From positions 254,107 through 318,106 of the forward strand of contig LJIE01000001.1 in assembly GCA_001281695.1 (NCBI GenBank): a stretch of DNA of 64,000 nt. The letters are read 5' to 3'. The position numbers were made by a program, and so were the translations under genes. Each line of letters opens with the position of its first letter. Within the stretch, counting starts at the first letter, position 1. Of the stretch, positions 1 through 64,000 are shown piece by piece. The notes beneath the pieces were generated by a model. The model was not told where the DNA came from and searched no databases. It saw only the letters and a program-made list of their open reading frames with translations. The DNA is from a bacterium 336/3 (GTDB lineage: Bacteria; Bacteroidota; Bacteroidia; Cytophagales; Thermonemataceae).

Positions 1-1071
1 AAAATAACAAAACCTACTCAAGTTCTTTTTGAAGCTCAGAGAGCAAAACCTATTTTTTTCGTAAATCAAAGTAGAAGTAATGAGATAGATGGTATTTTAG
101 GTTTTATGCCCAATGAACTTTCTCCAAATACTTTATTACTCACAGGACAAGCTCAAGTAAAACTAAGAAATTTATTTAATTCTGCTAAAAGTTTAGAAGC
201 AGAGTTTCAGCAACTCAAACCTAATCATCAATTACTCCAAGCCATTTACAAACACCCCATACTTTTTCGCTCTAAACTCAACTTTGAATTCAATTTTAAA
301 CTTCTCAGAGAAGATACTAATTTTGTTAATATTAATAGGAATTTACGTTTTACATACCCTATCAATATCTATACAAATTTTAAATTGTTTGGAGGAGTAC
401 AAAGTTCTCAAACAGGTTTCACTCCCAATATCAATATTAATACGCTACCTATAAATCAAGAAAACAAATATACTTTTTATGGATTAGGTTATGAGTATAA
501 TCGTACAGATGATATTTTTTTACCTAAAAATGGTTTTCAAATACAGTTAGATTTACAAACAGGAAATAAGATTATTGAACGCCTGCCTTTCTTATCTGAT
601 AGTTTGTACAAAAACATTCAACTCCGAAGTTTACAAACCACTATCAATTTTAAACAAAATTTTTATAGAATGATTAACAAAAAAAGTGGTGTGTATACAA
701 AGCTTGAAGGTGGCATTTTATTAAATAGTAACTTACTTCAAAATGAGCTATTTCGTTTAGGAGGCTTGTTAAGTATTCGGGGTTTTAATCAGAATTTCTT
801 TTTTGCTTCTTCTTACGCCTTGAGTACATTAGAATATCGTTTCTTTTGGCAAGATGATGCCTATTTTTCATTTTTTTATGACCAAGCTATTTTAGAAACA
901 AAAATACTTGAGATAAAAACAAATGATACCCCCTTTGGTATTGGAACAGGTATAAGTTTCCAGACTAAAGGAGGTATCTTCAATTTAAGTTATGCTTTGG
1001 GTTACTCCCAAAACCAAAGTCTAAGTGTTACGAAATCCAAAATACATTTTGGATTTATTAGTAGATTCTAA
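1..1071 (+). CDS. BamA/TamA-family outer membrane beta-barrel protein (5' end outside window)
   Basis: The reading frame is open from base 1, so the N-terminus, including most of the POTRA region, lies outside the window; the ATG at 106 is internal. The visible part starts with the end of a POTRA-like segment and continues as an Omp85/D15 barrel rich in alternating hydrophobic and polar residues. The L6-type signature GGLLSIRGF sits near 755-785, and the chain ends in an aromatic residue (SRF), as Bam substrates do. Omp85 proteins fold or translocate proteins at the outer membrane. Which member this is (BamA, TamA or another) cannot be decided without the N-terminus. Its stop codon overlaps that of the convergent lysA. 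Confidence 0.8.
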   Translation, partial: KITKPTQVLFEAQRAKPIFFVNQSRSNEIDGILGFMPNELSPNTLLLTGQAQVKLRNLFNSAKSLEAEFQQLKPNHQLLQAIYKHPILFRSKLNFEFNFKLLREDTNFVNINRNLRFTYPINIYTNFKLFGGVQSSQTGFTPNININTLPINQENKYTFYGLGYEYNRTDDIFLPKNGFQIQLDLQTGNKIIERLPFLSDSLYKNIQLRSLQTTINFKQNFYRMINKKSGVYTKLEGGILLNSNLLQNELFRLGGLLSIRGFNQNFFFASSYALSTLEYRFFWQDDAYFSFFYDQAILETKILEIKTNDTPFGIGTGISFQTKGGIFNLSYALGYSQNQSLSVTKSKIHFGFISRF

Positions 1072-2318
1072 AGTTTTACTGTTTCAAAATCCATAACAAC
1101 TTGATTTTTTAAAATATCTTCTAAAGCCTCTCTTTGACGGATTAAGTGAGCTTCTCCTTCAAATATCAATACTTCAGCAGGTCTGAAACGAGCATTATAT
1201 TGTGAACTCATTGTAAAACCATAAGCCCCTGCATTTTTTAAACACAAAATATCCCCTTCCCTCACCTCATTAAGCTTTCTATCCCAACCAAAAGTATCAG
1301 TTTCACATATATAGCCCACCACTGTATAAACTCTCGTAGGAGCCATGGGATTTGAAACATTTACAATATCATGAAACGAATCGTACATCATAGGACGGAT
1401 AAGATGATTCATCCCTGAGTTTACACCTACAAATACTGTTGCTGGAGTAGTTTTAATCACATTTGTTTTTACAAACAAATATCCTGACTCACTTACCAAA
1501 TACTTCCCTGGTTCGAACCATAATTCTAGTTCTTTGCCGTACTCTTTACAGAAACCTTGAAAAGCTTTTGTAAGTTTTTTTCCTAAATCTGCAATATCTG
1601 TAATTACGTCTCCTTCTTTATAAGCAACCTTAAAGCCACTTCCAAAGTCCATAAATTCTAAATCAGGAAAATCCTTAGCAATATCAAAAAGGATATTTGC
1701 ACCTTGTAAAAACACTTCTGAATCAACAATTTCAGAACCTGTATGCATGTGCAATCCGTTTACTTTTATATTATTGGTTTTGATTACACGTAGAAGATGT
1801 CTTGTTTGAAGGACAGAAATACCAAATTTAGAGTCTATATGCCCCGTAGAAATCTTATGATTCCCTCCTGCCATAATGTGTGGGTTCAGACGGATGCAAC
1901 AAGGAACAGAGTTTCCATACTCATGTCCAAACTGCTCTAAAATGGAAATATTATCAATATTAATAACAACTCCTAAACGAACAGCTTCTTTTATTTCCTC
2001 AAAACTTACACAATTAGGCGTAAAAATAATCTCTTTTGGAACAAAGCCTGCCATTAAACCCAAGCGTACTTCTTGAATTGAAACAGTATCTAAACCTGTT
2101 CCATAATATTTAAAAAGCTTTAAAACTGATAAATTGTTAAGAGCTTTACAAGCATATTTTATTTTTACATTTACATCTTTAAACGAATCTTTGAGGAGAT
2201 TCACCTTTTCTTGCATCTTGTTTGCATCATATACATACAAAGGTGAATCAAATTTTTCACAGAGTTCTAAGACATTTACTCCTTGAATTTGGTACTGGTT
2301 GCTGGTTGAAAGTTGCAT
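1068..2318 (-). CDS. lysA: Diaminopimelate decarboxylase
   Basis: A 416-residue fold-type III PLP enzyme that decarboxylates meso-diaminopimelate to L-lysine in the cytoplasm. The PLP lysine is K58 in YACKAL. The barrel carries the HMHTGSEI and DFGSGF phosphate-site motifs, EPGKYL, and the C-terminal CETDTFG segment contributed across the dimer. Length is normal for the family. GSGF replaces the more common GGGxG, a variant I associate with Bacteroidota homologues. dapB of the same pathway is at 35.2 kb but in a separate unit. A good Bacteroidota-type promoter lies 21-50 bases upstream. Confidence 0.93.
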   Translation of the reverse strand: MQLSTSNQYQIQGVNVLELCEKFDSPLYVYDANKMQEKVNLLKDSFKDVNVKIKYACKALNNLSVLKLFKYYGTGLDTVSIQEVRLGLMAGFVPKEIIFTPNCVSFEEIKEAVRLGVVINIDNISILEQFGHEYGNSVPCCIRLNPHIMAGGNHKISTGHIDSKFGISVLQTRHLLRVIKTNNIKVNGLHMHTGSEIVDSEVFLQGANILFDIAKDFPDLEFMDFGSGFKVAYKEGDVITDIADLGKKLTKAFQGFCKEYGKELELWFEPGKYLVSESGYLFVKTNVIKTTPATVFVGVNSGMNHLIRPMMYDSFHDIVNVSNPMAPTRVYTVVGYICETDTFGWDRKLNEVREGDILCLKNAGAYGFTMSSQYNARFRPAEVLIFEGEAHLIRQREALEDILKNQVVMDFETVKL

Positions 2319-2338
2319 ATTAAATGGTATAATTTATT

Positions 2339-2369
2339 CAAAAATACAGAAAAAGGCTTATTTATCAAC
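2339..2369 (-). promoter_or_regulatory. Candidate promoter of lysA
   Basis: Read on the minus strand this is GTTG, 19 bases, then TATTTTTG. That fits the Bacteroidota sigma-A consensus TTTG-N19-21-TAnnTTTG with one mismatch in the -33 element. It ends about 20 bases before the lysA start codon. Confidence 0.5.
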
Positions 2370-2394
2370 GTTTTTGGAGAAAGAATATTTCAGA

Positions 2395-2410
2395 TGTTCC
2401 ACGTGGAACA
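2395..2410. promoter_or_regulatory. parS centromere site 1
   Basis: A perfect 16-bp palindrome, TGTTCCACGTGGAACA, matching the known bacterial parS consensus (TGTTNCACGTGAAACA-like with a CACGTG core) bound by ParB/Spo0J. A second identical copy starts 102 bp further on, and parA and parB are in the same window. It lies in the divergent lysA-mnmG gap, 5 kb from the oriC candidate. Confidence 0.88.
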
Positions 2411-2468
2411 TTGTATTTTTTGTTCTTATTTACAATGAACAAATCATGCATATTCTTTGTTTTTGTTG

Positions 2469-2476
2469 TAACTTTG
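2469..2476 (+). promoter_or_regulatory. Candidate -7 element of mnmG
   Basis: TAACTTTG fits TAnnTTTG, the Bacteroidota -7 consensus, 62 bases before the mnmG start. I see no TTTG at the proper 19-21 base spacing. If it is used, parS site 2 falls inside the mnmG leader. Confidence 0.35.
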
Positions 2477-2496
2477 TAAAAAATAAAATAACCTAA

Positions 2497-2512
2497 TGTT
2501 CCACGTGGAACA
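2497..2512. promoter_or_regulatory. parS centromere site 2
   Basis: A second perfect copy of the palindrome TGTTCCACGTGGAACA, identical to the one at 2395-2410, ending 26 bases before the mnmG start codon. Two identical 16-mers in 118 bp are not expected by chance in such AT-rich DNA. ParB spreading from here could affect mnmG or lysA transcription (inference). Confidence 0.88.
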
Positions 2513-2538
2513 TTTTCATACTCGATAAATAAAAAAAT

Positions 2539-4401
2539 ATGTTTCCAGTATATGATGTAATTGTAGTGGGTGCAGGACACGCAGGAAATGAAGCAGCAGC
2601 AGCAGCAGCAAACATGGGCTCCAAAGTTTTATTGATTACTATGAATATGCAAGTAATTGGGCAAATGTCTTGTAATCCTGCAATGGGTGGTGTTGCCAAA
2701 GGACAAATTGTAAGAGAAATTGATGCTCTTGGTGGACTTTCTGGGATAATTAGTGATAAAACAGCTATACAGTTTAGAATGTTAAATCGTTCTAAAGGTC
2801 CTGCTATGTGGAGTCCAAGAACACAAAATGACAGAATGCGTTTTGCTGAAGAGTGGAGATTAGCTTTGGAAGCCATTCCTAATCTTGATTTTTGGCAAGA
2901 TATGGCAACAGGAATTCTTGTAAAAAATGGGAAAGTTGCAGGTATTAGAACCAGTATGGGTATAGAAATAGAAAGTAAATCTGTGGTTTTAACAAGTGGA
3001 ACATTCTTAAATGGTATTATTCATATTGGTGAAAAGAAATTTGGAGGAGGTAGAACAGGAGAAAAAGCAGCAACAGGTATTACAGAACAATTAGTAGAAT
3101 TAGGTTTTGAAGCAGGCAGAATGAAAACAGGAACTCCTCCCCGTTTAGATGGAAGGACTATTAATTATGAAGCAACTGAAGAACAGTTAGGTGATGAGAA
3201 ACCAAGTAAATTTTCATTTTTAGATACTCCTGAACTCACAAAACAAATGAGTTGTTGGATTACTTATACCAATCAGGAAGTACATGAAGTCTTAAAAACA
3301 GGTTTTGATAAATCTCCAATGTTTACAGGACGTATCCAAGGTTTAGGTCCGAGATATTGCCCATCTGTAGAAGATAAAATTAATCGTTTTGCAGATAAAG
3401 AACGTCATCAGATTTTTATAGAACCTGAAGGTTGGCAAACTGTAGAAGTATATGTAAATGGTTTTTCCACTTCTTTACCAGAGGACGTTCAGTATAAAGC
3501 AATCAGAAAAATACAAGGTTTAGAAAATGTGAAAATGTTTAGACCTGGTTATGCTATTGAGTACGACTACTTCCCTCCTACCCAACTCAAGCTAACTCTC
3601 GAAACAAAACTAATTGAAAATCTATTTTTTGCTGGTCAAATTAATGGAACAACTGGTTACGAGGAAGCAGCTTGCCAAGGTCTAATGGCTGGTATCAATG
3701 CTCATAATAAAGTATATGAGAAAGAGCCTTGTATTCTGCAACGTTCGGATGCCTATATTGGTGTATTGATTGATGATCTTATCAATAAAGGTACTGAGGA
3801 ACCTTACAGAATGTTTACATCAAGAGCAGAATATAGAATTTTATTAAGACAAGATAATGCTGATAGCAGACTTACAAAACTTGGGCATCAGTTAGGTTTA
3901 GCTTCTGATGAGCGTTTAGAACGTTTAAAGAAAAAAGAAGATTCTATTGCAAAACTTCTGAATGATTTAAAACAGAAAAAAGTACAACCTGAAGAAATTA
4001 ATAGTACGTTAGAAAACTTAGGTACATCAGGCATCAAAGAAAAAAGCAGTTTTTATAGTTTACTAAAACGTCCTCAAATAGAACTTGCAGAATTAGCAAA
4101 ACATTATGAAGAGTTAAAAATCTATTTAAGCAAATATAATGAGGAAGAAATAGAACAAGCAGAGATTGCTATTAAGTATGAAGACTACTTAGTGAAGGAG
4201 CAGCAGAATGCTCAAAAAATGAAAGACTTAGAAGATTTCAAAATTCGAGATGATTTTGATTATGAACGAGTAAAAGCATTATCGATGGAGGGTAGACAAA
4301 AATTAAATAAGATACGTCCTGAAACTTTAGGACAAGCCTCAAGAATTAGTGGTGTATCTCCAGCAGATATTTCGATATTGATGGTTTACATGGGTAAATA
4401 A
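2539..4401 (+). CDS. mnmG: tRNA uridine-5-carboxymethylaminomethyl(34) synthesis enzyme MnmG
   Basis: A 620-residue FAD protein. With MnmE it installs the (carboxymethyl)aminomethyl group on wobble U34 of several tRNAs. The Rossmann motif GAGHAG is at residues 11-16. It is followed by the conserved CNPAMGGVAKGQ block around residue 50, GGGRTGEKAATG near 175, and the helical C-terminal domain that binds MnmE and tRNA. Length is typical. It sits next to two parS sites and 3 kb from the oriC candidate; mnmG (gidA) is an origin-proximal gene in many bacteria. A rho-independent terminator follows 25 bases after the stop. Confidence 0.96.
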   Translation: MFPVYDVIVVGAGHAGNEAAAAAANMGSKVLLITMNMQVIGQMSCNPAMGGVAKGQIVREIDALGGLSGIISDKTAIQFRMLNRSKGPAMWSPRTQNDRMRFAEEWRLALEAIPNLDFWQDMATGILVKNGKVAGIRTSMGIEIESKSVVLTSGTFLNGIIHIGEKKFGGGRTGEKAATGITEQLVELGFEAGRMKTGTPPRLDGRTINYEATEEQLGDEKPSKFSFLDTPELTKQMSCWITYTNQEVHEVLKTGFDKSPMFTGRIQGLGPRYCPSVEDKINRFADKERHQIFIEPEGWQTVEVYVNGFSTSLPEDVQYKAIRKIQGLENVKMFRPGYAIEYDYFPPTQLKLTLETKLIENLFFAGQINGTTGYEEAACQGLMAGINAHNKVYEKEPCILQRSDAYIGVLIDDLINKGTEEPYRMFTSRAEYRILLRQDNADSRLTKLGHQLGLASDERLERLKKKEDSIAKLLNDLKQKKVQPEEINSTLENLGTSGIKEKSSFYSLLKRPQIELAELAKHYEELKIYLSKYNEEEIEQAEIAIKYEDYLVKEQQNAQKMKDLEDFKIRDDFDYERVKALSMEGRQKLNKIRPETLGQASRISGVSPADISILMVYMGK

Positions 4402-4425
4402 TTTTTATATTACAAAACTAACTTC

Positions 4426-4457
4426 ACTCCCATAAAAAATCTATGGGAGTTTTTTTA
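4426..4457 (+). terminator. Rho-independent terminator of mnmG
   Basis: Stem ACTCCCATA / TATGGGAGT with a 7-base loop, followed by a T run. It lies 25 bases after the mnmG stop and ends only about 6 bases before the next start codon, so the gene at 4463 must use a start signal inside or after the hairpin, or read-through. Confidence 0.85.
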
Positions 4458-4462
4458 TTACT

Positions 4463-5005
4463 ATGAAATCGGAAAATCTATCACCTATTTTATTCAATGC
4501 TTGGAAACATCATTGGAAATATATCCAAAAACAAATTAAAGAGTTTGAACAAATTGAAGACTTAAATAATCAAATAAAAATAATAGGACACTCAGTTCTT
4601 GATTTGTATATCGGTTCGCTTTCAGTTGAAAATATTTATCAAGAAGTTATTTCAATTTTACAGGAAAAAGATTGTTTAGAGGAAGAGAAATATCTAAAAT
4701 GGTTACAAGAAAATAAAAATTACCAAGAAATAGAATTATCTGATAACTCTATTTGGACACTTCTAAAAGGCAATGAAGTAAATAAATATATTCATATTCA
4801 CCCAAGTCGTTATTCTCCAAATTCTATCAGAAGTAATGCCAATTCTCTAAAAACAGCTATTTTGTCTTTACTTTATCAAACTAAAAATGATATTAATATA
4901 AATCTTGAAATAATAAATATGATTAGAAATTCATATTTATTATTATCACCGATAAGAAGTATTGAAGAATCTCGTAAAATTTTTGATTTGATAGAATTAT
5001 CATAG
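4463..5005 (+). CDS. Hypothetical protein, 180 aa
   Basis: I do not recognise a family. The 180-residue product has no signal peptide or membrane segment and is largely helical and charged, with an acidic N-terminal half (QIKEFEQIEDLNNQIK) and a C-terminal part rich in Asn, Ile and Ser. The region HIHPSRYSPNSIRSNA may be a conserved core. The start lies directly behind the mnmG terminator with no ribosome-binding site, which is normal for Bacteroidota. It converges on the gene ending at 5010, leaving 4 bases between stops. It could be an immunity-like or accessory protein, but nothing in the neighbourhood supports a role. Confidence 0.65.
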   Translation: MKSENLSPILFNAWKHHWKYIQKQIKEFEQIEDLNNQIKIIGHSVLDLYIGSLSVENIYQEVISILQEKDCLEEEKYLKWLQENKNYQEIELSDNSIWTLLKGNEVNKYIHIHPSRYSPNSIRSNANSLKTAILSLLYQTKNDININLEIINMIRNSYLLLSPIRSIEESRKIFDLIELS

Positions 5006-5009
5006 AACT

Positions 5010-5537
5010 TTACTTATTCAACTCGTATTTCATACCTTGATTCTTAAAAAACTCTTGAAGCAAGGTATATTTTTTATTATCAAATAAATCATCAATACTA
5101 CTATAATGATCATGAGTATTAGAACTCATACCTATACAACTAAAACATATTTCCCAATGAAATATCTCTCCATTAATATAAATTAGAACTGAATGATGTG
5201 GAATATAACAACCTGCTTTTTTAATTTCTGTTGGTTTTCCTTTAGGTGGCTTATATTTAGCCGTATTAATAATTTTTATTAATTCTTTTTTTTGGCTTAA
5301 GTTTAAAACCTGTTTCTCTTTAATTATAAAATTATTTATTGAATCGTTAATAACAACTCTCGTATCCAAGAGACTACCATTTTGAGAGTATTCTCCATTA
5401 CTATTCAAATGACTCAATATAATCACTGAATCGGCTCGTTTTATATCATCTACCACACCTTTTCCTTTATACGTTTTTAGTTGAGCAAAGCTTATTTGAT
5501 AAAATAAAAGAAAAAGCATCAAAATTATGTTTTTCAT
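5010..5537 (-). CDS. Secreted protein of unknown function with a CxxC motif
   Basis: 175 residues with a clear SpI signal peptide (hydrophobic core IILMLFLLFYQISFA, cleavage before QLK). The mature part contains a central Cys (AGCYIPHH) and a CFSC pair 30 residues later. I recall this pattern (Cys-Tyr-x-Pro-x-His, strand, E-I-C-F-x-C) from unnamed Bacteroidota exported proteins. The cysteines could form a disulfide or bind metal or heme; this is inference. It starts 7 bases after the stop of the TPR gene at 5545 and probably shares its transcript. Confidence 0.72.
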   Translation of the reverse strand: MKNIILMLFLLFYQISFAQLKTYKGKGVVDDIKRADSVIILSHLNSNGEYSQNGSLLDTRVVINDSINNFIIKEKQVLNLSQKKELIKIINTAKYKPPKGKPTEIKKAGCYIPHHSVLIYINGEIFHWEICFSCIGMSSNTHDHYSSIDDLFDNKKYTLLQEFFKNQGMKYELNK

Positions 5538-5544
5538 ATCTTTA

Positions 5545-7365
5545 CTATTTCAACTTATCTCCTCTCAAAAGTCTAAAACGTTTACGAGCTTCTGCTACAT
5601 ACACACTCCCTGGGTATTGAGTCAAATGTTCTTGATATAGATTCATGGCTTTTTCTTTGTTATTCAGACGTTCTTCATAGGTTTTAGCCAAATTAAAGTG
5701 AGCATCATCACTTAGTATATCAAATTTATAGTCTTTTAGAATTAGTTCATACATTTCAACAGCCTTTTCAGGTTTACCCATTTTTATATAAATACCAGCT
5801 TTTGTCCAATAAATATTGTCTGTGAGGCTATGTCCACTATAAGTTTTGAGCATTTTATCTAAACCCATAAGAGCCTCATCTGTTTTATTCTGAAATATTA
5901 GTAAATCTATTTTAGCGTATTCTTTCATAGCAGTTTCAGTACTATCCATACCTACATTATCTTGTACAAATACACTCAGGTCAATAGCATCATTAGAGAT
6001 TTCACGAGAAGTAGCATTTTTTAGAATATCCAAGTGTGTTTGAGCAAGCTCAAAATCTCCTTTATAATAGCTTAATTTTGCATTTTTTAGTTTGGCTTCA
6101 TAAGCAATTGGACTATCTTTCTGAGCTTTTTCAGCTTGATAATATAATAAACTGGCTTCACCATAATCACCCATCAGAACATAAATATCACCTAAAGCAA
6201 TTTTACACAAAGCTGTAAATTTCAAATTGTATTTAGCTTCTTCAATAGCTTCATTCAAAAGACTCAGAGCTTTATCTTTATCGTCTAAATAAAAAGCATA
6301 CAACAATGCCATATCTTTAATTGCTTCCACTGCTCTACTCTTCCCTTGAGAATTTACAAGATCCTGATAATCTTTAATAATTGTTTTAACTTTTCCTTTA
6401 TCAATGGGATATACATTTTTAATTACCTCTTCTTTAGAACGAATTAAGTATCTTCTGGCAGGAATATAATACAATTCGCTATTAGGATATTGTTCTACAA
6501 AATATCCTAGTATTTTTTCAGTAGCAGGATAATCGCTATTTTCAAAAGCTATTCTTCCTATATCAAAAAGTTGGCTACCTTGTTTTTTAAAGCGTTTATC
6601 TATTGCTTTAGCTTGTAAAAATGCTTTACTAAAGTTTTTTTGTTGCATATATAGCCATAAAAGTAATTCGTTACCAGCAGTATGATTGGGAGTTTCTTGT
6701 ACAACACCTAGAAGATATTGTTCCAGCTTATCCATTTCCTCATCCAAACGTATTTCATCTTGTAACATTCCTTTTACATGTTCAGCATAATCTTCATCCT
6801 TATTATATAGCTTTACATATTCCTCAATCATAAGCATTTTTTTGCCCATTTTAGCATATATATCACCTAATTGAAGTGCATATTTATCTGATACACCTTC
6901 GTGTCTTCTTGCCTCTAAAAATAGCTTTTCAGACCATTCATACTTATCATACCTTTCGAAGTTAGCATGAGTAGTCAATGTTTTTTCTTTATCTTTTTTA
7001 GCAATACTAATAGCATTATCGAACTCTTTCTCAGCTTCTTTTATTTTGGTTTGCATTTCTAAGATAACTCCATAATCTATCTTATAAGGTAGATTGTTAG
7101 GGTCATTTTTAATTTGTTTTTTAAGAAAATCTTCTGCTGTCTTATAATCTTTCAGATTAATAAGTGTAAGTAGGTACGACTGATGAATACTTCTCCAATT
7201 TGATGAATTTCGAGCTAGTTTATCATAAATGTCTTTAGCTTTTTCATATTTTCCTTGTACAAAGTATTCTTCAGCAAGTTGTAAATCTTGTGCTGCAACA
7301 GGCGAACTTATCAGTGTAATTAGAAAAATAAAATATAGTATTTTTCTGATATGACTTTTTTCCAT
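5545..7365 (-). CDS. Exported tetratricopeptide-repeat protein
   Basis: About 606 residues with an N-terminal signal peptide ending SPVAAQD, followed almost entirely by TPR helices (YFVQGKYEKAKDIYDKLA, AIYIKMGKPEKAVEMYELI, FNLAKTYEERLNNKEKAMNLY). The last repeats resemble YbgF/CpoB-like units. The frame opens 20 codons further upstream (7425), but Met-21 gives a normal signal peptide with a short basic start, so I place the start there. TPR scaffolds in the periplasm usually mediate protein assembly; no partner is evident. It is transcribed away from the oriC candidate and is followed by the secreted CxxC protein. Confidence 0.82.
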   Translation of the reverse strand: MEKSHIRKILYFIFLITLISSPVAAQDLQLAEEYFVQGKYEKAKDIYDKLARNSSNWRSIHQSYLLTLINLKDYKTAEDFLKKQIKNDPNNLPYKIDYGVILEMQTKIKEAEKEFDNAISIAKKDKEKTLTTHANFERYDKYEWSEKLFLEARRHEGVSDKYALQLGDIYAKMGKKMLMIEEYVKLYNKDEDYAEHVKGMLQDEIRLDEEMDKLEQYLLGVVQETPNHTAGNELLLWLYMQQKNFSKAFLQAKAIDKRFKKQGSQLFDIGRIAFENSDYPATEKILGYFVEQYPNSELYYIPARRYLIRSKEEVIKNVYPIDKGKVKTIIKDYQDLVNSQGKSRAVEAIKDMALLYAFYLDDKDKALSLLNEAIEEAKYNLKFTALCKIALGDIYVLMGDYGEASLLYYQAEKAQKDSPIAYEAKLKNAKLSYYKGDFELAQTHLDILKNATSREISNDAIDLSVFVQDNVGMDSTETAMKEYAKIDLLIFQNKTDEALMGLDKMLKTYSGHSLTDNIYWTKAGIYIKMGKPEKAVEMYELILKDYKFDILSDDAHFNLAKTYEERLNNKEKAMNLYQEHLTQYPGSVYVAEARKRFRLLRGDKLK

Positions 7366-7429
7366 AGTAGTGAATTTTTCAGAAGATAACGATTTTTTTC
7401 TTTTTTTCCAAACGACTTTTTTCATTCCT

Positions 7430-8030
7430 TTTTTTTATAAACAATAATAATAATAAATTTTTTAAAACTATTTTTATTGTTATTGGTATGTGGATAATTA
7501 AAGATTTTTACGAAAATTCAGACTTATCCACATAAATTATAAAATGTGGATAAGTGTTATAAACAATATAAACGACTGATAATCAAAAATATTATTTCTA
7601 TTATCCACATAAAAATCAAAAAAATGTGGATAAAATGTGGATAAGTACTTATCCACAAGTACGTGGATAAGTACTCGAAAAATGTGGATAAAATGTGGAT
7701 AAGCATGGTATAATTGTGGATAAATCGAATAAACATGTGGATAAGCATGAAGAGAACAATGTGAACAAGTCATAATCTTATAAACAAAGTTTTTGCAAAA
7801 TGTGGAAAAATAATGAGTTTTCCACATAGTTATACACATACAATGTTGATAGATTTCCTTAGCAATTAGAATGCCAATAAAAGTTACCCACAGGGTTACC
7901 CACAAGTTATCCACAAAAAAAGTGTGTTATCCACAAAGTTTTTTATAAAATTGTGGATATCTACATATCCTAATTTTCAACAAAAAAATAATAATATTTT
8001 TTTATTAATTGTATTTTTCTTAGAAATGAG
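7430..8030. other. Candidate chromosomal replication origin (oriC)
   Basis: This intergenic stretch holds 13 exact DnaA boxes (TTATCCACA or its complement) starting at 7489, 7525, 7545, 7601, 7625, 7636, 7649, 7683, 7694, 7715, 7736, 7907 and 7927. Near matches start at 7662, 7801, 7818, 7830, 7884, 7896 and 7952. Several are in tandem 11 bases apart (7625/7636, 7683/7694). AT-rich tracts flank the cluster: 7430-7485 with ATAATAATAATAAAT-like sequence, and 7965-8025 with poly-A/T runs. Either could be the unwinding element. Genes diverge from it (TPR protein left, dxs right). No dnaA gene is next to it. ORFs read through it are translations of the boxes and not genes. Confidence 0.9.
7645..7674. 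repeat. Perfect inverted repeat of two DnaA boxes inside oriC
   Basis: GTACTTATCCAC, six bases (AAGTAC), then GTGGATAAGTAC: 12-bp perfect arms. The left arm runs into an exact DnaA box (7649-7657); the right arm contains a box with one change (7662-7670). The arrangement places two DnaA sites head to head on opposite strands, and the DNA could extrude a cruciform. Confidence 0.85.
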
Positions 8031-8093
8031 GAGAAAGAAATGCTATACTAAAAAGATATTTTAAATGATTTAGGTAGGTTGATAAAAAATCAG

Positions 8094-8101
8094 TAAATTT
8101 G
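8094..8101 (+). promoter_or_regulatory. Candidate -7 element of dxs
   Basis: TAAATTTG fits TAnnTTTG, with TTTA 21 bases upstream as an imperfect -33 element. It lies 80 bases before the dxs start and just outside the DnaA-box cluster, so DnaA occupancy of oriC could influence it (inference). Confidence 0.35.
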
Positions 8102-8181
8102 GCATTGTATTTGAAAAAACTAAAAACAATTTCTTACTGAATATAGTTGAAATACAAATTTCATTTAATTTTTTTTATTGT

Positions 8182-10113
8182 ATGCTCATCGAACCTGGAC
8201 AACTGCTTGCTACAATTGAACGACCCGAAGATTTAAGAAAACTTACTCCTCAACAACTTCCACAAGTAACGCAAGAATTACGTCAGTACATCATTGATAT
8301 AGTTTCTGTTTATGGAGGACATTTCGGAGCCAGTTTAGGTGTGGTAGAACTTACAGTTGCTCTTCATTATGTATTTGATACTCCATATGATCAATTAATT
8401 TGGGATGTAGGGCATCAGGCTTATGGGCATAAAATACTTACAGAAAGAAGAAGTGTATTTCATACCAATCGCTTACATAATGGTATTTCTGGTTTTCCAA
8501 AAAGAAAAGAAAGCAAGTATGATGCTTTCGGTGTAGGACATTCTTCAACCTCTATTTCAGCTGCTTTAGGGATGGCTCTTGCTTCTAAATATAAAGGTGA
8601 AATAAATAAACAACACATTGCTGTAATTGGTGATGGAGCTATCACTGGTGGAATGGCATTCGAAGCAATGAATAATGCAGGTGCTTCTGATGCAAATATG
8701 CTTATCATTTTAAATGATAACTGCATGTCTATTGACCCCAATGTAGGAGCATTGAAAGATTATTTAACAGATATAACAACTTCATCAACATATAATAAGC
8801 TTAAAGATGAGGTTTGGAATATTTTAGGTAAAACTCAAATAGGTAAATTGACAAGAGAAGCTATTTCTAAATTAGAAAATACTATAAAAGGTGGACTTCT
8901 TAAACACAGTAATTTATTTGAGGCTTTAGGGTTACGTTATTTTGGACCCATTGACGGACACGATATAGATCATTTATATCATGTATTATCAGATCTTAAG
9001 AATATTCCTGGTCCTAAAATATTGCATTGTGTAACAACCAAAGGAAAAGGTTATGCTCTTGCAGAAAAAGACCAAACTAAATGGCATGCTCCTGGTGTTT
9101 TTGATAAGGTAACAGGAGAAATATTTAAAAAAGTACATGAAATACCTCAACCTCCAAAGTATCAGGATGTTTTTGGACATACATTGGTTGAACTTGCTAA
9201 ATTAAATTCAAAAGTAATGGGTATTACCCCAGCAATGCCTTCAGGTTCTTCTATGAATATTATCATGAAAGAAATGCCTGAAAGAGCATTCGATGTAGGG
9301 ATTTGTGAACAACATGCCGTAACATTTTCAGCAGGCTTAGCAACACAAGGACTTATTCCTTTTTGTAATATCTATTCTACATTTATGCAAAGAGCCTATG
9401 ACCAAGTAATCCATGATGTATGTATTCAGGAGTTGCCAGTTATATTTTGTATGGATAGAGGTGGTTTTGCAGGTGCTGATGGTCCAACACATCATGGAGC
9501 TTATGATATAGCTTATATGCGTTGTATCCCAAATATGATAGTTTCTGCTCCTATGAATGAGCAAGAACTTAGAAATTTGATGTACACAGCCATGCTTAAT
9601 ATGGAAGAAGGTGGAAAAAAAGCATTTTCTATTCGTTATCCAAGAGGTGAAGGTGTGATGCCTAACTGGAAAACTCCTTTTGAGAAATTAGAGATTGGTA
9701 AAGGTAGAAAATTAAGGGATGGTGAAGGAGTTGCTATTCTAACAATTGGACATATAGGAAATTATGTGAATGATATATATAAAGAGCTTGAAAAACAAGG
9801 CTTATCTCCAGCTCACTACGATATGCGTTTCGTAAAACCTCTTGATGAAGCATTGTTACATGAAATATTTCAAAAATTCGATAAAGTACTTACTATTGAA
9901 GATGGTTGTGTAATGGGCGGTTTTGGAAGTGCTGTATTAGAATGGATGGCAGATAAAGGTTATAGTGCAAAAGTACACCGTTTAGGTATGGAAGATAAAG
10001 TTTATGAACATGGAACACAATTAGAGTTACATAAAGAAGCAGGTTTTGCTCATGAGCAAATTATCGCAGAAGTCAAAAAATTAACTGTTTCAAATAAACA
10101 ATTAGCATTTTAA
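8182..10113 (+). CDS. dxs: 1-deoxy-D-xylulose-5-phosphate synthase
   Basis: A 643-residue thiamine-diphosphate enzyme that condenses pyruvate and glyceraldehyde 3-phosphate to DXP, the entry to the MEP isoprenoid pathway and to thiamine and PLP synthesis. The ThDP/Mg motif starts with GDG at residues 150-152 and ends at the NDN of ILNDN. The transketolase-type catalytic glutamate is E376 (GICEQHAVTFSAGLA), and the DRGGFAGADGPTHHG block is intact. Full length for the family. It is the first gene to the right of oriC, in a single-gene unit closed by a strong hairpin. The window also encodes HMG-CoA reductase of the mevalonate route. Confidence 0.96.
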   Translation: MLIEPGQLLATIERPEDLRKLTPQQLPQVTQELRQYIIDIVSVYGGHFGASLGVVELTVALHYVFDTPYDQLIWDVGHQAYGHKILTERRSVFHTNRLHNGISGFPKRKESKYDAFGVGHSSTSISAALGMALASKYKGEINKQHIAVIGDGAITGGMAFEAMNNAGASDANMLIILNDNCMSIDPNVGALKDYLTDITTSSTYNKLKDEVWNILGKTQIGKLTREAISKLENTIKGGLLKHSNLFEALGLRYFGPIDGHDIDHLYHVLSDLKNIPGPKILHCVTTKGKGYALAEKDQTKWHAPGVFDKVTGEIFKKVHEIPQPPKYQDVFGHTLVELAKLNSKVMGITPAMPSGSSMNIIMKEMPERAFDVGICEQHAVTFSAGLATQGLIPFCNIYSTFMQRAYDQVIHDVCIQELPVIFCMDRGGFAGADGPTHHGAYDIAYMRCIPNMIVSAPMNEQELRNLMYTAMLNMEEGGKKAFSIRYPRGEGVMPNWKTPFEKLEIGKGRKLRDGEGVAILTIGHIGNYVNDIYKELEKQGLSPAHYDMRFVKPLDEALLHEIFQKFDKVLTIEDGCVMGGFGSAVLEWMADKGYSAKVHRLGMEDKVYEHGTQLELHKEAGFAHEQIIAEVKKLTVSNKQLAF

Positions 10114-10116
10114 TAG

Positions 10117-10145
10117 AAAAGCCCTCTTTTTAGAGGGCTTTTTTT
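10117..10145. terminator. Bidirectional terminator between dxs and the convergent hydrolase
   Basis: Stem AAAAGCCCTC / GAGGGCTTTT with loop TTTTTA, with A and T runs on both sides, so it can act on both strands. Confidence 0.85.
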
Positions 10146-10965
10146 ATATCACTCCTGCAATAAATTCTGCGATAGAATTGAGGCAATCATCATCTTTCCA
10201 ATATCCAAAATGGCATAATGGATTCCAAGATTGTAACCAATTTCCTACATTCACTTCTACATCATCAGTTACATTCTGTTGATAACTTTCACTTAAATTT
10301 TTGAGTGGATAGCCCAATACATCATCTACATCATAAAAATTATACCAACGAGCTTTATTTTTTAAATCTTCTGGCAATGCTTTGGGAGGAAACTCAATGG
10401 CTTCTAAAGGATGATAACCAATTGTAAATAAAGGAATACTTGAACCAAAAGTAAATAAACCTGATAATGTATTCATTCGCTCAAACTCGTTGTCAGCAAG
10501 AAGGTCTAAATTATTTTCTTTATGAGCTTTTTGTCTATCCCAAATATAATCTGAAATGATTTGTGTTCCAAAAGAATGTGAAATAACAATGAGAGGCTTA
10601 TCTTGTTTTCCCAAGTCTATGTAAAGCTTTTCAATAGTTTCATGGATATTTTTTTGTATTTTTTGGTAAACACCATTGCTTTTGTTAGGAGTTCCTCCAT
10701 AGGCAACAGCATCTCCCACATAACTAATCAAGAATTTGCGGAGTTTACCAAAATTAAGAGGCTCACCATGAGATACATTTCTCCACAATTCTTCTTCGTC
10801 GGGTTGTACTTCTGTTGCCCAAGTGGTAGGCATCATTTTTACAAAATCAGGATTTTTATCAAAAAGTCTGATTTTTTCCTGTAAATCTTTGATAAAATCA
10901 TTGGCGTAGGCAGGATTTTGATTTCCAATACCATGAACAATCAGTACACCTAATTTGAAGCTCAT
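10144..10965 (-). CDS. Alpha/beta-hydrolase (lipase/esterase-like), cytoplasmic
   Basis: 273 residues without a signal peptide. The first strand and oxyanion turn are VLIVHGIGNQ. The nucleophile elbow is ISHSFGTQ, with Ser in place near residue 131. A late YDVDDVLGYPL segment and PLCHFGYW plausibly carry the acid and histidine. Overall it resembles the HGIG-type hydrolases near PGAP1/lipase families. Substrate unknown. It is monocistronic, flanked by a terminator on each side. Confidence 0.75.
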   Translation of the reverse strand: MSFKLGVLIVHGIGNQNPAYANDFIKDLQEKIRLFDKNPDFVKMMPTTWATEVQPDEEELWRNVSHGEPLNFGKLRKFLISYVGDAVAYGGTPNKSNGVYQKIQKNIHETIEKLYIDLGKQDKPLIVISHSFGTQIISDYIWDRQKAHKENNLDLLADNEFERMNTLSGLFTFGSSIPLFTIGYHPLEAIEFPPKALPEDLKNKARWYNFYDVDDVLGYPLKNLSESYQQNVTDDVEVNVGNWLQSWNPLCHFGYWKDDDCLNSIAEFIAGVI

Positions 10966-11000
10966 ATTATTTTTGTTTTTGGCAATTTATATAAAAAATA

Positions 11001-11037
11001 GAAACAAAAAAATCACACAAAAATTTTTGTGTGATTT
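11001..11037 (-). terminator. Terminator after rpoZ
   Basis: A perfect 14+14 palindrome (AAATCACACAAAAA and its complement) followed on the minus strand by a T run. It lies 24 bases beyond the rpoZ stop. Confidence 0.75.
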
Positions 11038-11060
11038 CATCTATAATCTTTTATGAAAAT

Positions 11061-11423
11061 TTACTCACCTTGATTTTCATCAAGATATTTCCAAGTAAGT
11101 TTGTCTTCAATAAACTCTTCAGTAGCTACCAAAGTAGGTTTAGGCATTCTTTCATAGAATTTAGAGATTTCAATTTGCTCTCTATTTTCAAAGATTTCTT
11201 CAAGATTGTCAATAGGAGAAGAAAAGTCATTGAGTTTATTTGTTAATTCTTCTTTGGTTTTAACTGCAATTTGTTTTGCTCTTTGTGCAATAATAAACAC
11301 AGATTCATAAACATTGCCTGTTCTTTTAGCAATATCAGACATATCTCTTGTAATAAGAGAGGCAGATGTTGTTGTTAGTTTACCTGAAGTAGATGCACTA
11401 ATAAGATTTTTGTTATTTTTCAT
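11061..11423 (-). CDS. rpoZ: RNA polymerase omega subunit (Bacteroidota type)
   Basis: 120 residues. The N-terminal helix region SLITRDMSDIAKRTGNVYESVFIIAQRAKQIA matches the omega/Rpb6 core that clamps the beta' C-terminus. The following QIEISKFYERMPKPTLVATEEF block is typical of Bacteroidota omega proteins, longer than the 91-residue E. coli subunit. The start overlaps the end of bamD by 11 bases, so both are translated from one transcript ending at a palindromic terminator. Confidence 0.85.
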   Translation of the reverse strand: MKNNKNLISASTSGKLTTTSASLITRDMSDIAKRTGNVYESVFIIAQRAKQIAVKTKEELTNKLNDFSSPIDNLEEIFENREQIEISKFYERMPKPTLVATEEFIEDKLTWKYLDENQGE

Positions 11424-12279
11424 TGCCTTGCGAATTGGGAGTTCTACTTTGATTTTCTGAATTATTTTTATTGGGATTATCCAACTTCTTAATTTCTTCT
11501 ATTTGTTTCAAACAAGATTCATATAAATTTTTAGCATCCTTTAGATATTTACCATTAGGATACTTGTATTTGTATTCTTCATAAAATACAATTGCTTCAT
11601 TAAAACGAGCTATTTTCTTGCTTACGATACTCTGACGAGCCAAATTATATTCAGTTTCAAATTTTTTATAAGAAACTTCTTCTATGAAATCAGAGTCTGA
11701 ATAATCTTTTTCAAAATTTGCTAGAGACTGAATTGCAGCTTTGTAGTTTTGAGTATTATAAAACAACAAAGCATTTTGATAAGCTTTTAGTTCTAGTTTA
11801 CTTCTCAACTCTTTAATAATCCCATTAGCTTCTTCTATACGTTTGCTTTGAGGATAAGAATTTAAGTAAGATTGTATTGATTGAATAGCTGAAAGTGTAG
11901 GAGTTTGATCTAATTCACTTTCAGGAGATTGATTATACAAAGCATAAGCATGAAAATATAAAGATTCCTCAGCCCACTCACTCCTTGGGTAAGTTTCATA
12001 AAATCTCTTGAAGTTATATGAAGCCATCTCATATTGTTTTAATTTGTAATAACAGTTAGCTACTACAAATTGAGCTTTTTCTCCCTCTTTTTTCCCTCTA
12101 AGCAAAGGTTCTATTTCTTCCAATAGAATTAAGGTGTTGTTATATTCTTTTTTTTCGTAATAATTAATAGCAGCTTGATATTTTTCTAAAGGGTCTTTGC
12201 TCTTACGAATTTTATTAAGTTTGCTACACGCAGAGAAAGTTAATAATAATATCACCCACACTAAAAAAGCCTTCTTCAT
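11413..12279 (-). CDS. bamD: Outer membrane assembly lipoprotein BamD
   Basis: 288 residues. The signal peptide ends in lipobox LTFSAC with Ser at +2, so it is a lipidated periplasmic protein. It has about five TPRs (AINYYEKKEYNNTLILLEEI, VVANCYYKLKQYEMASYNFKRFYETYPRSEWAEES), the hallmark of YfiO/BamD, which works with BamA to insert barrels into the outer membrane. A low-complexity Asn-rich tail follows residue 265. It is the first gene of a bamD-rpoZ operon with a good promoter upstream. The truncated Omp85 protein at the start of the window is a possible partner class. Confidence 0.88.
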   Translation of the reverse strand: MKKAFLVWVILLLTFSACSKLNKIRKSKDPLEKYQAAINYYEKKEYNNTLILLEEIEPLLRGKKEGEKAQFVVANCYYKLKQYEMASYNFKRFYETYPRSEWAEESLYFHAYALYNQSPESELDQTPTLSAIQSIQSYLNSYPQSKRIEEANGIIKELRSKLELKAYQNALLFYNTQNYKAAIQSLANFEKDYSDSDFIEEVSYKKFETEYNLARQSIVSKKIARFNEAIVFYEEYKYKYPNGKYLKDAKNLYESCLKQIEEIKKLDNPNKNNSENQSRTPNSQGNEK

Positions 12280-12303
12280 AGAAAATTATTGAAAAATTTT
12301 TTG

Positions 12304-12335
12304 CAAAGTTAAGTTAAAAATCAATGATTTACAAC
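12304..12335 (-). promoter_or_regulatory. Candidate promoter of bamD-rpoZ
   Basis: On the minus strand: GTTG, 20 bases, TAACTTTG, matching TTTG-N19-21-TAnnTTTG with one mismatch, 25 bases before the bamD start. It overlaps the last codons of the upstream gene. Confidence 0.5.
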
Positions 12336-12704
12336 TAATTTTTTTGTAATCATATTTTTGCCATCTATAATCAGTGTAAAGAAATATACACCAGTTTTTA
12401 AAGAAGATGTTTGGATTACAACCTTGTTGTATTCAGATTGTAAACGATAAGAACCAACTTCATTACCTAAAACATCATACAATTCAATTTTAGCATCTAT
12501 ATTATTTTGTAGAAGCTGATAATTGAATGATACAACTTCATTGGCAGGATATGGGTATGGATTTGAAATGCTAATTTGGTGATTTTCAAATAGCTTTCCT
12601 GTATTTGGAGGCACCACTTCAACAATAGTATTGGCACAAGCCTGAAAAGTAGAAACCCCAATTAATAAAAAAGCAATAAAAGTAAGTTTAAAGAATAATT
12701 TCAT
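12321..12704 (-). CDS. Short secreted protein consisting essentially of a type IX secretion C-terminal sorting domain
   Basis: 127 residues. The signal peptide is followed by about 25 residues of linker and then a complete type A T9SS sorting domain: NPYPYPANEVVSFNYQL, the KIELYDVLGNEV strand, LKTGVYFFTLIIDG, and the final KKLVVNH. In known cargo this 75-residue domain is attached to a large enzyme or adhesin and is removed at the surface; here it has no passenger. The N-terminal GVSTFQACAN could be read as a lipobox (QAC), but cleavage after QACA is also possible. Separate from the bamD unit, whose promoter overlaps its 3' end. Confidence 0.8.
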   Translation of the reverse strand: MKLFFKLTFIAFLLIGVSTFQACANTIVEVVPPNTGKLFENHQISISNPYPYPANEVVSFNYQLLQNNIDAKIELYDVLGNEVGSYRLQSEYNKVVIQTSSLKTGVYFFTLIIDGKNMITKKLVVNH

Positions 12705-12841
12705 AGTGATTCAGGATATAACATTTACAAAAATAAACAATCTTCAACACTAAGACGACATTATATAGTAAAAAGTTGCCTTGTATGTGAAAAAAATTGT
12801 CAAAATCCTTGCCAAAAACTCAAAAAAAGAAAATAGAGTTT

Positions 12842-12849
12842 TATTTTTG
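12842..12849 (+). promoter_or_regulatory. Candidate -7 element of the SpoU methylase gene
   Basis: TATTTTTG fits TAnnTTTG exactly, 15 bases before the ATG at 12864. No TTTG lies at the right spacing upstream. Confidence 0.3.
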
Positions 12850-12863
12850 TCAAAATATTTTCC

Positions 12864-13412
12864 ATGATGAAGATGAAAAAATTAGAAACATTCGAAATAC
12901 AACGCCTTTCAGTAGAAGAATTTCAAAATACTCATAAAAATAGTTTTGTGATTGTTTTAGATGATGTACGAAGCTTACACAATGTAGGTTCTGCTTTTAG
13001 AACAGCCGATGCATTTGCAGCAGAAAAAATTTATTTATGTGGTATTACAGGAACACCCCCTAACAGAGAAATACAAAAAACAGCTTTAGGTGCAACGGAA
13101 TCAGTAGCTTGGGAGTATATAGAAAAAATAAATGAACTAATAGAAAATCTAAAAAATAAAGGTTACATCATTGTAAGTATTGAACAAACTCACAATAGTA
13201 CATTGTTACAAAATTTTACTATTGATACAGAAAAAAAATATGCCTTTGTATTTGGAAACGAGGTTTTTGGAGTAAATGCTGATATTGTCGCAAATTCAGA
13301 TATTTGTTTAGAAATACCTCAATTTGGGACAAAACATTCGCTTAATGTTTCTGTAACTATTGGGATTGTTTGTTGGCATTCAATAAATGAACAACTCAAA
13401 AAAGCTAATTAA
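12864..13412 (+). CDS. SpoU/TrmH-family RNA 2'-O-methyltransferase
   Basis: 182 residues, a SPOUT-fold SAM enzyme without an extra RNA-binding domain. All three motifs are intact: motif 1 DDVRSLHNVGSAFRTADAF (catalytic Arg), motif 2 FVFGNEVFGV, and motif 3 EIPQFGTKHSLNVSVTIGI forming the knot. Members methylate ribose 2'-OH in tRNA or rRNA; length resembles TrmL/TrmH, but the target cannot be assigned. Start could also be Met-2 or Met-4. Its end overlaps the convergent gene by 8 bases. Confidence 0.88.
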   Translation: MMKMKKLETFEIQRLSVEEFQNTHKNSFVIVLDDVRSLHNVGSAFRTADAFAAEKIYLCGITGTPPNREIQKTALGATESVAWEYIEKINELIENLKNKGYIIVSIEQTHNSTLLQNFTIDTEKKYAFVFGNEVFGVNADIVANSDICLEIPQFGTKHSLNVSVTIGIVCWHSINEQLKKAN

Positions 13413-14436
13413 TTGAAACCTTGAAAATTTTTCCCTTGTTTCCAACTGCCCAACCAACTTTTCCGTTTTGAGCAAAGCGAATGGTATTAAAACCCTCTGA
13501 AGAAACACTCTGCCAAGTTTTTCCTCCATCTTTGGATATGTCTGAACCATTTGTTCCTGCACAAATATAGATATCACCTCTTACATAAGAGACACAAGAA
13601 CGATATCCATTGGGCATTTTTTTAGATAGCTTCCAAGTTTTCCCACTATTTCTTGTATAAATGGATGTTTTGTTCGGCTCGTTGGGAGTAGTGTAGTCAC
13701 CACCTACAGCTATTCCACTTTTTTTATCTTTAAAAGCCATTGAAAAAATACCTTGAGAATTTTTACCACTTAAAATAGGTGTTTGAAAAAAACTCCAAGA
13801 ATTCCCTCCATCATTAGAAAAGAGTATTCTTGAATCCTTCCCGCCTCCTGTTCCTATCCATATATGGGTCTTGTCTTTGAAACGCATAATTGTGCCACTT
13901 GCGGCAAAACCTGCCTCGTTTTCTTGTGGTGTTGGAAGTTTATCTCCTATATTTTTCCATGATTTTCCATTATCAGAGGTTTGTAATAAAACAAACTTAC
14001 CAGAATCATCTGGGTCGCCAAAAACAAAACCAGTCTTTTCATCCCAAAATCCCATGTCATCTAAAAATGCTTTAGGTGAATCATTTTGATAAACAGAAGT
14101 CCAAGAGTTGCCTCCATCTTCAGTTTTAAGAATATAAGCAGGCGAACCAGCATTAATAATAAAAGCTTTTTTGTCATCAAATGCTACAATATCTCTAAAA
14201 TCTTTGTCTTCAAAACCTGTTACAACTATTTTTTGCCAAGTTTTCCCACCATCTAAAGTTTTAACTACATTTCCTTTTGTACCACTTGCCCAAACAATAG
14301 ACTCATTGACAACCCATAAACCCCTAAAATGGGCATCTGTGGGGCTTTCTTGAGCCACTAAATCTACTTTGACAGTTTGTCCATACACACTGACATTCAA
14401 AAAAAGCAAAACAAAAAACAAACTTATATGCCTCAT
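13405..14436 (-). CDS. Secreted Ycf48-like Asp-box beta-propeller protein
   Basis: 343 residues with a signal peptide ending NVSVYGQ. Six Asp-box turns of the type SxDGGxTW occur at regular spacing (TLDGGKTW, TEDGGNSW, TSDNGKSW, SNDGGNSW, TRNSGKTW, SKDGGKTW). They predict a propeller like Ycf48/HCF136 or sialidase-type BNR proteins. No sialidase catalytic arginine triad is evident, so I read it as a non-enzymatic binding propeller. Bacteroidota carry many such exported proteins, sometimes annotated oxidoreductase. It diverges from the barrel gene at 14550. Confidence 0.85.
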   Translation of the reverse strand: MRHISLFFVLLFLNVSVYGQTVKVDLVAQESPTDAHFRGLWVVNESIVWASGTKGNVVKTLDGGKTWQKIVVTGFEDKDFRDIVAFDDKKAFIINAGSPAYILKTEDGGNSWTSVYQNDSPKAFLDDMGFWDEKTGFVFGDPDDSGKFVLLQTSDNGKSWKNIGDKLPTPQENEAGFAASGTIMRFKDKTHIWIGTGGGKDSRILFSNDGGNSWSFFQTPILSGKNSQGIFSMAFKDKKSGIAVGGDYTTPNEPNKTSIYTRNSGKTWKLSKKMPNGYRSCVSYVRGDIYICAGTNGSDISKDGGKTWQSVSSEGFNTIRFAQNGKVGWAVGNKGKIFKVSIN

Positions 14437-14549
14437 AACTTCTTGAAAATTAAATTGTCTTCAAAATTTAGTAAAAATTTTAAGACTACAAATTTATTTT
14501 TGGCATTTTGTTTGTAAACACTATCACAGTTTCAACTAAAAATCATAAT

Positions 14550-15242
14550 ATGAAAAAGATTAATCTTTTAACAATTGCAATTCTTTTTGCTACAGCTATG
14601 AGTAGCTTTGCACAAACTTCTAAAGGTACGTTGTTTGTTGGAGGTGGTTTAGGTTTTACAAGTTCTTCTGGAAAATTTACCACAACACTTGGAGGAACAA
14701 CTATTGAATCTGATGGTGTTAAATCAACAACTTTCTCTATTGTACCAGGTGTAGGTTATTTTGTAGCTGATAAATTGGCTGTTGGTTTAGACCTATCAGT
14801 AAACTCTTCTTCTGTTCAAGTACCAGATAATAACGATCCAGATGATTATGAAAAAACATCGGGTACAAGCTTTGGCTTTACTCCTTATGTTCGTAAATAT
14901 TGGATGGTGGGTGATAATTTTGGTTTTACAGGTACATTTGGTGCAGGTGTAGCATTTGGAAGTTCTAAAATAGAAGAAAAAAATGGAAATACAACTGTAA
15001 CTAATGATGGACCCAAAACAACAGATTTAGAAATAGGAATCACACCTGGTATCGTGTTTTTCCCTACAAGCAAAGTTGGTTTAGAAGCAAATTTTGGATT
15101 TGTAGGTTTTTCATCTACTACTTCAAAAACGGATTTGGGTAATGGTAACGAATCAAAATTCACAAATTCTACATTTGGTTTGAGTGCTAATTCTATCAGA
15201 CCTTCATTCTCTTTAGGTTTCCGTTATTACTTAACAAAATAA
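14550..15242 (+). CDS. Outer membrane beta-barrel protein
   Basis: About 230 residues. The signal peptide (LLTIAILFATAMSSFAQ) is followed by eight or so amphipathic strands, Gly- and aromatic-rich (GTLFVGGGLGFTSSSGKF, FGFTGTFGAGVAFGSSKI), ending SFSLGFRYYLTK, as in small OmpA/OmpW-like or OMP_b-brl barrels. The frame opens 14 codons earlier, but the ATG at 14550 starts the signal peptide directly. Function unknown. TATTTTTG at 14495-14502 may be the -7 element. Followed by a terminator. Confidence 0.83.
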   Translation: MKKINLLTIAILFATAMSSFAQTSKGTLFVGGGLGFTSSSGKFTTTLGGTTIESDGVKSTTFSIVPGVGYFVADKLAVGLDLSVNSSSVQVPDNNDPDDYEKTSGTSFGFTPYVRKYWMVGDNFGFTGTFGAGVAFGSSKIEEKNGNTTVTNDGPKTTDLEIGITPGIVFFPTSKVGLEANFGFVGFSSTTSKTDLGNGNESKFTNSTFGLSANSIRPSFSLGFRYYLTK

Positions 15243-15261
15243 TAAACAAGATAAAATCAAT

Positions 15262-15291
15262 AAAAAAGCAAGCATAAAAGCTTGCTTTTTT
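15262..15291 (+). terminator. Terminator after the beta-barrel gene
   Basis: AAAAAAGCAAGC / GCTTGCTTTTTT stem with loop ATAAAA. Flanking A and T runs let it serve the convergent moxR operon also. Confidence 0.85.
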
Positions 15292-15335
15292 ACCTCTAAA
15301 TAATTTGATAACAAAATAACTTTGAAGAATAAAGT

Positions 15336-16319
15336 TTATCTTGGAACTTCAATAGACTGTACTATCTGATTGATAACATCTTCGATACTTACACCCTCAA
15401 TTTCTTTTTCAGGAGTAAGCATAATTCTATGTCTTAGAATAGGGTAAACAAGATGTTTAATATCTTCTGGACTAATAAAATCTCTACCATCAATGGCAGC
15501 ATAAGCCTTTGATGCATTTAAAAGAGCTAAAGATGCTCTTGGAGAAGCACCCAAATATAAAGAATGATTGTTTCGTGTACGGTCTATAATTTGAGCTATA
15601 TAACTCAACAAGTTATTTTCAACATGAATATCTTTGATAACTTTTCTATACTCCATAATTTCATGGCCTGCTAAAATAGGCTCAACACCAGCCAATTGGG
15701 AGTTCGATTTTCTTGAATTTGCTTTTTCTAAAATACCAATTTCCTGACCTAAATTTGGATAATTTACTTGTATTTTGAATAAAAATCTGTCAAGTTGTGC
15801 TTCAGGCAATCTGTATGTTCCTTCTTGCTCTATAGGGTTTTGAGTAGCTATTGCTAAAAACGGAGGAGGTAAAATATAAGTTGTACCATCAAAAGTGATT
15901 TGCCTTTCTTCCATGACTTCAAAAAGAGCAGCTTGTGTTTTGGCGGGAGCTCTATTGATTTCATCAATCAAGACTAAATTGCTAAATATAGGACCTTTTC
16001 TGAACTCAAAATCAGAGGTTTTTAGATTAAAAATAGACGTTCCTATTACATCAGAGGGCATTAAATCTGGCGTGAACTGAATTCGGGAGAAATCAATAGC
16101 CATAATTTTAGCAAAAAGTTTTGCTGTAAGGGTTTTAGCAACACCTGGTACACCTTCTAAAAGTATATGTCCATCAGCTAAAATAGCTGTTAGCATCAAA
16201 TCTATTACATCTTCTTGTCCAACTATTACTTTACCAATCTCTGTTTTTATTTGGCTTACTTTTGTTTGCAAACCATTCAGGTCTAATCTGTTATCAAATA
16301 AATTTTCTTGATGCTCCAT
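15336..16319 (-). CDS. MoxR-family AAA+ ATPase
   Basis: 327 residues. Walker A GVPGVAKT near residue 57, Walker B LVLIDEINR, sensor 1 ATQNP, and the C-terminal AAA lid, with the MoxR signature EGVPGVAKTLTAKLFA. MoxR ATPases are chaperones that mature or remodel partner proteins, often with VWA or DUF58 proteins. No VWA or DUF58 gene is adjacent; the next genes upstream are a DUF350 membrane protein (16 bases away) and an LpoA-like protein, forming an apparent three-gene operon. Confidence 0.9.
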   Translation of the reverse strand: MEHQENLFDNRLDLNGLQTKVSQIKTEIGKVIVGQEDVIDLMLTAILADGHILLEGVPGVAKTLTAKLFAKIMAIDFSRIQFTPDLMPSDVIGTSIFNLKTSDFEFRKGPIFSNLVLIDEINRAPAKTQAALFEVMEERQITFDGTTYILPPPFLAIATQNPIEQEGTYRLPEAQLDRFLFKIQVNYPNLGQEIGILEKANSRKSNSQLAGVEPILAGHEIMEYRKVIKDIHVENNLLSYIAQIIDRTRNNHSLYLGASPRASLALLNASKAYAAIDGRDFISPEDIKHLVYPILRHRIMLTPEKEIEGVSIEDVINQIVQSIEVPR

Positions 16320-16335
16320 AATTTATAATCTGTAT

Positions 16336-16851
16336 TTAACCTATATTTCTTGGTAATTCTGAGTAAGGTATTAAGTTTTCTAAGAAGAAAATAATGCTTC
16401 CTTTTACGAATAAAGTGATAACTATAATAATTGTACCCACTAAAATACCAACAGCAATATTGTTATTACTAATTTCTTCTAATTCTTCGATTTCTGTATT
16501 TAAAAAATTAAATAGATACATGGCTAAAAAAATGACCAGAAATGACACAACAAAGCCTACAATTCCGAAAATAGTGCCATATTTGACAACACTAAAAAAT
16601 ACATCAGCTCCATTCTTTTCAAGCATTCTTACTGTTGCTATCATTTTGAAAGCAGGTTCTAAAACACCCGAAATAATATAACCCACTGAAAAAATAACAG
16701 ATGCAAGTAAAATTGCAAAAGAAGTATTTTGATGTGTAATATTATATTTTCTACGAATAGCTCTGATAAAAAGCCTTGTTGTACTAAATGTAACTAGTAG
16801 TCCTAAAATTAGAGAAACTAGTAAATACACAATTGCAAGAAATATTTCCAT
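16336..16851 (-). CDS. DUF350-like integral membrane protein
   Basis: 171 residues with four predicted transmembrane segments in two similar halves (NTSFAILLASVIFSVGYIISG and, later, NNNIAVGILVGTIIIVITLFV). This internal duplication is characteristic of DUF350, a family without a firm function. It lies between the LpoA-like gene (28 bases) and the MoxR gene (16 bases), suggesting the three act together at the inner membrane. Confidence 0.72.
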   Translation of the reverse strand: MEIFLAIVYLLVSLILGLLVTFSTTRLFIRAIRRKYNITHQNTSFAILLASVIFSVGYIISGVLEPAFKMIATVRMLEKNGADVFFSVVKYGTIFGIVGFVVSFLVIFLAMYLFNFLNTEIEELEEISNNNIAVGILVGTIIIVITLFVKGSIIFFLENLIPYSELPRNIG

Positions 16852-16879
16852 AAAAGTATAGTTTTAATAAGCTTAAAAA

Positions 16880-18625
16880 TTATCGATTGCCATCTTTTTT
16901 GGGTTCTGGCTTTTCTTCAAAAAGAGGGTTTACAACAATTAGTTTTTTCTCAGAATATTTTAATATAGGTACATATTGGTTATCTCGTTGTTTATCTCCG
17001 AATATATAGCCTCTGTAAGTTCGTTTAAAATCTTCATTATCCACAACTTTTTTATAAAAATTATCTTTGCTTTCATAAAGAGTTTTAATGAAGGTTCTTG
17101 TAACATCATAACCTTTGTGTGTAGCAAGAGGCGGAGCAACCATGTTGCTGTACATTTCTACATGACGAACTTTAAGGTTGTATTGGATTTTTAATTTATC
17201 TTTTTCTCCTCCTAATCTTGTATAATCAGGGTCTATAAAATGTACTTTTTGAGCCTCTAAATCTTGAGGTTTGATTTCAGCAAATTTTTTCCAAGCAAGT
17301 GTTGTAATGATAGGCACATTGGGCATTTTTTCTTTCATCTGCTCCATAATTTTTTCGGCAGCGGCTTGGCTTGGACTTGCTACAAAAATATAAGCAACAT
17401 CTTTATTTTCAGGTTTTGCCAAAATTTCTTCAATAAGAGGAATAGTTGTAACTGAAAGTTTCTGTTGAGCAAGCACTTGTCCACCCAAACGTTCTACTTC
17501 TGCTTTATGGGCATTCATGAGTTTTAGGTCATCAGCAAGGTCGCTATGGAAAATAATAACTTTTTTACCAAATGTTTTAATGGCAAAGGTAGCAGATTGC
17601 TTACCTTGTGTTTCCACAGTAGGTTGTAAAAAATAAGCATTTTTACTATCTAAAAATTTAGGAGTACTTAAAAATGGATTGATAATCGGGATGTCTTTCT
17701 TTTCTGCTATTTCGAGAGCTTTTGCAAAATCTTCATCATAAAAAGGTCCCACAAACATATCTATTCTTGCAAATTCATTTTTCTTATACATGAGTTCCAA
17801 TGTATCAGGATTTTGATATACATCATACACCAATAGATTTACAAATACTCTGGAAGTATCTAATTGTCTTTTGGCTATACGCATTCCATGATAAAACTCA
17901 ATGCCTAAGTTGGTAGCTGTTGTTCTTTTTTTAGAGTCTTTGTAGTCTTTGAAATTAATGGGTAAGAAAACACCTACATTCAAAGTATCTTTAAATGCTC
18001 TTTTTGAACCTTTAGAAACTTTTTGTAAACGAGTTTTTTCAGGACGGCTGAGTCCATGTTTTTCTATTAAACTATCAATCAAATCTAAATCTGCTGGTTC
18101 AATGGATTCTGCTGCAAGCTTATCTACCAACACCTGAGCTACTTGTTTGTCTTTTGGATAAACAATTTGAAGGTTTTTTAAGGCACTGATTTCTCTTTTG
18201 CCTAAGTAAAAAGATTTCATTTCATTGGCATCTTTGGCAATAGAAGCATCTTTGATTTTATCTATATAAGTAAGAGCTATATTATCTTCTTTGCGTTCAA
18301 AAGCTATATTTGCCTGCAAATACAAAGCTTCTTGCATTTTATCCCAATTAGGAAACTTCTCTGAAAGGTTCTCCAAAGACTTTTCAGCATCTTTGTATTT
18401 TTTTAGATTAAAATTACAAAGAGCAGTATAAAAATAGGCATATTCTCTATAAATATTTCCTTTTGTAGGTTTTTGTAGAGGCTCAAAAGCTGTAATAGCT
18501 TCTTGATATTGTTTAGCATTTAAAGCTGTTTTACCTTTTTGATATTGAGCTGTCAATTTTTTATTTTGAGCTACAACAGATAATTGTAAGACAAGTATAG
18601 TTATTACAAAAAAAAGTTTTTTCAT
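16880..18625 (-). CDS. Exported TPR plus type-I periplasmic-binding-fold protein (LpoA-like architecture)
   Basis: 581 residues. A signal peptide ending SVVAQ is followed by TPR-type helices (residues 25-130, AKQYQEAITAFEPL, NLKKYKDAEKSLENL) and then, from about residue 215, a Leu/Ile/Val-binding-protein fold (NVGVFLPINF, LGIEFYHGMRIAKRQL, DMFVGPFYDEDFAKAL, AYIFVASPSQAAAEKIM). E. coli LpoA, the activator of PBP1A, has the same order of domains. Sequence identity cannot be judged by eye, so a role in peptidoglycan synthesis is inference. The last residues are charged. It is the first gene of the operon with DUF350 and MoxR. Confidence 0.8.
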   Translation of the reverse strand: MKKLFFVITILVLQLSVVAQNKKLTAQYQKGKTALNAKQYQEAITAFEPLQKPTKGNIYREYAYFYTALCNFNLKKYKDAEKSLENLSEKFPNWDKMQEALYLQANIAFERKEDNIALTYIDKIKDASIAKDANEMKSFYLGKREISALKNLQIVYPKDKQVAQVLVDKLAAESIEPADLDLIDSLIEKHGLSRPEKTRLQKVSKGSKRAFKDTLNVGVFLPINFKDYKDSKKRTTATNLGIEFYHGMRIAKRQLDTSRVFVNLLVYDVYQNPDTLELMYKKNEFARIDMFVGPFYDEDFAKALEIAEKKDIPIINPFLSTPKFLDSKNAYFLQPTVETQGKQSATFAIKTFGKKVIIFHSDLADDLKLMNAHKAEVERLGGQVLAQQKLSVTTIPLIEEILAKPENKDVAYIFVASPSQAAAEKIMEQMKEKMPNVPIITTLAWKKFAEIKPQDLEAQKVHFIDPDYTRLGGEKDKLKIQYNLKVRHVEMYSNMVAPPLATHKGYDVTRTFIKTLYESKDNFYKKVVDNEDFKRTYRGYIFGDKQRDNQYVPILKYSEKKLIVVNPLFEEKPEPKKDGNR

Positions 18626-18719
18626 GATTTATAAGTCGGTACATTTTTGTGCAAATGTAAGGATAAAACAGCAAAGAGAAAAGAAAAACAAAGACTATAA
18701 TCTTTTTTATTTGAGAGAA

Positions 18720-19199
18720 TTAAAGATTGTTTTTCCAATTTTTAAATGGATTTTGTGATAAATAAGAATTGTAATATCTTTCATCTGTGGTTACTTCATT
18801 GTCTACCCAAGGAGGCAGTTCAAAATGTTCATTTTCTGATGTAAGTTCTATTTCAGCAATTATAAGTCCTTCATTATCTTCTAAAAATACATCTATTTCC
18901 CATAAATGGTTGTGATAAAATATTTTATACCTTTTTTTACTGATGATATTTGAGCAGAACTTTTCTAATAATTGTTTGGCATCTTCTTGTGGGATAGAGT
19001 ATTCAAATTCCATTCTTGAAAACCCTTGTGAGGAGCCTTTTATAGTTAAAAAGGCATGGCTTTCTGTTAGTCGTACTCGCATTGTTTTGGAAGGTTCTGT
19101 TGAAATGTAACCTTGTTTGTAAAACTCTCCTTTTTCTATAGAAAGAATGTTCCAAATATCTTTTTTTACTAAAAATTTCCTTTCAATTTCTAATCCCAT
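18720..19199 (-). CDS. CYTH-domain phosphatase-like protein
   Basis: 159 residues when started at MGLEIERKFLV, the near-invariant N-terminus of bacterial CYTH proteins; the frame opens 15 codons earlier across a terminator, which I reject. The ExExK metal-site motif (EIERK), the R-x-R strand (MRVRL), K in LTIKG, and the late DxxxxE/ExE acids (EIDVFLEDNEGLIIAEIEL) outline the triphosphate tunnel. Related enzymes hydrolyse inorganic triphosphate or act on thiamine triphosphate. Separated from the upstream ATPase gene by a terminator. Confidence 0.88.
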   Translation of the reverse strand: MGLEIERKFLVKKDIWNILSIEKGEFYKQGYISTEPSKTMRVRLTESHAFLTIKGSSQGFSRMEFEYSIPQEDAKQLLEKFCSNIISKKRYKIFYHNHLWEIDVFLEDNEGLIIAEIELTSENEHFELPPWVDNEVTTDERYYNSYLSQNPFKNWKNNL

Positions 19200-19211
19200 A
19201 AAATTAGTAAT

Positions 19212-19238
19212 AAAAAAGCCCTGCAAAAGCAAGGCTTT
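19212..19238 (-). terminator. Terminator after the AAA ATPase gene
   Basis: On the minus strand, AAAGCCTTGC, loop TTTT, GCAGGGCTTT with one mismatch, then a T run. It stands between the ATPase stop (19259) and the CYTH start (19199). Confidence 0.7.
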
Positions 19239-19258
19239 CAACACAAGTATTCTTAAAA

Positions 19259-20389
19259 TTAAAGAATCATTTCTTTACAAGCTTTGTAAAGATCTTTATA
19301 ATCTTCACGTGTACGAAGAACTGTTTCAAGGTACTCTGTCCAAACAACTTTATCTTGTATAGGGTCTTTTACAACTGCACCAACTAAACCAGAAGCTACG
19401 TCCAAAGCACTCATCGTACCATCACCAAAGTGTGCAGCCAAAGCTAAACCACTGTTTACCACAGAAATAGCTTCTGCTGTACTCATCGTACTTGTAGGAG
19501 TTTTAATTTTGGTTTTACCATCTAAGGTTACACCTGCTCTCAACTCTCTAAAAATCGTAACAATTCTCTTTATTTCTTTAAGAGGAGGCATTTCTGCAGG
19601 CAATTCTAAGTTTTTAGCAATGCTATTGACACGACGTTCTACAATATCTACTTCTTCCTCAATACTTTCTGGTGATGGAAGAATAACCGTATTGAAACGG
19701 CGTTTCAATGCTCCAGAAAGTTCATTTACACCTTTATCTCTATTGTTGGCTGTTGCAATAACATTAAATCCTTTTACAGCCTGAACTTCTGTATTCAATT
19801 CAGGAATAGGCATTGTTTTTTCTGAAAGAATGGTGATCAATGTATCTTGAACATCTGCTGTGATACGAGTAAGCTCCTCAATACGAGCAATTTTGCCTTC
19901 TTTCATAGCCACCATCATAGGCGTAACTACCAAAGCATTTTCGCTGGGACCCTCAGCAAGCAAACGAGCATAATTCCAACCATAACGAACAGCTTCTTCA
20001 CCTGTACCTGCTGTACCCTGAATAAGCAAAGTGGAATCTCCAGAAATAGCAGCAGATAAATGCTCTGATACCCAAGATTTTGCTGTACCAGGTAAACCAT
20101 ACAACAACAAAGCTCTATCAGTAGTGAGTGTAGCAACAGCTATTTCCATCAATCTGCGAGAACCAATATATTTGGGGCTTACTTCAAAACCATTTTTTAA
20201 TTTACCACCCATTAGGTAAATAACTACAGATGCAGGAGACATATGCCAGAGAGGTGGAACATTTCCTGAATCTTGTTTTTTTAATTCTTCTAATTCTTGG
20301 GCAAATTGTATTTCAGCATGCTGACGAAGAACGCCAGTACTATTTGTGTTGCTGGTGGAACTACTATTATTAGTGGTTTTTTTTGCCAT
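19259..20389 (-). CDS. AAA+ ATPase of the AAA_5/MoxR type
   Basis: 376 residues. Walker A GLPGTAKSW near residue 101; a Walker B-like segment IARIEELTR, where Glu-Glu replaces the usual Asp-Glu; sensor region NVIATANNRDKGVNELSGALKRRFN with arginine finger. A Ser/Thr/Asn-rich N-terminal tail precedes a helical segment. I recall close relatives encoded with VWA, SWIM and DUF5682/DUF5691 genes; none is adjacent here. It is a single-gene unit closed by its own terminator. Confidence 0.8.
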   Translation of the reverse strand: MAKKTTNNSSSTSNTNSTGVLRQHAEIQFAQELEELKKQDSGNVPPLWHMSPASVVIYLMGGKLKNGFEVSPKYIGSRRLMEIAVATLTTDRALLLYGLPGTAKSWVSEHLSAAISGDSTLLIQGTAGTGEEAVRYGWNYARLLAEGPSENALVVTPMMVAMKEGKIARIEELTRITADVQDTLITILSEKTMPIPELNTEVQAVKGFNVIATANNRDKGVNELSGALKRRFNTVILPSPESIEEEVDIVERRVNSIAKNLELPAEMPPLKEIKRIVTIFRELRAGVTLDGKTKIKTPTSTMSTAEAISVVNSGLALAAHFGDGTMSALDVASGLVGAVVKDPIQDKVVWTEYLETVLRTREDYKDLYKACKEMIL

Positions 20390-20518
20390 TTCTGTAAGTT
20401 TTTAATTCTAAAAATGTAGATGTTCAAATATAAAAAAATTACTCTCTCAAGAAAAAGAAAATGAATTAGTTTTTTAGTTTTTAGAAATAAAGATTTTATA
20501 ATGGGATGTTTTTGGCTT

Positions 20519-21013
20519 TTATTGCATTTTAGATAAATGCTTTTCTAAAATTTTGATAAGATTTTCTAACCCAATTTGGTCTTGCTCATCAAAATCGTTG
20601 AGTTTATCACTATCTACATCTAAAACTCCTACAACTTTTTCATTTTGAAAAATGGGAACAACTACCTCAGATTTTGAAAGAGAGCTGCAAGCAATATGCC
20701 CAGGGAAAGCATCTACATCAGGTACAAGGATGGTTTTTTGTTCTTTCCAAGAAGCCCCACAAACACCTTTGCCAAAAGCAATACGTGTACATGCCAATGT
20801 TCCCTGAAAAGGAGCAAGTACTAATTGTTCATTTTTTACCCAATAAAAGCCAACCCAAAAGAATCCAAAAGCTTCTTTGAGAATAGCTACAAAGTTTGCT
20901 AAATTGGCTGTAAGATCAGTTTCTGTTTGTAAAATGCCATCTATTTGTGGTACAAGGGCATTATAAATATCTTTTTTTGTTGAATTCTGAGGGATGAAAA
21001 CGTTTTCTGCCAT
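20519..21013 (-). CDS. msrC: Free methionine-(R)-sulfoxide reductase (GAF domain)
   Basis: 164 residues forming one GAF domain. It reduces free L-methionine-(R)-sulfoxide in the cytoplasm using thioredoxin. The three family cysteines are C75 (FQGTLACTRI), C85 (GKGVCGASW) and C109 (FPGHIACSS). Their spacing of 10 and 24 residues equals that of E. coli fRMsr (84, 94, 118). The substrate-site segment SKSEVVVPIF is intact. Full length for the family, no fusion. It lies 14 bases upstream of nothing else on its strand except the preceding lipoprotein gene's stop at 21028, so cotranscription with 21028 and 21687 is likely. Confidence 0.92.
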   Translation of the reverse strand: MAENVFIPQNSTKKDIYNALVPQIDGILQTETDLTANLANFVAILKEAFGFFWVGFYWVKNEQLVLAPFQGTLACTRIAFGKGVCGASWKEQKTILVPDVDAFPGHIACSSLSKSEVVVPIFQNEKVVGVLDVDSDKLNDFDEQDQIGLENLIKILEKHLSKMQ

Positions 21014-21027
21014 ATAGTAGGGTGATT

Positions 21028-21690
21028 TTATTCTAAATACTTTTCTAAAACATAAAAATTACTAATGTTGTTCTCTTTGTTGCCAAAGAATATAAGTCCT
21101 TCATTTTTTTTTAAGATACTTATACTTTCTGAGTATCCCATTGTATCTTTTTTATTGCTTAAATTATTGTAAATCAATTTCACTATAGAGGAGCCTTGTA
21201 TAATCATGCAATCTGAACATTTAATATCCAAAGTATCAATAGATTTTATTAGAGATTTCGTTTTTCTTTTGATGTCATAGGTAAGTCCAATGTTCCTTTT
21301 AGAAATATATTGAATATGATGTTCTAAGTATCCATTTTTGAGTAGCTGTTTTCTTAAAATTTCACCATTGAGTCTCATAGGTGTGTTATTAGAATCTAAC
21401 TCATACATACCTATATCGACTAAATCTACGTAATTAGGGCTGATATTTTCGGTATAATCACTAAAAATCAAGCTGTTTACAAACCAACTACTTATAGATT
21501 GCGAAATGGTATCATTTATTTTTTTCTCCTTAGTATGTAAAAATAAAGCCCTGTAAGACTTATCCTTTATATGAACAAACTTCTTGATACCTTCTGTATT
21601 TTTCCAAACAATAAAACTTTTAGTATGTCTTTTTTCTTTACAGGAAAAAAACAAAAAACTTGCACATAAAACTATAATACAATATTTCAT
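21028..21690 (-). CDS. Putative lipoprotein of unknown function
   Basis: 220 residues. The N-terminus has a short hydrophobic stretch and lipobox FFSC followed by KEK, predicting a lipoprotein. The mature part is a mixed alpha/beta chain with no motif I know; it has a CSDC pair (IKCSDCMII) in its second half. The start codon overlaps the stop of the upstream gene by 4 bases (translational coupling), linking it to the UBA-like protein at 21687. Confidence 0.7.
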   Translation of the reverse strand: MKYCIIVLCASFLFFSCKEKRHTKSFIVWKNTEGIKKFVHIKDKSYRALFLHTKEKKINDTISQSISSWFVNSLIFSDYTENISPNYVDLVDIGMYELDSNNTPMRLNGEILRKQLLKNGYLEHHIQYISKRNIGLTYDIKRKTKSLIKSIDTLDIKCSDCMIIQGSSIVKLIYNNLSNKKDTMGYSESISILKKNEGLIFFGNKENNISNFYVLEKYLE

Positions 21691-22223
21691 TCAAAATCTC
21701 TGTTTAAATTTCGCCAATGTCTGCTGAGGGCTTTGTCTAATTTATCTTTATACAAATTGAAAGTTTTTTCATCAAGAATAGGATTAGAATTTAAAATATT
21801 TTTTAATTCATCAAAATCTTTTAGGTGTGTTAAAATGTCAATTACAATATTTGTTGTTTCTGTTAAAGATAAAGGTAGCTCCCAGTAATGATAATCAGTC
21901 ATCCAATTGAGCCAATCACGTACAATTTCTAACTTTTCTTTGGTGATTTCAGAATGAAAGACATAATTTCTATCAAATTCATCTTCAATTACTAATGTAA
22001 TGGCTTTGGTAATGTCATAACGTGTATAACGATAGGCTTCTTCTGCAATTTCCCAAGAGCAATCAGTTGCTTCTATAATTTCTTGGATACATTGTTCTTT
22101 AAATATTTTTTGAATAATATCTGTATTTCCTTGATATTCATTTAATAATGAAACTGCCTGAGAGATGGGAATGGGAATACGTTTTCTTAGAAACTTAAGC
22201 TCTTCTAAATATTGGGTTTTCAT
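21687..22223 (-). CDS. Small helical protein, possibly with UBA-like bundles
   Basis: 178 residues, no signal peptide. The first 80 residues look like two UBA/TS-N-type three-helix units: ISQAVSLLNEYQGNTDIIQKIF and then CSWEIAEEAYRYTRYDITKAITLV, each with the hydrophobic A-x-x-x-L-x-x-x-x-x-D pattern. The C-terminal half is helical and rich in Leu, Trp and Tyr. In EF-Ts and NAC such folds bind translation components; a role here is inference. It is coupled to the downstream lipoprotein gene by a 4-base overlap. Confidence 0.65.
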   Translation of the reverse strand: MKTQYLEELKFLRKRIPIPISQAVSLLNEYQGNTDIIQKIFKEQCIQEIIEATDCSWEIAEEAYRYTRYDITKAITLVIEDEFDRNYVFHSEITKEKLEIVRDWLNWMTDYHYWELPLSLTETTNIVIDILTHLKDFDELKNILNSNPILDEKTFNLYKDKLDKALSRHWRNLNRDFE

Positions 22224-22239
22224 AAGCTAAATATAAAAC

Positions 22240-22266
22240 AAAAAAGAGGCTTAAGCCTCTTTTTTT
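22240..22266 (-). terminator. Terminator of the DUF3276 gene
   Basis: AAAAAAGAGGC / GCCTCTTTTTT stem with loop TTAA; the T run on the minus strand follows the stop of the gene ending at 22265. Confidence 0.85.
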
Positions 22267-22609
22267 ATTCCCATTTCAATTCGCTTTCTTGAGCCTCATC
22301 ATTGCTTTCAAAAGCTTCCTGCTCTACAACTTGATTGAAGTCATAATCAGGCATCAATTCTTTAATTTTCACGATAGCCTCTTCTAAAGACTCGATGAAC
22401 TTCCCGAAATCTTCTTTATACAAGAAAATCTTATGTTTTTCGTAGTAAAATCCATTATCACGGAAACGTTTTTTGCTTTCAGTGATAGTAAGGTAGAAGT
22501 CGCTACCTCTTGTAGATTTTACATCAAAGAAATAAGTTCTTTTACCTGCCCTTACTCTTTTAGAGTAAACATCCGCAGCTCGGTCGTTGGTTTCTTTGTA
22601 CTCTTCCAC
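22265..22609 (-). CDS. PUR-family (DUF3276) nucleic-acid-binding protein
   Basis: 114 residues. The sequence follows the PUR repeat: VRAGKRTYFFDVKSTRGSDF, then YLTITESKKRF, YEKHKIFLYKEDFGKF and a helix. DUF3276 is the bacterial PUR-alpha-like family; Borrelia BpuR of this group binds DNA and RNA. The acidic Glu-rich tail after residue 95 resembles other small nucleic-acid-binding proteins. Monocistronic with its own terminator. Target unknown. Confidence 0.88.
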   Translation of the reverse strand: MEEYKETNDRAADVYSKRVRAGKRTYFFDVKSTRGSDFYLTITESKKRFRDNGFYYEKHKIFLYKEDFGKFIESLEEAIVKIKELMPDYDFNQVVEQEAFESNDEAQESELKWE

Positions 22610-22725
22610 AATCCTTAAATTTTAGTTGAACCTTTCGTTTATTGAGTGCGTAAAATTAGAAATTTTTATCGCTACACAAAAAAATATTTAAAAAATTTCC
22701 CTTATGAATATATTTTTTTGAATGA

Positions 22726-23232
22726 TTATTTTTTATGTACTTCACTTTGAGCATCTTCAATTCGTAAACCCATAGAAAGAATCCCTTTAAGTGGATTGAT
22801 ACGCATAAATTGCTTGAACTCATAAGTATACTTTCCTTTTTGCTTAAACTTAAAATTTTGAAAAACAGGTAATTGATGCTCCCTGATACCTCCAGTTCCT
22901 ATTCCATAGGGCTCACCTGTATTGGGATGAAAAAGAACAACATCTTGCAATAAAGAATCAACTTTTTTACCATCAGGATAACGTAAATAATAAGTAACAT
23001 ATACGTTATAGTAAGGATATGAAAGCTCATTACGAATATTATAGTACAAATTATAGGCTTTGGAAGTGTCTTTGATTTCAAAGTTTAGTTTTACAGGTTT
23101 TTCCATAGCCCATTTTCCTTCTTTAATACTCTCATTATCTTCAAATACAACGCCCTCTTCTTTGCAAGCACTAAGAAACGTCATATTGATAATCAAAAAG
23201 CTAAAAAATAGAATTTTTTTATAGGAATTCAT
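22726..23232 (-). CDS. gldH: Gliding motility lipoprotein GldH
   Basis: 168 residues. Signal peptide with lipobox FLSACKEE. The body matches the GldH pattern: YNLYYNIRNELSYPYYNVYV, the GEPYGIGTGGIREHQLPVF region, and the late MRINPLKGILSMGLRIED segment. In Flavobacterium johnsoniae GldH is needed for gliding and for the T9SS machinery. Its ATG overlaps the stop of the RicT-like gene by 1 base, so they are co-translated. Its presence supports gliding and T9SS in this organism together with the sorting-domain protein at 12321. Confidence 0.9.
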   Translation of the reverse strand: MNSYKKILFFSFLIINMTFLSACKEEGVVFEDNESIKEGKWAMEKPVKLNFEIKDTSKAYNLYYNIRNELSYPYYNVYVTYYLRYPDGKKVDSLLQDVVLFHPNTGEPYGIGTGGIREHQLPVFQNFKFKQKGKYTYEFKQFMRINPLKGILSMGLRIEDAQSEVHKK

Positions 23233-24425
23233 TATTTATTATTTCTTGGAGGATGTTGTTTGTTATTTTTATTAGGATGATTTTTTGAAGTTTTAGGCTT
23301 TTCAGTTTTTAGATTTTTTTTCTCTCTATTTTTTAATTTTTTATCCAATGCCTGAATAGCTCCTTTTTCTGTAGCAATCTCTTTTGCTTTTTTAGCTTCT
23401 GCTGAAACTTGTCCTGTTTCTATTTGTGCTAAAGTTTCAGGAATAATGCCTTTTTCATTTAACTCCATGATTTCCTTTACTCTTTCAATAGTAAGAGGGT
23501 GCCAATTGCTATCATTCTCATAACCAAACCACATAATTTTCTTAAAAATGTCAGTTTTCTTGAGACTTACGTTTCCTTGTTTGGTTTTTAAAGGTTTTTC
23601 AATATTTGGAAAATCTTTAACAGCTTCAATATATGTATCTAATTCATAATTCAAGCAACATTTGAGTCTTCCACATTGTCCAGAGAGTTTAGCAGGGTTT
23701 AGAGAAAGATTTTGATAACGAGCAGCCGTTGTGGTAACACTCTTAAAATCAGTTAGCCAAGTAGAACAGCAAAGCTCTCTCCCACAAACGCCTATACCTC
23801 CAAGCCTACCAGCTTCTTCTCTAAGAGAAATTTGACGCATTTCAACACGAATTTTAAACTCAGAAGCAAGAATTTTGATTAACTCTCTAAAATCTATTCG
23901 ATTTTCTGCAGAATAATAAAAAGTAGCTTTGGTATTATCTGCTTGAAACTCAACATCTGAAAGTTTCATAGGCAAACTTTGTTCTCCAATAATTTGCCTT
24001 GCTCTAAACATAGTAGGCAAATTACGAGCTTGAGTTTCCTTAAATTTTTCAATATCTTTTTCAGAGGCTATACGCAAAATATTGAGGATATTTTCGTTCT
24101 CTTCTATTACATTTTTTTTTAACATTTGGAGGCGGACAAGCTCACCTTGCAAAGAAACATGCCCCAAATGATAACCGTTTTGTGCTTCTACAACTACTGC
24201 ATCACCAGTATATAAATCAAAATGTTGGGTATTTCGGAAAAAACCTTTATTGCCATTTTTAAAACGAACCTCTACAATACGAAACTTTTGGTCAACAGGC
24301 AAATCCATATTAGAAAGCCAGTCAAAAGAGTTCATTTTATTACAGCCACCTGTTTTACAACCTCCCCCACAACCAGATGATTTATCAGTAGAGCAACCTC
24401 CTGAAGAACAAGAAGAACAACCCAT
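23232..24425 (-). CDS. PSP1-domain (RicT/YaaT-like) protein with cysteine-rich N-terminus
   Basis: 397 residues. Six cysteines occur in the first 28 residues (C3, C6, C11, C19, C23, C28) in a Gly/Ser-rich tail. The PSP1 core runs from about residue 45 to 275 and holds two further Cys motifs (VCGRELCCSTW and GQCGRLKCCLNYE). The last 60 residues are Lys/Asn-rich. In B. subtilis, RicT with RicA and RicF forms an Fe-S complex that promotes RNase Y-dependent mRNA maturation; whether this holds in Bacteroidota is unknown to me. Directly upstream of gldH. Confidence 0.88.
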   Translation of the reverse strand: MGCSSCSSGGCSTDKSSGCGGGCKTGGCNKMNSFDWLSNMDLPVDQKFRIVEVRFKNGNKGFFRNTQHFDLYTGDAVVVEAQNGYHLGHVSLQGELVRLQMLKKNVIEENENILNILRIASEKDIEKFKETQARNLPTMFRARQIIGEQSLPMKLSDVEFQADNTKATFYYSAENRIDFRELIKILASEFKIRVEMRQISLREEAGRLGGIGVCGRELCCSTWLTDFKSVTTTAARYQNLSLNPAKLSGQCGRLKCCLNYELDTYIEAVKDFPNIEKPLKTKQGNVSLKKTDIFKKIMWFGYENDSNWHPLTIERVKEIMELNEKGIIPETLAQIETGQVSAEAKKAKEIATEKGAIQALDKKLKNREKKNLKTEKPKTSKNHPNKNNKQHPPRNNK

Positions 24426-24513
24426 AAATTTTCAGTAAAAATAAAATAATCAACAAAAATAAATCTAACCAACTACAAAGTTAGCTTGCTTAACGACAAA
24501 AAACAAACGTATT

Positions 24514-25098
24514 CTAAAATTGTTTGGAAAAATCAATGATGCCTTCAGGAGTAATACAATAATTCATAGACACATCATAATTATCTATATCTGTGATATT
24601 TTCTTCCAAAGGGGGCTCCAATGATATACCAACTTTAATGACTTGAGGGCATTGAGCCAAAAACCGATCATAAAACCCTTGTCCATAACCTACTCTAAAC
24701 CCTTGTTTGTCAAAAGCTAAAAGAGGAACTAAAACCATTTGAATATTTTCGATAGAAAATATTTGGGCATCAACAGGTTCACTAATTCCCCATTGGTTGG
24801 TAAGTAGTTTGGTCTCTTTGTTTAGATGAAAATGAGCTAATTCCTTCTTTTTGAAGTTTGTAGTTGCGATAATCCAAGAAATTTTAGGTTTTTGTTCCCA
24901 AGCTTTATGAATAAAACTCCAAGTATCAGGTTCTTTTTGAGATAAAATGGGTAAAAAAGTGTGAATAAATTCAATGTTTTTTATTTTATCCCAAGAAATA
25001 AAAAGATTAGAAAGAGTATTATTTTTATCTTTAAAAGAAGACTCAGATAAAGAAAGCCTTTTTTCTTTATATATTTTACGAATATCTGCTTTTAACAT
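24514..25098 (-). CDS. 5-formyltetrahydrofolate cyclo-ligase
   Basis: 194 residues. It converts 5-formyl-THF to 5,10-methenyl-THF with ATP. The conserved nucleotide-binding segment LLAFDKQGFRVGYGQGFYDRFL is complete, and the N-terminal KADIRKIYKEKRLSLS matches the family's basic helix. Normal length. It begins 5 bases after the stop of the PDZ-hydrolase gene and is probably co-transcribed with it. Confidence 0.9.
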   Translation of the reverse strand: MLKADIRKIYKEKRLSLSESSFKDKNNTLSNLFISWDKIKNIEFIHTFLPILSQKEPDTWSFIHKAWEQKPKISWIIATTNFKKKELAHFHLNKETKLLTNQWGISEPVDAQIFSIENIQMVLVPLLAFDKQGFRVGYGQGFYDRFLAQCPQVIKVGISLEPPLEENITDIDNYDVSMNYCITPEGIIDFSKQF

Positions 25099-25103
25099 AA
25101 ATA

Positions 25104-26378
25104 TTATAAACCTCCTATTACTTTACCTATCCATTCGTAAATGCTTTCAGCAATTTGTGGATTAAAATCAGATTCTTTATCAGTATCTTGGGAGTTACGC
25201 AAACACATTTTATGATCTGCTCTATTTATTTTGATAAAAGTTCCTTTTTTAGGATTATGTTGGTTGATAATATTTGTAATAAGCTGATGTTCAGAAGCAA
25301 AAGTTGACCTATCAGATTCTCCCCAAATGGAAAGAACATAACCATTATATTCTTTCCATTGTTGAGCTACATTAATCTCACTTAATTGATACCAATATTG
25401 TGGACTTCTGAAACTGAATCTTTTTAAAAAGTCTTGACAATCTGAATTATATTTAAAAACACTATCTAAATGTTGTTTTTGCATAAAAAATCTAACGCTA
25501 CAATCTGTTACATTTTTTGTCCATTCTTCTACATCTTCATAATCTTCTCCTTTTTGTATAGCCATTGCCTTGCGAGAGTCTATCAAATAATTTGTCCAAT
25601 TCTGACCAATAGTACCATAAACCACAACTCCTTTTGCATTTTCTTTTTGTGCAATCATAGGGGCTATTACGCCTCCTAAACTATGCCCAATTACAAAAAT
25701 GTTATCTTTATCTACAAAAGGATATGTTTTTAAGGCTTTGAGAGCTTCTGTGAAATGAGCTAATTCTGTTTGGAAATCAAGTTTTTCACAAGGAGTACCT
25801 TGACTATCTCCAACACCAGATTTTTCAACCCTCATGGTTACAATATTGTTTTTACTTAAATGACGCAACATTTGAACATGCCCATAAGTAGTATCCATAG
25901 GAGTATCAACAGGATAACAACCTACCCCTTGAATAAAAATTACAGCAGGATATTTACCTTCTTTTTGGGGAACCGTAATAATACTACGTAAAACAGCATT
26001 ATTTACAGGGATTTCGCCATAAATGGTTCTGTTAGCAAAGGTAATTTCTTTGGGTGCTTCATCTAAACGAGCATCAAGAATTATTTCCTGATCATTTCTA
26101 CGAACTTTTAGTTTTACTTTTTCTTTTGGACTAAATTTTTTAAGTCCTTGAATAAGCTCTTGAATAGAATGAGGCTGAAAATCATTGATACTCAATAATT
26201 CATCTCCGATTTTCATTCCAGACCTTTCTGCAGCAGTTTTGGGATAAATCTTATTGATAACTAAAACTTGATTTTTTTCTACTGGATCAATGCCTAAAAA
26301 AGCCCTTCTTGTCAGCTTTTGTGCAACTGACACGCCAATCCAACCCCAAATAATGATAAGTAAAATGTAAAATCGCAT
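25104..26378 (-). CDS. Exported PDZ-domain alpha/beta-hydrolase
   Basis: 424 residues. An N-terminal hydrophobic signal ends VSVAQ; a PDZ domain at about 25-110 has KIYPKTAAERSGMKIGDELLSIN; a serine-hydrolase domain runs from about 135 on. The nucleophile is in VIGHSLGGVI, the acid in WGESDRST, and the histidine in RADHKM, the classic triad order. PDZ fused to a hydrolase suggests docking to a protein terminus or complex in the periplasm (inference). Substrate unknown; the fold resembles S9/dienelactone-type esterases. Pairs with the formyl-THF ligase gene by proximity only. Confidence 0.85.
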   Translation of the reverse strand: MRFYILLIIIWGWIGVSVAQKLTRRAFLGIDPVEKNQVLVINKIYPKTAAERSGMKIGDELLSINDFQPHSIQELIQGLKKFSPKEKVKLKVRRNDQEIILDARLDEAPKEITFANRTIYGEIPVNNAVLRSIITVPQKEGKYPAVIFIQGVGCYPVDTPMDTTYGHVQMLRHLSKNNIVTMRVEKSGVGDSQGTPCEKLDFQTELAHFTEALKALKTYPFVDKDNIFVIGHSLGGVIAPMIAQKENAKGVVVYGTIGQNWTNYLIDSRKAMAIQKGEDYEDVEEWTKNVTDCSVRFFMQKQHLDSVFKYNSDCQDFLKRFSFRSPQYWYQLSEINVAQQWKEYNGYVLSIWGESDRSTFASEHQLITNIINQHNPKKGTFIKINRADHKMCLRNSQDTDKESDFNPQIAESIYEWIGKVIGGL

Positions 26379-26546
26379 ATTTATTGTAGTAATTTCTATA
26401 AAAACGACTATGGTTATAAATTATTATAAATTGTAAAAAAAGTTATCAAAAAATTCTACAACATCAAATTATTATTTTGCAAATTTAGAGAGATAAATTG
26501 TGATTTTAAATTGTTTTGTAAATAAATACTTAAATTCAAAGAAGAT

Positions 26547-27173
26547 ATGAAAGCCTTTATTTTAATTTTAACAATTTTACTTGGCATAAGTCAAAATGTT
26601 TGTGGGCAAATTCTTGCTGAAGGAACATTCCACGCAGGGAGTGTAAAAGATAAAGAAGGAAATACATGGGGAGGACAAATAAAATATGATACCAAACAAC
26701 AAACAGTGATGGTAGACAATGGAGGAACACTAAAAACCTTTAATGCAAGAAACATTGAGAGTTTTTCGTTTTATGATAGTAAAGTGAAAGCAAATAGAAG
26801 ATTTTTAACCCTTATGTATGCAAAAAACATTAATATCAGTTATGAATCTGCTACTTTTTTTGAGGTGCTTACAGAGGGAAACAAAGTAACACTATTAGGA
26901 ACAGAGTATTTAGAAACTCGCATGAATCCGCAAGCAGGATGGGGTTGGTATGGTACAGGAGGACGGACTTTTTCTTATAGAATCATTACAGAGTTTTACA
27001 TTATGAATAAAAGCGGAAAAATTGTAAAACTGAGAACAGGAAGTAAAAAACAATTTTTGTCCCAAATGAAAGAAGAGACTTCTCAATTAGAAACATTTAT
27101 GAAAAAGAATAAATTGGGAGTACAACAACGTCTTGACATGATAAAAATATTTGATTACTATAACACACTCTAA
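26547..27173 (+). CDS. Secreted protein of unknown function
   Basis: 208 residues with a signal peptide ending NVCGQ. The mature region is beta-rich ([23 protein letters not shown]) with a Gly/Trp/Tyr patch ([18 protein letters not shown]) and a basic helical C-terminus. I recognise no family; similar lengths and patterns occur among exported Bacteroidota proteins. It stands alone between the divergent hydrolase and tRNA-Ser. Confidence 0.65.
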
Positions 27174-27184
27174 AGGAAATTTAC

Positions 27185-27192
27185 TAAATTTG
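27185..27192 (+). promoter_or_regulatory. Candidate -7 element of tRNA-Ser
   Basis: TAAATTTG fits TAnnTTTG and ends 14 bases before the tRNA 5' end. No well-placed -33 TTTG is visible. Confidence 0.4.
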
Positions 27193-27206
27193 CATTCCTA
27201 AAAATT

Positions 27207-27293
<87 letters not shown>

Positions 27294-27294
27294 C

Positions 27295-27339
27295 AAAAAG
27301 AAAAGCTATCTATACATATTATAGATAGCTTTTCTTTTT
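27295..27339 (+). terminator. Terminator after tRNA-Ser
   Basis: A long near-perfect hairpin, AAAAAGAAAAGCTATCTAT with its complement, loop ACATATT, and T run. The stem is extended by A/T pairing, so it may act on both strands. Confidence 0.85.
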
Positions 27340-27352
27340 ATATATTCTACAT

Positions 27353-27925
27353 CTACTCTTTTGTGAAAACAAGCTCTTCACTCCAATAAAGTTTATTATT
27401 CAAGTTTTTAGCTATAAAATCTCTGAAAATCTTTTCACTTGCAAACTTTGTAGGTTTTGCATTACTCGCATCATATCTTTTGCCTTTGGCTTTTGCCTCA
27501 TTTACACCTTTTTCAAAAAATAGAGATACAGATAATTTTCCATCTTTTACTTTATACTTAAAATAACAATATCCTTTTTTACCTTCTTCTTCTGCTCCAA
27601 AATTAACGATTTTTGTTCCTTTTAGTATAGATATATACGCATCTAAAGGTTTATCTTCTTTGGGCTGTTCACCTTCTGTTGGCTTATTCTTGATATCAAG
27701 GGTGTATGTTCCTGTTGAAGAGCTTTTTGTGAAAATAATTTTATCAATAGGAAGTTCTAATTCTTCAGCAGATTTTTTAGCTGGAGGAACAAACTTCCAA
27801 GAGCCAACTAATTGGTCATCATCAACAAATGCAGTTTTATCAGTTATAAGATATTCAGAAGAAATACATGAACCCATGAATAAAACTGTTAGTAAAAGTA
27901 GAAAAGGAAATTGTAGCTTTTTCAT
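27353..27925 (-). CDS. Putative lipoprotein of unknown function
   Basis: 190 residues; lipobox LFMGSC near residue 20. The mature chain begins with a lipocalin-like phrase (DQLVGSWKFVPP), followed by beta-strands and a Lys/Glu-rich loop (KPTEGEQPKEDKP). The LxGxWkf motif is typical of lipocalin-like DUF4488/META-adjacent lipoproteins in Bacteroidota, but the match is loose. Single gene; the T run of the tRNA terminator may also end it. Confidence 0.68.
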   Translation of the reverse strand: MKKLQFPFLLLLTVLFMGSCISSEYLITDKTAFVDDDQLVGSWKFVPPAKKSAEELELPIDKIIFTKSSSTGTYTLDIKNKPTEGEQPKEDKPLDAYISILKGTKIVNFGAEEEGKKGYCYFKYKVKDGKLSVSLFFEKGVNEAKAKGKRYDASNAKPTKFASEKIFRDFIAKNLNNKLYWSEELVFTKE

Positions 27926-27956
27926 AATACATTTTGTTTAAAATTTCTCAAAAATA

Positions 27957-27990
27957 AAGAACCCTCCATAAAATATAGAGGGTCTTTTTA
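27957..27990 (-). terminator. Terminator between the TraB-like gene and the lipoprotein gene
   Basis: Stem ACCCTC / GAGGGT extended by A-T pairs, with an A run before and T run after, downstream of the TraB-like gene's stop on the minus strand. Confidence 0.7.
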
Positions 27991-28043
27991 TGAAAGAAAC
28001 TTTTTTGTTTATCAAATTATATTACGGCTTAATGAATCAATTT

Positions 28044-29003
28044 TTATATCTTAGTTTTGAGAGGTTTAACGGTATAACCTTGCTTACGTAATTGATAAAT
28101 CAAGCCATCTTTGCCAACTAAATGCAATGCTCCTACAGCTATAAAAACTGGTTTTTCTTGAACTAATTTGTAGATTTGAGGCATCCAAGCGTCATTTCTG
28201 TTTTTTAGTAAAGAATTGTATTCTTCAGGTTTCATATTTTTGTCATCTAATCCAAATTTTGCCAATTCATTCAGATTTTGCTCTGCATAATACTTATTCA
28301 ATTTCTTCATAGATTCTGATGATTGTGAACCTTTATCTTCAATAACTTCCATCAACATTTCAGCTTGGCGTTGTAAAGACGACCCTTTTAATAAAACATT
28401 AGCTTGTAATTCAACAGTTTCCAAACCAATAATCTCTTTTTCTAAAGATTTTCCATACGTTTGAAAATATCCATCCAAACTATTACTGGGGTCGCCACTC
28501 ATCATTTTGTTCTCATCTAAGCCCAATTCTTTAGAAATCTTCTTTACAGAAATCATTTGAATAAGCATCATGGGACGCATTTTATTAAAAAGAGCAGCAC
28601 TCATGCCCATATTTGTTTGTAAATATTCATCTACTTGGTTAAATTTCTTTTCCCCCAACAAATCTTTAAGTGTTGTATCTTGCATGATAGCTACTTTCAT
28701 CATAGCCATGGATGTAGCCATCATGTTATCTAATGCTATTTCGCCAATAACAGTTTTGCTTTTTCTGATTTTCTCTTTTATAAACTCATTCTTCTTAACA
28801 GAATCTGGTGGATATAAGTGGTGTGTACCAAATAAATAAGATGGTTCTTTAATTCCTTTTCCCGAAATTTCCCAAAAAACAGAGTTTTCAAGTTCTAAAT
28901 TTGGAGTAATACTGCTTTTTGCTGAGTTTTTTACTTTTTTTTGTGCAATAGCAACATCTACAATAAATAAGAGTAATGATGCTAAAATAAGATACTTTTT
29001 CAT
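28044..29003 (-). CDS. TraB/GumN-family exported protein
   Basis: 319 residues with signal peptide ending VAIAQ. The family's features are present: SYLFGTHHL with the Gx2H-type N-terminal motif, the GEIAL acid, the central ETVELQ segment, and the C-terminal RNDAWMPQI and FIAVGALHLVGKDGLI-type blocks. TraB/GumN proteins have a metal-dependent peptidase-like active site (Tiki fold); the substrate in bacteria is unknown. It follows the FtsL-like gene by 9 bases. Confidence 0.87.
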   Translation of the reverse strand: MKKYLILASLLLFIVDVAIAQKKVKNSAKSSITPNLELENSVFWEISGKGIKEPSYLFGTHHLYPPDSVKKNEFIKEKIRKSKTVIGEIALDNMMATSMAMMKVAIMQDTTLKDLLGEKKFNQVDEYLQTNMGMSAALFNKMRPMMLIQMISVKKISKELGLDENKMMSGDPSNSLDGYFQTYGKSLEKEIIGLETVELQANVLLKGSSLQRQAEMLMEVIEDKGSQSSESMKKLNKYYAEQNLNELAKFGLDDKNMKPEEYNSLLKNRNDAWMPQIYKLVQEKPVFIAVGALHLVGKDGLIYQLRKQGYTVKPLKTKI

Positions 29004-29012
29004 GGTATAGGG

Positions 29013-29387
29013 TTATTTTTTGATAATGATTTGATAAGGAACTTTTTCGGCTCGTTCAAGACCCATATCCTTAGCTCGCTTTTCGACTTCTGAATACTTT
29101 GTAGTATTCATATACTTAGCCTGAGATTGTGTATAGTCAGAACGAAGATTAGTGACGTCTTTTTCTAAAATAATAATTTGTCGTTGGAGCTTCCTTGCAT
29201 AATGAGTGTTACTGATATAAAATATACCTAAAATTGTGAGATATAGTACATAAGGAATATAATTGATAGGTTTTCTTTTTTGGGTAAGAAAATCTACGTT
29301 TACTAAATTATCAATCCAAAGAAAAACACTTCTCTTTGCTTCAGGACGTTCGGGGGCGGATTCTTTATATGTATTTTCCATTATCAT
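29013..29387 (-). CDS. FtsL-like cell division protein
   Basis: 124 residues. Short cytoplasmic N-terminus, one transmembrane helix (YIPYVLYLTILGIFYIS), then a coiled coil (RKLQRQIIILEKDVTNLRSDYT) and a small C-terminal region (RAKDMGLERAEKVPYQI). This matches the FtsL-like family of Bacteroidota, part of the FtsQLB-type divisome. It is not next to mraZ/rsmH/ftsI as in the usual dcw cluster, but pairs with a TraB protein. Start could be Met-1 or Met-3. Confidence 0.78.
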   Translation of the reverse strand: MIMENTYKESAPERPEAKRSVFLWIDNLVNVDFLTQKRKPINYIPYVLYLTILGIFYISNTHYARKLQRQIIILEKDVTNLRSDYTQSQAKYMNTTKYSEVEKRAKDMGLERAEKVPYQIIIKK

Positions 29388-29503
29388 GAATTCTTTACTT
29401 TAACGAAAACAAAAATAATATTAGTTCATTTGAGAGTAAAAATAATAGTAAAAATATAAAACACTCAACTATTAAGAAGGGTTTTACTTAAAAAAATAGA
29501 TGA

Positions 29504-29656
29504 ATGGCTAAAATGCGAAAAAAAAGTGACTTGCCTGAAAAAACCTGTGTAATTTGCAAAAGACCATTCTCTTGGCGAAAAAAATGGGAAAAAGTATGGA
29601 ACGAAGTTTTGTATTGTAGTGATAAATGTAAAAAACAAAGAAAACAGAAAATATAA
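29504..29656 (+). CDS. DUF2256 zinc-finger-like small protein, 50 aa
   Basis: A 50-residue reading frame, ATG to TAA. It carries the DUF2256 signature: [20 protein letters not shown], then [12 protein letters not shown]. The four cysteines (CxxC ... CxxxC) should bind zinc. It is very basic. Function unknown. Genes of this size are easily missed. It lies directly upstream of hisF on the same strand, with 37 bases between. Confidence 0.85.
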
Positions 29657-29662
29657 AAATTA

Positions 29663-29670
29663 TATATTTG
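29663..29670 (+). promoter_or_regulatory. Candidate -7 element of hisF
   Basis: TATATTTG fits TAnnTTTG exactly, 23 bases before the hisF ATG. No -33 TTTG is visible at the expected distance. Confidence 0.35.
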
Positions 29671-29693
29671 CCTTCCATTTTATAAAAACTATT

Positions 29694-30449
29694 ATGCTCA
29701 CAAAACGAATTATCCCTTGTTTAGATATAAAAGATGGTAGAACAGTAAAAGGTGTAAATTTTGAAAATTTAATAGATGCTGGAAATCCTGTAGAATTAGC
29801 TCAACGCTACGCAGAAGAAGGAGCTGATGAGTTAGTCTTCTTAGATATCAATGCAACAGTTGAAGGTAGAAAGACACTGGTAGCTTTGGTAAAAGAAATT
29901 GCTGCCCATCTCAATATTCCTTTTACTGTAGGTGGCGGAATTAGTAGTAAACAAGATGTATCAGAACTTTTAAATGCAGGAGCTGATAAAATTTCTATCA
30001 ATTCTTCAGCAGTACGAAACCCTAAGCTTGTTGATGAATTAGCATTAGAATTTGGTAGTCAATGTATTATACTAGCCATTGATACTAAAAATATTGATAA
30101 AACTCATTATGTTCATACTCATGGAGGACGTAAACCTACTGATATACAAACATTTTTATGGGCAAAAGAAGTAGCAGAAAGAGGAGCTGGTGAAATCTTA
30201 CTTACATCTATGGATGCAGATGGGACAAAAGCAGGTTTTGATATATCTATTACAGCCAAAATCTCAGAAGCTGTTTCCATTCCTGTAATAGCCTCTGGAG
30301 GAGCGGGTTCAATACAAGATTTTTCAGAAGTATTCACAACAGGTAAAGCAGATGCTGCTCTTGCCGCAAGTATTTTTCACTTTAAAGAAATAGCCATTCA
30401 AGATTTAAAAAGCTATTTATATCAGCAAAATATTTCAGTAAGACAATAA
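29694..30449 (+). CDS. hisF: Imidazole glycerol phosphate synthase, cyclase subunit
   Basis: 251 residues when started at [16 protein letters not shown], the standard HisF N-terminus; the frame is open 25 codons further upstream, overlapping the DUF2256 gene, which I reject. It is a TIM barrel that closes the imidazole ring using ammonia from HisH. D11 (CLDIKDGR) and the later DxT-type acid (LTSMDADGT) are the catalytic pair, and phosphate sites GGGISS and ASGGAGS are present. No other his gene is near, so the pathway is dispersed here. Confidence 0.95.
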
Positions 30450-30480
30450 AAAAGGATAGCTAATTTTAGCTATCCTTTTA
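30448..30480. terminator. Bidirectional terminator between hisF and the convergent SBP gene
   Basis: AAAAGGATAGCTAA / TTAGCTATCCTTTT stem with a T-rich loop and flanking A and T runs. Confidence 0.85.
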
Positions 30481-30497
30481 GTATCAAATACTAGTTA

Positions 30498-32189
30498 TTA
30501 TTTTGAAGCAGTTGCTTTCTTTTCTTTTTCACCTTCTTTTTCTGCCTTATCTCCAAAATCTACATTTTCTAAGAATAAAATATTAGTAGGGTTAGTTTTT
30601 AAACCTTTTAATTTTTTATTATAAATCCTTAAAATTTCGTCATAATACAATACGATAATAGGAGACTCTTCAATCAATAAATTATCCATATCATGGTAGT
30701 ATTTATAAAGAAGCAGATGGTTTTCATCATGTTCGTCCTTCGATTGTGCTTCATCATAAAGTCTATCAAATTCTTTGCTTACAAAGTTTGTTTTATTAGG
30801 ACCTACAGGAGAGAAGTTTTGGCTATAGAACATTGCAAAATAATTTTCAGCATCAGGATAATCTCCTAACCAAGAACCTCTAAACAAAGTAACTTTTCCA
30901 TCATCTACCATTTGTTGATGCGTTACAAACTGATTACTCTCTATAGTAACATTTACACCAATTTCACTCCATTGTTTTTTGATAAACTCTGCAATTTCTT
31001 TGTCCGTTTGATAAGTATGAAGTTTTAATTCAGGTAAACCTTTTCCACCTTCATGACCAATTTCTTTTAATAATTGACGAGCTTTTGCTAAATTATAAGT
31101 ATAACCTTTTACTCTTACAGAATCAAAAGATGGAAGTGCAGCAGGAGTGATACCTGAAATACCAGGCATTCCCAATCCATTACGTAAAGAAAGAACAATT
31201 TGATCTCTGTCAATAGCATAACTTAAAGCTTGACGGAATTTCTTCTTCAAGAAAGGATGTGTAGTATCTTTATATTTTCCTGTATTAAGCTGAAAACCAA
31301 TGTACTCAGTGTTCATGTAGGGAACTTTATCAACATTATATTTTTTACGGAATTCTTCTTTCACCTTTCCTTTATCCAAAATATCTTTTGCTGTTTCAGG
31401 AAGTCCTGTAATAAAATCTAATTTACCAGCAACAAATTCATTATATGCTTGATTGGGGTCATTGATAAATGAAACTTGTACAACATCAATGAATGGTAAT
31501 TTACGACCATCATGATCCATCTTCCAATAATGTTCATTTTTAGATAAAATCAGCTTTTCGCCCTCTTTCCACTCTTTTAATTGAAAAGCTCCTGTTCCAA
31601 TAGGATGTGCCCTAAAATCATCTTTATATTTTTCAATAGCTTCTTTTGGTATTACAAATGCATAAGGCATCGTAAGCATCTCTAAAAAAGGAGGAAATTT
31701 TTTCTGTAAACGAATCTGTAATGTATATCTATCAAGAGCTATAAATGCAGAATCAGGATTTTGGTGTACTTTACCTCTAAAAATCCAAGCACCTGTACTA
31801 CGAGTTTTAGGATTCAAAATTCTTTGAAAGCTATAAACAAAGTCATCAGCATGAACTTCTCTTCCTGTGTTACCTGGAAAGCAAGGATCATCATGAAAAC
31901 GAATGTTTTTCTTTAATTTGAAGGTATAAACCGTTTCTGTAGAGTCCCAAGAGTAAGACTCTGCAATGGATTGTGTTGGGTGCATATTTTCATCCAATTC
32001 CAAAAGTCCATTGAAAATTTGACTCGTAGCCCAAACACTTGCTCTATTTCGAGCCTGAGCAGGGTCTAGTGAATTCAGACCACCAGTTTGATTGTAACGA
32101 AAGACTTTCTTGCCTCCATTATCTTCTTTACCACCACAAGAAGCAAAGAGAAATAAAGCCACAGCGAACAATAATAATTGTCTCATCAT
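30498..32189 (-). CDS. ABC-type oligopeptide substrate-binding lipoprotein
   Basis: 563 residues. Lipobox FLFASCGG gives a membrane-anchored periplasmic protein. The mature part is a family 5 solute-binding protein: N-terminal LNSLDPAQARNRASVW, SIAESYSW...YTFKLKKNIRFHD, ADDFVYSFQRILNPKT, PIGTGAF, and the late RGSWLGDYPDAENYF block. It delivers peptides or similar ligands to an ABC importer whose permease and ATPase genes are not adjacent. The C-terminus is Lys/Glu-rich. Monocistronic. Confidence 0.92.
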   Translation of the reverse strand: MMRQLLLFAVALFLFASCGGKEDNGGKKVFRYNQTGGLNSLDPAQARNRASVWATSQIFNGLLELDENMHPTQSIAESYSWDSTETVYTFKLKKNIRFHDDPCFPGNTGREVHADDFVYSFQRILNPKTRSTGAWIFRGKVHQNPDSAFIALDRYTLQIRLQKKFPPFLEMLTMPYAFVIPKEAIEKYKDDFRAHPIGTGAFQLKEWKEGEKLILSKNEHYWKMDHDGRKLPFIDVVQVSFINDPNQAYNEFVAGKLDFITGLPETAKDILDKGKVKEEFRKKYNVDKVPYMNTEYIGFQLNTGKYKDTTHPFLKKKFRQALSYAIDRDQIVLSLRNGLGMPGISGITPAALPSFDSVRVKGYTYNLAKARQLLKEIGHEGGKGLPELKLHTYQTDKEIAEFIKKQWSEIGVNVTIESNQFVTHQQMVDDGKVTLFRGSWLGDYPDAENYFAMFYSQNFSPVGPNKTNFVSKEFDRLYDEAQSKDEHDENHLLLYKYYHDMDNLLIEESPIIVLYYDEILRIYNKKLKGLKTNPTNILFLENVDFGDKAEKEGEKEKKATASK

Positions 32190-32388
32190 AAAATTTTGAA
32201 ATTGTTTGAATTAAAGTTCTATATTTGCATAAATTTTCTAAGAAAATTCACTTTTACAAGAAACATCACAAATATATATTATTTTTGGTAAGCAAATTAA
32301 ATTTTTTTTTAGAAAAAAAAAACGTTTCTTGCTTTTATTCTATATAAACAAACGGTTTTGAACTTACATACTAACACTATTTTTAAAT

Positions 32389-33174
32389 ATGGGTAAAATT
32401 ATTGCCATAGCGAACCAAAAAGGAGGAGTAGGTAAAACAACCACAGCCATCAATTTAGCTGCAAGTTTGGCTACTTTGGGTTATAAAACATTGCTTGTAG
32501 ACGCTGACCCTCAGGCAAATTCTACCTCAGGTTTAGGGCATAATCCTAAGCAAATACAAACAAGTATCTACGAATGTATGGTGGATGGTGCAAGTGCAGC
32601 TCAAGCTACTTTGCCCGTATCTATAGATAATCTTTTCTTAATACCTTCACATATTGATTTAGTAGGTGCAGAAGTTGAGATGATTAATCTTGAAAGTAGA
32701 GAAGAAAAAATGAAAATTGCACTCAATGCTATTAAAAATGAGTACGATTTTATAGTAATAGATTGTTCGCCTTCATTAGGACTCATAACTGTAAATTCTC
32801 TTACAGCAGCTGATTCTGTTCTTGTACCTGTTCAATGCGAATATTTTGCTTTAGAAGGACTTGGAAAATTACTCAATACTATTAAAATTATTCAATCTAG
32901 ATTGAATACACGCTTAGAAATAGAAGGAATATTACTTACTATGCATGATTCCCGTGTTCGCCTTTCTACACAAGTTGTAGAAGATGTAAGTAATCACTTC
33001 AAACAGATGGTTTTTAAAACAGTTATTCCAAGAAATGTACGTTTAAGTGAATCTCCAAGTTTTGGACTTCCTGCAATCCAACATGACTCTTCAAGTAAAG
33101 GAGCAGCAAGCTATTTAGAACTTGCTAAAGAAATTCTTGAGAAAAATAAAATTAAAAAAAGTGCTGTAAAATAA
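32389..33174 (+). CDS. parA: Chromosome partitioning ATPase ParA (Soj)
   Basis: 261 residues. The deviant Walker A KGGVGKTT is at residues 11-18 and the A' motif at VDADPQANSTSGLG; the Walker B phrase is IVIDCSPSLGLITVNSL. Short N-terminus without HTH, as in chromosomal Soj. ParA drives segregation of ParB-parS complexes. parS copies lie at 2395, 2497 and, imperfectly, 36061. A DUF1648 membrane gene separates it from parB, all on the same strand. Confidence 0.95.
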   Translation: MGKIIAIANQKGGVGKTTTAINLAASLATLGYKTLLVDADPQANSTSGLGHNPKQIQTSIYECMVDGASAAQATLPVSIDNLFLIPSHIDLVGAEVEMINLESREEKMKIALNAIKNEYDFIVIDCSPSLGLITVNSLTAADSVLVPVQCEYFALEGLGKLLNTIKIIQSRLNTRLEIEGILLTMHDSRVRLSTQVVEDVSNHFKQMVFKTVIPRNVRLSESPSFGLPAIQHDSSSKGAASYLELAKEILEKNKIKKSAVK

Positions 33175-33186
33175 ATTTTTACTCTG

Positions 33187-33693
33187 ATGAGCAATCCCAA
33201 AATTAATTTGGAAATAAAGCCTTTAGATAAAACAATAGAAATCCTAACAGGGTTTCTATTGTTTTTTATGTGGGTATGGTTGTTATATCATTATTCTAAT
33301 CTCCCAGAAAGAATACCAACTCATTTTAATTTTAATGGACAAGCAGATGGTTTCGGACATAAAAACAACCTTTTTATCTTAGCCATTTTAGCAACCATTA
33401 TCTACATTGTACTATCTGTTCTTAAAAAAATTCCTCACCTCCTCAACTATCCTGTAACTGTTACAGAAGAAAATGCTTTCAAACTATATTATTTGAGCAA
33501 TCAGATGCTTCGATATTTAAAATTTTTGACAATTTTAGTTATGTGTATTGTAGAGATTTTCAATATCAATATTGCTAAAAATAATGTAGGTACACTACCT
33601 AATATCTTAATTTTTGGAATTATAAGCTTGATTTTTATTTCTACTATATACTTTATTATAAAGATGTTCATGATTTCTAAGAAAAATTCTTAA
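33187..33693 (+). CDS. DUF1648-domain membrane protein
   Basis: 168 residues, four predicted membrane spans. After the first span comes the DUF1648 signature LPERIPTHFNFNGQADGFGHKNN, as in the first half of SdpI-type immunity proteins. It begins 12 bases after parA and ends 40 before parB, so it is in the partition operon; this is unusual. SdpI-like proteins act in toxin immunity and signalling in Bacillus, but this shorter protein lacks the second SdpI half, so function is open. Confidence 0.82.
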   Translation: MSNPKINLEIKPLDKTIEILTGFLLFFMWVWLLYHYSNLPERIPTHFNFNGQADGFGHKNNLFILAILATIIYIVLSVLKKIPHLLNYPVTVTEENAFKLYYLSNQMLRYLKFLTILVMCIVEIFNINIAKNNVGTLPNILIFGIISLIFISTIYFIIKMFMISKKNS

Positions 33694-33733
33694 TTTTGCC
33701 TAAAATTCTAGATATTGATAAAAAGTAAAAAAG

Positions 33734-34609
33734 ATGAAAAAAGGTGTATTAGGACGTGGTTTAGGGGCATTACTTACAGACTCAGTTCAACAGGAAGAAA
33801 ATGAAAAACCAACAATTGTACAAGCCAGTATCAACGAAATAGATGTAGAAAGTATAGAAGTTAATCCATATCAACCTCGTACTGACTTTGATGAGGATGC
33901 TCTCAATGAGTTATCTGAATCTATTAAGTTACAAGGTATTATACAACCTATTACTGTCAGAAGATTAAGTGAAGGTAAATATCAATTAATCTCAGGAGAA
34001 CGCCGTTTGCAGGCTTCTAAAAGAGCAGGACTTAAAGCGATACCTGCTTATATTCGTACGGCCAACGACCAGCAAATGCTCGAAATGGCTTTGATAGAAA
34101 ATATTCAAAGAGAAAACCTAAATCCTATTGAAATTGCTCTTAGTTATCAACGACTAATCTCAGAATGTAATTTAAAGCAAGAAGAATTAGGAGATAGAGT
34201 AAGTAAAAATAGAACAACTGTTACAAACTATTTGCGATTATTGAAATTACCTCCAATGGTTCAGGCTGCTCTGAGAGATAAACAGATTAGCATGGGGCAT
34301 GCAAGAGCTATTATCAATGTTGACAATCCAGATGACCAAATTGCTATTTTGAAGAAAATATTACTTGAGGATTTATCTGTAAGGGCTGTGGAAGATATGG
34401 TAAGAAATCTTTCAGCATCAAAGACAAAGGTAAAAACTCCTACAAAATCAGGAAATAGTTTTGAAATAAAACAAGTTCAAACAAAGCTATCATCACATTT
34501 TGGCACGAAAATATCTGTACAAGCTAATAACAAAAATCAAGGGGAAATAAAAATACCTTTTAATTCTACAGAAGACTTGAATCGCATACTTGATATATTA
34601 AATGTTTAG
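33734..34609 (+). CDS. parB: Chromosome partitioning protein ParB (Spo0J)
   Basis: 291 residues. The N-terminal KGVLGRGLGALLTD peptide is the ParA-stimulating segment. The ParB/CTPase domain has NPYQPRTDFDEDAL and SGERRLQASKRAGL; MALIENIQRENLNPIE and the helix-turn-helix (EELGDRVSKNRTTVTNYLRLLKLP) bind parS. The C-terminal dimerization domain is complete. The first 8 codon positions of the next gene overlap its end by 8 bases. Confidence 0.95.
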   Translation: MKKGVLGRGLGALLTDSVQQEENEKPTIVQASINEIDVESIEVNPYQPRTDFDEDALNELSESIKLQGIIQPITVRRLSEGKYQLISGERRLQASKRAGLKAIPAYIRTANDQQMLEMALIENIQRENLNPIEIALSYQRLISECNLKQEELGDRVSKNRTTVTNYLRLLKLPPMVQAALRDKQISMGHARAIINVDNPDDQIAILKKILLEDLSVRAVEDMVRNLSASKTKVKTPTKSGNSFEIKQVQTKLSSHFGTKISVQANNKNQGEIKIPFNSTEDLNRILDILNV

Positions 34610-35216
34610 CTTAACACTCCAATATATTTATCTTAAAAACCTTGAAAAATGGAAAATAAGTGTTTTACTTATTTTCCTAATTTTCTTTTTACCCCAATTA
34701 AATTTCGCTCAAACAGACACTAGTCAAATTCGTAAGAAAGATACGATTCAAAAACTAAAGGGACGTTCGCCCAAAATAGCAGCACTTCGAGCTGCTGTAT
34801 TGCCAGGTTGGGGGCAAATCTATAATAAAAAATATTGGAAATTACCTTTGGTATATGGTGGTGCAATGGGTTTGGGTTATGGTATTTACTGGAATAATGC
34901 TTATTATCAGTATTATAGAGGAATTTATCAGGAAGCATTCCTCACCGGAAATCCTAATAATATAAATCTAGATCAAGCGGCTCTTTTAAGAAATGAATTT
35001 AGAAGAAGTAAAGAACAGCTTATTATTGGAAGTATTGTATTTTATGGACTAACAGTTGTAGATGCAATTGTGGATGCACATTTTTCTACTTATGATATTA
35101 GTGATAATTTAAGCCTTAAAATATATCCTAAGATAGACTTTAGCCCACAAGGGCAGGCATATTTTGCTACTACCATACAGTTTGGAATAAAAAATAAAAA
35201 GAAATTACAGTTTTGA
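34602..35216 (+). CDS. DUF5683-domain exported or membrane protein
   Basis: 204 residues. A long N-terminus leads into a signal-like helix (SVLLIFLIFFLPQLNFAQ). The DUF5683 core follows: AALRAAVLPGWGQIYNKKYWKLPLVYGGAMGLGYGIYW, then a second hydrophobic stretch (IIGSIVFYGLTVVDAIVDAHF). The order parA/parB-DUF5683-dapB is common in Bacteroidota as I recall. Function unknown. An 11-bp inverted repeat lies inside its signal-peptide codons. Confidence 0.85.
   Translation: MFSLTLQYIYLKNLEKWKISVLLIFLIFFLPQLNFAQTDTSQIRKKDTIQKLKGRSPKIAALRAAVLPGWGQIYNKKYWKLPLVYGGAMGLGYGIYWNNAYYQYYRGIYQEAFLTGNPNNINLDQAALLRNEFRRSKEQLIIGSIVFYGLTVVDAIVDAHFSTYDISDNLSLKIYPKIDFSPQGQAYFATTIQFGIKNKKKLQF
34651..34677. repeat. 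Inverted repeat within the 5' coding region of the DUF5683 gene
   Basis: GGAAAATAAGT, 5-base loop GTTTT, then ACTTATTTTCC: a perfect 11-bp stem followed by a T-rich stretch. It resembles a weak intrinsic terminator 42 bases after the parB stop, inside the next gene. Confidence 0.6.
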
Positions 35217-35243
35217 GACTTCAACATAAAATTTTTTACAATT

Positions 35244-35966
35244 ATGAATATCGCTTTGATTGGTTATGGAAAAATGGGTAAAGAAATTGAAAAAATAGCC
35301 CTTGAACGTGGACACCATATCTCTTTTAGAATTAATATCGAAAATAAAGAAGACCTTTTCAAAATCAATTCCAATAATACAGATGTAGCCATTGAGTTTA
35401 CTCAGCCTGAAACAGCATTTGAAAATATTCAAACAACTTTGAATAACAAAGTTTCTATTGTTTCTGGTACAACAGGATGGTTAGACAGACAATCAGAAGT
35501 CGAACAACTTGCTGTTTCTCAAGAAAAAGCATTTTTCTATGCATCAAACTTTAGTTTGGGAGTAAATTTGTTTTTTCAGCTTAATGAATATCTTGCAAAA
35601 TTAATGAGTAAGCATAGTCAATATCAATTAAGTATGGAAGAAATTCATCATACAGAGAAAAAAGATGCTCCAAGTGGTACGGCTATTAGTTTGGCAAAAG
35701 GTATTATCGAAAACTATCCACAAAAAATAAGTTGGGTAAACCAAAAAACAGAAGCACAAGAAGAAATAGGCATTATTTCTAAAAGAGAACCACATGTCCC
35801 AGGTACACATGTTATTACATATAGTTCTCCTGAAGATTTTATAGAAATAAAACATGAAGCATACAGCCGAAAAGGATTTGCTTTAGGGGCTGTACTTGCT
35901 GCTGAATTTATCAAAGATAAAAAAGGTGTTTTAGGAATGAAAGACCTCCTTGCTGGAGCTTTATAA
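35244..35966 (+). CDS. dapB: 4-hydroxy-tetrahydrodipicolinate reductase
   Basis: 240 residues. It reduces the dapA product in the lysine/diaminopimelate pathway using NAD(P)H. Rossmann motif GYGKMGKEI near residue 8; SGTTGW; the catalytic and substrate block EIHHTEKKDAPSGTA (His-His and Lys) near 130-145; and the late SRKGFALGA segment. Slightly shorter than E. coli DapB (273), as usual in Bacteroidota. It starts 28 bases after DUF5683 and is followed by the frameshifted HAD gene 3 bases later. Confidence 0.95.
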   Translation: MNIALIGYGKMGKEIEKIALERGHHISFRINIENKEDLFKINSNNTDVAIEFTQPETAFENIQTTLNNKVSIVSGTTGWLDRQSEVEQLAVSQEKAFFYASNFSLGVNLFFQLNEYLAKLMSKHSQYQLSMEEIHHTEKKDAPSGTAISLAKGIIENYPQKISWVNQKTEAQEEIGIISKREPHVPGTHVITYSSPEDFIEIKHEAYSRKGFALGAVLAAEFIKDKKGVLGMKDLLAGAL

Positions 35967-35969
35967 TTT

Positions 35970-36421
35970 ATGCGAATTGCCTTCGATTTGGATGATAGTT
36001 TGATACCATCTAATCATAAATTTTCAGTACAAAATCCTAAATATCAGTTATTTGCAAAAATGTTTCATGTGGAACATTTAAGAAAAATACAACAAATATT
36101 TTTCATTTTTGTCAAAACAATAAAATAGAAACATGGATTTACACAACCTCATTTAGAAGTAAATTTTATATCTACTTTTTATTTTGGTTAAATGGAACAC
36201 ATTTGCAAGGTGTTGTAAATCAAAGTGTTTATAATAAAAAAGCAAAGCATAAAGCCAGTAAATACCCTCCTGCTTTTGGAATAGATTTATTGATAGATGA
36301 TAGTGAAGGGGTAAAAATAGAAGGAGAAAAATATGGTTTTGAGGTGCTTTGTATCAAACCAGATGATGGAGATTGGATAGAAAAAATCAAGCAAAAAATA
36401 ATAGAAAAAAAGCCTTTGTAA
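35970..36421 (+). pseudogene. HAD-like hydrolase gene broken by a frameshift
   Basis: The ATG 3 bases after dapB opens MRIAFDLDDSLIPSNHKFSV, the HAD motif I with DxD, and runs to a stop at 36126. The matching second half continues in another frame (position mod 3 shifts from 0 to 2): ETWIYTTSFRSKFY, then SKYPPAFGIDLLIDDSEGVKIEG and IKPDDGDWIEKI, with the LLIDDS motif IV acids. Together they make one roughly 150-residue protein needing one base of correction, likely in the T/A-run region 36080-36110. It may be a true pseudogene or a sequencing error. A parS-like site lies inside it. Confidence 0.75.
36061..36076. promoter_or_regulatory. Imperfect parS-like site 3
   Basis: TGTTTCATGTGGAACA differs from the perfect site at 2395 at two of 16 positions and from TGTTTCACGTGAAACA at two. 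It lies 1.45 kb after the parB stop, inside the broken HAD gene, where it reads as codons for MFHVEH. The central CpG, important for ParB recognition, is changed to TpG. Confidence 0.5.
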
Positions 36422-36437
36422 TTTTACAAAGGCTTTT
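36407..36437. terminator. Bidirectional terminator between the HAD gene and thiolase
   Basis: AAAAGCCTTTGTAA / TTACAAAGGCTTTT with A and T runs on both sides; it overlaps the last codons of the HAD gene. Confidence 0.85.
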
Positions 36438-36443
36438 AGTTTC

Positions 36444-37613
36444 TTATAACAATTCAAAAATACCTGCAACTCCTTGTCCTCCACCTACACATGCACTGAC
36501 CATACCATATTTGGCATTTCTTAAACGCATCTCATTAAATAGTTGTACAGATAACTTTGCACCAGAACAGCCTAAGGGGTGTCCAAGAGCAATAGCACCA
36601 CCATTTACATTGGTGATAGATTTATCAATACCTAATTCTTGAATAACAGCTAAGCTTTGAGCCGCAAATGCTTCATTGAGTTCAATCAAGCCAATATCTG
36701 AAAGCTTTAAGCCTGCTTTAGTCAAAGCCTTAGGAATAGCAGCCACAGGACCGATACCCATGATACGAGGCTCAACGCCCATTACACTGTAAGATAATAG
36801 TCTAGCAATAGGCTTTAAACCAAGCTCATTAACCATTTTTTCAGACATAATCATTACAAAAGCTGCTCCATCAGAAGTTTGAGAAGAATTTCCAGCTGTT
36901 ACACTTCCACCTGCTGCAAATGCAGGTTTTAATTTAGCCAAAGCCTCAACAGTTGTTTCTGCTCTTGGTCCTTCATCTGTATCTACAATCCAAGTTTTCT
37001 TCTTCTTTTTACCTTCTTCAACATAAACTTCCTCAACACTAATAGGTACAATTTGATCTTTAAATTTACCACTTTTGATAGCTTCAACAGCTCTCATATT
37101 AGAAATGTAAGCAAATTCGTCTTGAGCATCTCTACCAATTTTATAATCTTGAGCAACCTGCTCAGCAGTAAGTCCCATACTTAAATAATATGCTGGATGA
37201 TTGGTCGCTACTTGGAAGTTTAGAGCGGGTTTATAACCCATCATGGGTACAAGAGACATAGATTCAGTTCCTCCAGCAATGATACAATCTGCCATACCAG
37301 CATTGATACGTTCAGAAGCAATTGCTATTGCTTCTAAACCAGAGCCACAATAACGATTGATTACAAAACCAGGAACATTTACAGGCAATGATTGCAAAGC
37401 AATCATTCTACCAATCTGCATACCTTGTTCAGCTTCAGGGATAGCACAACCAACGATAAGGTCTTCTACTCTTGAGGCATCAAAATTAGGTACAGACTTT
37501 ACCAAATGTTTGATAACCTCAGCAGCAAGGTCATCAGGGCGAGTAAAACGAAACCCACCTCTTTTAGATTTTCCTACGGCTGTACGATAACCAGCCACTA
37601 TATATGCGTTCAT
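36444..37613 (-). CDS. Acetyl-CoA C-acyltransferase (thiolase)
   Basis: 389 residues from MNAYIVAGYRTAVGK; the frame opens 4 codons earlier. It cleaves 3-ketoacyl-CoA in beta-oxidation. Active-site C89 (NRYCGSGLEA), the GGAIALGHPLGCSGA histidine block, and the C-terminal SACVGGGQG cysteine are all present. It follows the FadN-type bifunctional enzyme gene by 87 bases on the same strand, a standard degradative pair, and fadD at 48.4 kb supplies acyl-CoA. FadA-like. Confidence 0.94.
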   Translation of the reverse strand: MNAYIVAGYRTAVGKSKRGGFRFTRPDDLAAEVIKHLVKSVPNFDASRVEDLIVGCAIPEAEQGMQIGRMIALQSLPVNVPGFVINRYCGSGLEAIAIASERINAGMADCIIAGGTESMSLVPMMGYKPALNFQVATNHPAYYLSMGLTAEQVAQDYKIGRDAQDEFAYISNMRAVEAIKSGKFKDQIVPISVEEVYVEEGKKKKKTWIVDTDEGPRAETTVEALAKLKPAFAAGGSVTAGNSSQTSDGAAFVMIMSEKMVNELGLKPIARLLSYSVMGVEPRIMGIGPVAAIPKALTKAGLKLSDIGLIELNEAFAAQSLAVIQELGIDKSITNVNGGAIALGHPLGCSGAKLSVQLFNEMRLRNAKYGMVSACVGGGQGVAGIFELL

Positions 37614-37700
37614 TATGAATTTCAATTTAATGTGAATATTGAATTTTGTTTGGAAATCCAGAATTATTAATCAAAATACCAAAGTATGAAGATTATATCT

Positions 37701-40136
37701 TTAATTTCTCAAAGGTTTTCCTGTAGTCAAAATACTTTGAATACGCTCAAGAGTTTTCTTTTCACCACAAAGTGATAAAAATGCTTCTCTTTCCAAATCC
37801 AACAAATATTGTTCTGATACAAATTGAGGACTTGTCAAATCACCACCAGTCATTACATAAGCAAATTTTTCAGCAATTTTAGCATCATGCTCAGAAATAA
37901 ATCTGCCGTAAACCATACCTGTAATACCAGCTTTCAATGTACCTAAAGCACCTTTCCCTAATACTTTTATATCATCTCTTTGTTTAGGTTGTGAATATCC
38001 CATTTCTGCAATTTCAATAGCTTTAGCTTTAGCTTCTGCGATATGGAATGCACGATTTACTCCAATTGTATCATTTTTACGTAAATAACCCATTTCTAAG
38101 GCTTCATGTGCAGATGTTGCAACTTTTGCTGTAGCAATATTCATAAAAGCAGTTTGCAGACTATTAAACTCTACATCTCCTTCTTTAAAAGAATCAGAAA
38201 CTCTCAAAGCCATTTCTTTAGAGCCACCACCAGCAGGAATAAGCCCCACACCAAACTCTACTAAACCCATATAGGTTTCTGCATGTGCATGGATATGATC
38301 TGCATGTAAATTTAACTCACATCCACCACCCAAAGCAAGTCCAGCAGTAGCTGTAACCACAGGAATAGCAGAATACCTTGCTCTCATCATAGTTTTTTGG
38401 AATTGAGCGATCATCAAGTTCACTTCGTCCCACTCTTGTTCTACTGCAAACATGAATAACATACCTAAGTTTGCACCTGCCGAAAAGTTTTCTGAATTAT
38501 TACCAATTACCAAACCTCTAAAGTCTTTTTCACCAATTTCAATAGCTTTATTGATACCTTCAATTACTTCAGCACCAATAGAGTTCATTTTGGTATGGAA
38601 CTCTAAACCAAGAACTCCTCCTCCAATATCAAAAAGAGTTGTGCCTGAATTGCCCCATACTTTATTAGTTTTACGAATATTGTCTAAAATGATAATCTCT
38701 CCACTTTTTGCAATAGATTTATAGCTTTTTGAAGCAATATCATAATATAATTGTTTGCCATTTTCTAATTTATAGAAAGAAGTATGTCCCGCTGCAAGCA
38801 TTTCTTGTACCCAAGGAGCAACTGTTTTACCAGCTTCTTGAATAAGCTGACAACCATATTCTACACCAATTGCATCCCAACTTTCAAAAGGAGCAACTTC
38901 CCAGCCAAAACCAGCAGAAACAGCATCATCAATTTGATATAAGTGATCTGCAATTTCAGGAATACGATTTGCTACATAAGCAAAAACAGATGCAAATGTT
39001 TTTCTGTAAAACTCACCTGCTTGATCATCTGATTTTAAAAGTACAGGATAACGCTCCTTTACATTTTCAATCATTTTGGTTGCATCCAGAGCCTTAAACT
39101 TTACTTTCTCTTGAGGTTTGTACTCAAGTGTGTTCAAGTCTAAAGCGAAAATTTCTTTGGTTTCTTTATCTTTTTTATAATAACCTTGTCCTGATTTATC
39201 TCCTAACCAATTTTTATCTTTTAAAAAGGCAAGTGATTTAGGCAACTTAAAAGATTCTTTGCTTTCATCGTGAGGAGCATTGGCAGCCAAACCGCCCGCA
39301 ACGAGTGTCATGGTATCCAAACCTACTACATCCAAAGTTCTGAAAGTAGCTGATTTAGGTCTTCCAAGAACTGGTCCTGTTAGTTTGTCAACAGCTTCTA
39401 CGCTTAACCCCATAGATTCAATTGTATGCAAAGCATCCATAATAGCATAAACGCCTACTCTGTTAGCAATAAATGCAGGAGTATCTTTACACAATACAGT
39501 TGTTTTACCTAATAATTGAGCTCCATATTCCATCAAGAAATCTACGACTTCAGGTTTTGTATAAGGAGTTGGGATAACTTCTAATAATTTTAAATAACGA
39601 GGAGGGTTGAAGAAGTGAGAACCACAGAAATGAGCCTTAAAATCATCGCTTCTACCTTCAGCCATCATGTGAATGGGAATACCAGAGGTGTTAGATGTGA
39701 TAAGTGTACCTGGTTTTCTGTATTTTTCAACTTGTTCAAATACTTTATGTTTGATATCCAAACGCTCCATTACTACCTCAATAATCCAGTCTGCAGAAGC
39801 AATTTCTGCCATATTATCTTCAAAATTTCCTAATTTTACACGATTAGCAAATTTTTCGTTATAAAGGGCAGCAGGTTTAGATTTGATGGTGTTTTGGAAG
39901 GCAGTATTGACAATACGATTGCGAACGGCGGGGTGGTCTAATGTTAAGCCTTTGGCTTGTTCTTCTGGAGTTAAGTCTTTTGGAACAATATCCAATAATA
40001 AGGCTTCCACTCCAATATTGGCAAAATGACAAGCAATTCGACTTCCCATTACACCTGCTCCTAAAACAGCTACCTTTCGAATTCGGCGTGTTTCATAAGC
40101 TTTTTGAACTTTGTTTTTTTCTAAGGTTGTTTCCAT
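37701..40136 (-). CDS. Bifunctional 3-hydroxyacyl-CoA dehydrogenase / enoyl-CoA hydratase (FadN type)
   Basis: 811 residues with the dehydrogenase first, the reverse of E. coli FadB and the order of B. subtilis FadN. NAD site GAGVMGS at residues 26-32; catalytic His region GSHFFNPPRYLKLLEVIP; HCDH C-terminal domains to about 430; then the crotonase domain with SAGANLGMLF oxyanion turn and GLALGGGCELNLHADHI plus VEFGVGLIPAGGGS. It performs the two middle steps of beta-oxidation and is paired with the thiolase downstream. Confidence 0.93.
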   Translation of the reverse strand: METTLEKNKVQKAYETRRIRKVAVLGAGVMGSRIACHFANIGVEALLLDIVPKDLTPEEQAKGLTLDHPAVRNRIVNTAFQNTIKSKPAALYNEKFANRVKLGNFEDNMAEIASADWIIEVVMERLDIKHKVFEQVEKYRKPGTLITSNTSGIPIHMMAEGRSDDFKAHFCGSHFFNPPRYLKLLEVIPTPYTKPEVVDFLMEYGAQLLGKTTVLCKDTPAFIANRVGVYAIMDALHTIESMGLSVEAVDKLTGPVLGRPKSATFRTLDVVGLDTMTLVAGGLAANAPHDESKESFKLPKSLAFLKDKNWLGDKSGQGYYKKDKETKEIFALDLNTLEYKPQEKVKFKALDATKMIENVKERYPVLLKSDDQAGEFYRKTFASVFAYVANRIPEIADHLYQIDDAVSAGFGWEVAPFESWDAIGVEYGCQLIQEAGKTVAPWVQEMLAAGHTSFYKLENGKQLYYDIASKSYKSIAKSGEIIILDNIRKTNKVWGNSGTTLFDIGGGVLGLEFHTKMNSIGAEVIEGINKAIEIGEKDFRGLVIGNNSENFSAGANLGMLFMFAVEQEWDEVNLMIAQFQKTMMRARYSAIPVVTATAGLALGGGCELNLHADHIHAHAETYMGLVEFGVGLIPAGGGSKEMALRVSDSFKEGDVEFNSLQTAFMNIATAKVATSAHEALEMGYLRKNDTIGVNRAFHIAEAKAKAIEIAEMGYSQPKQRDDIKVLGKGALGTLKAGITGMVYGRFISEHDAKIAEKFAYVMTGGDLTSPQFVSEQYLLDLEREAFLSLCGEKKTLERIQSILTTGKPLRN

Positions 40137-40224
40137 TATATATTTTGTTTAAACCTAAAAGTGATTAACAAAAAACGATTTTGCCCGAAATATACAAAAA
40201 AATATTCGGCTTGCATACTGTTTT

Positions 40225-40659
40225 TTAGAAAAAGTTAAATAGACTATTTATTATATCTTGATATTGAATAAAGTATCTATAAAAGCCTCCCATTACCATA
40301 CTTGTCAACCAAAAGTAAAATCCCCATGAAACTTTTACGGGAACATATGTTCCAGCTTCATTTATTAAGAGTTTTTTTATAAAAAAGGCTAAACATGATG
40401 ATAAAATAGATGAAATACTAAAAACGAAAAATAATAAATCTGTTTTGTCATAATTGATAACGGAAATCCAATACAAAATATTTGCAAACCAAGCAATTAA
40501 AGCAAACCAATCTGTAAACATAAAGCTCATCCAACCAAAAAATAAGCAAACCCCACCTTTATACATGCCTTTATTGTTTTTGGTATCTTTAAATGCATTT
40601 AAAAAGCAGGCTATTAAATAAAAAATAATAGAAGTCCATAAAATCCATTTTAAATACAT
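40225..40659 (-). CDS. Small integral membrane protein of unknown function
   Basis: 144 residues with about four hydrophobic helices (WILWTSIIFYLIACFLN, VCLFFGWMSFMFTDW, LLFFVFSISSILSSCLAFF, FYFWLTSMVMGGFYRYF) and Trp/Phe-rich loops. No family recognised. A lone gene between the fad pair and nadK, in AT-rich DNA. Confidence 0.6.
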   Translation of the reverse strand: MYLKWILWTSIIFYLIACFLNAFKDTKNNKGMYKGGVCLFFGWMSFMFTDWFALIAWFANILYWISVINYDKTDLLFFVFSISSILSSCLAFFIKKLLINEAGTYVPVKVSWGFYFWLTSMVMGGFYRYFIQYQDIINSLFNFF

Positions 40660-40731
40660 AATTTTCTTGTATTTTGGTGAAGAAAATAAATTATACTGTA
40701 TTTAAGTAACTACGTTAAATAACTTAATTAT

Positions 40732-41607
40732 ATGAAAATCGCTATTCATGGCAAAATTTTTCATAAAGATATTCGTAAGCATATCCAAGATTTATTTGAC
40801 GCACTTTTTAAATTGGATGTTGAAGTTCAAATATCATCTTCTTTTCAGAAAGTGCTCAAAAAAGCTATTATCAAACATATTCCTGATAATATTTATACAG
40901 ATCATACAGAGTTACAAGATAATGATTTCTTTTTAAGTTTGGGAGGAGATGGCACTTTACTGGAATCTGTTACACATATTGGAGAAAAAGAAACACCTAT
41001 ATTAGGTATTAATACAGGACGTTTAGGTTTTTTAGCAACAAACTCTCCTGATGAAATAAAGTCTGCATTGAAAACTGTTCTTTCAGGTTATTATAGCATA
41101 GAAGAGAGAAGTTTATTACACTTAGAGTGTAATAAAAATTTATTTGATGGGTACAACTTTGCCTTAAACGATTTTACCATTACAAAAAGAGATACAGCCT
41201 CCATGATTACGGTTCATACTTATATTGATGGAGAGTATTTGAATTCTTACTGGGCTGATGGATTGATAGTTGCAACGCCAACAGGCTCGACGGGCTATTC
41301 TTTAAGTTGTGGAGGACCTTTGATTTTGCCACGTTCCAATAATTTTGTCATTACGCCAGTAAGCCCTCATAACCTGACTGTTAGACCAATGGTTATTTCT
41401 GATGAAAGTGTAATTTCTTTTGAAATAGAAGGACGAAGCAAGAATTTTTTGATTTCATTAGATTCTCGTTCAAGAGTAATAGACGCTTCTGTACAATTAG
41501 CAATTAGTAAAGAACAATTTAAAGCAAAATTGATAAAAATAAATGACCAAAACTTCTTAAACACACTACGTAGTAAATTAAATTGGGGATGGGATGCAAG
41601 AAATTAG
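40732..41607 (+). CDS. nadK: NAD kinase
   Basis: 291 residues. It phosphorylates NAD+ to NADP+ with ATP. GGDGT at residues 71-75, NTGRLGFL, the ATPTGSTGYSLSCGGP block, and VSPHNLTVRPMV are diagnostic of NadK. Length normal. It is followed 71 bases later by two tandem DUF6089 barrel genes, a neighbourhood I associate with Bacteroidota, but a good promoter separates them. Confidence 0.96.
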   Translation: MKIAIHGKIFHKDIRKHIQDLFDALFKLDVEVQISSSFQKVLKKAIIKHIPDNIYTDHTELQDNDFFLSLGGDGTLLESVTHIGEKETPILGINTGRLGFLATNSPDEIKSALKTVLSGYYSIEERSLLHLECNKNLFDGYNFALNDFTITKRDTASMITVHTYIDGEYLNSYWADGLIVATPTGSTGYSLSCGGPLILPRSNNFVITPVSPHNLTVRPMVISDESVISFEIEGRSKNFLISLDSRSRVIDASVQLAISKEQFKAKLIKINDQNFLNTLRSKLNWGWDARN

Positions 41608-41614
41608 CATTTTT

Positions 41615-41645
41615 TTTGCTTTTATTTCCTAAACTTATATCTTTG
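41615..41645 (+). promoter_or_regulatory. Promoter of the first DUF6089 gene
   Basis: TTTG at 41615-41618, a 19-base spacer, then TATCTTTG at 41638-41645: an exact fit to the Bacteroidota consensus TTTG-N19-21-TAnnTTTG. The ATG is at 41679. Confidence 0.65.
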
Positions 41646-41678
41646 TACTTTTAAAAGCCTCCATAACTAGTTGATTTT

Positions 41679-42680
41679 ATGAAAAAAGCGTTTTTGTCAG
41701 GTGTATTGATGTGTGCTTCTTTGTTGGCGACAGCACAAATGAAGATGAACTCATGGTCTATGGGTGTGGGTGTGGGAGTAGCCAATTATTTTGGTGATAT
41801 AGTACCTAAAGCCAATGATGTTAGTACAGATATAAAATATACTCGATTAAGCCCAAGTATAGATGTTGCATATCAATTTACTGAAAGTTTTGCAGTAGAG
41901 GCTGATATAGCTTGGATAAGACTGATTTCTTCTGACTTTGAAACAGCAGATCCACGTAATGTTCGTCACCGCTACAGATATATGCGTAATCAAAACTTTA
42001 GAAATGATGTTTTTGAGTTTGCAGTTACGGGTGAATTTGACTTTAAACCAACCATTGGAGGTATCTTCAGAAGGCCTACATGGAGACCTTATGCATTTGG
42101 AGGTATAGCAGGTTTCTATCATAATCCTAAAGGTATGACTCCTGATGGCAGATGGGTAGATTTACAACCTTTACGTACAGAAGGACAAGGTCTAAGAGCA
42201 ACTCCAGATGTAAATGGCATAACAGGCTCATACAAAAGCAAACCATATTCTTTGGTGAATGTTGCCATTCCTTTTGGTGCAGGTATTAAATACAGAGTAA
42301 CAGATAATTTAGATATTGCATTTGAAATAGGTTATCGTTTTACATTTACAGATTATTTGGATGATGTGAGCGGAAATTATGCAAATGCTGCTGATTTAGC
42401 TGCTTTCAATCCTCTTTCTGCCACAATGGGAAACAGAACGACGGAAGATAGAGACCCTATTTCTGGCTCAGTGAGAGACTGGAGACCAGTAGCCGAAAGT
42501 ACAAATGGTTATGTTACAGATGGATTAGGTAGAGAAACTATCAATGGTTTTGGTAGAGCAGGTGATAAAAGAGGAGAGGCAAAAGATAGAGATATTTATA
42601 TTGTAAATACATTCAGATTACAATATTTCTTTGAACAAAGAGGTGTAAGATGTCCTAAATTTAGAAGAGTAAGAAGATAA
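41679..42680 (+). CDS. DUF6089 outer membrane beta-barrel protein (paralogue 1)
   Basis: 333 residues with signal peptide ending LLATAQ. The barrel has N-terminal GVGVANYFGDI, later RPYAFGGIAGFYHNPKG, IPFGAGIKYRVTDNLDIAFEIGYRFTFTDYLDDV, and ends in a basic RGVRCPKFRR tail. The phrase G-G-x-Y-x-G-D plus FTDYLDDVSG marks DUF6089. Function unknown. A second, shorter family member follows. Confidence 0.85.
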   Translation: MKKAFLSGVLMCASLLATAQMKMNSWSMGVGVGVANYFGDIVPKANDVSTDIKYTRLSPSIDVAYQFTESFAVEADIAWIRLISSDFETADPRNVRHRYRYMRNQNFRNDVFEFAVTGEFDFKPTIGGIFRRPTWRPYAFGGIAGFYHNPKGMTPDGRWVDLQPLRTEGQGLRATPDVNGITGSYKSKPYSLVNVAIPFGAGIKYRVTDNLDIAFEIGYRFTFTDYLDDVSGNYANAADLAAFNPLSATMGNRTTEDRDPISGSVRDWRPVAESTNGYVTDGLGRETINGFGRAGDKRGEAKDRDIYIVNTFRLQYFFEQRGVRCPKFRRVRR

Positions 42681-42719
42681 TTTATTTTGGATATTTCATA
42701 TTTGGTACTTATTTTGCAG

Positions 42720-42752
42720 GCTATCCGATTTGTGGATAGCCTTTATTTTTTT
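42720..42752 (+). terminator. Terminator between the two DUF6089 genes
   Basis: GCTATCC / GGATAGC stem with loop GATTTGT and a T run. It separates the paralogues, and the T run ends just before the second start codon at 42760. Confidence 0.7.
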
Positions 42753-42759
42753 AAAAACC

Positions 42760-43446
42760 ATGAAAAAAATCTCAATTCTTACATTATTTATCCTTTTTTA
42801 TAGTCAAATTTTTGCCCAAAAAAATGAAATAGGTGTTTTTGCTGGTGGAACATTTTACAGAGGAGAAGTCTCAGATTTTAGTTGGAAAAGCCCAGGAGCT
42901 TTAGGCGGACTGATGTTTAGACAAAACTGGAATAGAGCATTTTCAACGCAACTAACCTTTTCAAGAGGGAATGCGAAAGGAGCGGATAGAAATAGTACAG
43001 GAGCTATTGCTCAACAACGAAATTATGAATTTACAACTCGTATTACAGAGCTTTCTGCCCAACTGGTATATAATTTTTATGATTTTGGACATTTTGCGGA
43101 AACGCATCCTTGGACACCTTATCTATTTGGAGGAGTAGCAGGTTTTGTAATGAGCCCACAAAATAGCCAAGATAATAATGCTCCTTATACTACCATGCAA
43201 TTTGCTATACCATTTGGTGTGGGAGCTAAATTTATGGTAAATGAAAACTGGAATATTAGTTTGCAGTTTGGAGCAAGAAAAACGTTTACAGATTACTTAG
43301 ATGATGTGTATGTAACAGGTACAAGAGACCCCAAATTGTTTGCGGGTAATCCTAATGACAAGGATATGTATTTCAATGCAAGTATAGGCATTAGCTATGT
43401 ATTTCAGTCACGTCCTTGTCCAAGTTTCTACAAGATTCGCTATTAA
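42760..43446 (+). CDS. DUF6089 outer membrane beta-barrel protein (paralogue 2)
   Basis: 228 residues from MKKISILTLF; an upstream TTG extension runs through the terminator and is rejected. Signal peptide ends QIFAQ. Shares GVFAGGTFYRGEVSDF, PYLFGGVAGFVMSP, IPFGVGAKFMVNENWNISLQFGARKTFTDYLDDVY and a CPSFYKIRY end with paralogue 1, but lacks the long loop before its last strand. It overlaps the convergent lipoprotein gene by 4 bases. Confidence 0.83.
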   Translation: MKKISILTLFILFYSQIFAQKNEIGVFAGGTFYRGEVSDFSWKSPGALGGLMFRQNWNRAFSTQLTFSRGNAKGADRNSTGAIAQQRNYEFTTRITELSAQLVYNFYDFGHFAETHPWTPYLFGGVAGFVMSPQNSQDNNAPYTTMQFAIPFGVGAKFMVNENWNISLQFGARKTFTDYLDDVYVTGTRDPKLFAGNPNDKDMYFNASIGISYVFQSRPCPSFYKIRY

Positions 43447-43655
43447 GGTTCTTCTTTTACAGTTTCAGAAGTTACTTTTACACCAGAAGTATCTTTAGAC
43501 GTTTTGTTCGTAGTGTCAGTTTTCTTTTCTGACTCAACCTTTATGGTGTCTTTTTTTACTTCTGTTTTGGTAGTATCAGACTTAACATCTTTTTTGTTTT
43601 CACCGCCACAAGCAGTAAAAAATGCTATACTTAAAATAAAAACAAGGGCTTTCAT
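43443..43655 (-). CDS. Small lysine/threonine-rich lipoprotein
   Basis: 70 residues. Signal peptide with lipobox FFTACGG, then a low-complexity tail of Lys, Thr, Asp, Glu and Ser (KSDTTKTEVKKDT) with no fold expected. A short surface or periplasmic tether is plausible. Unknown function. It overlaps the end of the DUF6089 gene and lies 47 bases after coaBC's stop. Confidence 0.65.
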   Translation of the reverse strand: MKALVFILSIAFFTACGGENKKDVKSDTTKTEVKKDTIKVESEKKTDTTNKTSKDTSGVKVTSETVKEEP

Positions 43656-43702
43656 GGCTTAAAATGTTTTAATAAGTTCAAATATAAAATTTAAAAAATA
43701 AA

Positions 43703-44902
43703 TTACTCAAATTTTTCTTTAAGAATTGTCTGAACGATATCTTCTGCAACATCTTTTTTAGATTTTAAACTAAAATCTACTCTTTTACCTTCTTTTGTCA
43801 TAATACTAATTTTATTGGTATCATGAGCAAAACCAGCTCCAGCATCTTGTAAAGAATTGAGAACAATCATGTCAAAATTTTTGGATTCAAGCTTTTTCAA
43901 AGCATTTTCGGTTTCGTTGTTGGTTTCTAAAGCAAAACCTACAAAAACTTGGTCATTTTTTTTGTTTTTTCCAAGTGTAGCAGCTATATCTACATTTTTT
44001 ACAAGTTCCAAAACCATTTCAGGGCTATTCTTTTTGATTTTTTCTTTTGCCATTTCTTTAGGGCGATAATCAGCAACAGCAGCAGAAAAAATACAAATAT
44101 CAATATTATCAATCATACTTTGGCAAGCATCAAACATATTTTGAGCAGAAGGGGTTTTAATTAGCTTAACACCTTGTGGTACAGGCAAGTTGGTAGTTCC
44201 TGAAACAAGGGTTACTTCTGCACCTTTTTGTGCAAAATTTTCTGCAATAGCATAACCCATTTTACCTGTAGAATGATTGCTAATGAAACGAACAGGGTCA
44301 ATGGCTTCTTGGGTTGCTCCTGCTGTAATGAGTACTTTTTTGCCTGCAAAAATAAATTTTGAAGTAAAGTGATTTTCTATAAATTGTACAATATGTTCTG
44401 GTTCAGCCATTCGCCCCTCGCCTATAAGTCCACTGGCTAACTCACCAAATTCAGAGGGAATAATATAATTACCATAGTTTTGTAATTGTTTTAGATTATT
44501 TTGTGTACTTGGATGTTTGTACATATCCAAATCCATAGCTGGTGCAAAAAATACTGGACATTTTGCAGAAAGATAAACAGCAGAAATTAGGTTATCACAT
44601 AAGCCATGGACACATTTGGCTATAGAGTTGGCAGAGGCTGGTGCAAAAACAATTAAATCAGCCCATAAACCCAAATCGACATGATTATTCCATTGTCCAG
44701 TTTTATCTTTTACAAAATCTATCAATACAGGTTTTTTAGAAAGAGTTGAAAGTGTAAGAGGAGTAATAAACTCTGTAGCATTTTCAGACATAAGTACTTG
44801 TACTTCTGCTCCTTGCTTTATAAGTAAACGAACAAGTAAAGCAGATTTATAAGCAGCGATACTTGCTGTAACAATTACAATAATTTTCTTACCTTGAATC
44901 AT
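43703..44902 (-). CDS. coaBC: Bifunctional phosphopantothenoylcysteine decarboxylase / phosphopantothenate-cysteine ligase
   Basis: 399 residues. The CoaC flavoprotein half (to about 185) has TASIAAYKSALLVRLL, the active-site His in WNNHVDLG, and APASANSIAK plus PAMDLDMYKHP. The CoaB half follows with ITAGATQEAIDPVRFISNHSTGKMG, AAVADYRP and the KIKK region. Catalyses two steps of CoA synthesis. Its start overlaps the sterol desaturase gene by 14 bases, so it ends a long minus-strand run that includes fadD, a CoA-using enzyme. Confidence 0.95.
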   Translation of the reverse strand: MIQGKKIIVIVTASIAAYKSALLVRLLIKQGAEVQVLMSENATEFITPLTLSTLSKKPVLIDFVKDKTGQWNNHVDLGLWADLIVFAPASANSIAKCVHGLCDNLISAVYLSAKCPVFFAPAMDLDMYKHPSTQNNLKQLQNYGNYIIPSEFGELASGLIGEGRMAEPEHIVQFIENHFTSKFIFAGKKVLITAGATQEAIDPVRFISNHSTGKMGYAIAENFAQKGAEVTLVSGTTNLPVPQGVKLIKTPSAQNMFDACQSMIDNIDICIFSAAVADYRPKEMAKEKIKKNSPEMVLELVKNVDIAATLGKNKKNDQVFVGFALETNNETENALKKLESKNFDMIVLNSLQDAGAGFAHDTNKISIMTKEGKRVDFSLKSKKDVAEDIVQTILKEKFE

Positions 44903-45794
44903 TTTTATAAAGAATTATAGAGGCTGTTTGTTCTTCTGTGGTTTCTAATTCGTGTGTTGGTTGCCACTCTGGAGGTCCGAAAATATACATCCAACGTTCT
45001 TTCCAAGTGGATGCGTGTCTTACGTCTTTCCAGATATTAAACCATTCATGGAAGACAACTTTAAAAGGATTATTTTGTTCGATAGGCTTGGTAATACCGA
45101 AACTAATAGGTTTTTGAGTGTTTTCGGGTATAAATGTTCCAAAAAATTTATCCCAAATAATAAAAACCATAGACATATTTTTATCTATGTATTCAGGTTC
45201 TTTGGCATGATGCACTCTATGATGTGAAGGTGTAACCATAATCCACTCTACCCATTTCCAACGTTTAAACCATGAACTGTGCACAAAAAAACCATAAGTT
45301 TGTCCCAATGCATAAACCAACATAATATCAATTCCTTTAAAACCCATTAAAATAAGAGGTATATAAAAAGGAAATTTATAAATAGGTTGAAATATAGATG
45401 AACGTAACCCAGTTGTAAAATTAAAAAACTCGGAAGAATGATGAATATTGTGTACAGCCCAAAAAAAACGACAGCGATGTTCTAAAAAATGAATTAAGTA
45501 ATAAAAAAAATCTTGAAGAACAAACAGGCTTATCCAATACAACCAGTTCGTATGCTCCCAATGAACAAAACTATATTTTTCAAAAATAGAAAGCAATGCA
45601 AGTCCAAAAATAACACGAACAGCAATATCAATAACTACATTGAAACTACCCATGAGCAAATTATTGAATATATCTTGCCAAGAGTACCACTTTTTACCTT
45701 GAAAATTCCCAATCATCATTTCAAGAGCAATAAAAATGGTATAAATAGGAATAGTAACAAAAGCTAATATTTTCTCAAAATAAGATATATCCAT
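44889..45794 (-). CDS. Sterol desaturase / fatty acid hydroxylase-family membrane protein
   Basis: 301 residues from the internal Met (MDISYFEKILAF); an upstream start 22 codons earlier would sit inside comM. Several transmembrane helices flank the histidine boxes HFLEH, HNIHHS and HHRVHH, which bind a di-iron centre. Family members hydroxylate or desaturate lipids with O2. Substrate here unknown; hopanoid, fatty acid or carotenoid are possible. Lies between comM and coaBC. Confidence 0.87.
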   Translation of the reverse strand: MDISYFEKILAFVTIPIYTIFIALEMMIGNFQGKKWYSWQDIFNNLLMGSFNVVIDIAVRVIFGLALLSIFEKYSFVHWEHTNWLYWISLFVLQDFFYYLIHFLEHRCRFFWAVHNIHHSSEFFNFTTGLRSSIFQPIYKFPFYIPLILMGFKGIDIMLVYALGQTYGFFVHSSWFKRWKWVEWIMVTPSHHRVHHAKEPEYIDKNMSMVFIIWDKFFGTFIPENTQKPISFGITKPIEQNNPFKVVFHEWFNIWKDVRHASTWKERWMYIFGPPEWQPTHELETTEEQTASIILYKNDSR

Positions 45795-45847
45795 AAAATT
45801 TAGAAAAAAGTTAGGAGTTGCAAATATAGTTAAAAAGCTAATAATTT

Positions 45848-47392
45848 TTAAGCTCCCCAACCCTCTTTGTCTAAATCTCTATATCTGATAGCTTCTGCCA
45901 AATGTTCTAATTTAATTTGTTCACTTTCAGCTAAATCGGCAATAGTTCGAGCTACTTTTAGAATTCTATCATAAGCCCTTGCAGAAAGACCTTTTTTCTC
46001 CATAGCAACTTTTAAAAGCTGCTTTCCTACATCATCAATAAAACAAATCTCTTTGACTAATTGCGAAGGTATCATGGCATTGGAGTAGATATTTTTCATG
46101 CCCAACGTCTCAAAACGTTTGGTTTGTATTTCTCGAGCTTTGATGACACGTTCTCTGATAGTAGCACTACTTTCAGCCTTTTTTGTAGAACTTAATTCAT
46201 CAAAAGAAACAGGAGTAACTTCTACATGTAAGTCAATTCTATCTAAAAGAGGTCCACTTACTTTATTCAAATATTTTTGAACACTTCCAGGAGGGCAAAC
46301 ACATTCTTTCTCAGGATGGTTGTAATACCCACAGGGACAAGGATTCATGGAAGCTATGAGCATAAAATTTGCAGGAAAATCCACAGAAACTTTAGCCCTT
46401 GATATACTCACTTGTCTTTCTTCCAAAGGTTGTCGCATTACTTCTAAAACTGTTCTTTTAAATTCAGGTAATTCATCTAAAAATAAAACACCATTGTGAG
46501 CCAGAGATATTTCACCAGGTTGAGGAATAGCTCCACCTCCAACCAATGCAACATCACTAATGGTATGGTGTGGGGATCTAAAGGGTCTTGTAGAAATCAG
46601 AGAAGTTTCTGTACCTAATTTTCCTGCTACAGAATGAATTTTGGTGGTTTCGAGAGCTTCTTGTAATGTAAGTGGAGGCAAAATGGTTGCAATACGTTTA
46701 GCAAGCATGGTTTTTCCTGCCCCAGGAGGTCCAATCATGATGGCATTGTGTCCGCCAGCGGCAGCAATTTCTAAGGCTCTTTTCATACTTTCTTGCCCTT
46801 GAACATCTGCAAAATCTACTTCGTATTTATCTAAATTCTCAGAAAACAATTTTCGTGTATCTTTTTGGAGAGGCTCTACATTGTTTTTTCCTGTAAGAAA
46901 ATCTAAGGCTTCTTCTAATTTTTCTACACCAATCACATCCAAATTATTTACGATGGCAGCTTCTGAGGCATTTTCTTTTGGTAAAATAAAGCCTTTAAAA
47001 CCTTGTTTCCGAGCTTCAATGGCAATAGGCAATACCCCCTTGATAGGGCGAAGCAATCCATCTAAAGAAAGTTCACCCATAATAATGTATTTGTCTATGT
47101 CTTTAGCATGAATTTGCTCAGAGGCAGCTAATAAACCTACTGCAATAGACAAATCATAAGCTGCTCCTTCTTTACGAATATCGGCAGGAGCAAGATTAAC
47201 AACAATTTTTTGTCTTGGAAAAAAATAACCTAAATGTTTGAGAGCTGATTCTACTCTTTGAGCGGATTCTTTTACAGCATTATCGGGCAAACCAACCATA
47301 AATAAGCCTTGCCCTTGCCCAACATTTATTTCAATGGTAATAGGAAATGCGTTTACACCATATACAGCACTACCAAAAACTTTTGCAAGCAT
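45848..47392 (-). CDS. comM: ComM/YifB-family Mg-chelatase-like AAA+ ATPase
   Basis: 514 residues. N-terminal Lon-like/S5-type domain (VNVGQGQGLFMVGLPDNAVKESAQRV), AAA core with Walker A MIGPPGAGKTMLAKR and Walker B region LFLDELPEF, sensor region NPCPCGYYNHPEKECVCPPG, which holds a Cys-rich zinc-like loop, and a C-terminal lid (LSARAYDRILKVARTIADLA). ComM is a branch-migration helicase in natural transformation of Gram-negative bacteria. Length normal. 21 bases after pfkA. Confidence 0.92.
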   Translation of the reverse strand: MLAKVFGSAVYGVNAFPITIEINVGQGQGLFMVGLPDNAVKESAQRVESALKHLGYFFPRQKIVVNLAPADIRKEGAAYDLSIAVGLLAASEQIHAKDIDKYIIMGELSLDGLLRPIKGVLPIAIEARKQGFKGFILPKENASEAAIVNNLDVIGVEKLEEALDFLTGKNNVEPLQKDTRKLFSENLDKYEVDFADVQGQESMKRALEIAAAGGHNAIMIGPPGAGKTMLAKRIATILPPLTLQEALETTKIHSVAGKLGTETSLISTRPFRSPHHTISDVALVGGGAIPQPGEISLAHNGVLFLDELPEFKRTVLEVMRQPLEERQVSISRAKVSVDFPANFMLIASMNPCPCGYYNHPEKECVCPPGSVQKYLNKVSGPLLDRIDLHVEVTPVSFDELSSTKKAESSATIRERVIKAREIQTKRFETLGMKNIYSNAMIPSQLVKEICFIDDVGKQLLKVAMEKKGLSARAYDRILKVARTIADLAESEQIKLEHLAEAIRYRDLDKEGWGA

Positions 47393-47413
47393 ATTATATT
47401 TCTCGTTTATATA

Positions 47414-48388
47414 TTAAATACTCAGTATTTTCACCATTTCTATCATTTCTTGGCTAATAGGTTTGTCTTTTTGGAACGTGTCTTCAAAAGGAGTAAAAAC
47501 AATTTGGTCATTAATGATGCCTGCCATTACATTTTTATACCCAGTCAGAAGTCCATCTACAGCAGCCAAACCCAAACGACTAGCTAAAATTCTATCTCTG
47601 GCTGTAGGTGAGCCACCTCTTTGGATATGCCCTAATGTACTGACACGAATATCAAATTGATTTGGGAGTAATGTTTTTATTTTTTCTGCAACTACTTGAG
47701 CGTTTCCTTCTTCATCACCTTCTGCTACTACAATAATAGAAGAGGTCTTAGACCTGCTCCAACCTGCTTGCAAAATAGATGCCACTTCATCTGAACCCAT
47801 CAAAGTTTCTGGCACCATTACAATTTCTGCCCCCCCTGCAATACCACAAGCAATAGCAATATAACCAGAATCTCTCCCCATAACTTCTATAAAAAATACC
47901 CTATCATGAGAATCGGCGGTATCTCTAATTTTATCAATAGCGTCTAAAGCCGTATTGATAGCTGTATCATAGCCAATGGTATAATCTGTACCATATAAAT
48001 CATTATCAATAGTACCTGGACAACCTACAGTAGGAATTCCATATTCTTGGTAAAATTCTGCTGCACCTCTGAATGTTCCATCACCTCCAATTGCTACAAT
48101 GCCTTCTATTCCAAATTTTTGGATGTTATCAAAAGCTTTTTTTCTACCTTCTACTGTCAAAAATTCCTTGCTACGGGCAGATTTGAGAATTGTTCCTCCT
48201 TTCTGTATGGTATTACTTACAGAATGAGATTGTAAAGGGATAATATTACCTTGTATCATTCCATTGTAACCTCTAATAATTCCAAATACATCAAGACCTT
48301 TATAAATGCCACCTCTTACTACAGCTCTCACACAAGCATTCATCCCAGGGGAATCTCCTCCAGAAGTAAAAACAGCTATTTTTTTCAT
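47414..48388 (-). CDS. pfkA: ATP-dependent 6-phosphofructokinase
   Basis: 324 residues. Phosphorylates fructose 6-phosphate. TSGGDSPGMNACVR, GGDGTFRGA (Gly after GGD rather than Asp, so ATP not pyrophosphate) and PGTIDNDL (catalytic Asp) are intact, with MGRDSGYIA and HIQRGGSPTARDR. Standard length. It starts 5 bases after the stop of fadD. Confidence 0.95.
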   Translation of the reverse strand: MKKIAVFTSGGDSPGMNACVRAVVRGGIYKGLDVFGIIRGYNGMIQGNIIPLQSHSVSNTIQKGGTILKSARSKEFLTVEGRKKAFDNIQKFGIEGIVAIGGDGTFRGAAEFYQEYGIPTVGCPGTIDNDLYGTDYTIGYDTAINTALDAIDKIRDTADSHDRVFFIEVMGRDSGYIAIACGIAGGAEIVMVPETLMGSDEVASILQAGWSRSKTSSIIVVAEGDEEGNAQVVAEKIKTLLPNQFDIRVSTLGHIQRGGSPTARDRILASRLGLAAVDGLLTGYKNVMAGIINDQIVFTPFEDTFQKDKPISQEMIEMVKILSI

Positions 48389-48393
48389 AAAAT

Positions 48394-50181
48394 TTAGATG
48401 CTTAAAGTGGCTTCTTCTTGGTAAATATGATTAATATAAATTTGATACTTTGTAAGAATATTTTTTCTTTTTAACTTGAGAGTAGGTGTTAACTCCCCTC
48501 CTTCAATACTCCAAACAGAAGGTAATACCATGAATCTCTTTAGTTTCTCATACTGAGCTAATCCATGATTTACTTCATTAATTTCATCTTGATATAAAGA
48601 AATTACCTGAGGATTATTGACCATTTCTTCTAATGTTGTATAAACAATATTATTTTCTAAACACCAATTTTTAAGCTCTTGCTCCATAGGAGCAATTAGA
48701 ACGGCAGGGTATTTTTGGTTTTCTCCAATAACCATTGCTTGTTCAATAAACAAAGAAAGTTTAAGTTGATTTTCAATGTGTTGAGGAGCAATATATTTAC
48801 CCCCTGAAGTTTTGAAAATCTCTTTCTTTCTATCTGTAATTTTTAGGTATTTCCCTTGGATGAACTCCCCTATATCACCTGTTTTAAGCCAACCATCTTC
48901 TGTAAAAGTTTCTGCAGTTTTTTCGGGTTGTTTGTAGTAACCTTTCATTACATTATCTCCTTTCACAAGAATTTCGCCATCATCAGCAATTTTTACTTGT
49001 ACACCTTCAACTACTTTGCCAACTGTACCAATACAATAATCTTCTTTCGCTGGCATACCAGCTGTAATAACAGGAGATGTTTCAGTCATGCCATATCCTT
49101 CTAAAACAGGAATACAAGCTCCCCAGAAAATACGAGCCAATTTAGGATTGAGAGCAGCACTACCACAAATAACATATTTTACATTACCTCCTAAAGCTTC
49201 TCGCCATTTATCAAATACTAAATTGTTTGCAATACTTAACTGAATATTATAAACTAAGCCTTTATTTTCTTGAGTATCATATTCTTGTGCTAAATCTAAT
49301 GCCCAATGAAACATTTTTTGAGCCACAGGCGAAAGCTCACGAGCTTTACCTAATATTTTCTCATAAACTTTTTCTAAAATTCTTGGAACTGCTGTAAATA
49401 CATGAGGTTGAACTTCTTTCATGTTTTCTCCTATAGTATCCATATTTTCAGCATAATAAATAGAAATGCCTTTATAAATATAAGCATTGGTTACAGTACG
49501 CTCAAAAATATGACACATGGGCAAGAAACTCAGAGCTATATGCTCTTCTCCCAATACAAGACTACTAATAGCAGCCTTGATATTACTTACCACATTTTTA
49601 TGAGTAAGCATTACTCCTTTGGGTGTACCAGTAGTACCTGAGGTATAAATAATTGTGAATAAATCTTCTGGAGTGATAGATTTTTTGATAGAGTCTAAGT
49701 TTTTGACATTTTCTTGCCCACCTAAATCGCTTACAATTTTCCAATGTTGTGTATTAGCTATTTTATCAAAAGTGTAAATTTTATCAGGAGTGAGTTCAGG
49801 AACATTTTTGACAGCTTTCAAAACTTTATCATAAATTTCTTGAGTCCCAGCAAAAACAATTTTAGTCTCAGAATCTTTAAGAATATATTCATAATCTTCG
49901 GAAGTGATAGTAGGATACATAGGAACACTTACAGCACCTATTTGCTGAATACCAAAATCTACAAAATTCCATTCTGGACGATTTGGAGAAATAATAGCTA
50001 CTTTGTCATCCTTTTTTATACCTAATTTCTTCAATCCTAAGGATATTCTATTGGCTGCATCAATAAAATCTTGTGTACTATAAGTCGTCCATCCACCATA
50101 TTCTTTTAAAGCTAAAGCATCTCTTTTAGGAAAATGATAACTTTGGTATTCTAACAGGTCAAAAACGCGTGTAACTTCCAT
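48394..50181 (-). CDS. Long-chain acyl-CoA synthetase (AMP-forming)
   Basis: 595 residues from MEVTRVFDLL; the frame opens 13 codons earlier. Activates fatty acids to acyl-CoA through acyl-AMP. Core motifs: YTSGTTGTPKGVMLTHKN (P-loop), GYGMTETSPVI, GWLKTGDIGEF and KEIFKTSGGKYIAP. Similar to the FadD15/eukaryote-like long-chain synthetase group. It is the first gene of the minus-strand run continuing into pfkA. Beta-oxidation genes are at 36.4-40.1 kb. Confidence 0.92.
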   Translation of the reverse strand: MEVTRVFDLLEYQSYHFPKRDALALKEYGGWTTYSTQDFIDAANRISLGLKKLGIKKDDKVAIISPNRPEWNFVDFGIQQIGAVSVPMYPTITSEDYEYILKDSETKIVFAGTQEIYDKVLKAVKNVPELTPDKIYTFDKIANTQHWKIVSDLGGQENVKNLDSIKKSITPEDLFTIIYTSGTTGTPKGVMLTHKNVVSNIKAAISSLVLGEEHIALSFLPMCHIFERTVTNAYIYKGISIYYAENMDTIGENMKEVQPHVFTAVPRILEKVYEKILGKARELSPVAQKMFHWALDLAQEYDTQENKGLVYNIQLSIANNLVFDKWREALGGNVKYVICGSAALNPKLARIFWGACIPVLEGYGMTETSPVITAGMPAKEDYCIGTVGKVVEGVQVKIADDGEILVKGDNVMKGYYKQPEKTAETFTEDGWLKTGDIGEFIQGKYLKITDRKKEIFKTSGGKYIAPQHIENQLKLSLFIEQAMVIGENQKYPAVLIAPMEQELKNWCLENNIVYTTLEEMVNNPQVISLYQDEINEVNHGLAQYEKLKRFMVLPSVWSIEGGELTPTLKLKRKNILTKYQIYINHIYQEEATLSI

Positions 50182-50272
50182 ATTATTAAGGTATTTTTGT
50201 TTTCTAGAAAAAAAAATCATTTGCTAATATAATCAAAAATATTTTTGAAAAGAATAAAAAACCAATATTTAT

Positions 50273-50297
50273 CCAAGAGAATGTCTTGGCTTTTTTT
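50273..50297 (+). terminator. Orphan terminator-like hairpin upstream of sodA
   Basis: CCAAGA, loop GAATG, TCTTGG then C and seven T. No plus-strand gene precedes it; it lies between divergent fadD and sodA, 102 bases before the sodA start. It could end a short leader or small RNA. Confidence 0.4.
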
Positions 50298-50399
50298 AAC
50301 AAATTCATTAAAATTACTCCCAATAAATAACTTTTTTAGAATCTATTTGGTTATTTATAAAACAGATAAATCTATTTTTCAATTAAACTTTCTAAATCT

Positions 50400-51008
50400 A
50401 TGGCATTTACACAAGCCCCATTATCTTACGCAGAAAATGCTTTAGAGCCTCATATTGATGCTCAAACAATGAATATCCATTATGGCAAACACCATGTGGC
50501 TTACATTACAAATCTCAATAATGCAGTGGCTGGTACAGATGCAGAAAATCTAAGTATTGAAGAAATTTGTAAAAATATTAGTAAATACTCTCCTGCTGTA
50601 CGCAATAATGGTGGAGGGCACTTCAATCATACACTTTTCTGGGAAATTATGGGTCCTAATGCTGGTGGAGTACCTACTGGCGAATTGGGAGATGCTATTG
50701 TTAAGAAATTTGGTTCTTTTGATACATTCAAAGAGGAGTTTTCTAAGGCTGCTATGACTCGCTTTGGTTCAGGTTGGGCTTGGCTTTGTGTAGAAAATGG
50801 AGAACTAAAAATCTGTTCTACTGCTAATCAGGATAACCCTTTGATGGATATTGAAGGAGTTCGTTGTGGAACACCTATTTTAGGTTTAGACGTTTGGGAA
50901 CACGCTTACTACTTGAAGTACCAAAACCGTAGAGCAGACTACGTAGGGTCATTTTTTAATGTGGTAAACTGGAATAAAGTTACAGAATTATACAAAAAAG
51001 CTCTTTAA
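50400..51008 (+). CDS. sodA: Superoxide dismutase, Mn type
   Basis: 202 residues. Metal ligands H27, H77 ([11 protein letters not shown]), D164 and H168 (DVWEHAYY). The second-sphere Gln comes from the C-terminal domain (TANQDNPL), and the N-terminal position is Gly (NNGGGHF), which marks Mn rather than Fe enzymes by known sequence rules. No signal peptide, so cytoplasmic. Starts at the ATG of MAFTQAPL. Followed by a hairpin terminator. Confidence 0.95.
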
Positions 51009-51049
51009 AAAACAAAAAGCCCTGAATTTTCGGGGCTTTTTGTTTTTTA
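51009..51049. terminator. Bidirectional terminator between sodA and the convergent barrel gene
   Basis: AACAAAAAGCCC / GGGCTTTTTGTT stem with a short AT loop and one internal mismatch, flanked by A and T runs. Confidence 0.85.
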
Positions 51050-51742
51050 GTCGTTATCTCCAAATAAAAGTGTAGCACTAATACCTACATTGGTATTGAA
51101 TAATTCTCTTCCACTATTATCGGGACTGATATTCACAAACCCTGGGCTATAATATACACCCAATTGCATATTGCGTAGTTCTACACCTGCCGAAACAGTA
51201 AGCCCCATATCAAAACGGCGAAGATTTACAGGATTTGATAAGGAAGTTTCATTACCCCATTTGATAGGTTCTGATGAATCTAAAAGAATAGTGGTAGTTC
51301 CTCCACTTGTAGTTTCTACTTTAGCAGTGTTTTTTCCAGCTATCCCATAAGCCAAGTAAGGACCAGCCATCCCATAAATTTTTAAGTTTTCTAAACCAAA
51401 ACGAACCCCCAAAAGCAAAGGCATTTCTACATACAAAGGATTAGCCTTGATAGTAGTTTTGGTAGTAATACCACCTAGTGTTAGAGATTCTTGTATTTTA
51501 GAACCCTTGCTATTAACTTGTAATGCTGGCTGAAAGAACAACACCTTATTGAAGCTATAATCTAAAACAACACCAGCCTGATAGCCAAAAAGCATTTTGG
51601 TTTCGTCTGTAAGTCCTGTTCTGTCGTCTGGTTTATTACGCATATCAGCTAGCTGTAAACCACCCTTTACGCCAAATCTTGTTTGTGCTGAAGCAAAAAA
51701 ACTTGTCAATAATAAAGCAAATAAAACACTAATCTTTTTCAT
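51047..51742 (-). CDS. Outer membrane beta-barrel protein (PorT-like/OMP_b-brl_2)
   Basis: 231 residues from MKKISVLFALLLTSFFASAQ, a standard signal peptide; the frame is open 28 codons further, across a terminator, which I reject. Barrel strands: TRFGVKGGLQLADM, YQAGVVLDYSFN, FFQPALQVNSKGSK, PLLLGVRFGLENLKIYGMAGPYLAYG, MGLTVSAGVELR, and the C-terminal LFGDND. Typical of the PorT-family porin-like proteins of Bacteroidota; the specific partner is unknown. Confidence 0.82.
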   Translation of the reverse strand: MKKISVLFALLLTSFFASAQTRFGVKGGLQLADMRNKPDDRTGLTDETKMLFGYQAGVVLDYSFNKVLFFQPALQVNSKGSKIQESLTLGGITTKTTIKANPLYVEMPLLLGVRFGLENLKIYGMAGPYLAYGIAGKNTAKVETTSGGTTTILLDSSEPIKWGNETSLSNPVNLRRFDMGLTVSAGVELRNMQLGVYYSPGFVNISPDNSGRELFNTNVGISATLLFGDND

Positions 51743-51789
51743 AAAAAATTGATTTGATGATGAAACCTCTATTTCAAATATAATGCTAA

Positions 51790-51837
51790 AGAAACAAAAA
51801 ATGTCAAAGTTTTTAAGCTCTGACATTTTTTGTTTCT
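51790..51837 (-). terminator. Terminator after mdh
   Basis: A perfect 17-bp stem (AGAAACAAAAAATGTCA and its complement) with a 14-base loop; A/T-rich ends give a U tract on the minus strand. It lies just past the mdh stop. Confidence 0.8.
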
Positions 51838-51850
51838 GAAAATGAGTAGA

Positions 51851-60430: not shown

Positions 60431-61663
60431 CTATACTAATTGTTTAAGTGAAATTTCAAAAGCTTTTTCTGTGATTTGTGTTTTCTTAGGATTTGCTTCA
60501 TAAACCTTCAAAAGAGCATTATGAATAGTATTAGAAATATCAGAGAAAATAGCTTCATCTGTAATATTTCCACCTCTTTCACTCATCAAATATGCAAAAG
60601 TTCTTGCCATACCACAATTTGCAATAAAATCTGGTAGTAAAGCTACTTTACTATCTACAAATTGAGCAATTTCTCCAAAGAAAATTTCAGGATCTGCAAA
60701 AGGTACATTGGCTCCACAAGAAACCACTTCTAAACCATTCTGAATCAGAGCTTCAGCCTGTTCACGCTTTACAAGCCTAGAAGCGGCAGCAGGAACAAAA
60801 ATTTCTGCCCCCATACTCCATACTTTGGCATTAATTTCTTCAAAAGGAATTAAATTGTCTGCTACCAAAAAATTTGAACTTCTGTCTGCAAATAATTTTT
60901 TTATTTCATCCAAAGTCATTCCTTCGGGTTTCATAATACCACCAACTCTATCTATAATACCTACAATTTTAGCCCCCTCCTTTGCTAAATACAAAGCTGC
61001 TGTAGCTCCTACGTTTCCCCAACCTTGAATAATTACTCTTTTATCTTTTACATTTCCACCCCACAAAGTATAAAAATGTCTTGCAGCCTCTGCAACACCA
61101 TAACCTGTAATCATATCAGCGACTACATATTTACGTTTTGCACCATCAGGAATATAATTAGAATCTTCGATTACTTTAGAAACACCTTGGCGTAATTGTC
61201 CTACTTTCTTAATTTTATCAGGTTTAGAAGGATTATAATGCCCATTTACGATACCTTCTTGTGGATGCCACAAACCATATTCTTCTGTAATAGGAATTAC
61301 TTCATGGATTTCATCCACGTTCAAATCACCACCTGTACCATAATAATTTTTAAGCAACGCAAAAGCTGCTTTGTACCAACGCTTTAAAACATCATGTTTG
61401 CGTGGGTCTTGTGGGTCAAAATCAATACCTGACTTAGCTCCACCAATTGCAGGACCTGAAACAGTAAATTTAATTTCCATTGTTTTGGCTAAAGACTCTA
61501 CTTCTCTACGGTCTAAGCCTTTACGCATACGTGTTCCTCCCCCTGCAGCACCACCACGCAAAGAGTTTATAACGATCCAACCTTTGGCTTCTGTTTCTGA
61601 GTCATGCCACTCAAATACGATTTCTGGGGCTTTGTTTTCAAATTTGGCAAGTAAATCTTTCAT
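60431..61663 (-). CDS. Glu/Leu/Phe/Val dehydrogenase-family protein
   Basis: 410 residues. An oxidative deaminase fold: N-terminal RGGAAGGGTRMRKG, GGAKSGIDFDPQDPRKHD, then NAD domain VIIQGWGNVGATAALYL, and a C-terminal FIANCGMARTFAYLMSERGG segment. It differs from typical GDH at GGAKSG (normally GGAKGG) and in the catalytic-Asp region GTGGDLNVDEIHEV (normally a PApD-type motif), so substrate could be another amino acid. Length near that of GDH. Monocistronic with the META gene downstream. Confidence 0.85.
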   Translation of the reverse strand: MKDLLAKFENKAPEIVFEWHDSETEAKGWIVINSLRGGAAGGGTRMRKGLDRREVESLAKTMEIKFTVSGPAIGGAKSGIDFDPQDPRKHDVLKRWYKAAFALLKNYYGTGGDLNVDEIHEVIPITEEYGLWHPQEGIVNGHYNPSKPDKIKKVGQLRQGVSKVIEDSNYIPDGAKRKYVVADMITGYGVAEAARHFYTLWGGNVKDKRVIIQGWGNVGATAALYLAKEGAKIVGIIDRVGGIMKPEGMTLDEIKKLFADRSSNFLVADNLIPFEEINAKVWSMGAEIFVPAAASRLVKREQAEALIQNGLEVVSCGANVPFADPEIFFGEIAQFVDSKVALLPDFIANCGMARTFAYLMSERGGNITDEAIFSDISNTIHNALLKVYEANPKKTQITEKAFEISLKQLV

Positions 61664-61788
61664 AAGTAAACAATATAACGACGTTGTATTTTGTGGGGAT
61701 AAAATTGCACAAAAATCCTACATCAAACAAATATGTTCTGATAGAATTGAAAACTATTGAGGTTTGATATGAAAAATTATCAAGTATT

Positions 61789-62133
61789 TTACAAACCTAA
61801 TTTATTTTTTAGCTCATAACTTGGATTTAGATAATATGCGTCATTTTCATCATCACCATCCTGAAAAACAACTTTTCCTGATTTTGCTATACCAATTACA
61901 TTGGCTATACAATCTGCTGTATCATAAATACCTCCACTTCCAAAGTTTTCATCTTCGATTTGAAGTGTATTTCCTTTGAGAAAAAGAGTTTTAGAGAAAC
62001 TTGGGTCGTTTCTATTTTGCTCAGGAATAAAAAAATAACATTTTTCTTCTTGAATGAGATAATCAAAAGCTATTTGAGCCAATTCAGGAGTTTCAAAAGT
62101 TAGCTTTCCTTTGAATATATAATACGTACTCAT
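61789..62133 (-). CDS. Small cytosolic protein of unknown function
   Basis: 114 residues from MSTYYIFKGKLTFE; a longer frame starts inside the next gene. Begins like an immunity-type or SMI1-adjacent protein with strand GKLTFETPELAQIAFDYLI, and contains GGIYDTADCIANVIGIAKSGKVVFQDGDDEND. No signal peptide. I do not recognise a family. It starts 13 bases after the barrel gene's stop and is the last gene of the three-gene minus-strand run beginning with the RDD protein. Confidence 0.62.
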   Translation of the reverse strand: MSTYYIFKGKLTFETPELAQIAFDYLIQEEKCYFFIPEQNRNDPSFSKTLFLKGNTLQIEDENFGSGGIYDTADCIANVIGIAKSGKVVFQDGDDENDAYYLNPSYELKNKLGL

Positions 62134-62146
62134 CACAAAATAAAGA

Positions 62147-63355
62147 TTAAGATTTTTTAAATCTGTACCCAAGTATAACAGCAATGGTTTGATATTTGGA
62201 ATTCCAATTCATGTATCTTGATAATACTTGTCTTTGAAAATGATAGCGAAACTCAATATTGTATCTGTTGTATAAAAAACCTGTTCCTAGAGCAAAGTTA
62301 TTACCTGATGTAACCAATAAGTCTTCTCTATAAGATGAAAAATCTACTTTGGATTTTAACTGAAAATCCAATACATAAAGGGCATTTATAAATAATTTCG
62401 ATTTTTTATTGAGATGAAAATAGTGTTTTAAGCCAACAGGTACTTCTATAGATTTATAATTTACACTAATATCTATAGGACGAAGAAAACTTTGATCATA
62501 GGAGTTTTTTATAATTGAACTAAAGTATTGAAAACTTGGCTCAACAATAATACTCCATTTATTTTTATTAAAAGGCAATACAATTTCACCAGAAAAACCA
62601 ATACTACCTGTTAAACTACTTCCAAAATCAAAAAATAGACCTGAAACATCATTTTGGATTAATAACGTAGAATATCTAAGACCAGCTTTTACATCAAACA
62701 GAAGTTTTCCTTTCCTTTGTTGAAAATAATTATGAATTTGAGCAGACTTGCAAGTATTATATTTTATAAATAAAGAAATTAAGGCCTGTGTACTATAATT
62801 TAGCTTTTTAATATCTTCAATATCTATTAAAGAGCATTGAAAACTAGCCCAAAGTTGTTGTTTGTAAGATTCATTTGTAGCTATTAAATCGTTTGCTGTT
62901 CGATAACTTTTATAAACTAATTGTTTGATTGGCTGATGACTAACATTATAAAAAAAACGTCTCAAATTGCCATCCTCATAATAATAAAGATTAGCGTTAC
63001 TTTCTATCAAAACTTTAAGAAATAGTTTCTCCTTTATAAATATAGGGGCTTTATCTAGACTTAACAGATTTACTTGTTCACTAGAACGGTCAATTTCTAC
63101 ATCAAATCTTTTGTATTTCACCGTTTCTTGTATCCCAAACTCCATAACAGAATCAATGGAAGCCGTCTTTACTTCTGATGTATCTGAGAATTTATATTTA
63201 AAAAACTTAGGATTATCCTTCCAATCCAAATTTTTAATTAAACATTTAATGGTATCTAAGTCATTTTTAACAAAATATCCCTGTTCAAATTTAATTTGAG
63301 CAATACTCTGAAAAGAAAAAACAACAAATATGATAGTCCAGAAAAGTATCTTCAT
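62147..63355 (-). CDS. Outer membrane beta-barrel-like exported protein
   Basis: 402 residues from MKILFWTIIFVVFSFQSIAQ, a good signal peptide; a start 12 codons earlier would overlap the RDD gene. The N-terminal third holds a repeated strand pattern (KFEQGYFVKNDLDTIKCLIKNLDW) found in unnamed Bacteroidota surface proteins. The C-terminal two thirds are barrel strands (KAGLRYSTLLIQND, GSIGFSGEIVLPFN, EVPVGLKHYFHLN, YNIEFRYHFQRQ, VILGYRFKKS). Function unknown. Confidence 0.75.
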   Translation of the reverse strand: MKILFWTIIFVVFSFQSIAQIKFEQGYFVKNDLDTIKCLIKNLDWKDNPKFFKYKFSDTSEVKTASIDSVMEFGIQETVKYKRFDVEIDRSSEQVNLLSLDKAPIFIKEKLFLKVLIESNANLYYYEDGNLRRFFYNVSHQPIKQLVYKSYRTANDLIATNESYKQQLWASFQCSLIDIEDIKKLNYSTQALISLFIKYNTCKSAQIHNYFQQRKGKLLFDVKAGLRYSTLLIQNDVSGLFFDFGSSLTGSIGFSGEIVLPFNKNKWSIIVEPSFQYFSSIIKNSYDQSFLRPIDISVNYKSIEVPVGLKHYFHLNKKSKLFINALYVLDFQLKSKVDFSSYREDLLVTSGNNFALGTGFLYNRYNIEFRYHFQRQVLSRYMNWNSKYQTIAVILGYRFKKS

Positions 63356-63365
63356 GTGCTTTAAT

Positions 63366-63872
63366 TTAAAAAGTATCTTCCTCTTCATCATTTTTTTGTG
63401 ATAACACTTTGCTGTAAGAATTTAAAACGACATCATCTACTACAATAGTATCAGAAAAACTATCATGCCAGCCTCTTGGATTATTACTTAAAAATGAAAA
63501 TACATCAAAAGGAATGATTCTAGATAAACTTCGTTTAATAATAGTTGGTAAATCAGGTTTTGAACCATCTGCTCTAATAACTCTTGTCCCTACAAGTATT
63601 TTACCAATGGTTTTTCCACTTGCATATTCTAAAATACCGCAATAAACTACATATACCAAAGCTGTCACTAGAATATCTAAAAGTCGATTGTCTGCTATTT
63701 CTAATAATAAATCAAGCCCAAAACCAGTTGCTCCTGCAACAGCTCCCCAAAAGAAGAATATACCATATAAAATAGCTCTATCAATAATAAAAGTTAAAAG
63801 CCTTTTCCACCAAATAGTTGGTGTTAAGTCTTTAAGAAGATTTGCAAGTTCTTTATTATAAGTGTTTTCCAT
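63366..63872 (-). CDS. RDD-family membrane protein
   Basis: 168 residues. RDD motif region TIWWKRLLTFIIDRAILYGIFFF with Arg-Asp, two or three membrane spans, then SGKTIGKILVGTRVIRADG and NPRGWHDSFSDTIVVDD, the second Asp motif. RDD proteins are small integral membrane proteins; some export ions, most are uncharacterised. The first gene of the run; the barrel gene starts 10 bases after its stop. Confidence 0.87.
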   Translation of the reverse strand: MENTYNKELANLLKDLTPTIWWKRLLTFIIDRAILYGIFFFWGAVAGATGFGLDLLLEIADNRLLDILVTALVYVVYCGILEYASGKTIGKILVGTRVIRADGSKPDLPTIIKRSLSRIIPFDVFSFLSNNPRGWHDSFSDTIVVDDVVLNSYSKVLSQKNDEEEDTF

Positions 63873-63945
63873 GATTTCTATTAATAATTGTAAAAATAAA
63901 AACTATCTATGATAAAATAAAAGACTTTTGTCTTTTTGTATAAGT

Positions 63946-64000
63946 ATGAGTAATATTGCTTTTTTAAAAAGCGTTTTTTATCTAAAACATAAACTTATAT
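63946..64000 (+). CDS. Possible start of the next gene (cut by window end)
   Basis: An ATG at 63946 opens a frame without stop to the window end (MSNIAFLKSVFYLKHKLI). It diverges from the RDD gene, which fits the layout, but 18 residues cannot be identified. Confidence 0.35.
   Translation, partial: MSNIAFLKSVFYLKHKLI

Follow-up and report, generated by a model that had tools for sequence, protein, structure and literature searches.

The analysed window is a 64-kb stretch (positions 254107-318106 of contig 1) from a Bacteroidota genome whose assembly consists of 13 contigs, with contig 1 comprising 4.11 Mb. The genes around the region of interest are lysA, mnmG, a gene for a TPR protein and dxs; lysA, mnmG and dxs pass the NCBIfam cut-offs. 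The mnmG gene (gidA; window positions 2539-4401, plus strand) ends 3.1 kb from the first of the DnaA boxes described below. The TPR protein (5545-7425, minus strand) has 626 residues and an N-terminus that looks signal-like by eye. Its gene is divergent from dxs (8182-10113, plus strand), which codes for 1-deoxy-D-xylulose-5-phosphate synthase. As the earlier note had described, an array of DnaA boxes lies between these two genes, with dxs bounding it on one side and the TPR gene on the other. An ORF of 125 codons on the minus strand (7537-7914) overlaps the array and is regarded as a chance occurrence. At the Rfam gathering threshold, a single tRNA gene (27207-27293, plus strand) was the only RNA family matched in the whole window.

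By pattern count, the array holds 20 boxes, distributed over both strands within 472 bp (7489-7960). Thirteen of these are perfect copies of TTATCCACA and seven have one mismatch, exactly as had been claimed. The perfect boxes start at 7489, 7545, 7625, 7636, 7683, 7694, 7715 and 7736 on the minus strand and at 7524, 7601, 7649, 7907 and 7927 on the plus strand. Those with one mismatch start at 7662, 7801 and 7952 (minus strand) and at 7818, 7830, 7884 and 7896 (plus strand). The mixed orientation is thus real, and so is the tandem spacing of 11 bp, which is seen start to start in two exact pairs (7625/7636 and 7683/7694). The earlier note had called this layout unlike that of E. coli. The number of exact consensus boxes is far higher here than in E. 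coli, and the TPR gene as a flanking gene is a further difference. Mixed orientation as such is not unusual in bacterial origins. The array is flanked by two tracts which are indeed AT-rich, having a GC content of 16% on the TPR side (7410-7499) and 19% on the dxs side (7950-8039), compared to 32% for the window.

The exact boxes of the array span 7489-7935. Their density had been considered to be far beyond chance, and the Poisson probability for 13 boxes in 456 bp is about 1e-36 when the remaining 102 exact boxes of the genome, taken as uniform, serve as background. The rest of the window contains only one exact box (17037) and 20 with one mismatch. With up to one mismatch allowed, the window has 41 boxes in total, compared to a mean of 21.9 in shuffled sequences; a count of 41 was attained in one of 100 shuffles. 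What sets the array apart is its clustering and its exact copies, while the number of near matches elsewhere in the window is not unusual. Genome-wide, TTATCCACA occurs in 115 exact copies in 4,714,744 bases; the reversed pattern, used as a control, occurs 121 times, so that the box is not enriched in the genome in general. Among the first 100 matches listed, inspection by eye revealed no site outside the array with more than two exact boxes per 500 bp, and the same applies to the further stretches, which hold nearly all of the remaining exact boxes. The array is the only cluster of this kind seen in the genome, in a search that covered all but 3.1 kb of contig 7 and in which a cluster split by a stretch edge could escape.

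Contig 7, which is small and unplaced, has three exact boxes within about 520 bp (at 1798, 2080 and 2313 of the stretch 20001-40000). This is the densest spot noticed outside the array in the searched stretches, and it could be a titration site or a chance occurrence.

The gene for DnaA is not located next to the array, as had been stated. It is found at position 2,047,462 of contig 1, at a distance of 1.79 Mb, is the only match to Bac_DnaA found in the genome, and is not positioned at a skew switch (see below). A box cluster near dnaA was rejected as a candidate, as the sole exact box in its vicinity (L001:1335) is inside the dnaA reading frame. An adjacent dnaA is common for DnaA-dependent origins but does not define them.

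GC skew had been named as a check in the earlier note, and it was applied to sampled stretches. Within the window, raw GC skew is dominated by gene strand and shows no clear minimum. Therefore, a strand-corrected skew was used: it was computed from fourfold-degenerate sites, separately for the ORFs of each strand, and the two values were then averaged. Contig 1 was sampled in stretches of 20 kb about every 100 kb and more densely near the window, which itself was quartered, giving 48 stretches in total; the skew data thus represent contig 1, and the 0.6 Mb on the 12 further contigs, which are unplaced, are outside of them. At the box cluster, a negative skew gives way to a positive one. Between the cluster and 2.5 Mb, each of 26 stretches has a positive value (in one case only +0.006). 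On the other side, which runs from 2.6 Mb through the end of the contig and on from its start as far as the cluster, all 21 measurable stretches are negative; a further, 22nd stretch has no ORFs on one strand and hence no skew value. Within the window, the skew is -0.18 to the left of the cluster and +0.08 to +0.12 to its right. The reverse switch occurs between the 2.50 and 2.60 Mb stretches, about 2.3 Mb from the cluster and hence about halfway around the 4.71 Mb assembly. Such a distance is as for a symmetric ori-ter axis, on the assumption that the circle is completed by the 0.6 Mb of unplaced contigs.

The position of the switch was refined by a likelihood change-point fit to 127 ORFs from a contiguous region of 144 kb that includes the window. 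The fit placed it at 262.5-263.9 kb, and bootstrapping gave a 5-95% range of 257.6-271.9 kb. For comparison, the box cluster occupies 261.6-262.1 kb. The log-likelihood gain was 22.7, compared to a maximum of 14.7 among 200 permutations. One relative (G104) that has a TPR-linked box cluster (see below) was also analyzed. The skew of its genome is too weak to be decisive (10 of 20 stretches positive, 10 negative), and it does not switch at the cluster, where the values are +0.051 to the left and +0.032 to the right.

In related genomes, it is the TPR gene that recurs next to such arrays. The 900 bp preceding the match to the TPR ortholog (839 bp in one genome) were searched for near-boxes, defined as having no or one mismatch. 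At least six were found in all eight genomes of the family, including the one analyzed here (seven of seven others). At an E-value of 1e-20, a TPR ortholog is present in 128 of 146 genomes of the order (Cytophagales). A total of 53 genomes from the order were examined (one of them, a family member, falls outside the 146), and 33 of these, the own one included, have a TPR-linked cluster of near-boxes. They represent 10 of 18 sampled families. The first set, consisting of the family and the best-scoring matches, contributed 24 of 33; its 25 loci from outside the family are biased to near relatives by this mode of selection. The second set, hand-picked across families, contributed 9 of 20, and some of its members (G045, G058) were chosen for a listed box pair near the TPR gene. 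Shuffled upstream sequences of this second set contain at most three near-boxes. Outside the order, the rest of the class was represented by 20 genomes, all from different families; none of these has a cluster, with at most one near-box upstream of the TPR ortholog. The TPR link is a feature of the order, though it is not universal, as 20 of the 53 genomes have no cluster upstream of the TPR ortholog. The TPR gene can serve as a practical marker for locating origins in many genomes of this order. We do not propose a replication role for the TPR protein, as there is no reason to assign one. Among the listed matches of a literature search, in which subscription papers were mostly outside the coverage, none reported a TPR-linked oriC in Cytophagales as judged by title or start of the abstract.

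The other neighbour, dxs, was considered as an origin-linked gene and was rejected. In all seven other genomes of the family, there is no cluster at dxs; these loci have no exact box and 0-4 near-boxes each (weaker dxs-like loci were left out). Likewise, no cluster is present at dxs in any of 80 named Bacteroidota loci, where the density of exact boxes does not exceed one per 600 bp. These loci included up to 5 kb on each side (about 12 kb), with up to nine near-boxes per locus, and six of the 80 had less than 1 kb upstream. Named relatives heading the listed dxs matches include Runella, Pontibacter, Siphonobacter and Spirosoma, which suggests that the bacterium is Cytophagales-like. As the clusters of relatives are found at the TPR ortholog and not at dxs, the position of dxs beside the array looks like a recent arrangement.

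At the TPR end of the array, the sequence resembles the basal unwinding system (BUS), which consists of a DnaA box, a spacer and DnaA-trios (PMC6669920, PMC8287927). According to the rule given in PMC8287927, a box with at most two mismatches is followed by a spacer of 0-16 bp and at least three NAN triplets. The box nearest to the TPR gene, which we refer to as the anchor box (7489-7497, minus strand), is perfect and points toward this gene. It is directly followed, on the minus strand from 7488 down to 7468, by the run TAC CAA TAA CAA TAA AAA TAG. In a loose reading, these are seven triplets with a middle A right after the anchor box. In a strict reading, with trios defined as [TC]A[AG], they are four triplets following a 3-base spacer, which is matched by none of 100 dinucleotide shuffles. 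Either way, the box is followed within 16 bp by at least three NAN triplets. The run lies in the tract at 7410-7499 described above, the most AT-rich part on the TPR side, which we propose as DNA-unwinding element based on its composition and on the analogy to BUS. In its composition, this tract corresponds to the AT-rich element beside the boxes that is typical for a DnaA-dependent oriC.

As in B. subtilis, a perfect box and a short spacer precede middle-A triplets beside an AT-rich stretch, and some relatives show tandem boxes, a (G)CCC spacer and TAA/TAG triplets. Unlike in B. subtilis, the array is not beside dnaA, the triplets are mostly TAA/CAA rather than TAG (3'-GAT-5'), and 12 of 33 loci have an opposing trio run on the second strand (see below). 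Neither main text (PMC8287927, PMC6669920) mentions the word Bacteroidetes. Among the 33 clustered loci, a box followed by at least three strict trios is found in 21, and the other 12 have fewer than three trios by the strict rule. Many loci have a regular layout at their TPR end, composed of a box or tandem boxes, (G)CCC and TAATAA. In a few of the 21 (L274, L276, L300, L310), the run is some distance away, roughly 280-520 bp from where the TPR match begins. Since the box-spacer-trio layout matches that of the known BUS, the duplex probably opens at 7410-7499.

Judged from its sequence, the array region is very probably the chromosomal oriC of this Bacteroidota bacterium. It is an intergenic cluster of DnaA boxes that coincides with a skew switch, with a mirror switch about half a genome away in the sampled parts of contig 1. 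Dense boxes beside housekeeping genes and far from dnaA would also fit a DnaA-titration or regulatory cluster that soaks up DnaA and is not an origin, as exemplified by E. coli datA, itself a DnaA-box cluster away from dnaA. A datA-type locus is, however, not expected at a skew switch and has no unwinding element. Here, the skew switch coincides with the cluster, which speaks against a location away from the origin, the cluster carries a box-spacer-trio element, and no second such cluster was noticed in the searched stretches as a candidate for the true origin. We consider it very improbable that the array is a titration site instead of the origin. The boxes might also belong to the origin of an integrated plasmid or mobile element, as some plasmid origins carry direct DnaA-box repeats. 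We attribute a practically negligible probability to this explanation. The nearest genes (lysA, mnmG, dxs) are chromosomal housekeeping genes, no initiator (rep) family was matched among the nine different neighbour proteins scanned, which represent part of the genes of the window, and the TPR link recurs across more than half of the sampled families of the order.

For the array as oriC, we infer the following course of events. DnaA would bind to the box array (7489-7960), and a filament of ATP-DnaA would extend from the perfect box at 7489-7497 onto the minus-strand trios (7488 down to 7468). This filament would open the AT-rich stretch at 7410-7499, where the helicases would be loaded and from which two forks would depart. 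The position of the origin is well supported in a lineage where dnaA is no guide. While this kind of origin is already known, its unwinding arrangement is perhaps new.

This arrangement includes a second trio run. The sequence CAA TAA TAA TAA TAA on the plus strand (7442-7456) faces the run which follows the anchor box. A box-like sequence, TTATAAACA (7435-7443), which has two mismatches, overlaps its start. By the strict rule, the opposing run lies 17 bases beyond the first one, and none of 500 shuffles reached this configuration. An opposing run of at least three trios within 110 bases was found in 12 of the 33 clustered loci (the own one included), whereas none of the 33 has a further trio run on the strand of the first. 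When only loci with a first run of at least three trios are considered, 11 of 21 have an opposing run. In shuffles of single loci, values below 0.05 were obtained for 9 of the 12 loci. The segments from two loci (L268, L303) were too short to be shuffled but are counted among the 33. The 12 loci belong to eight genera from four families, and four of them, being from the window's own genus, are non-independent. Upstream regions that lack a cluster have 31 runs in 18 kb, counting both strands. At this rate, the 2.6 kb examined should contain about two opposing runs, and at the rate elsewhere in the clustered loci, fewer than one. This comparison of run rates and boxes excluded L277, L280, L282 and L288, in which the best run is below two. 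An inward box (at most two mismatches) just before the opposing run was found in 5 of the 12 loci.

We hypothesize that opposing trios could seed DnaA on both strands. It is tempting to speculate that many Cytophagales origins have a convergent unwinding element, at which the duplex is opened from both sides by two filaments of DnaA, with each filament designating one of the strands for a helicase, although we consider this to be rather doubtful. Such an element would bring the second helicase to the opposite strand by means of DnaA only. The B. subtilis system is described as having trios on one strand and a DnaD element on the opposite one; loading of the second helicase was described as unclear, and the DnaD element opposite the trios has been proposed in this context (PMC10201434). 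A DnaD route is unlikely for the genome analyzed here, as there is no match to the DnaD-type family PF07261, while one match to DciA is present. The PF07261 search gave a match in 2 of 14 control genomes, including B. subtilis.

The opposing runs, as distinct from the array as a whole, have an alternative explanation which we favor to some degree: they may reflect a DNA hairpin or mere AT-rich sequence and be unrelated to DnaA filaments on the second strand. Facing TAA runs are inverted repeats by construction, and such runs easily arise in AT-rich DNA. Complementarity is complete along the whole shorter run in 4 of the 12 loci, and 7 of the 12 have no inward box with at most two mismatches within 25 bases. 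On the other hand, the single-strand hairpin at the trio region of the window is no better than that of shuffles (z -0.26). Moreover, three loci (L299, L301, L306) keep the trio pattern while complementarity falls to 0.44-0.67, and an opposing run is present in 12 loci but a second same-strand run in none. A convergent element is the less favored reading. If opposing runs do load DnaA, the placement of two helicases on opposite strands becomes testable with a simple DNA substrate. In our view, the opposing trios are the part which most deserves the attention of specialists, while we regard the link to the TPR gene and the regularity of the unwinding layout as useful. No report on opposing DnaA-trios was recognized by title or start of the abstract among the matches listed, again with subscription papers mostly outside the coverage.

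The oriC predicted here shares further properties with characterized origins. Like E. coli oriC, it combines a DnaA-box array with an adjoining AT-rich unwinding element (PMC13220808). It also has mnmG (gidA) nearby, at a distance of 3.1 kb; in E. coli and Y. pestis, oriC is located between gidA and mioC (PMC10225481). From the same broad bacterial group, the oriC of Cytophaga hutchinsonii is functional and can drive a plasmid; it has been used on replicative plasmids (PMC5288383). A mapped oriC is a prerequisite for building replicative plasmids in this group.

Two genomes from the order have unusual box contents. One (G061) has 27 tandem box pairs, the highest number among the 146 genomes, which are spread over many contigs (contig 77 and others); pairs are present upstream of its TPR gene as well as downstream. 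It possibly has several box clusters or repeats, which cautions against taking every box array for an origin. In the other (G043, locus L288), 15 near-boxes but no exact one were found upstream of the TPR gene, and TTATTCACA occurs in place of TTATCCACA (within 230 bases). This suggests that the DnaA-box consensus may be altered in this lineage.
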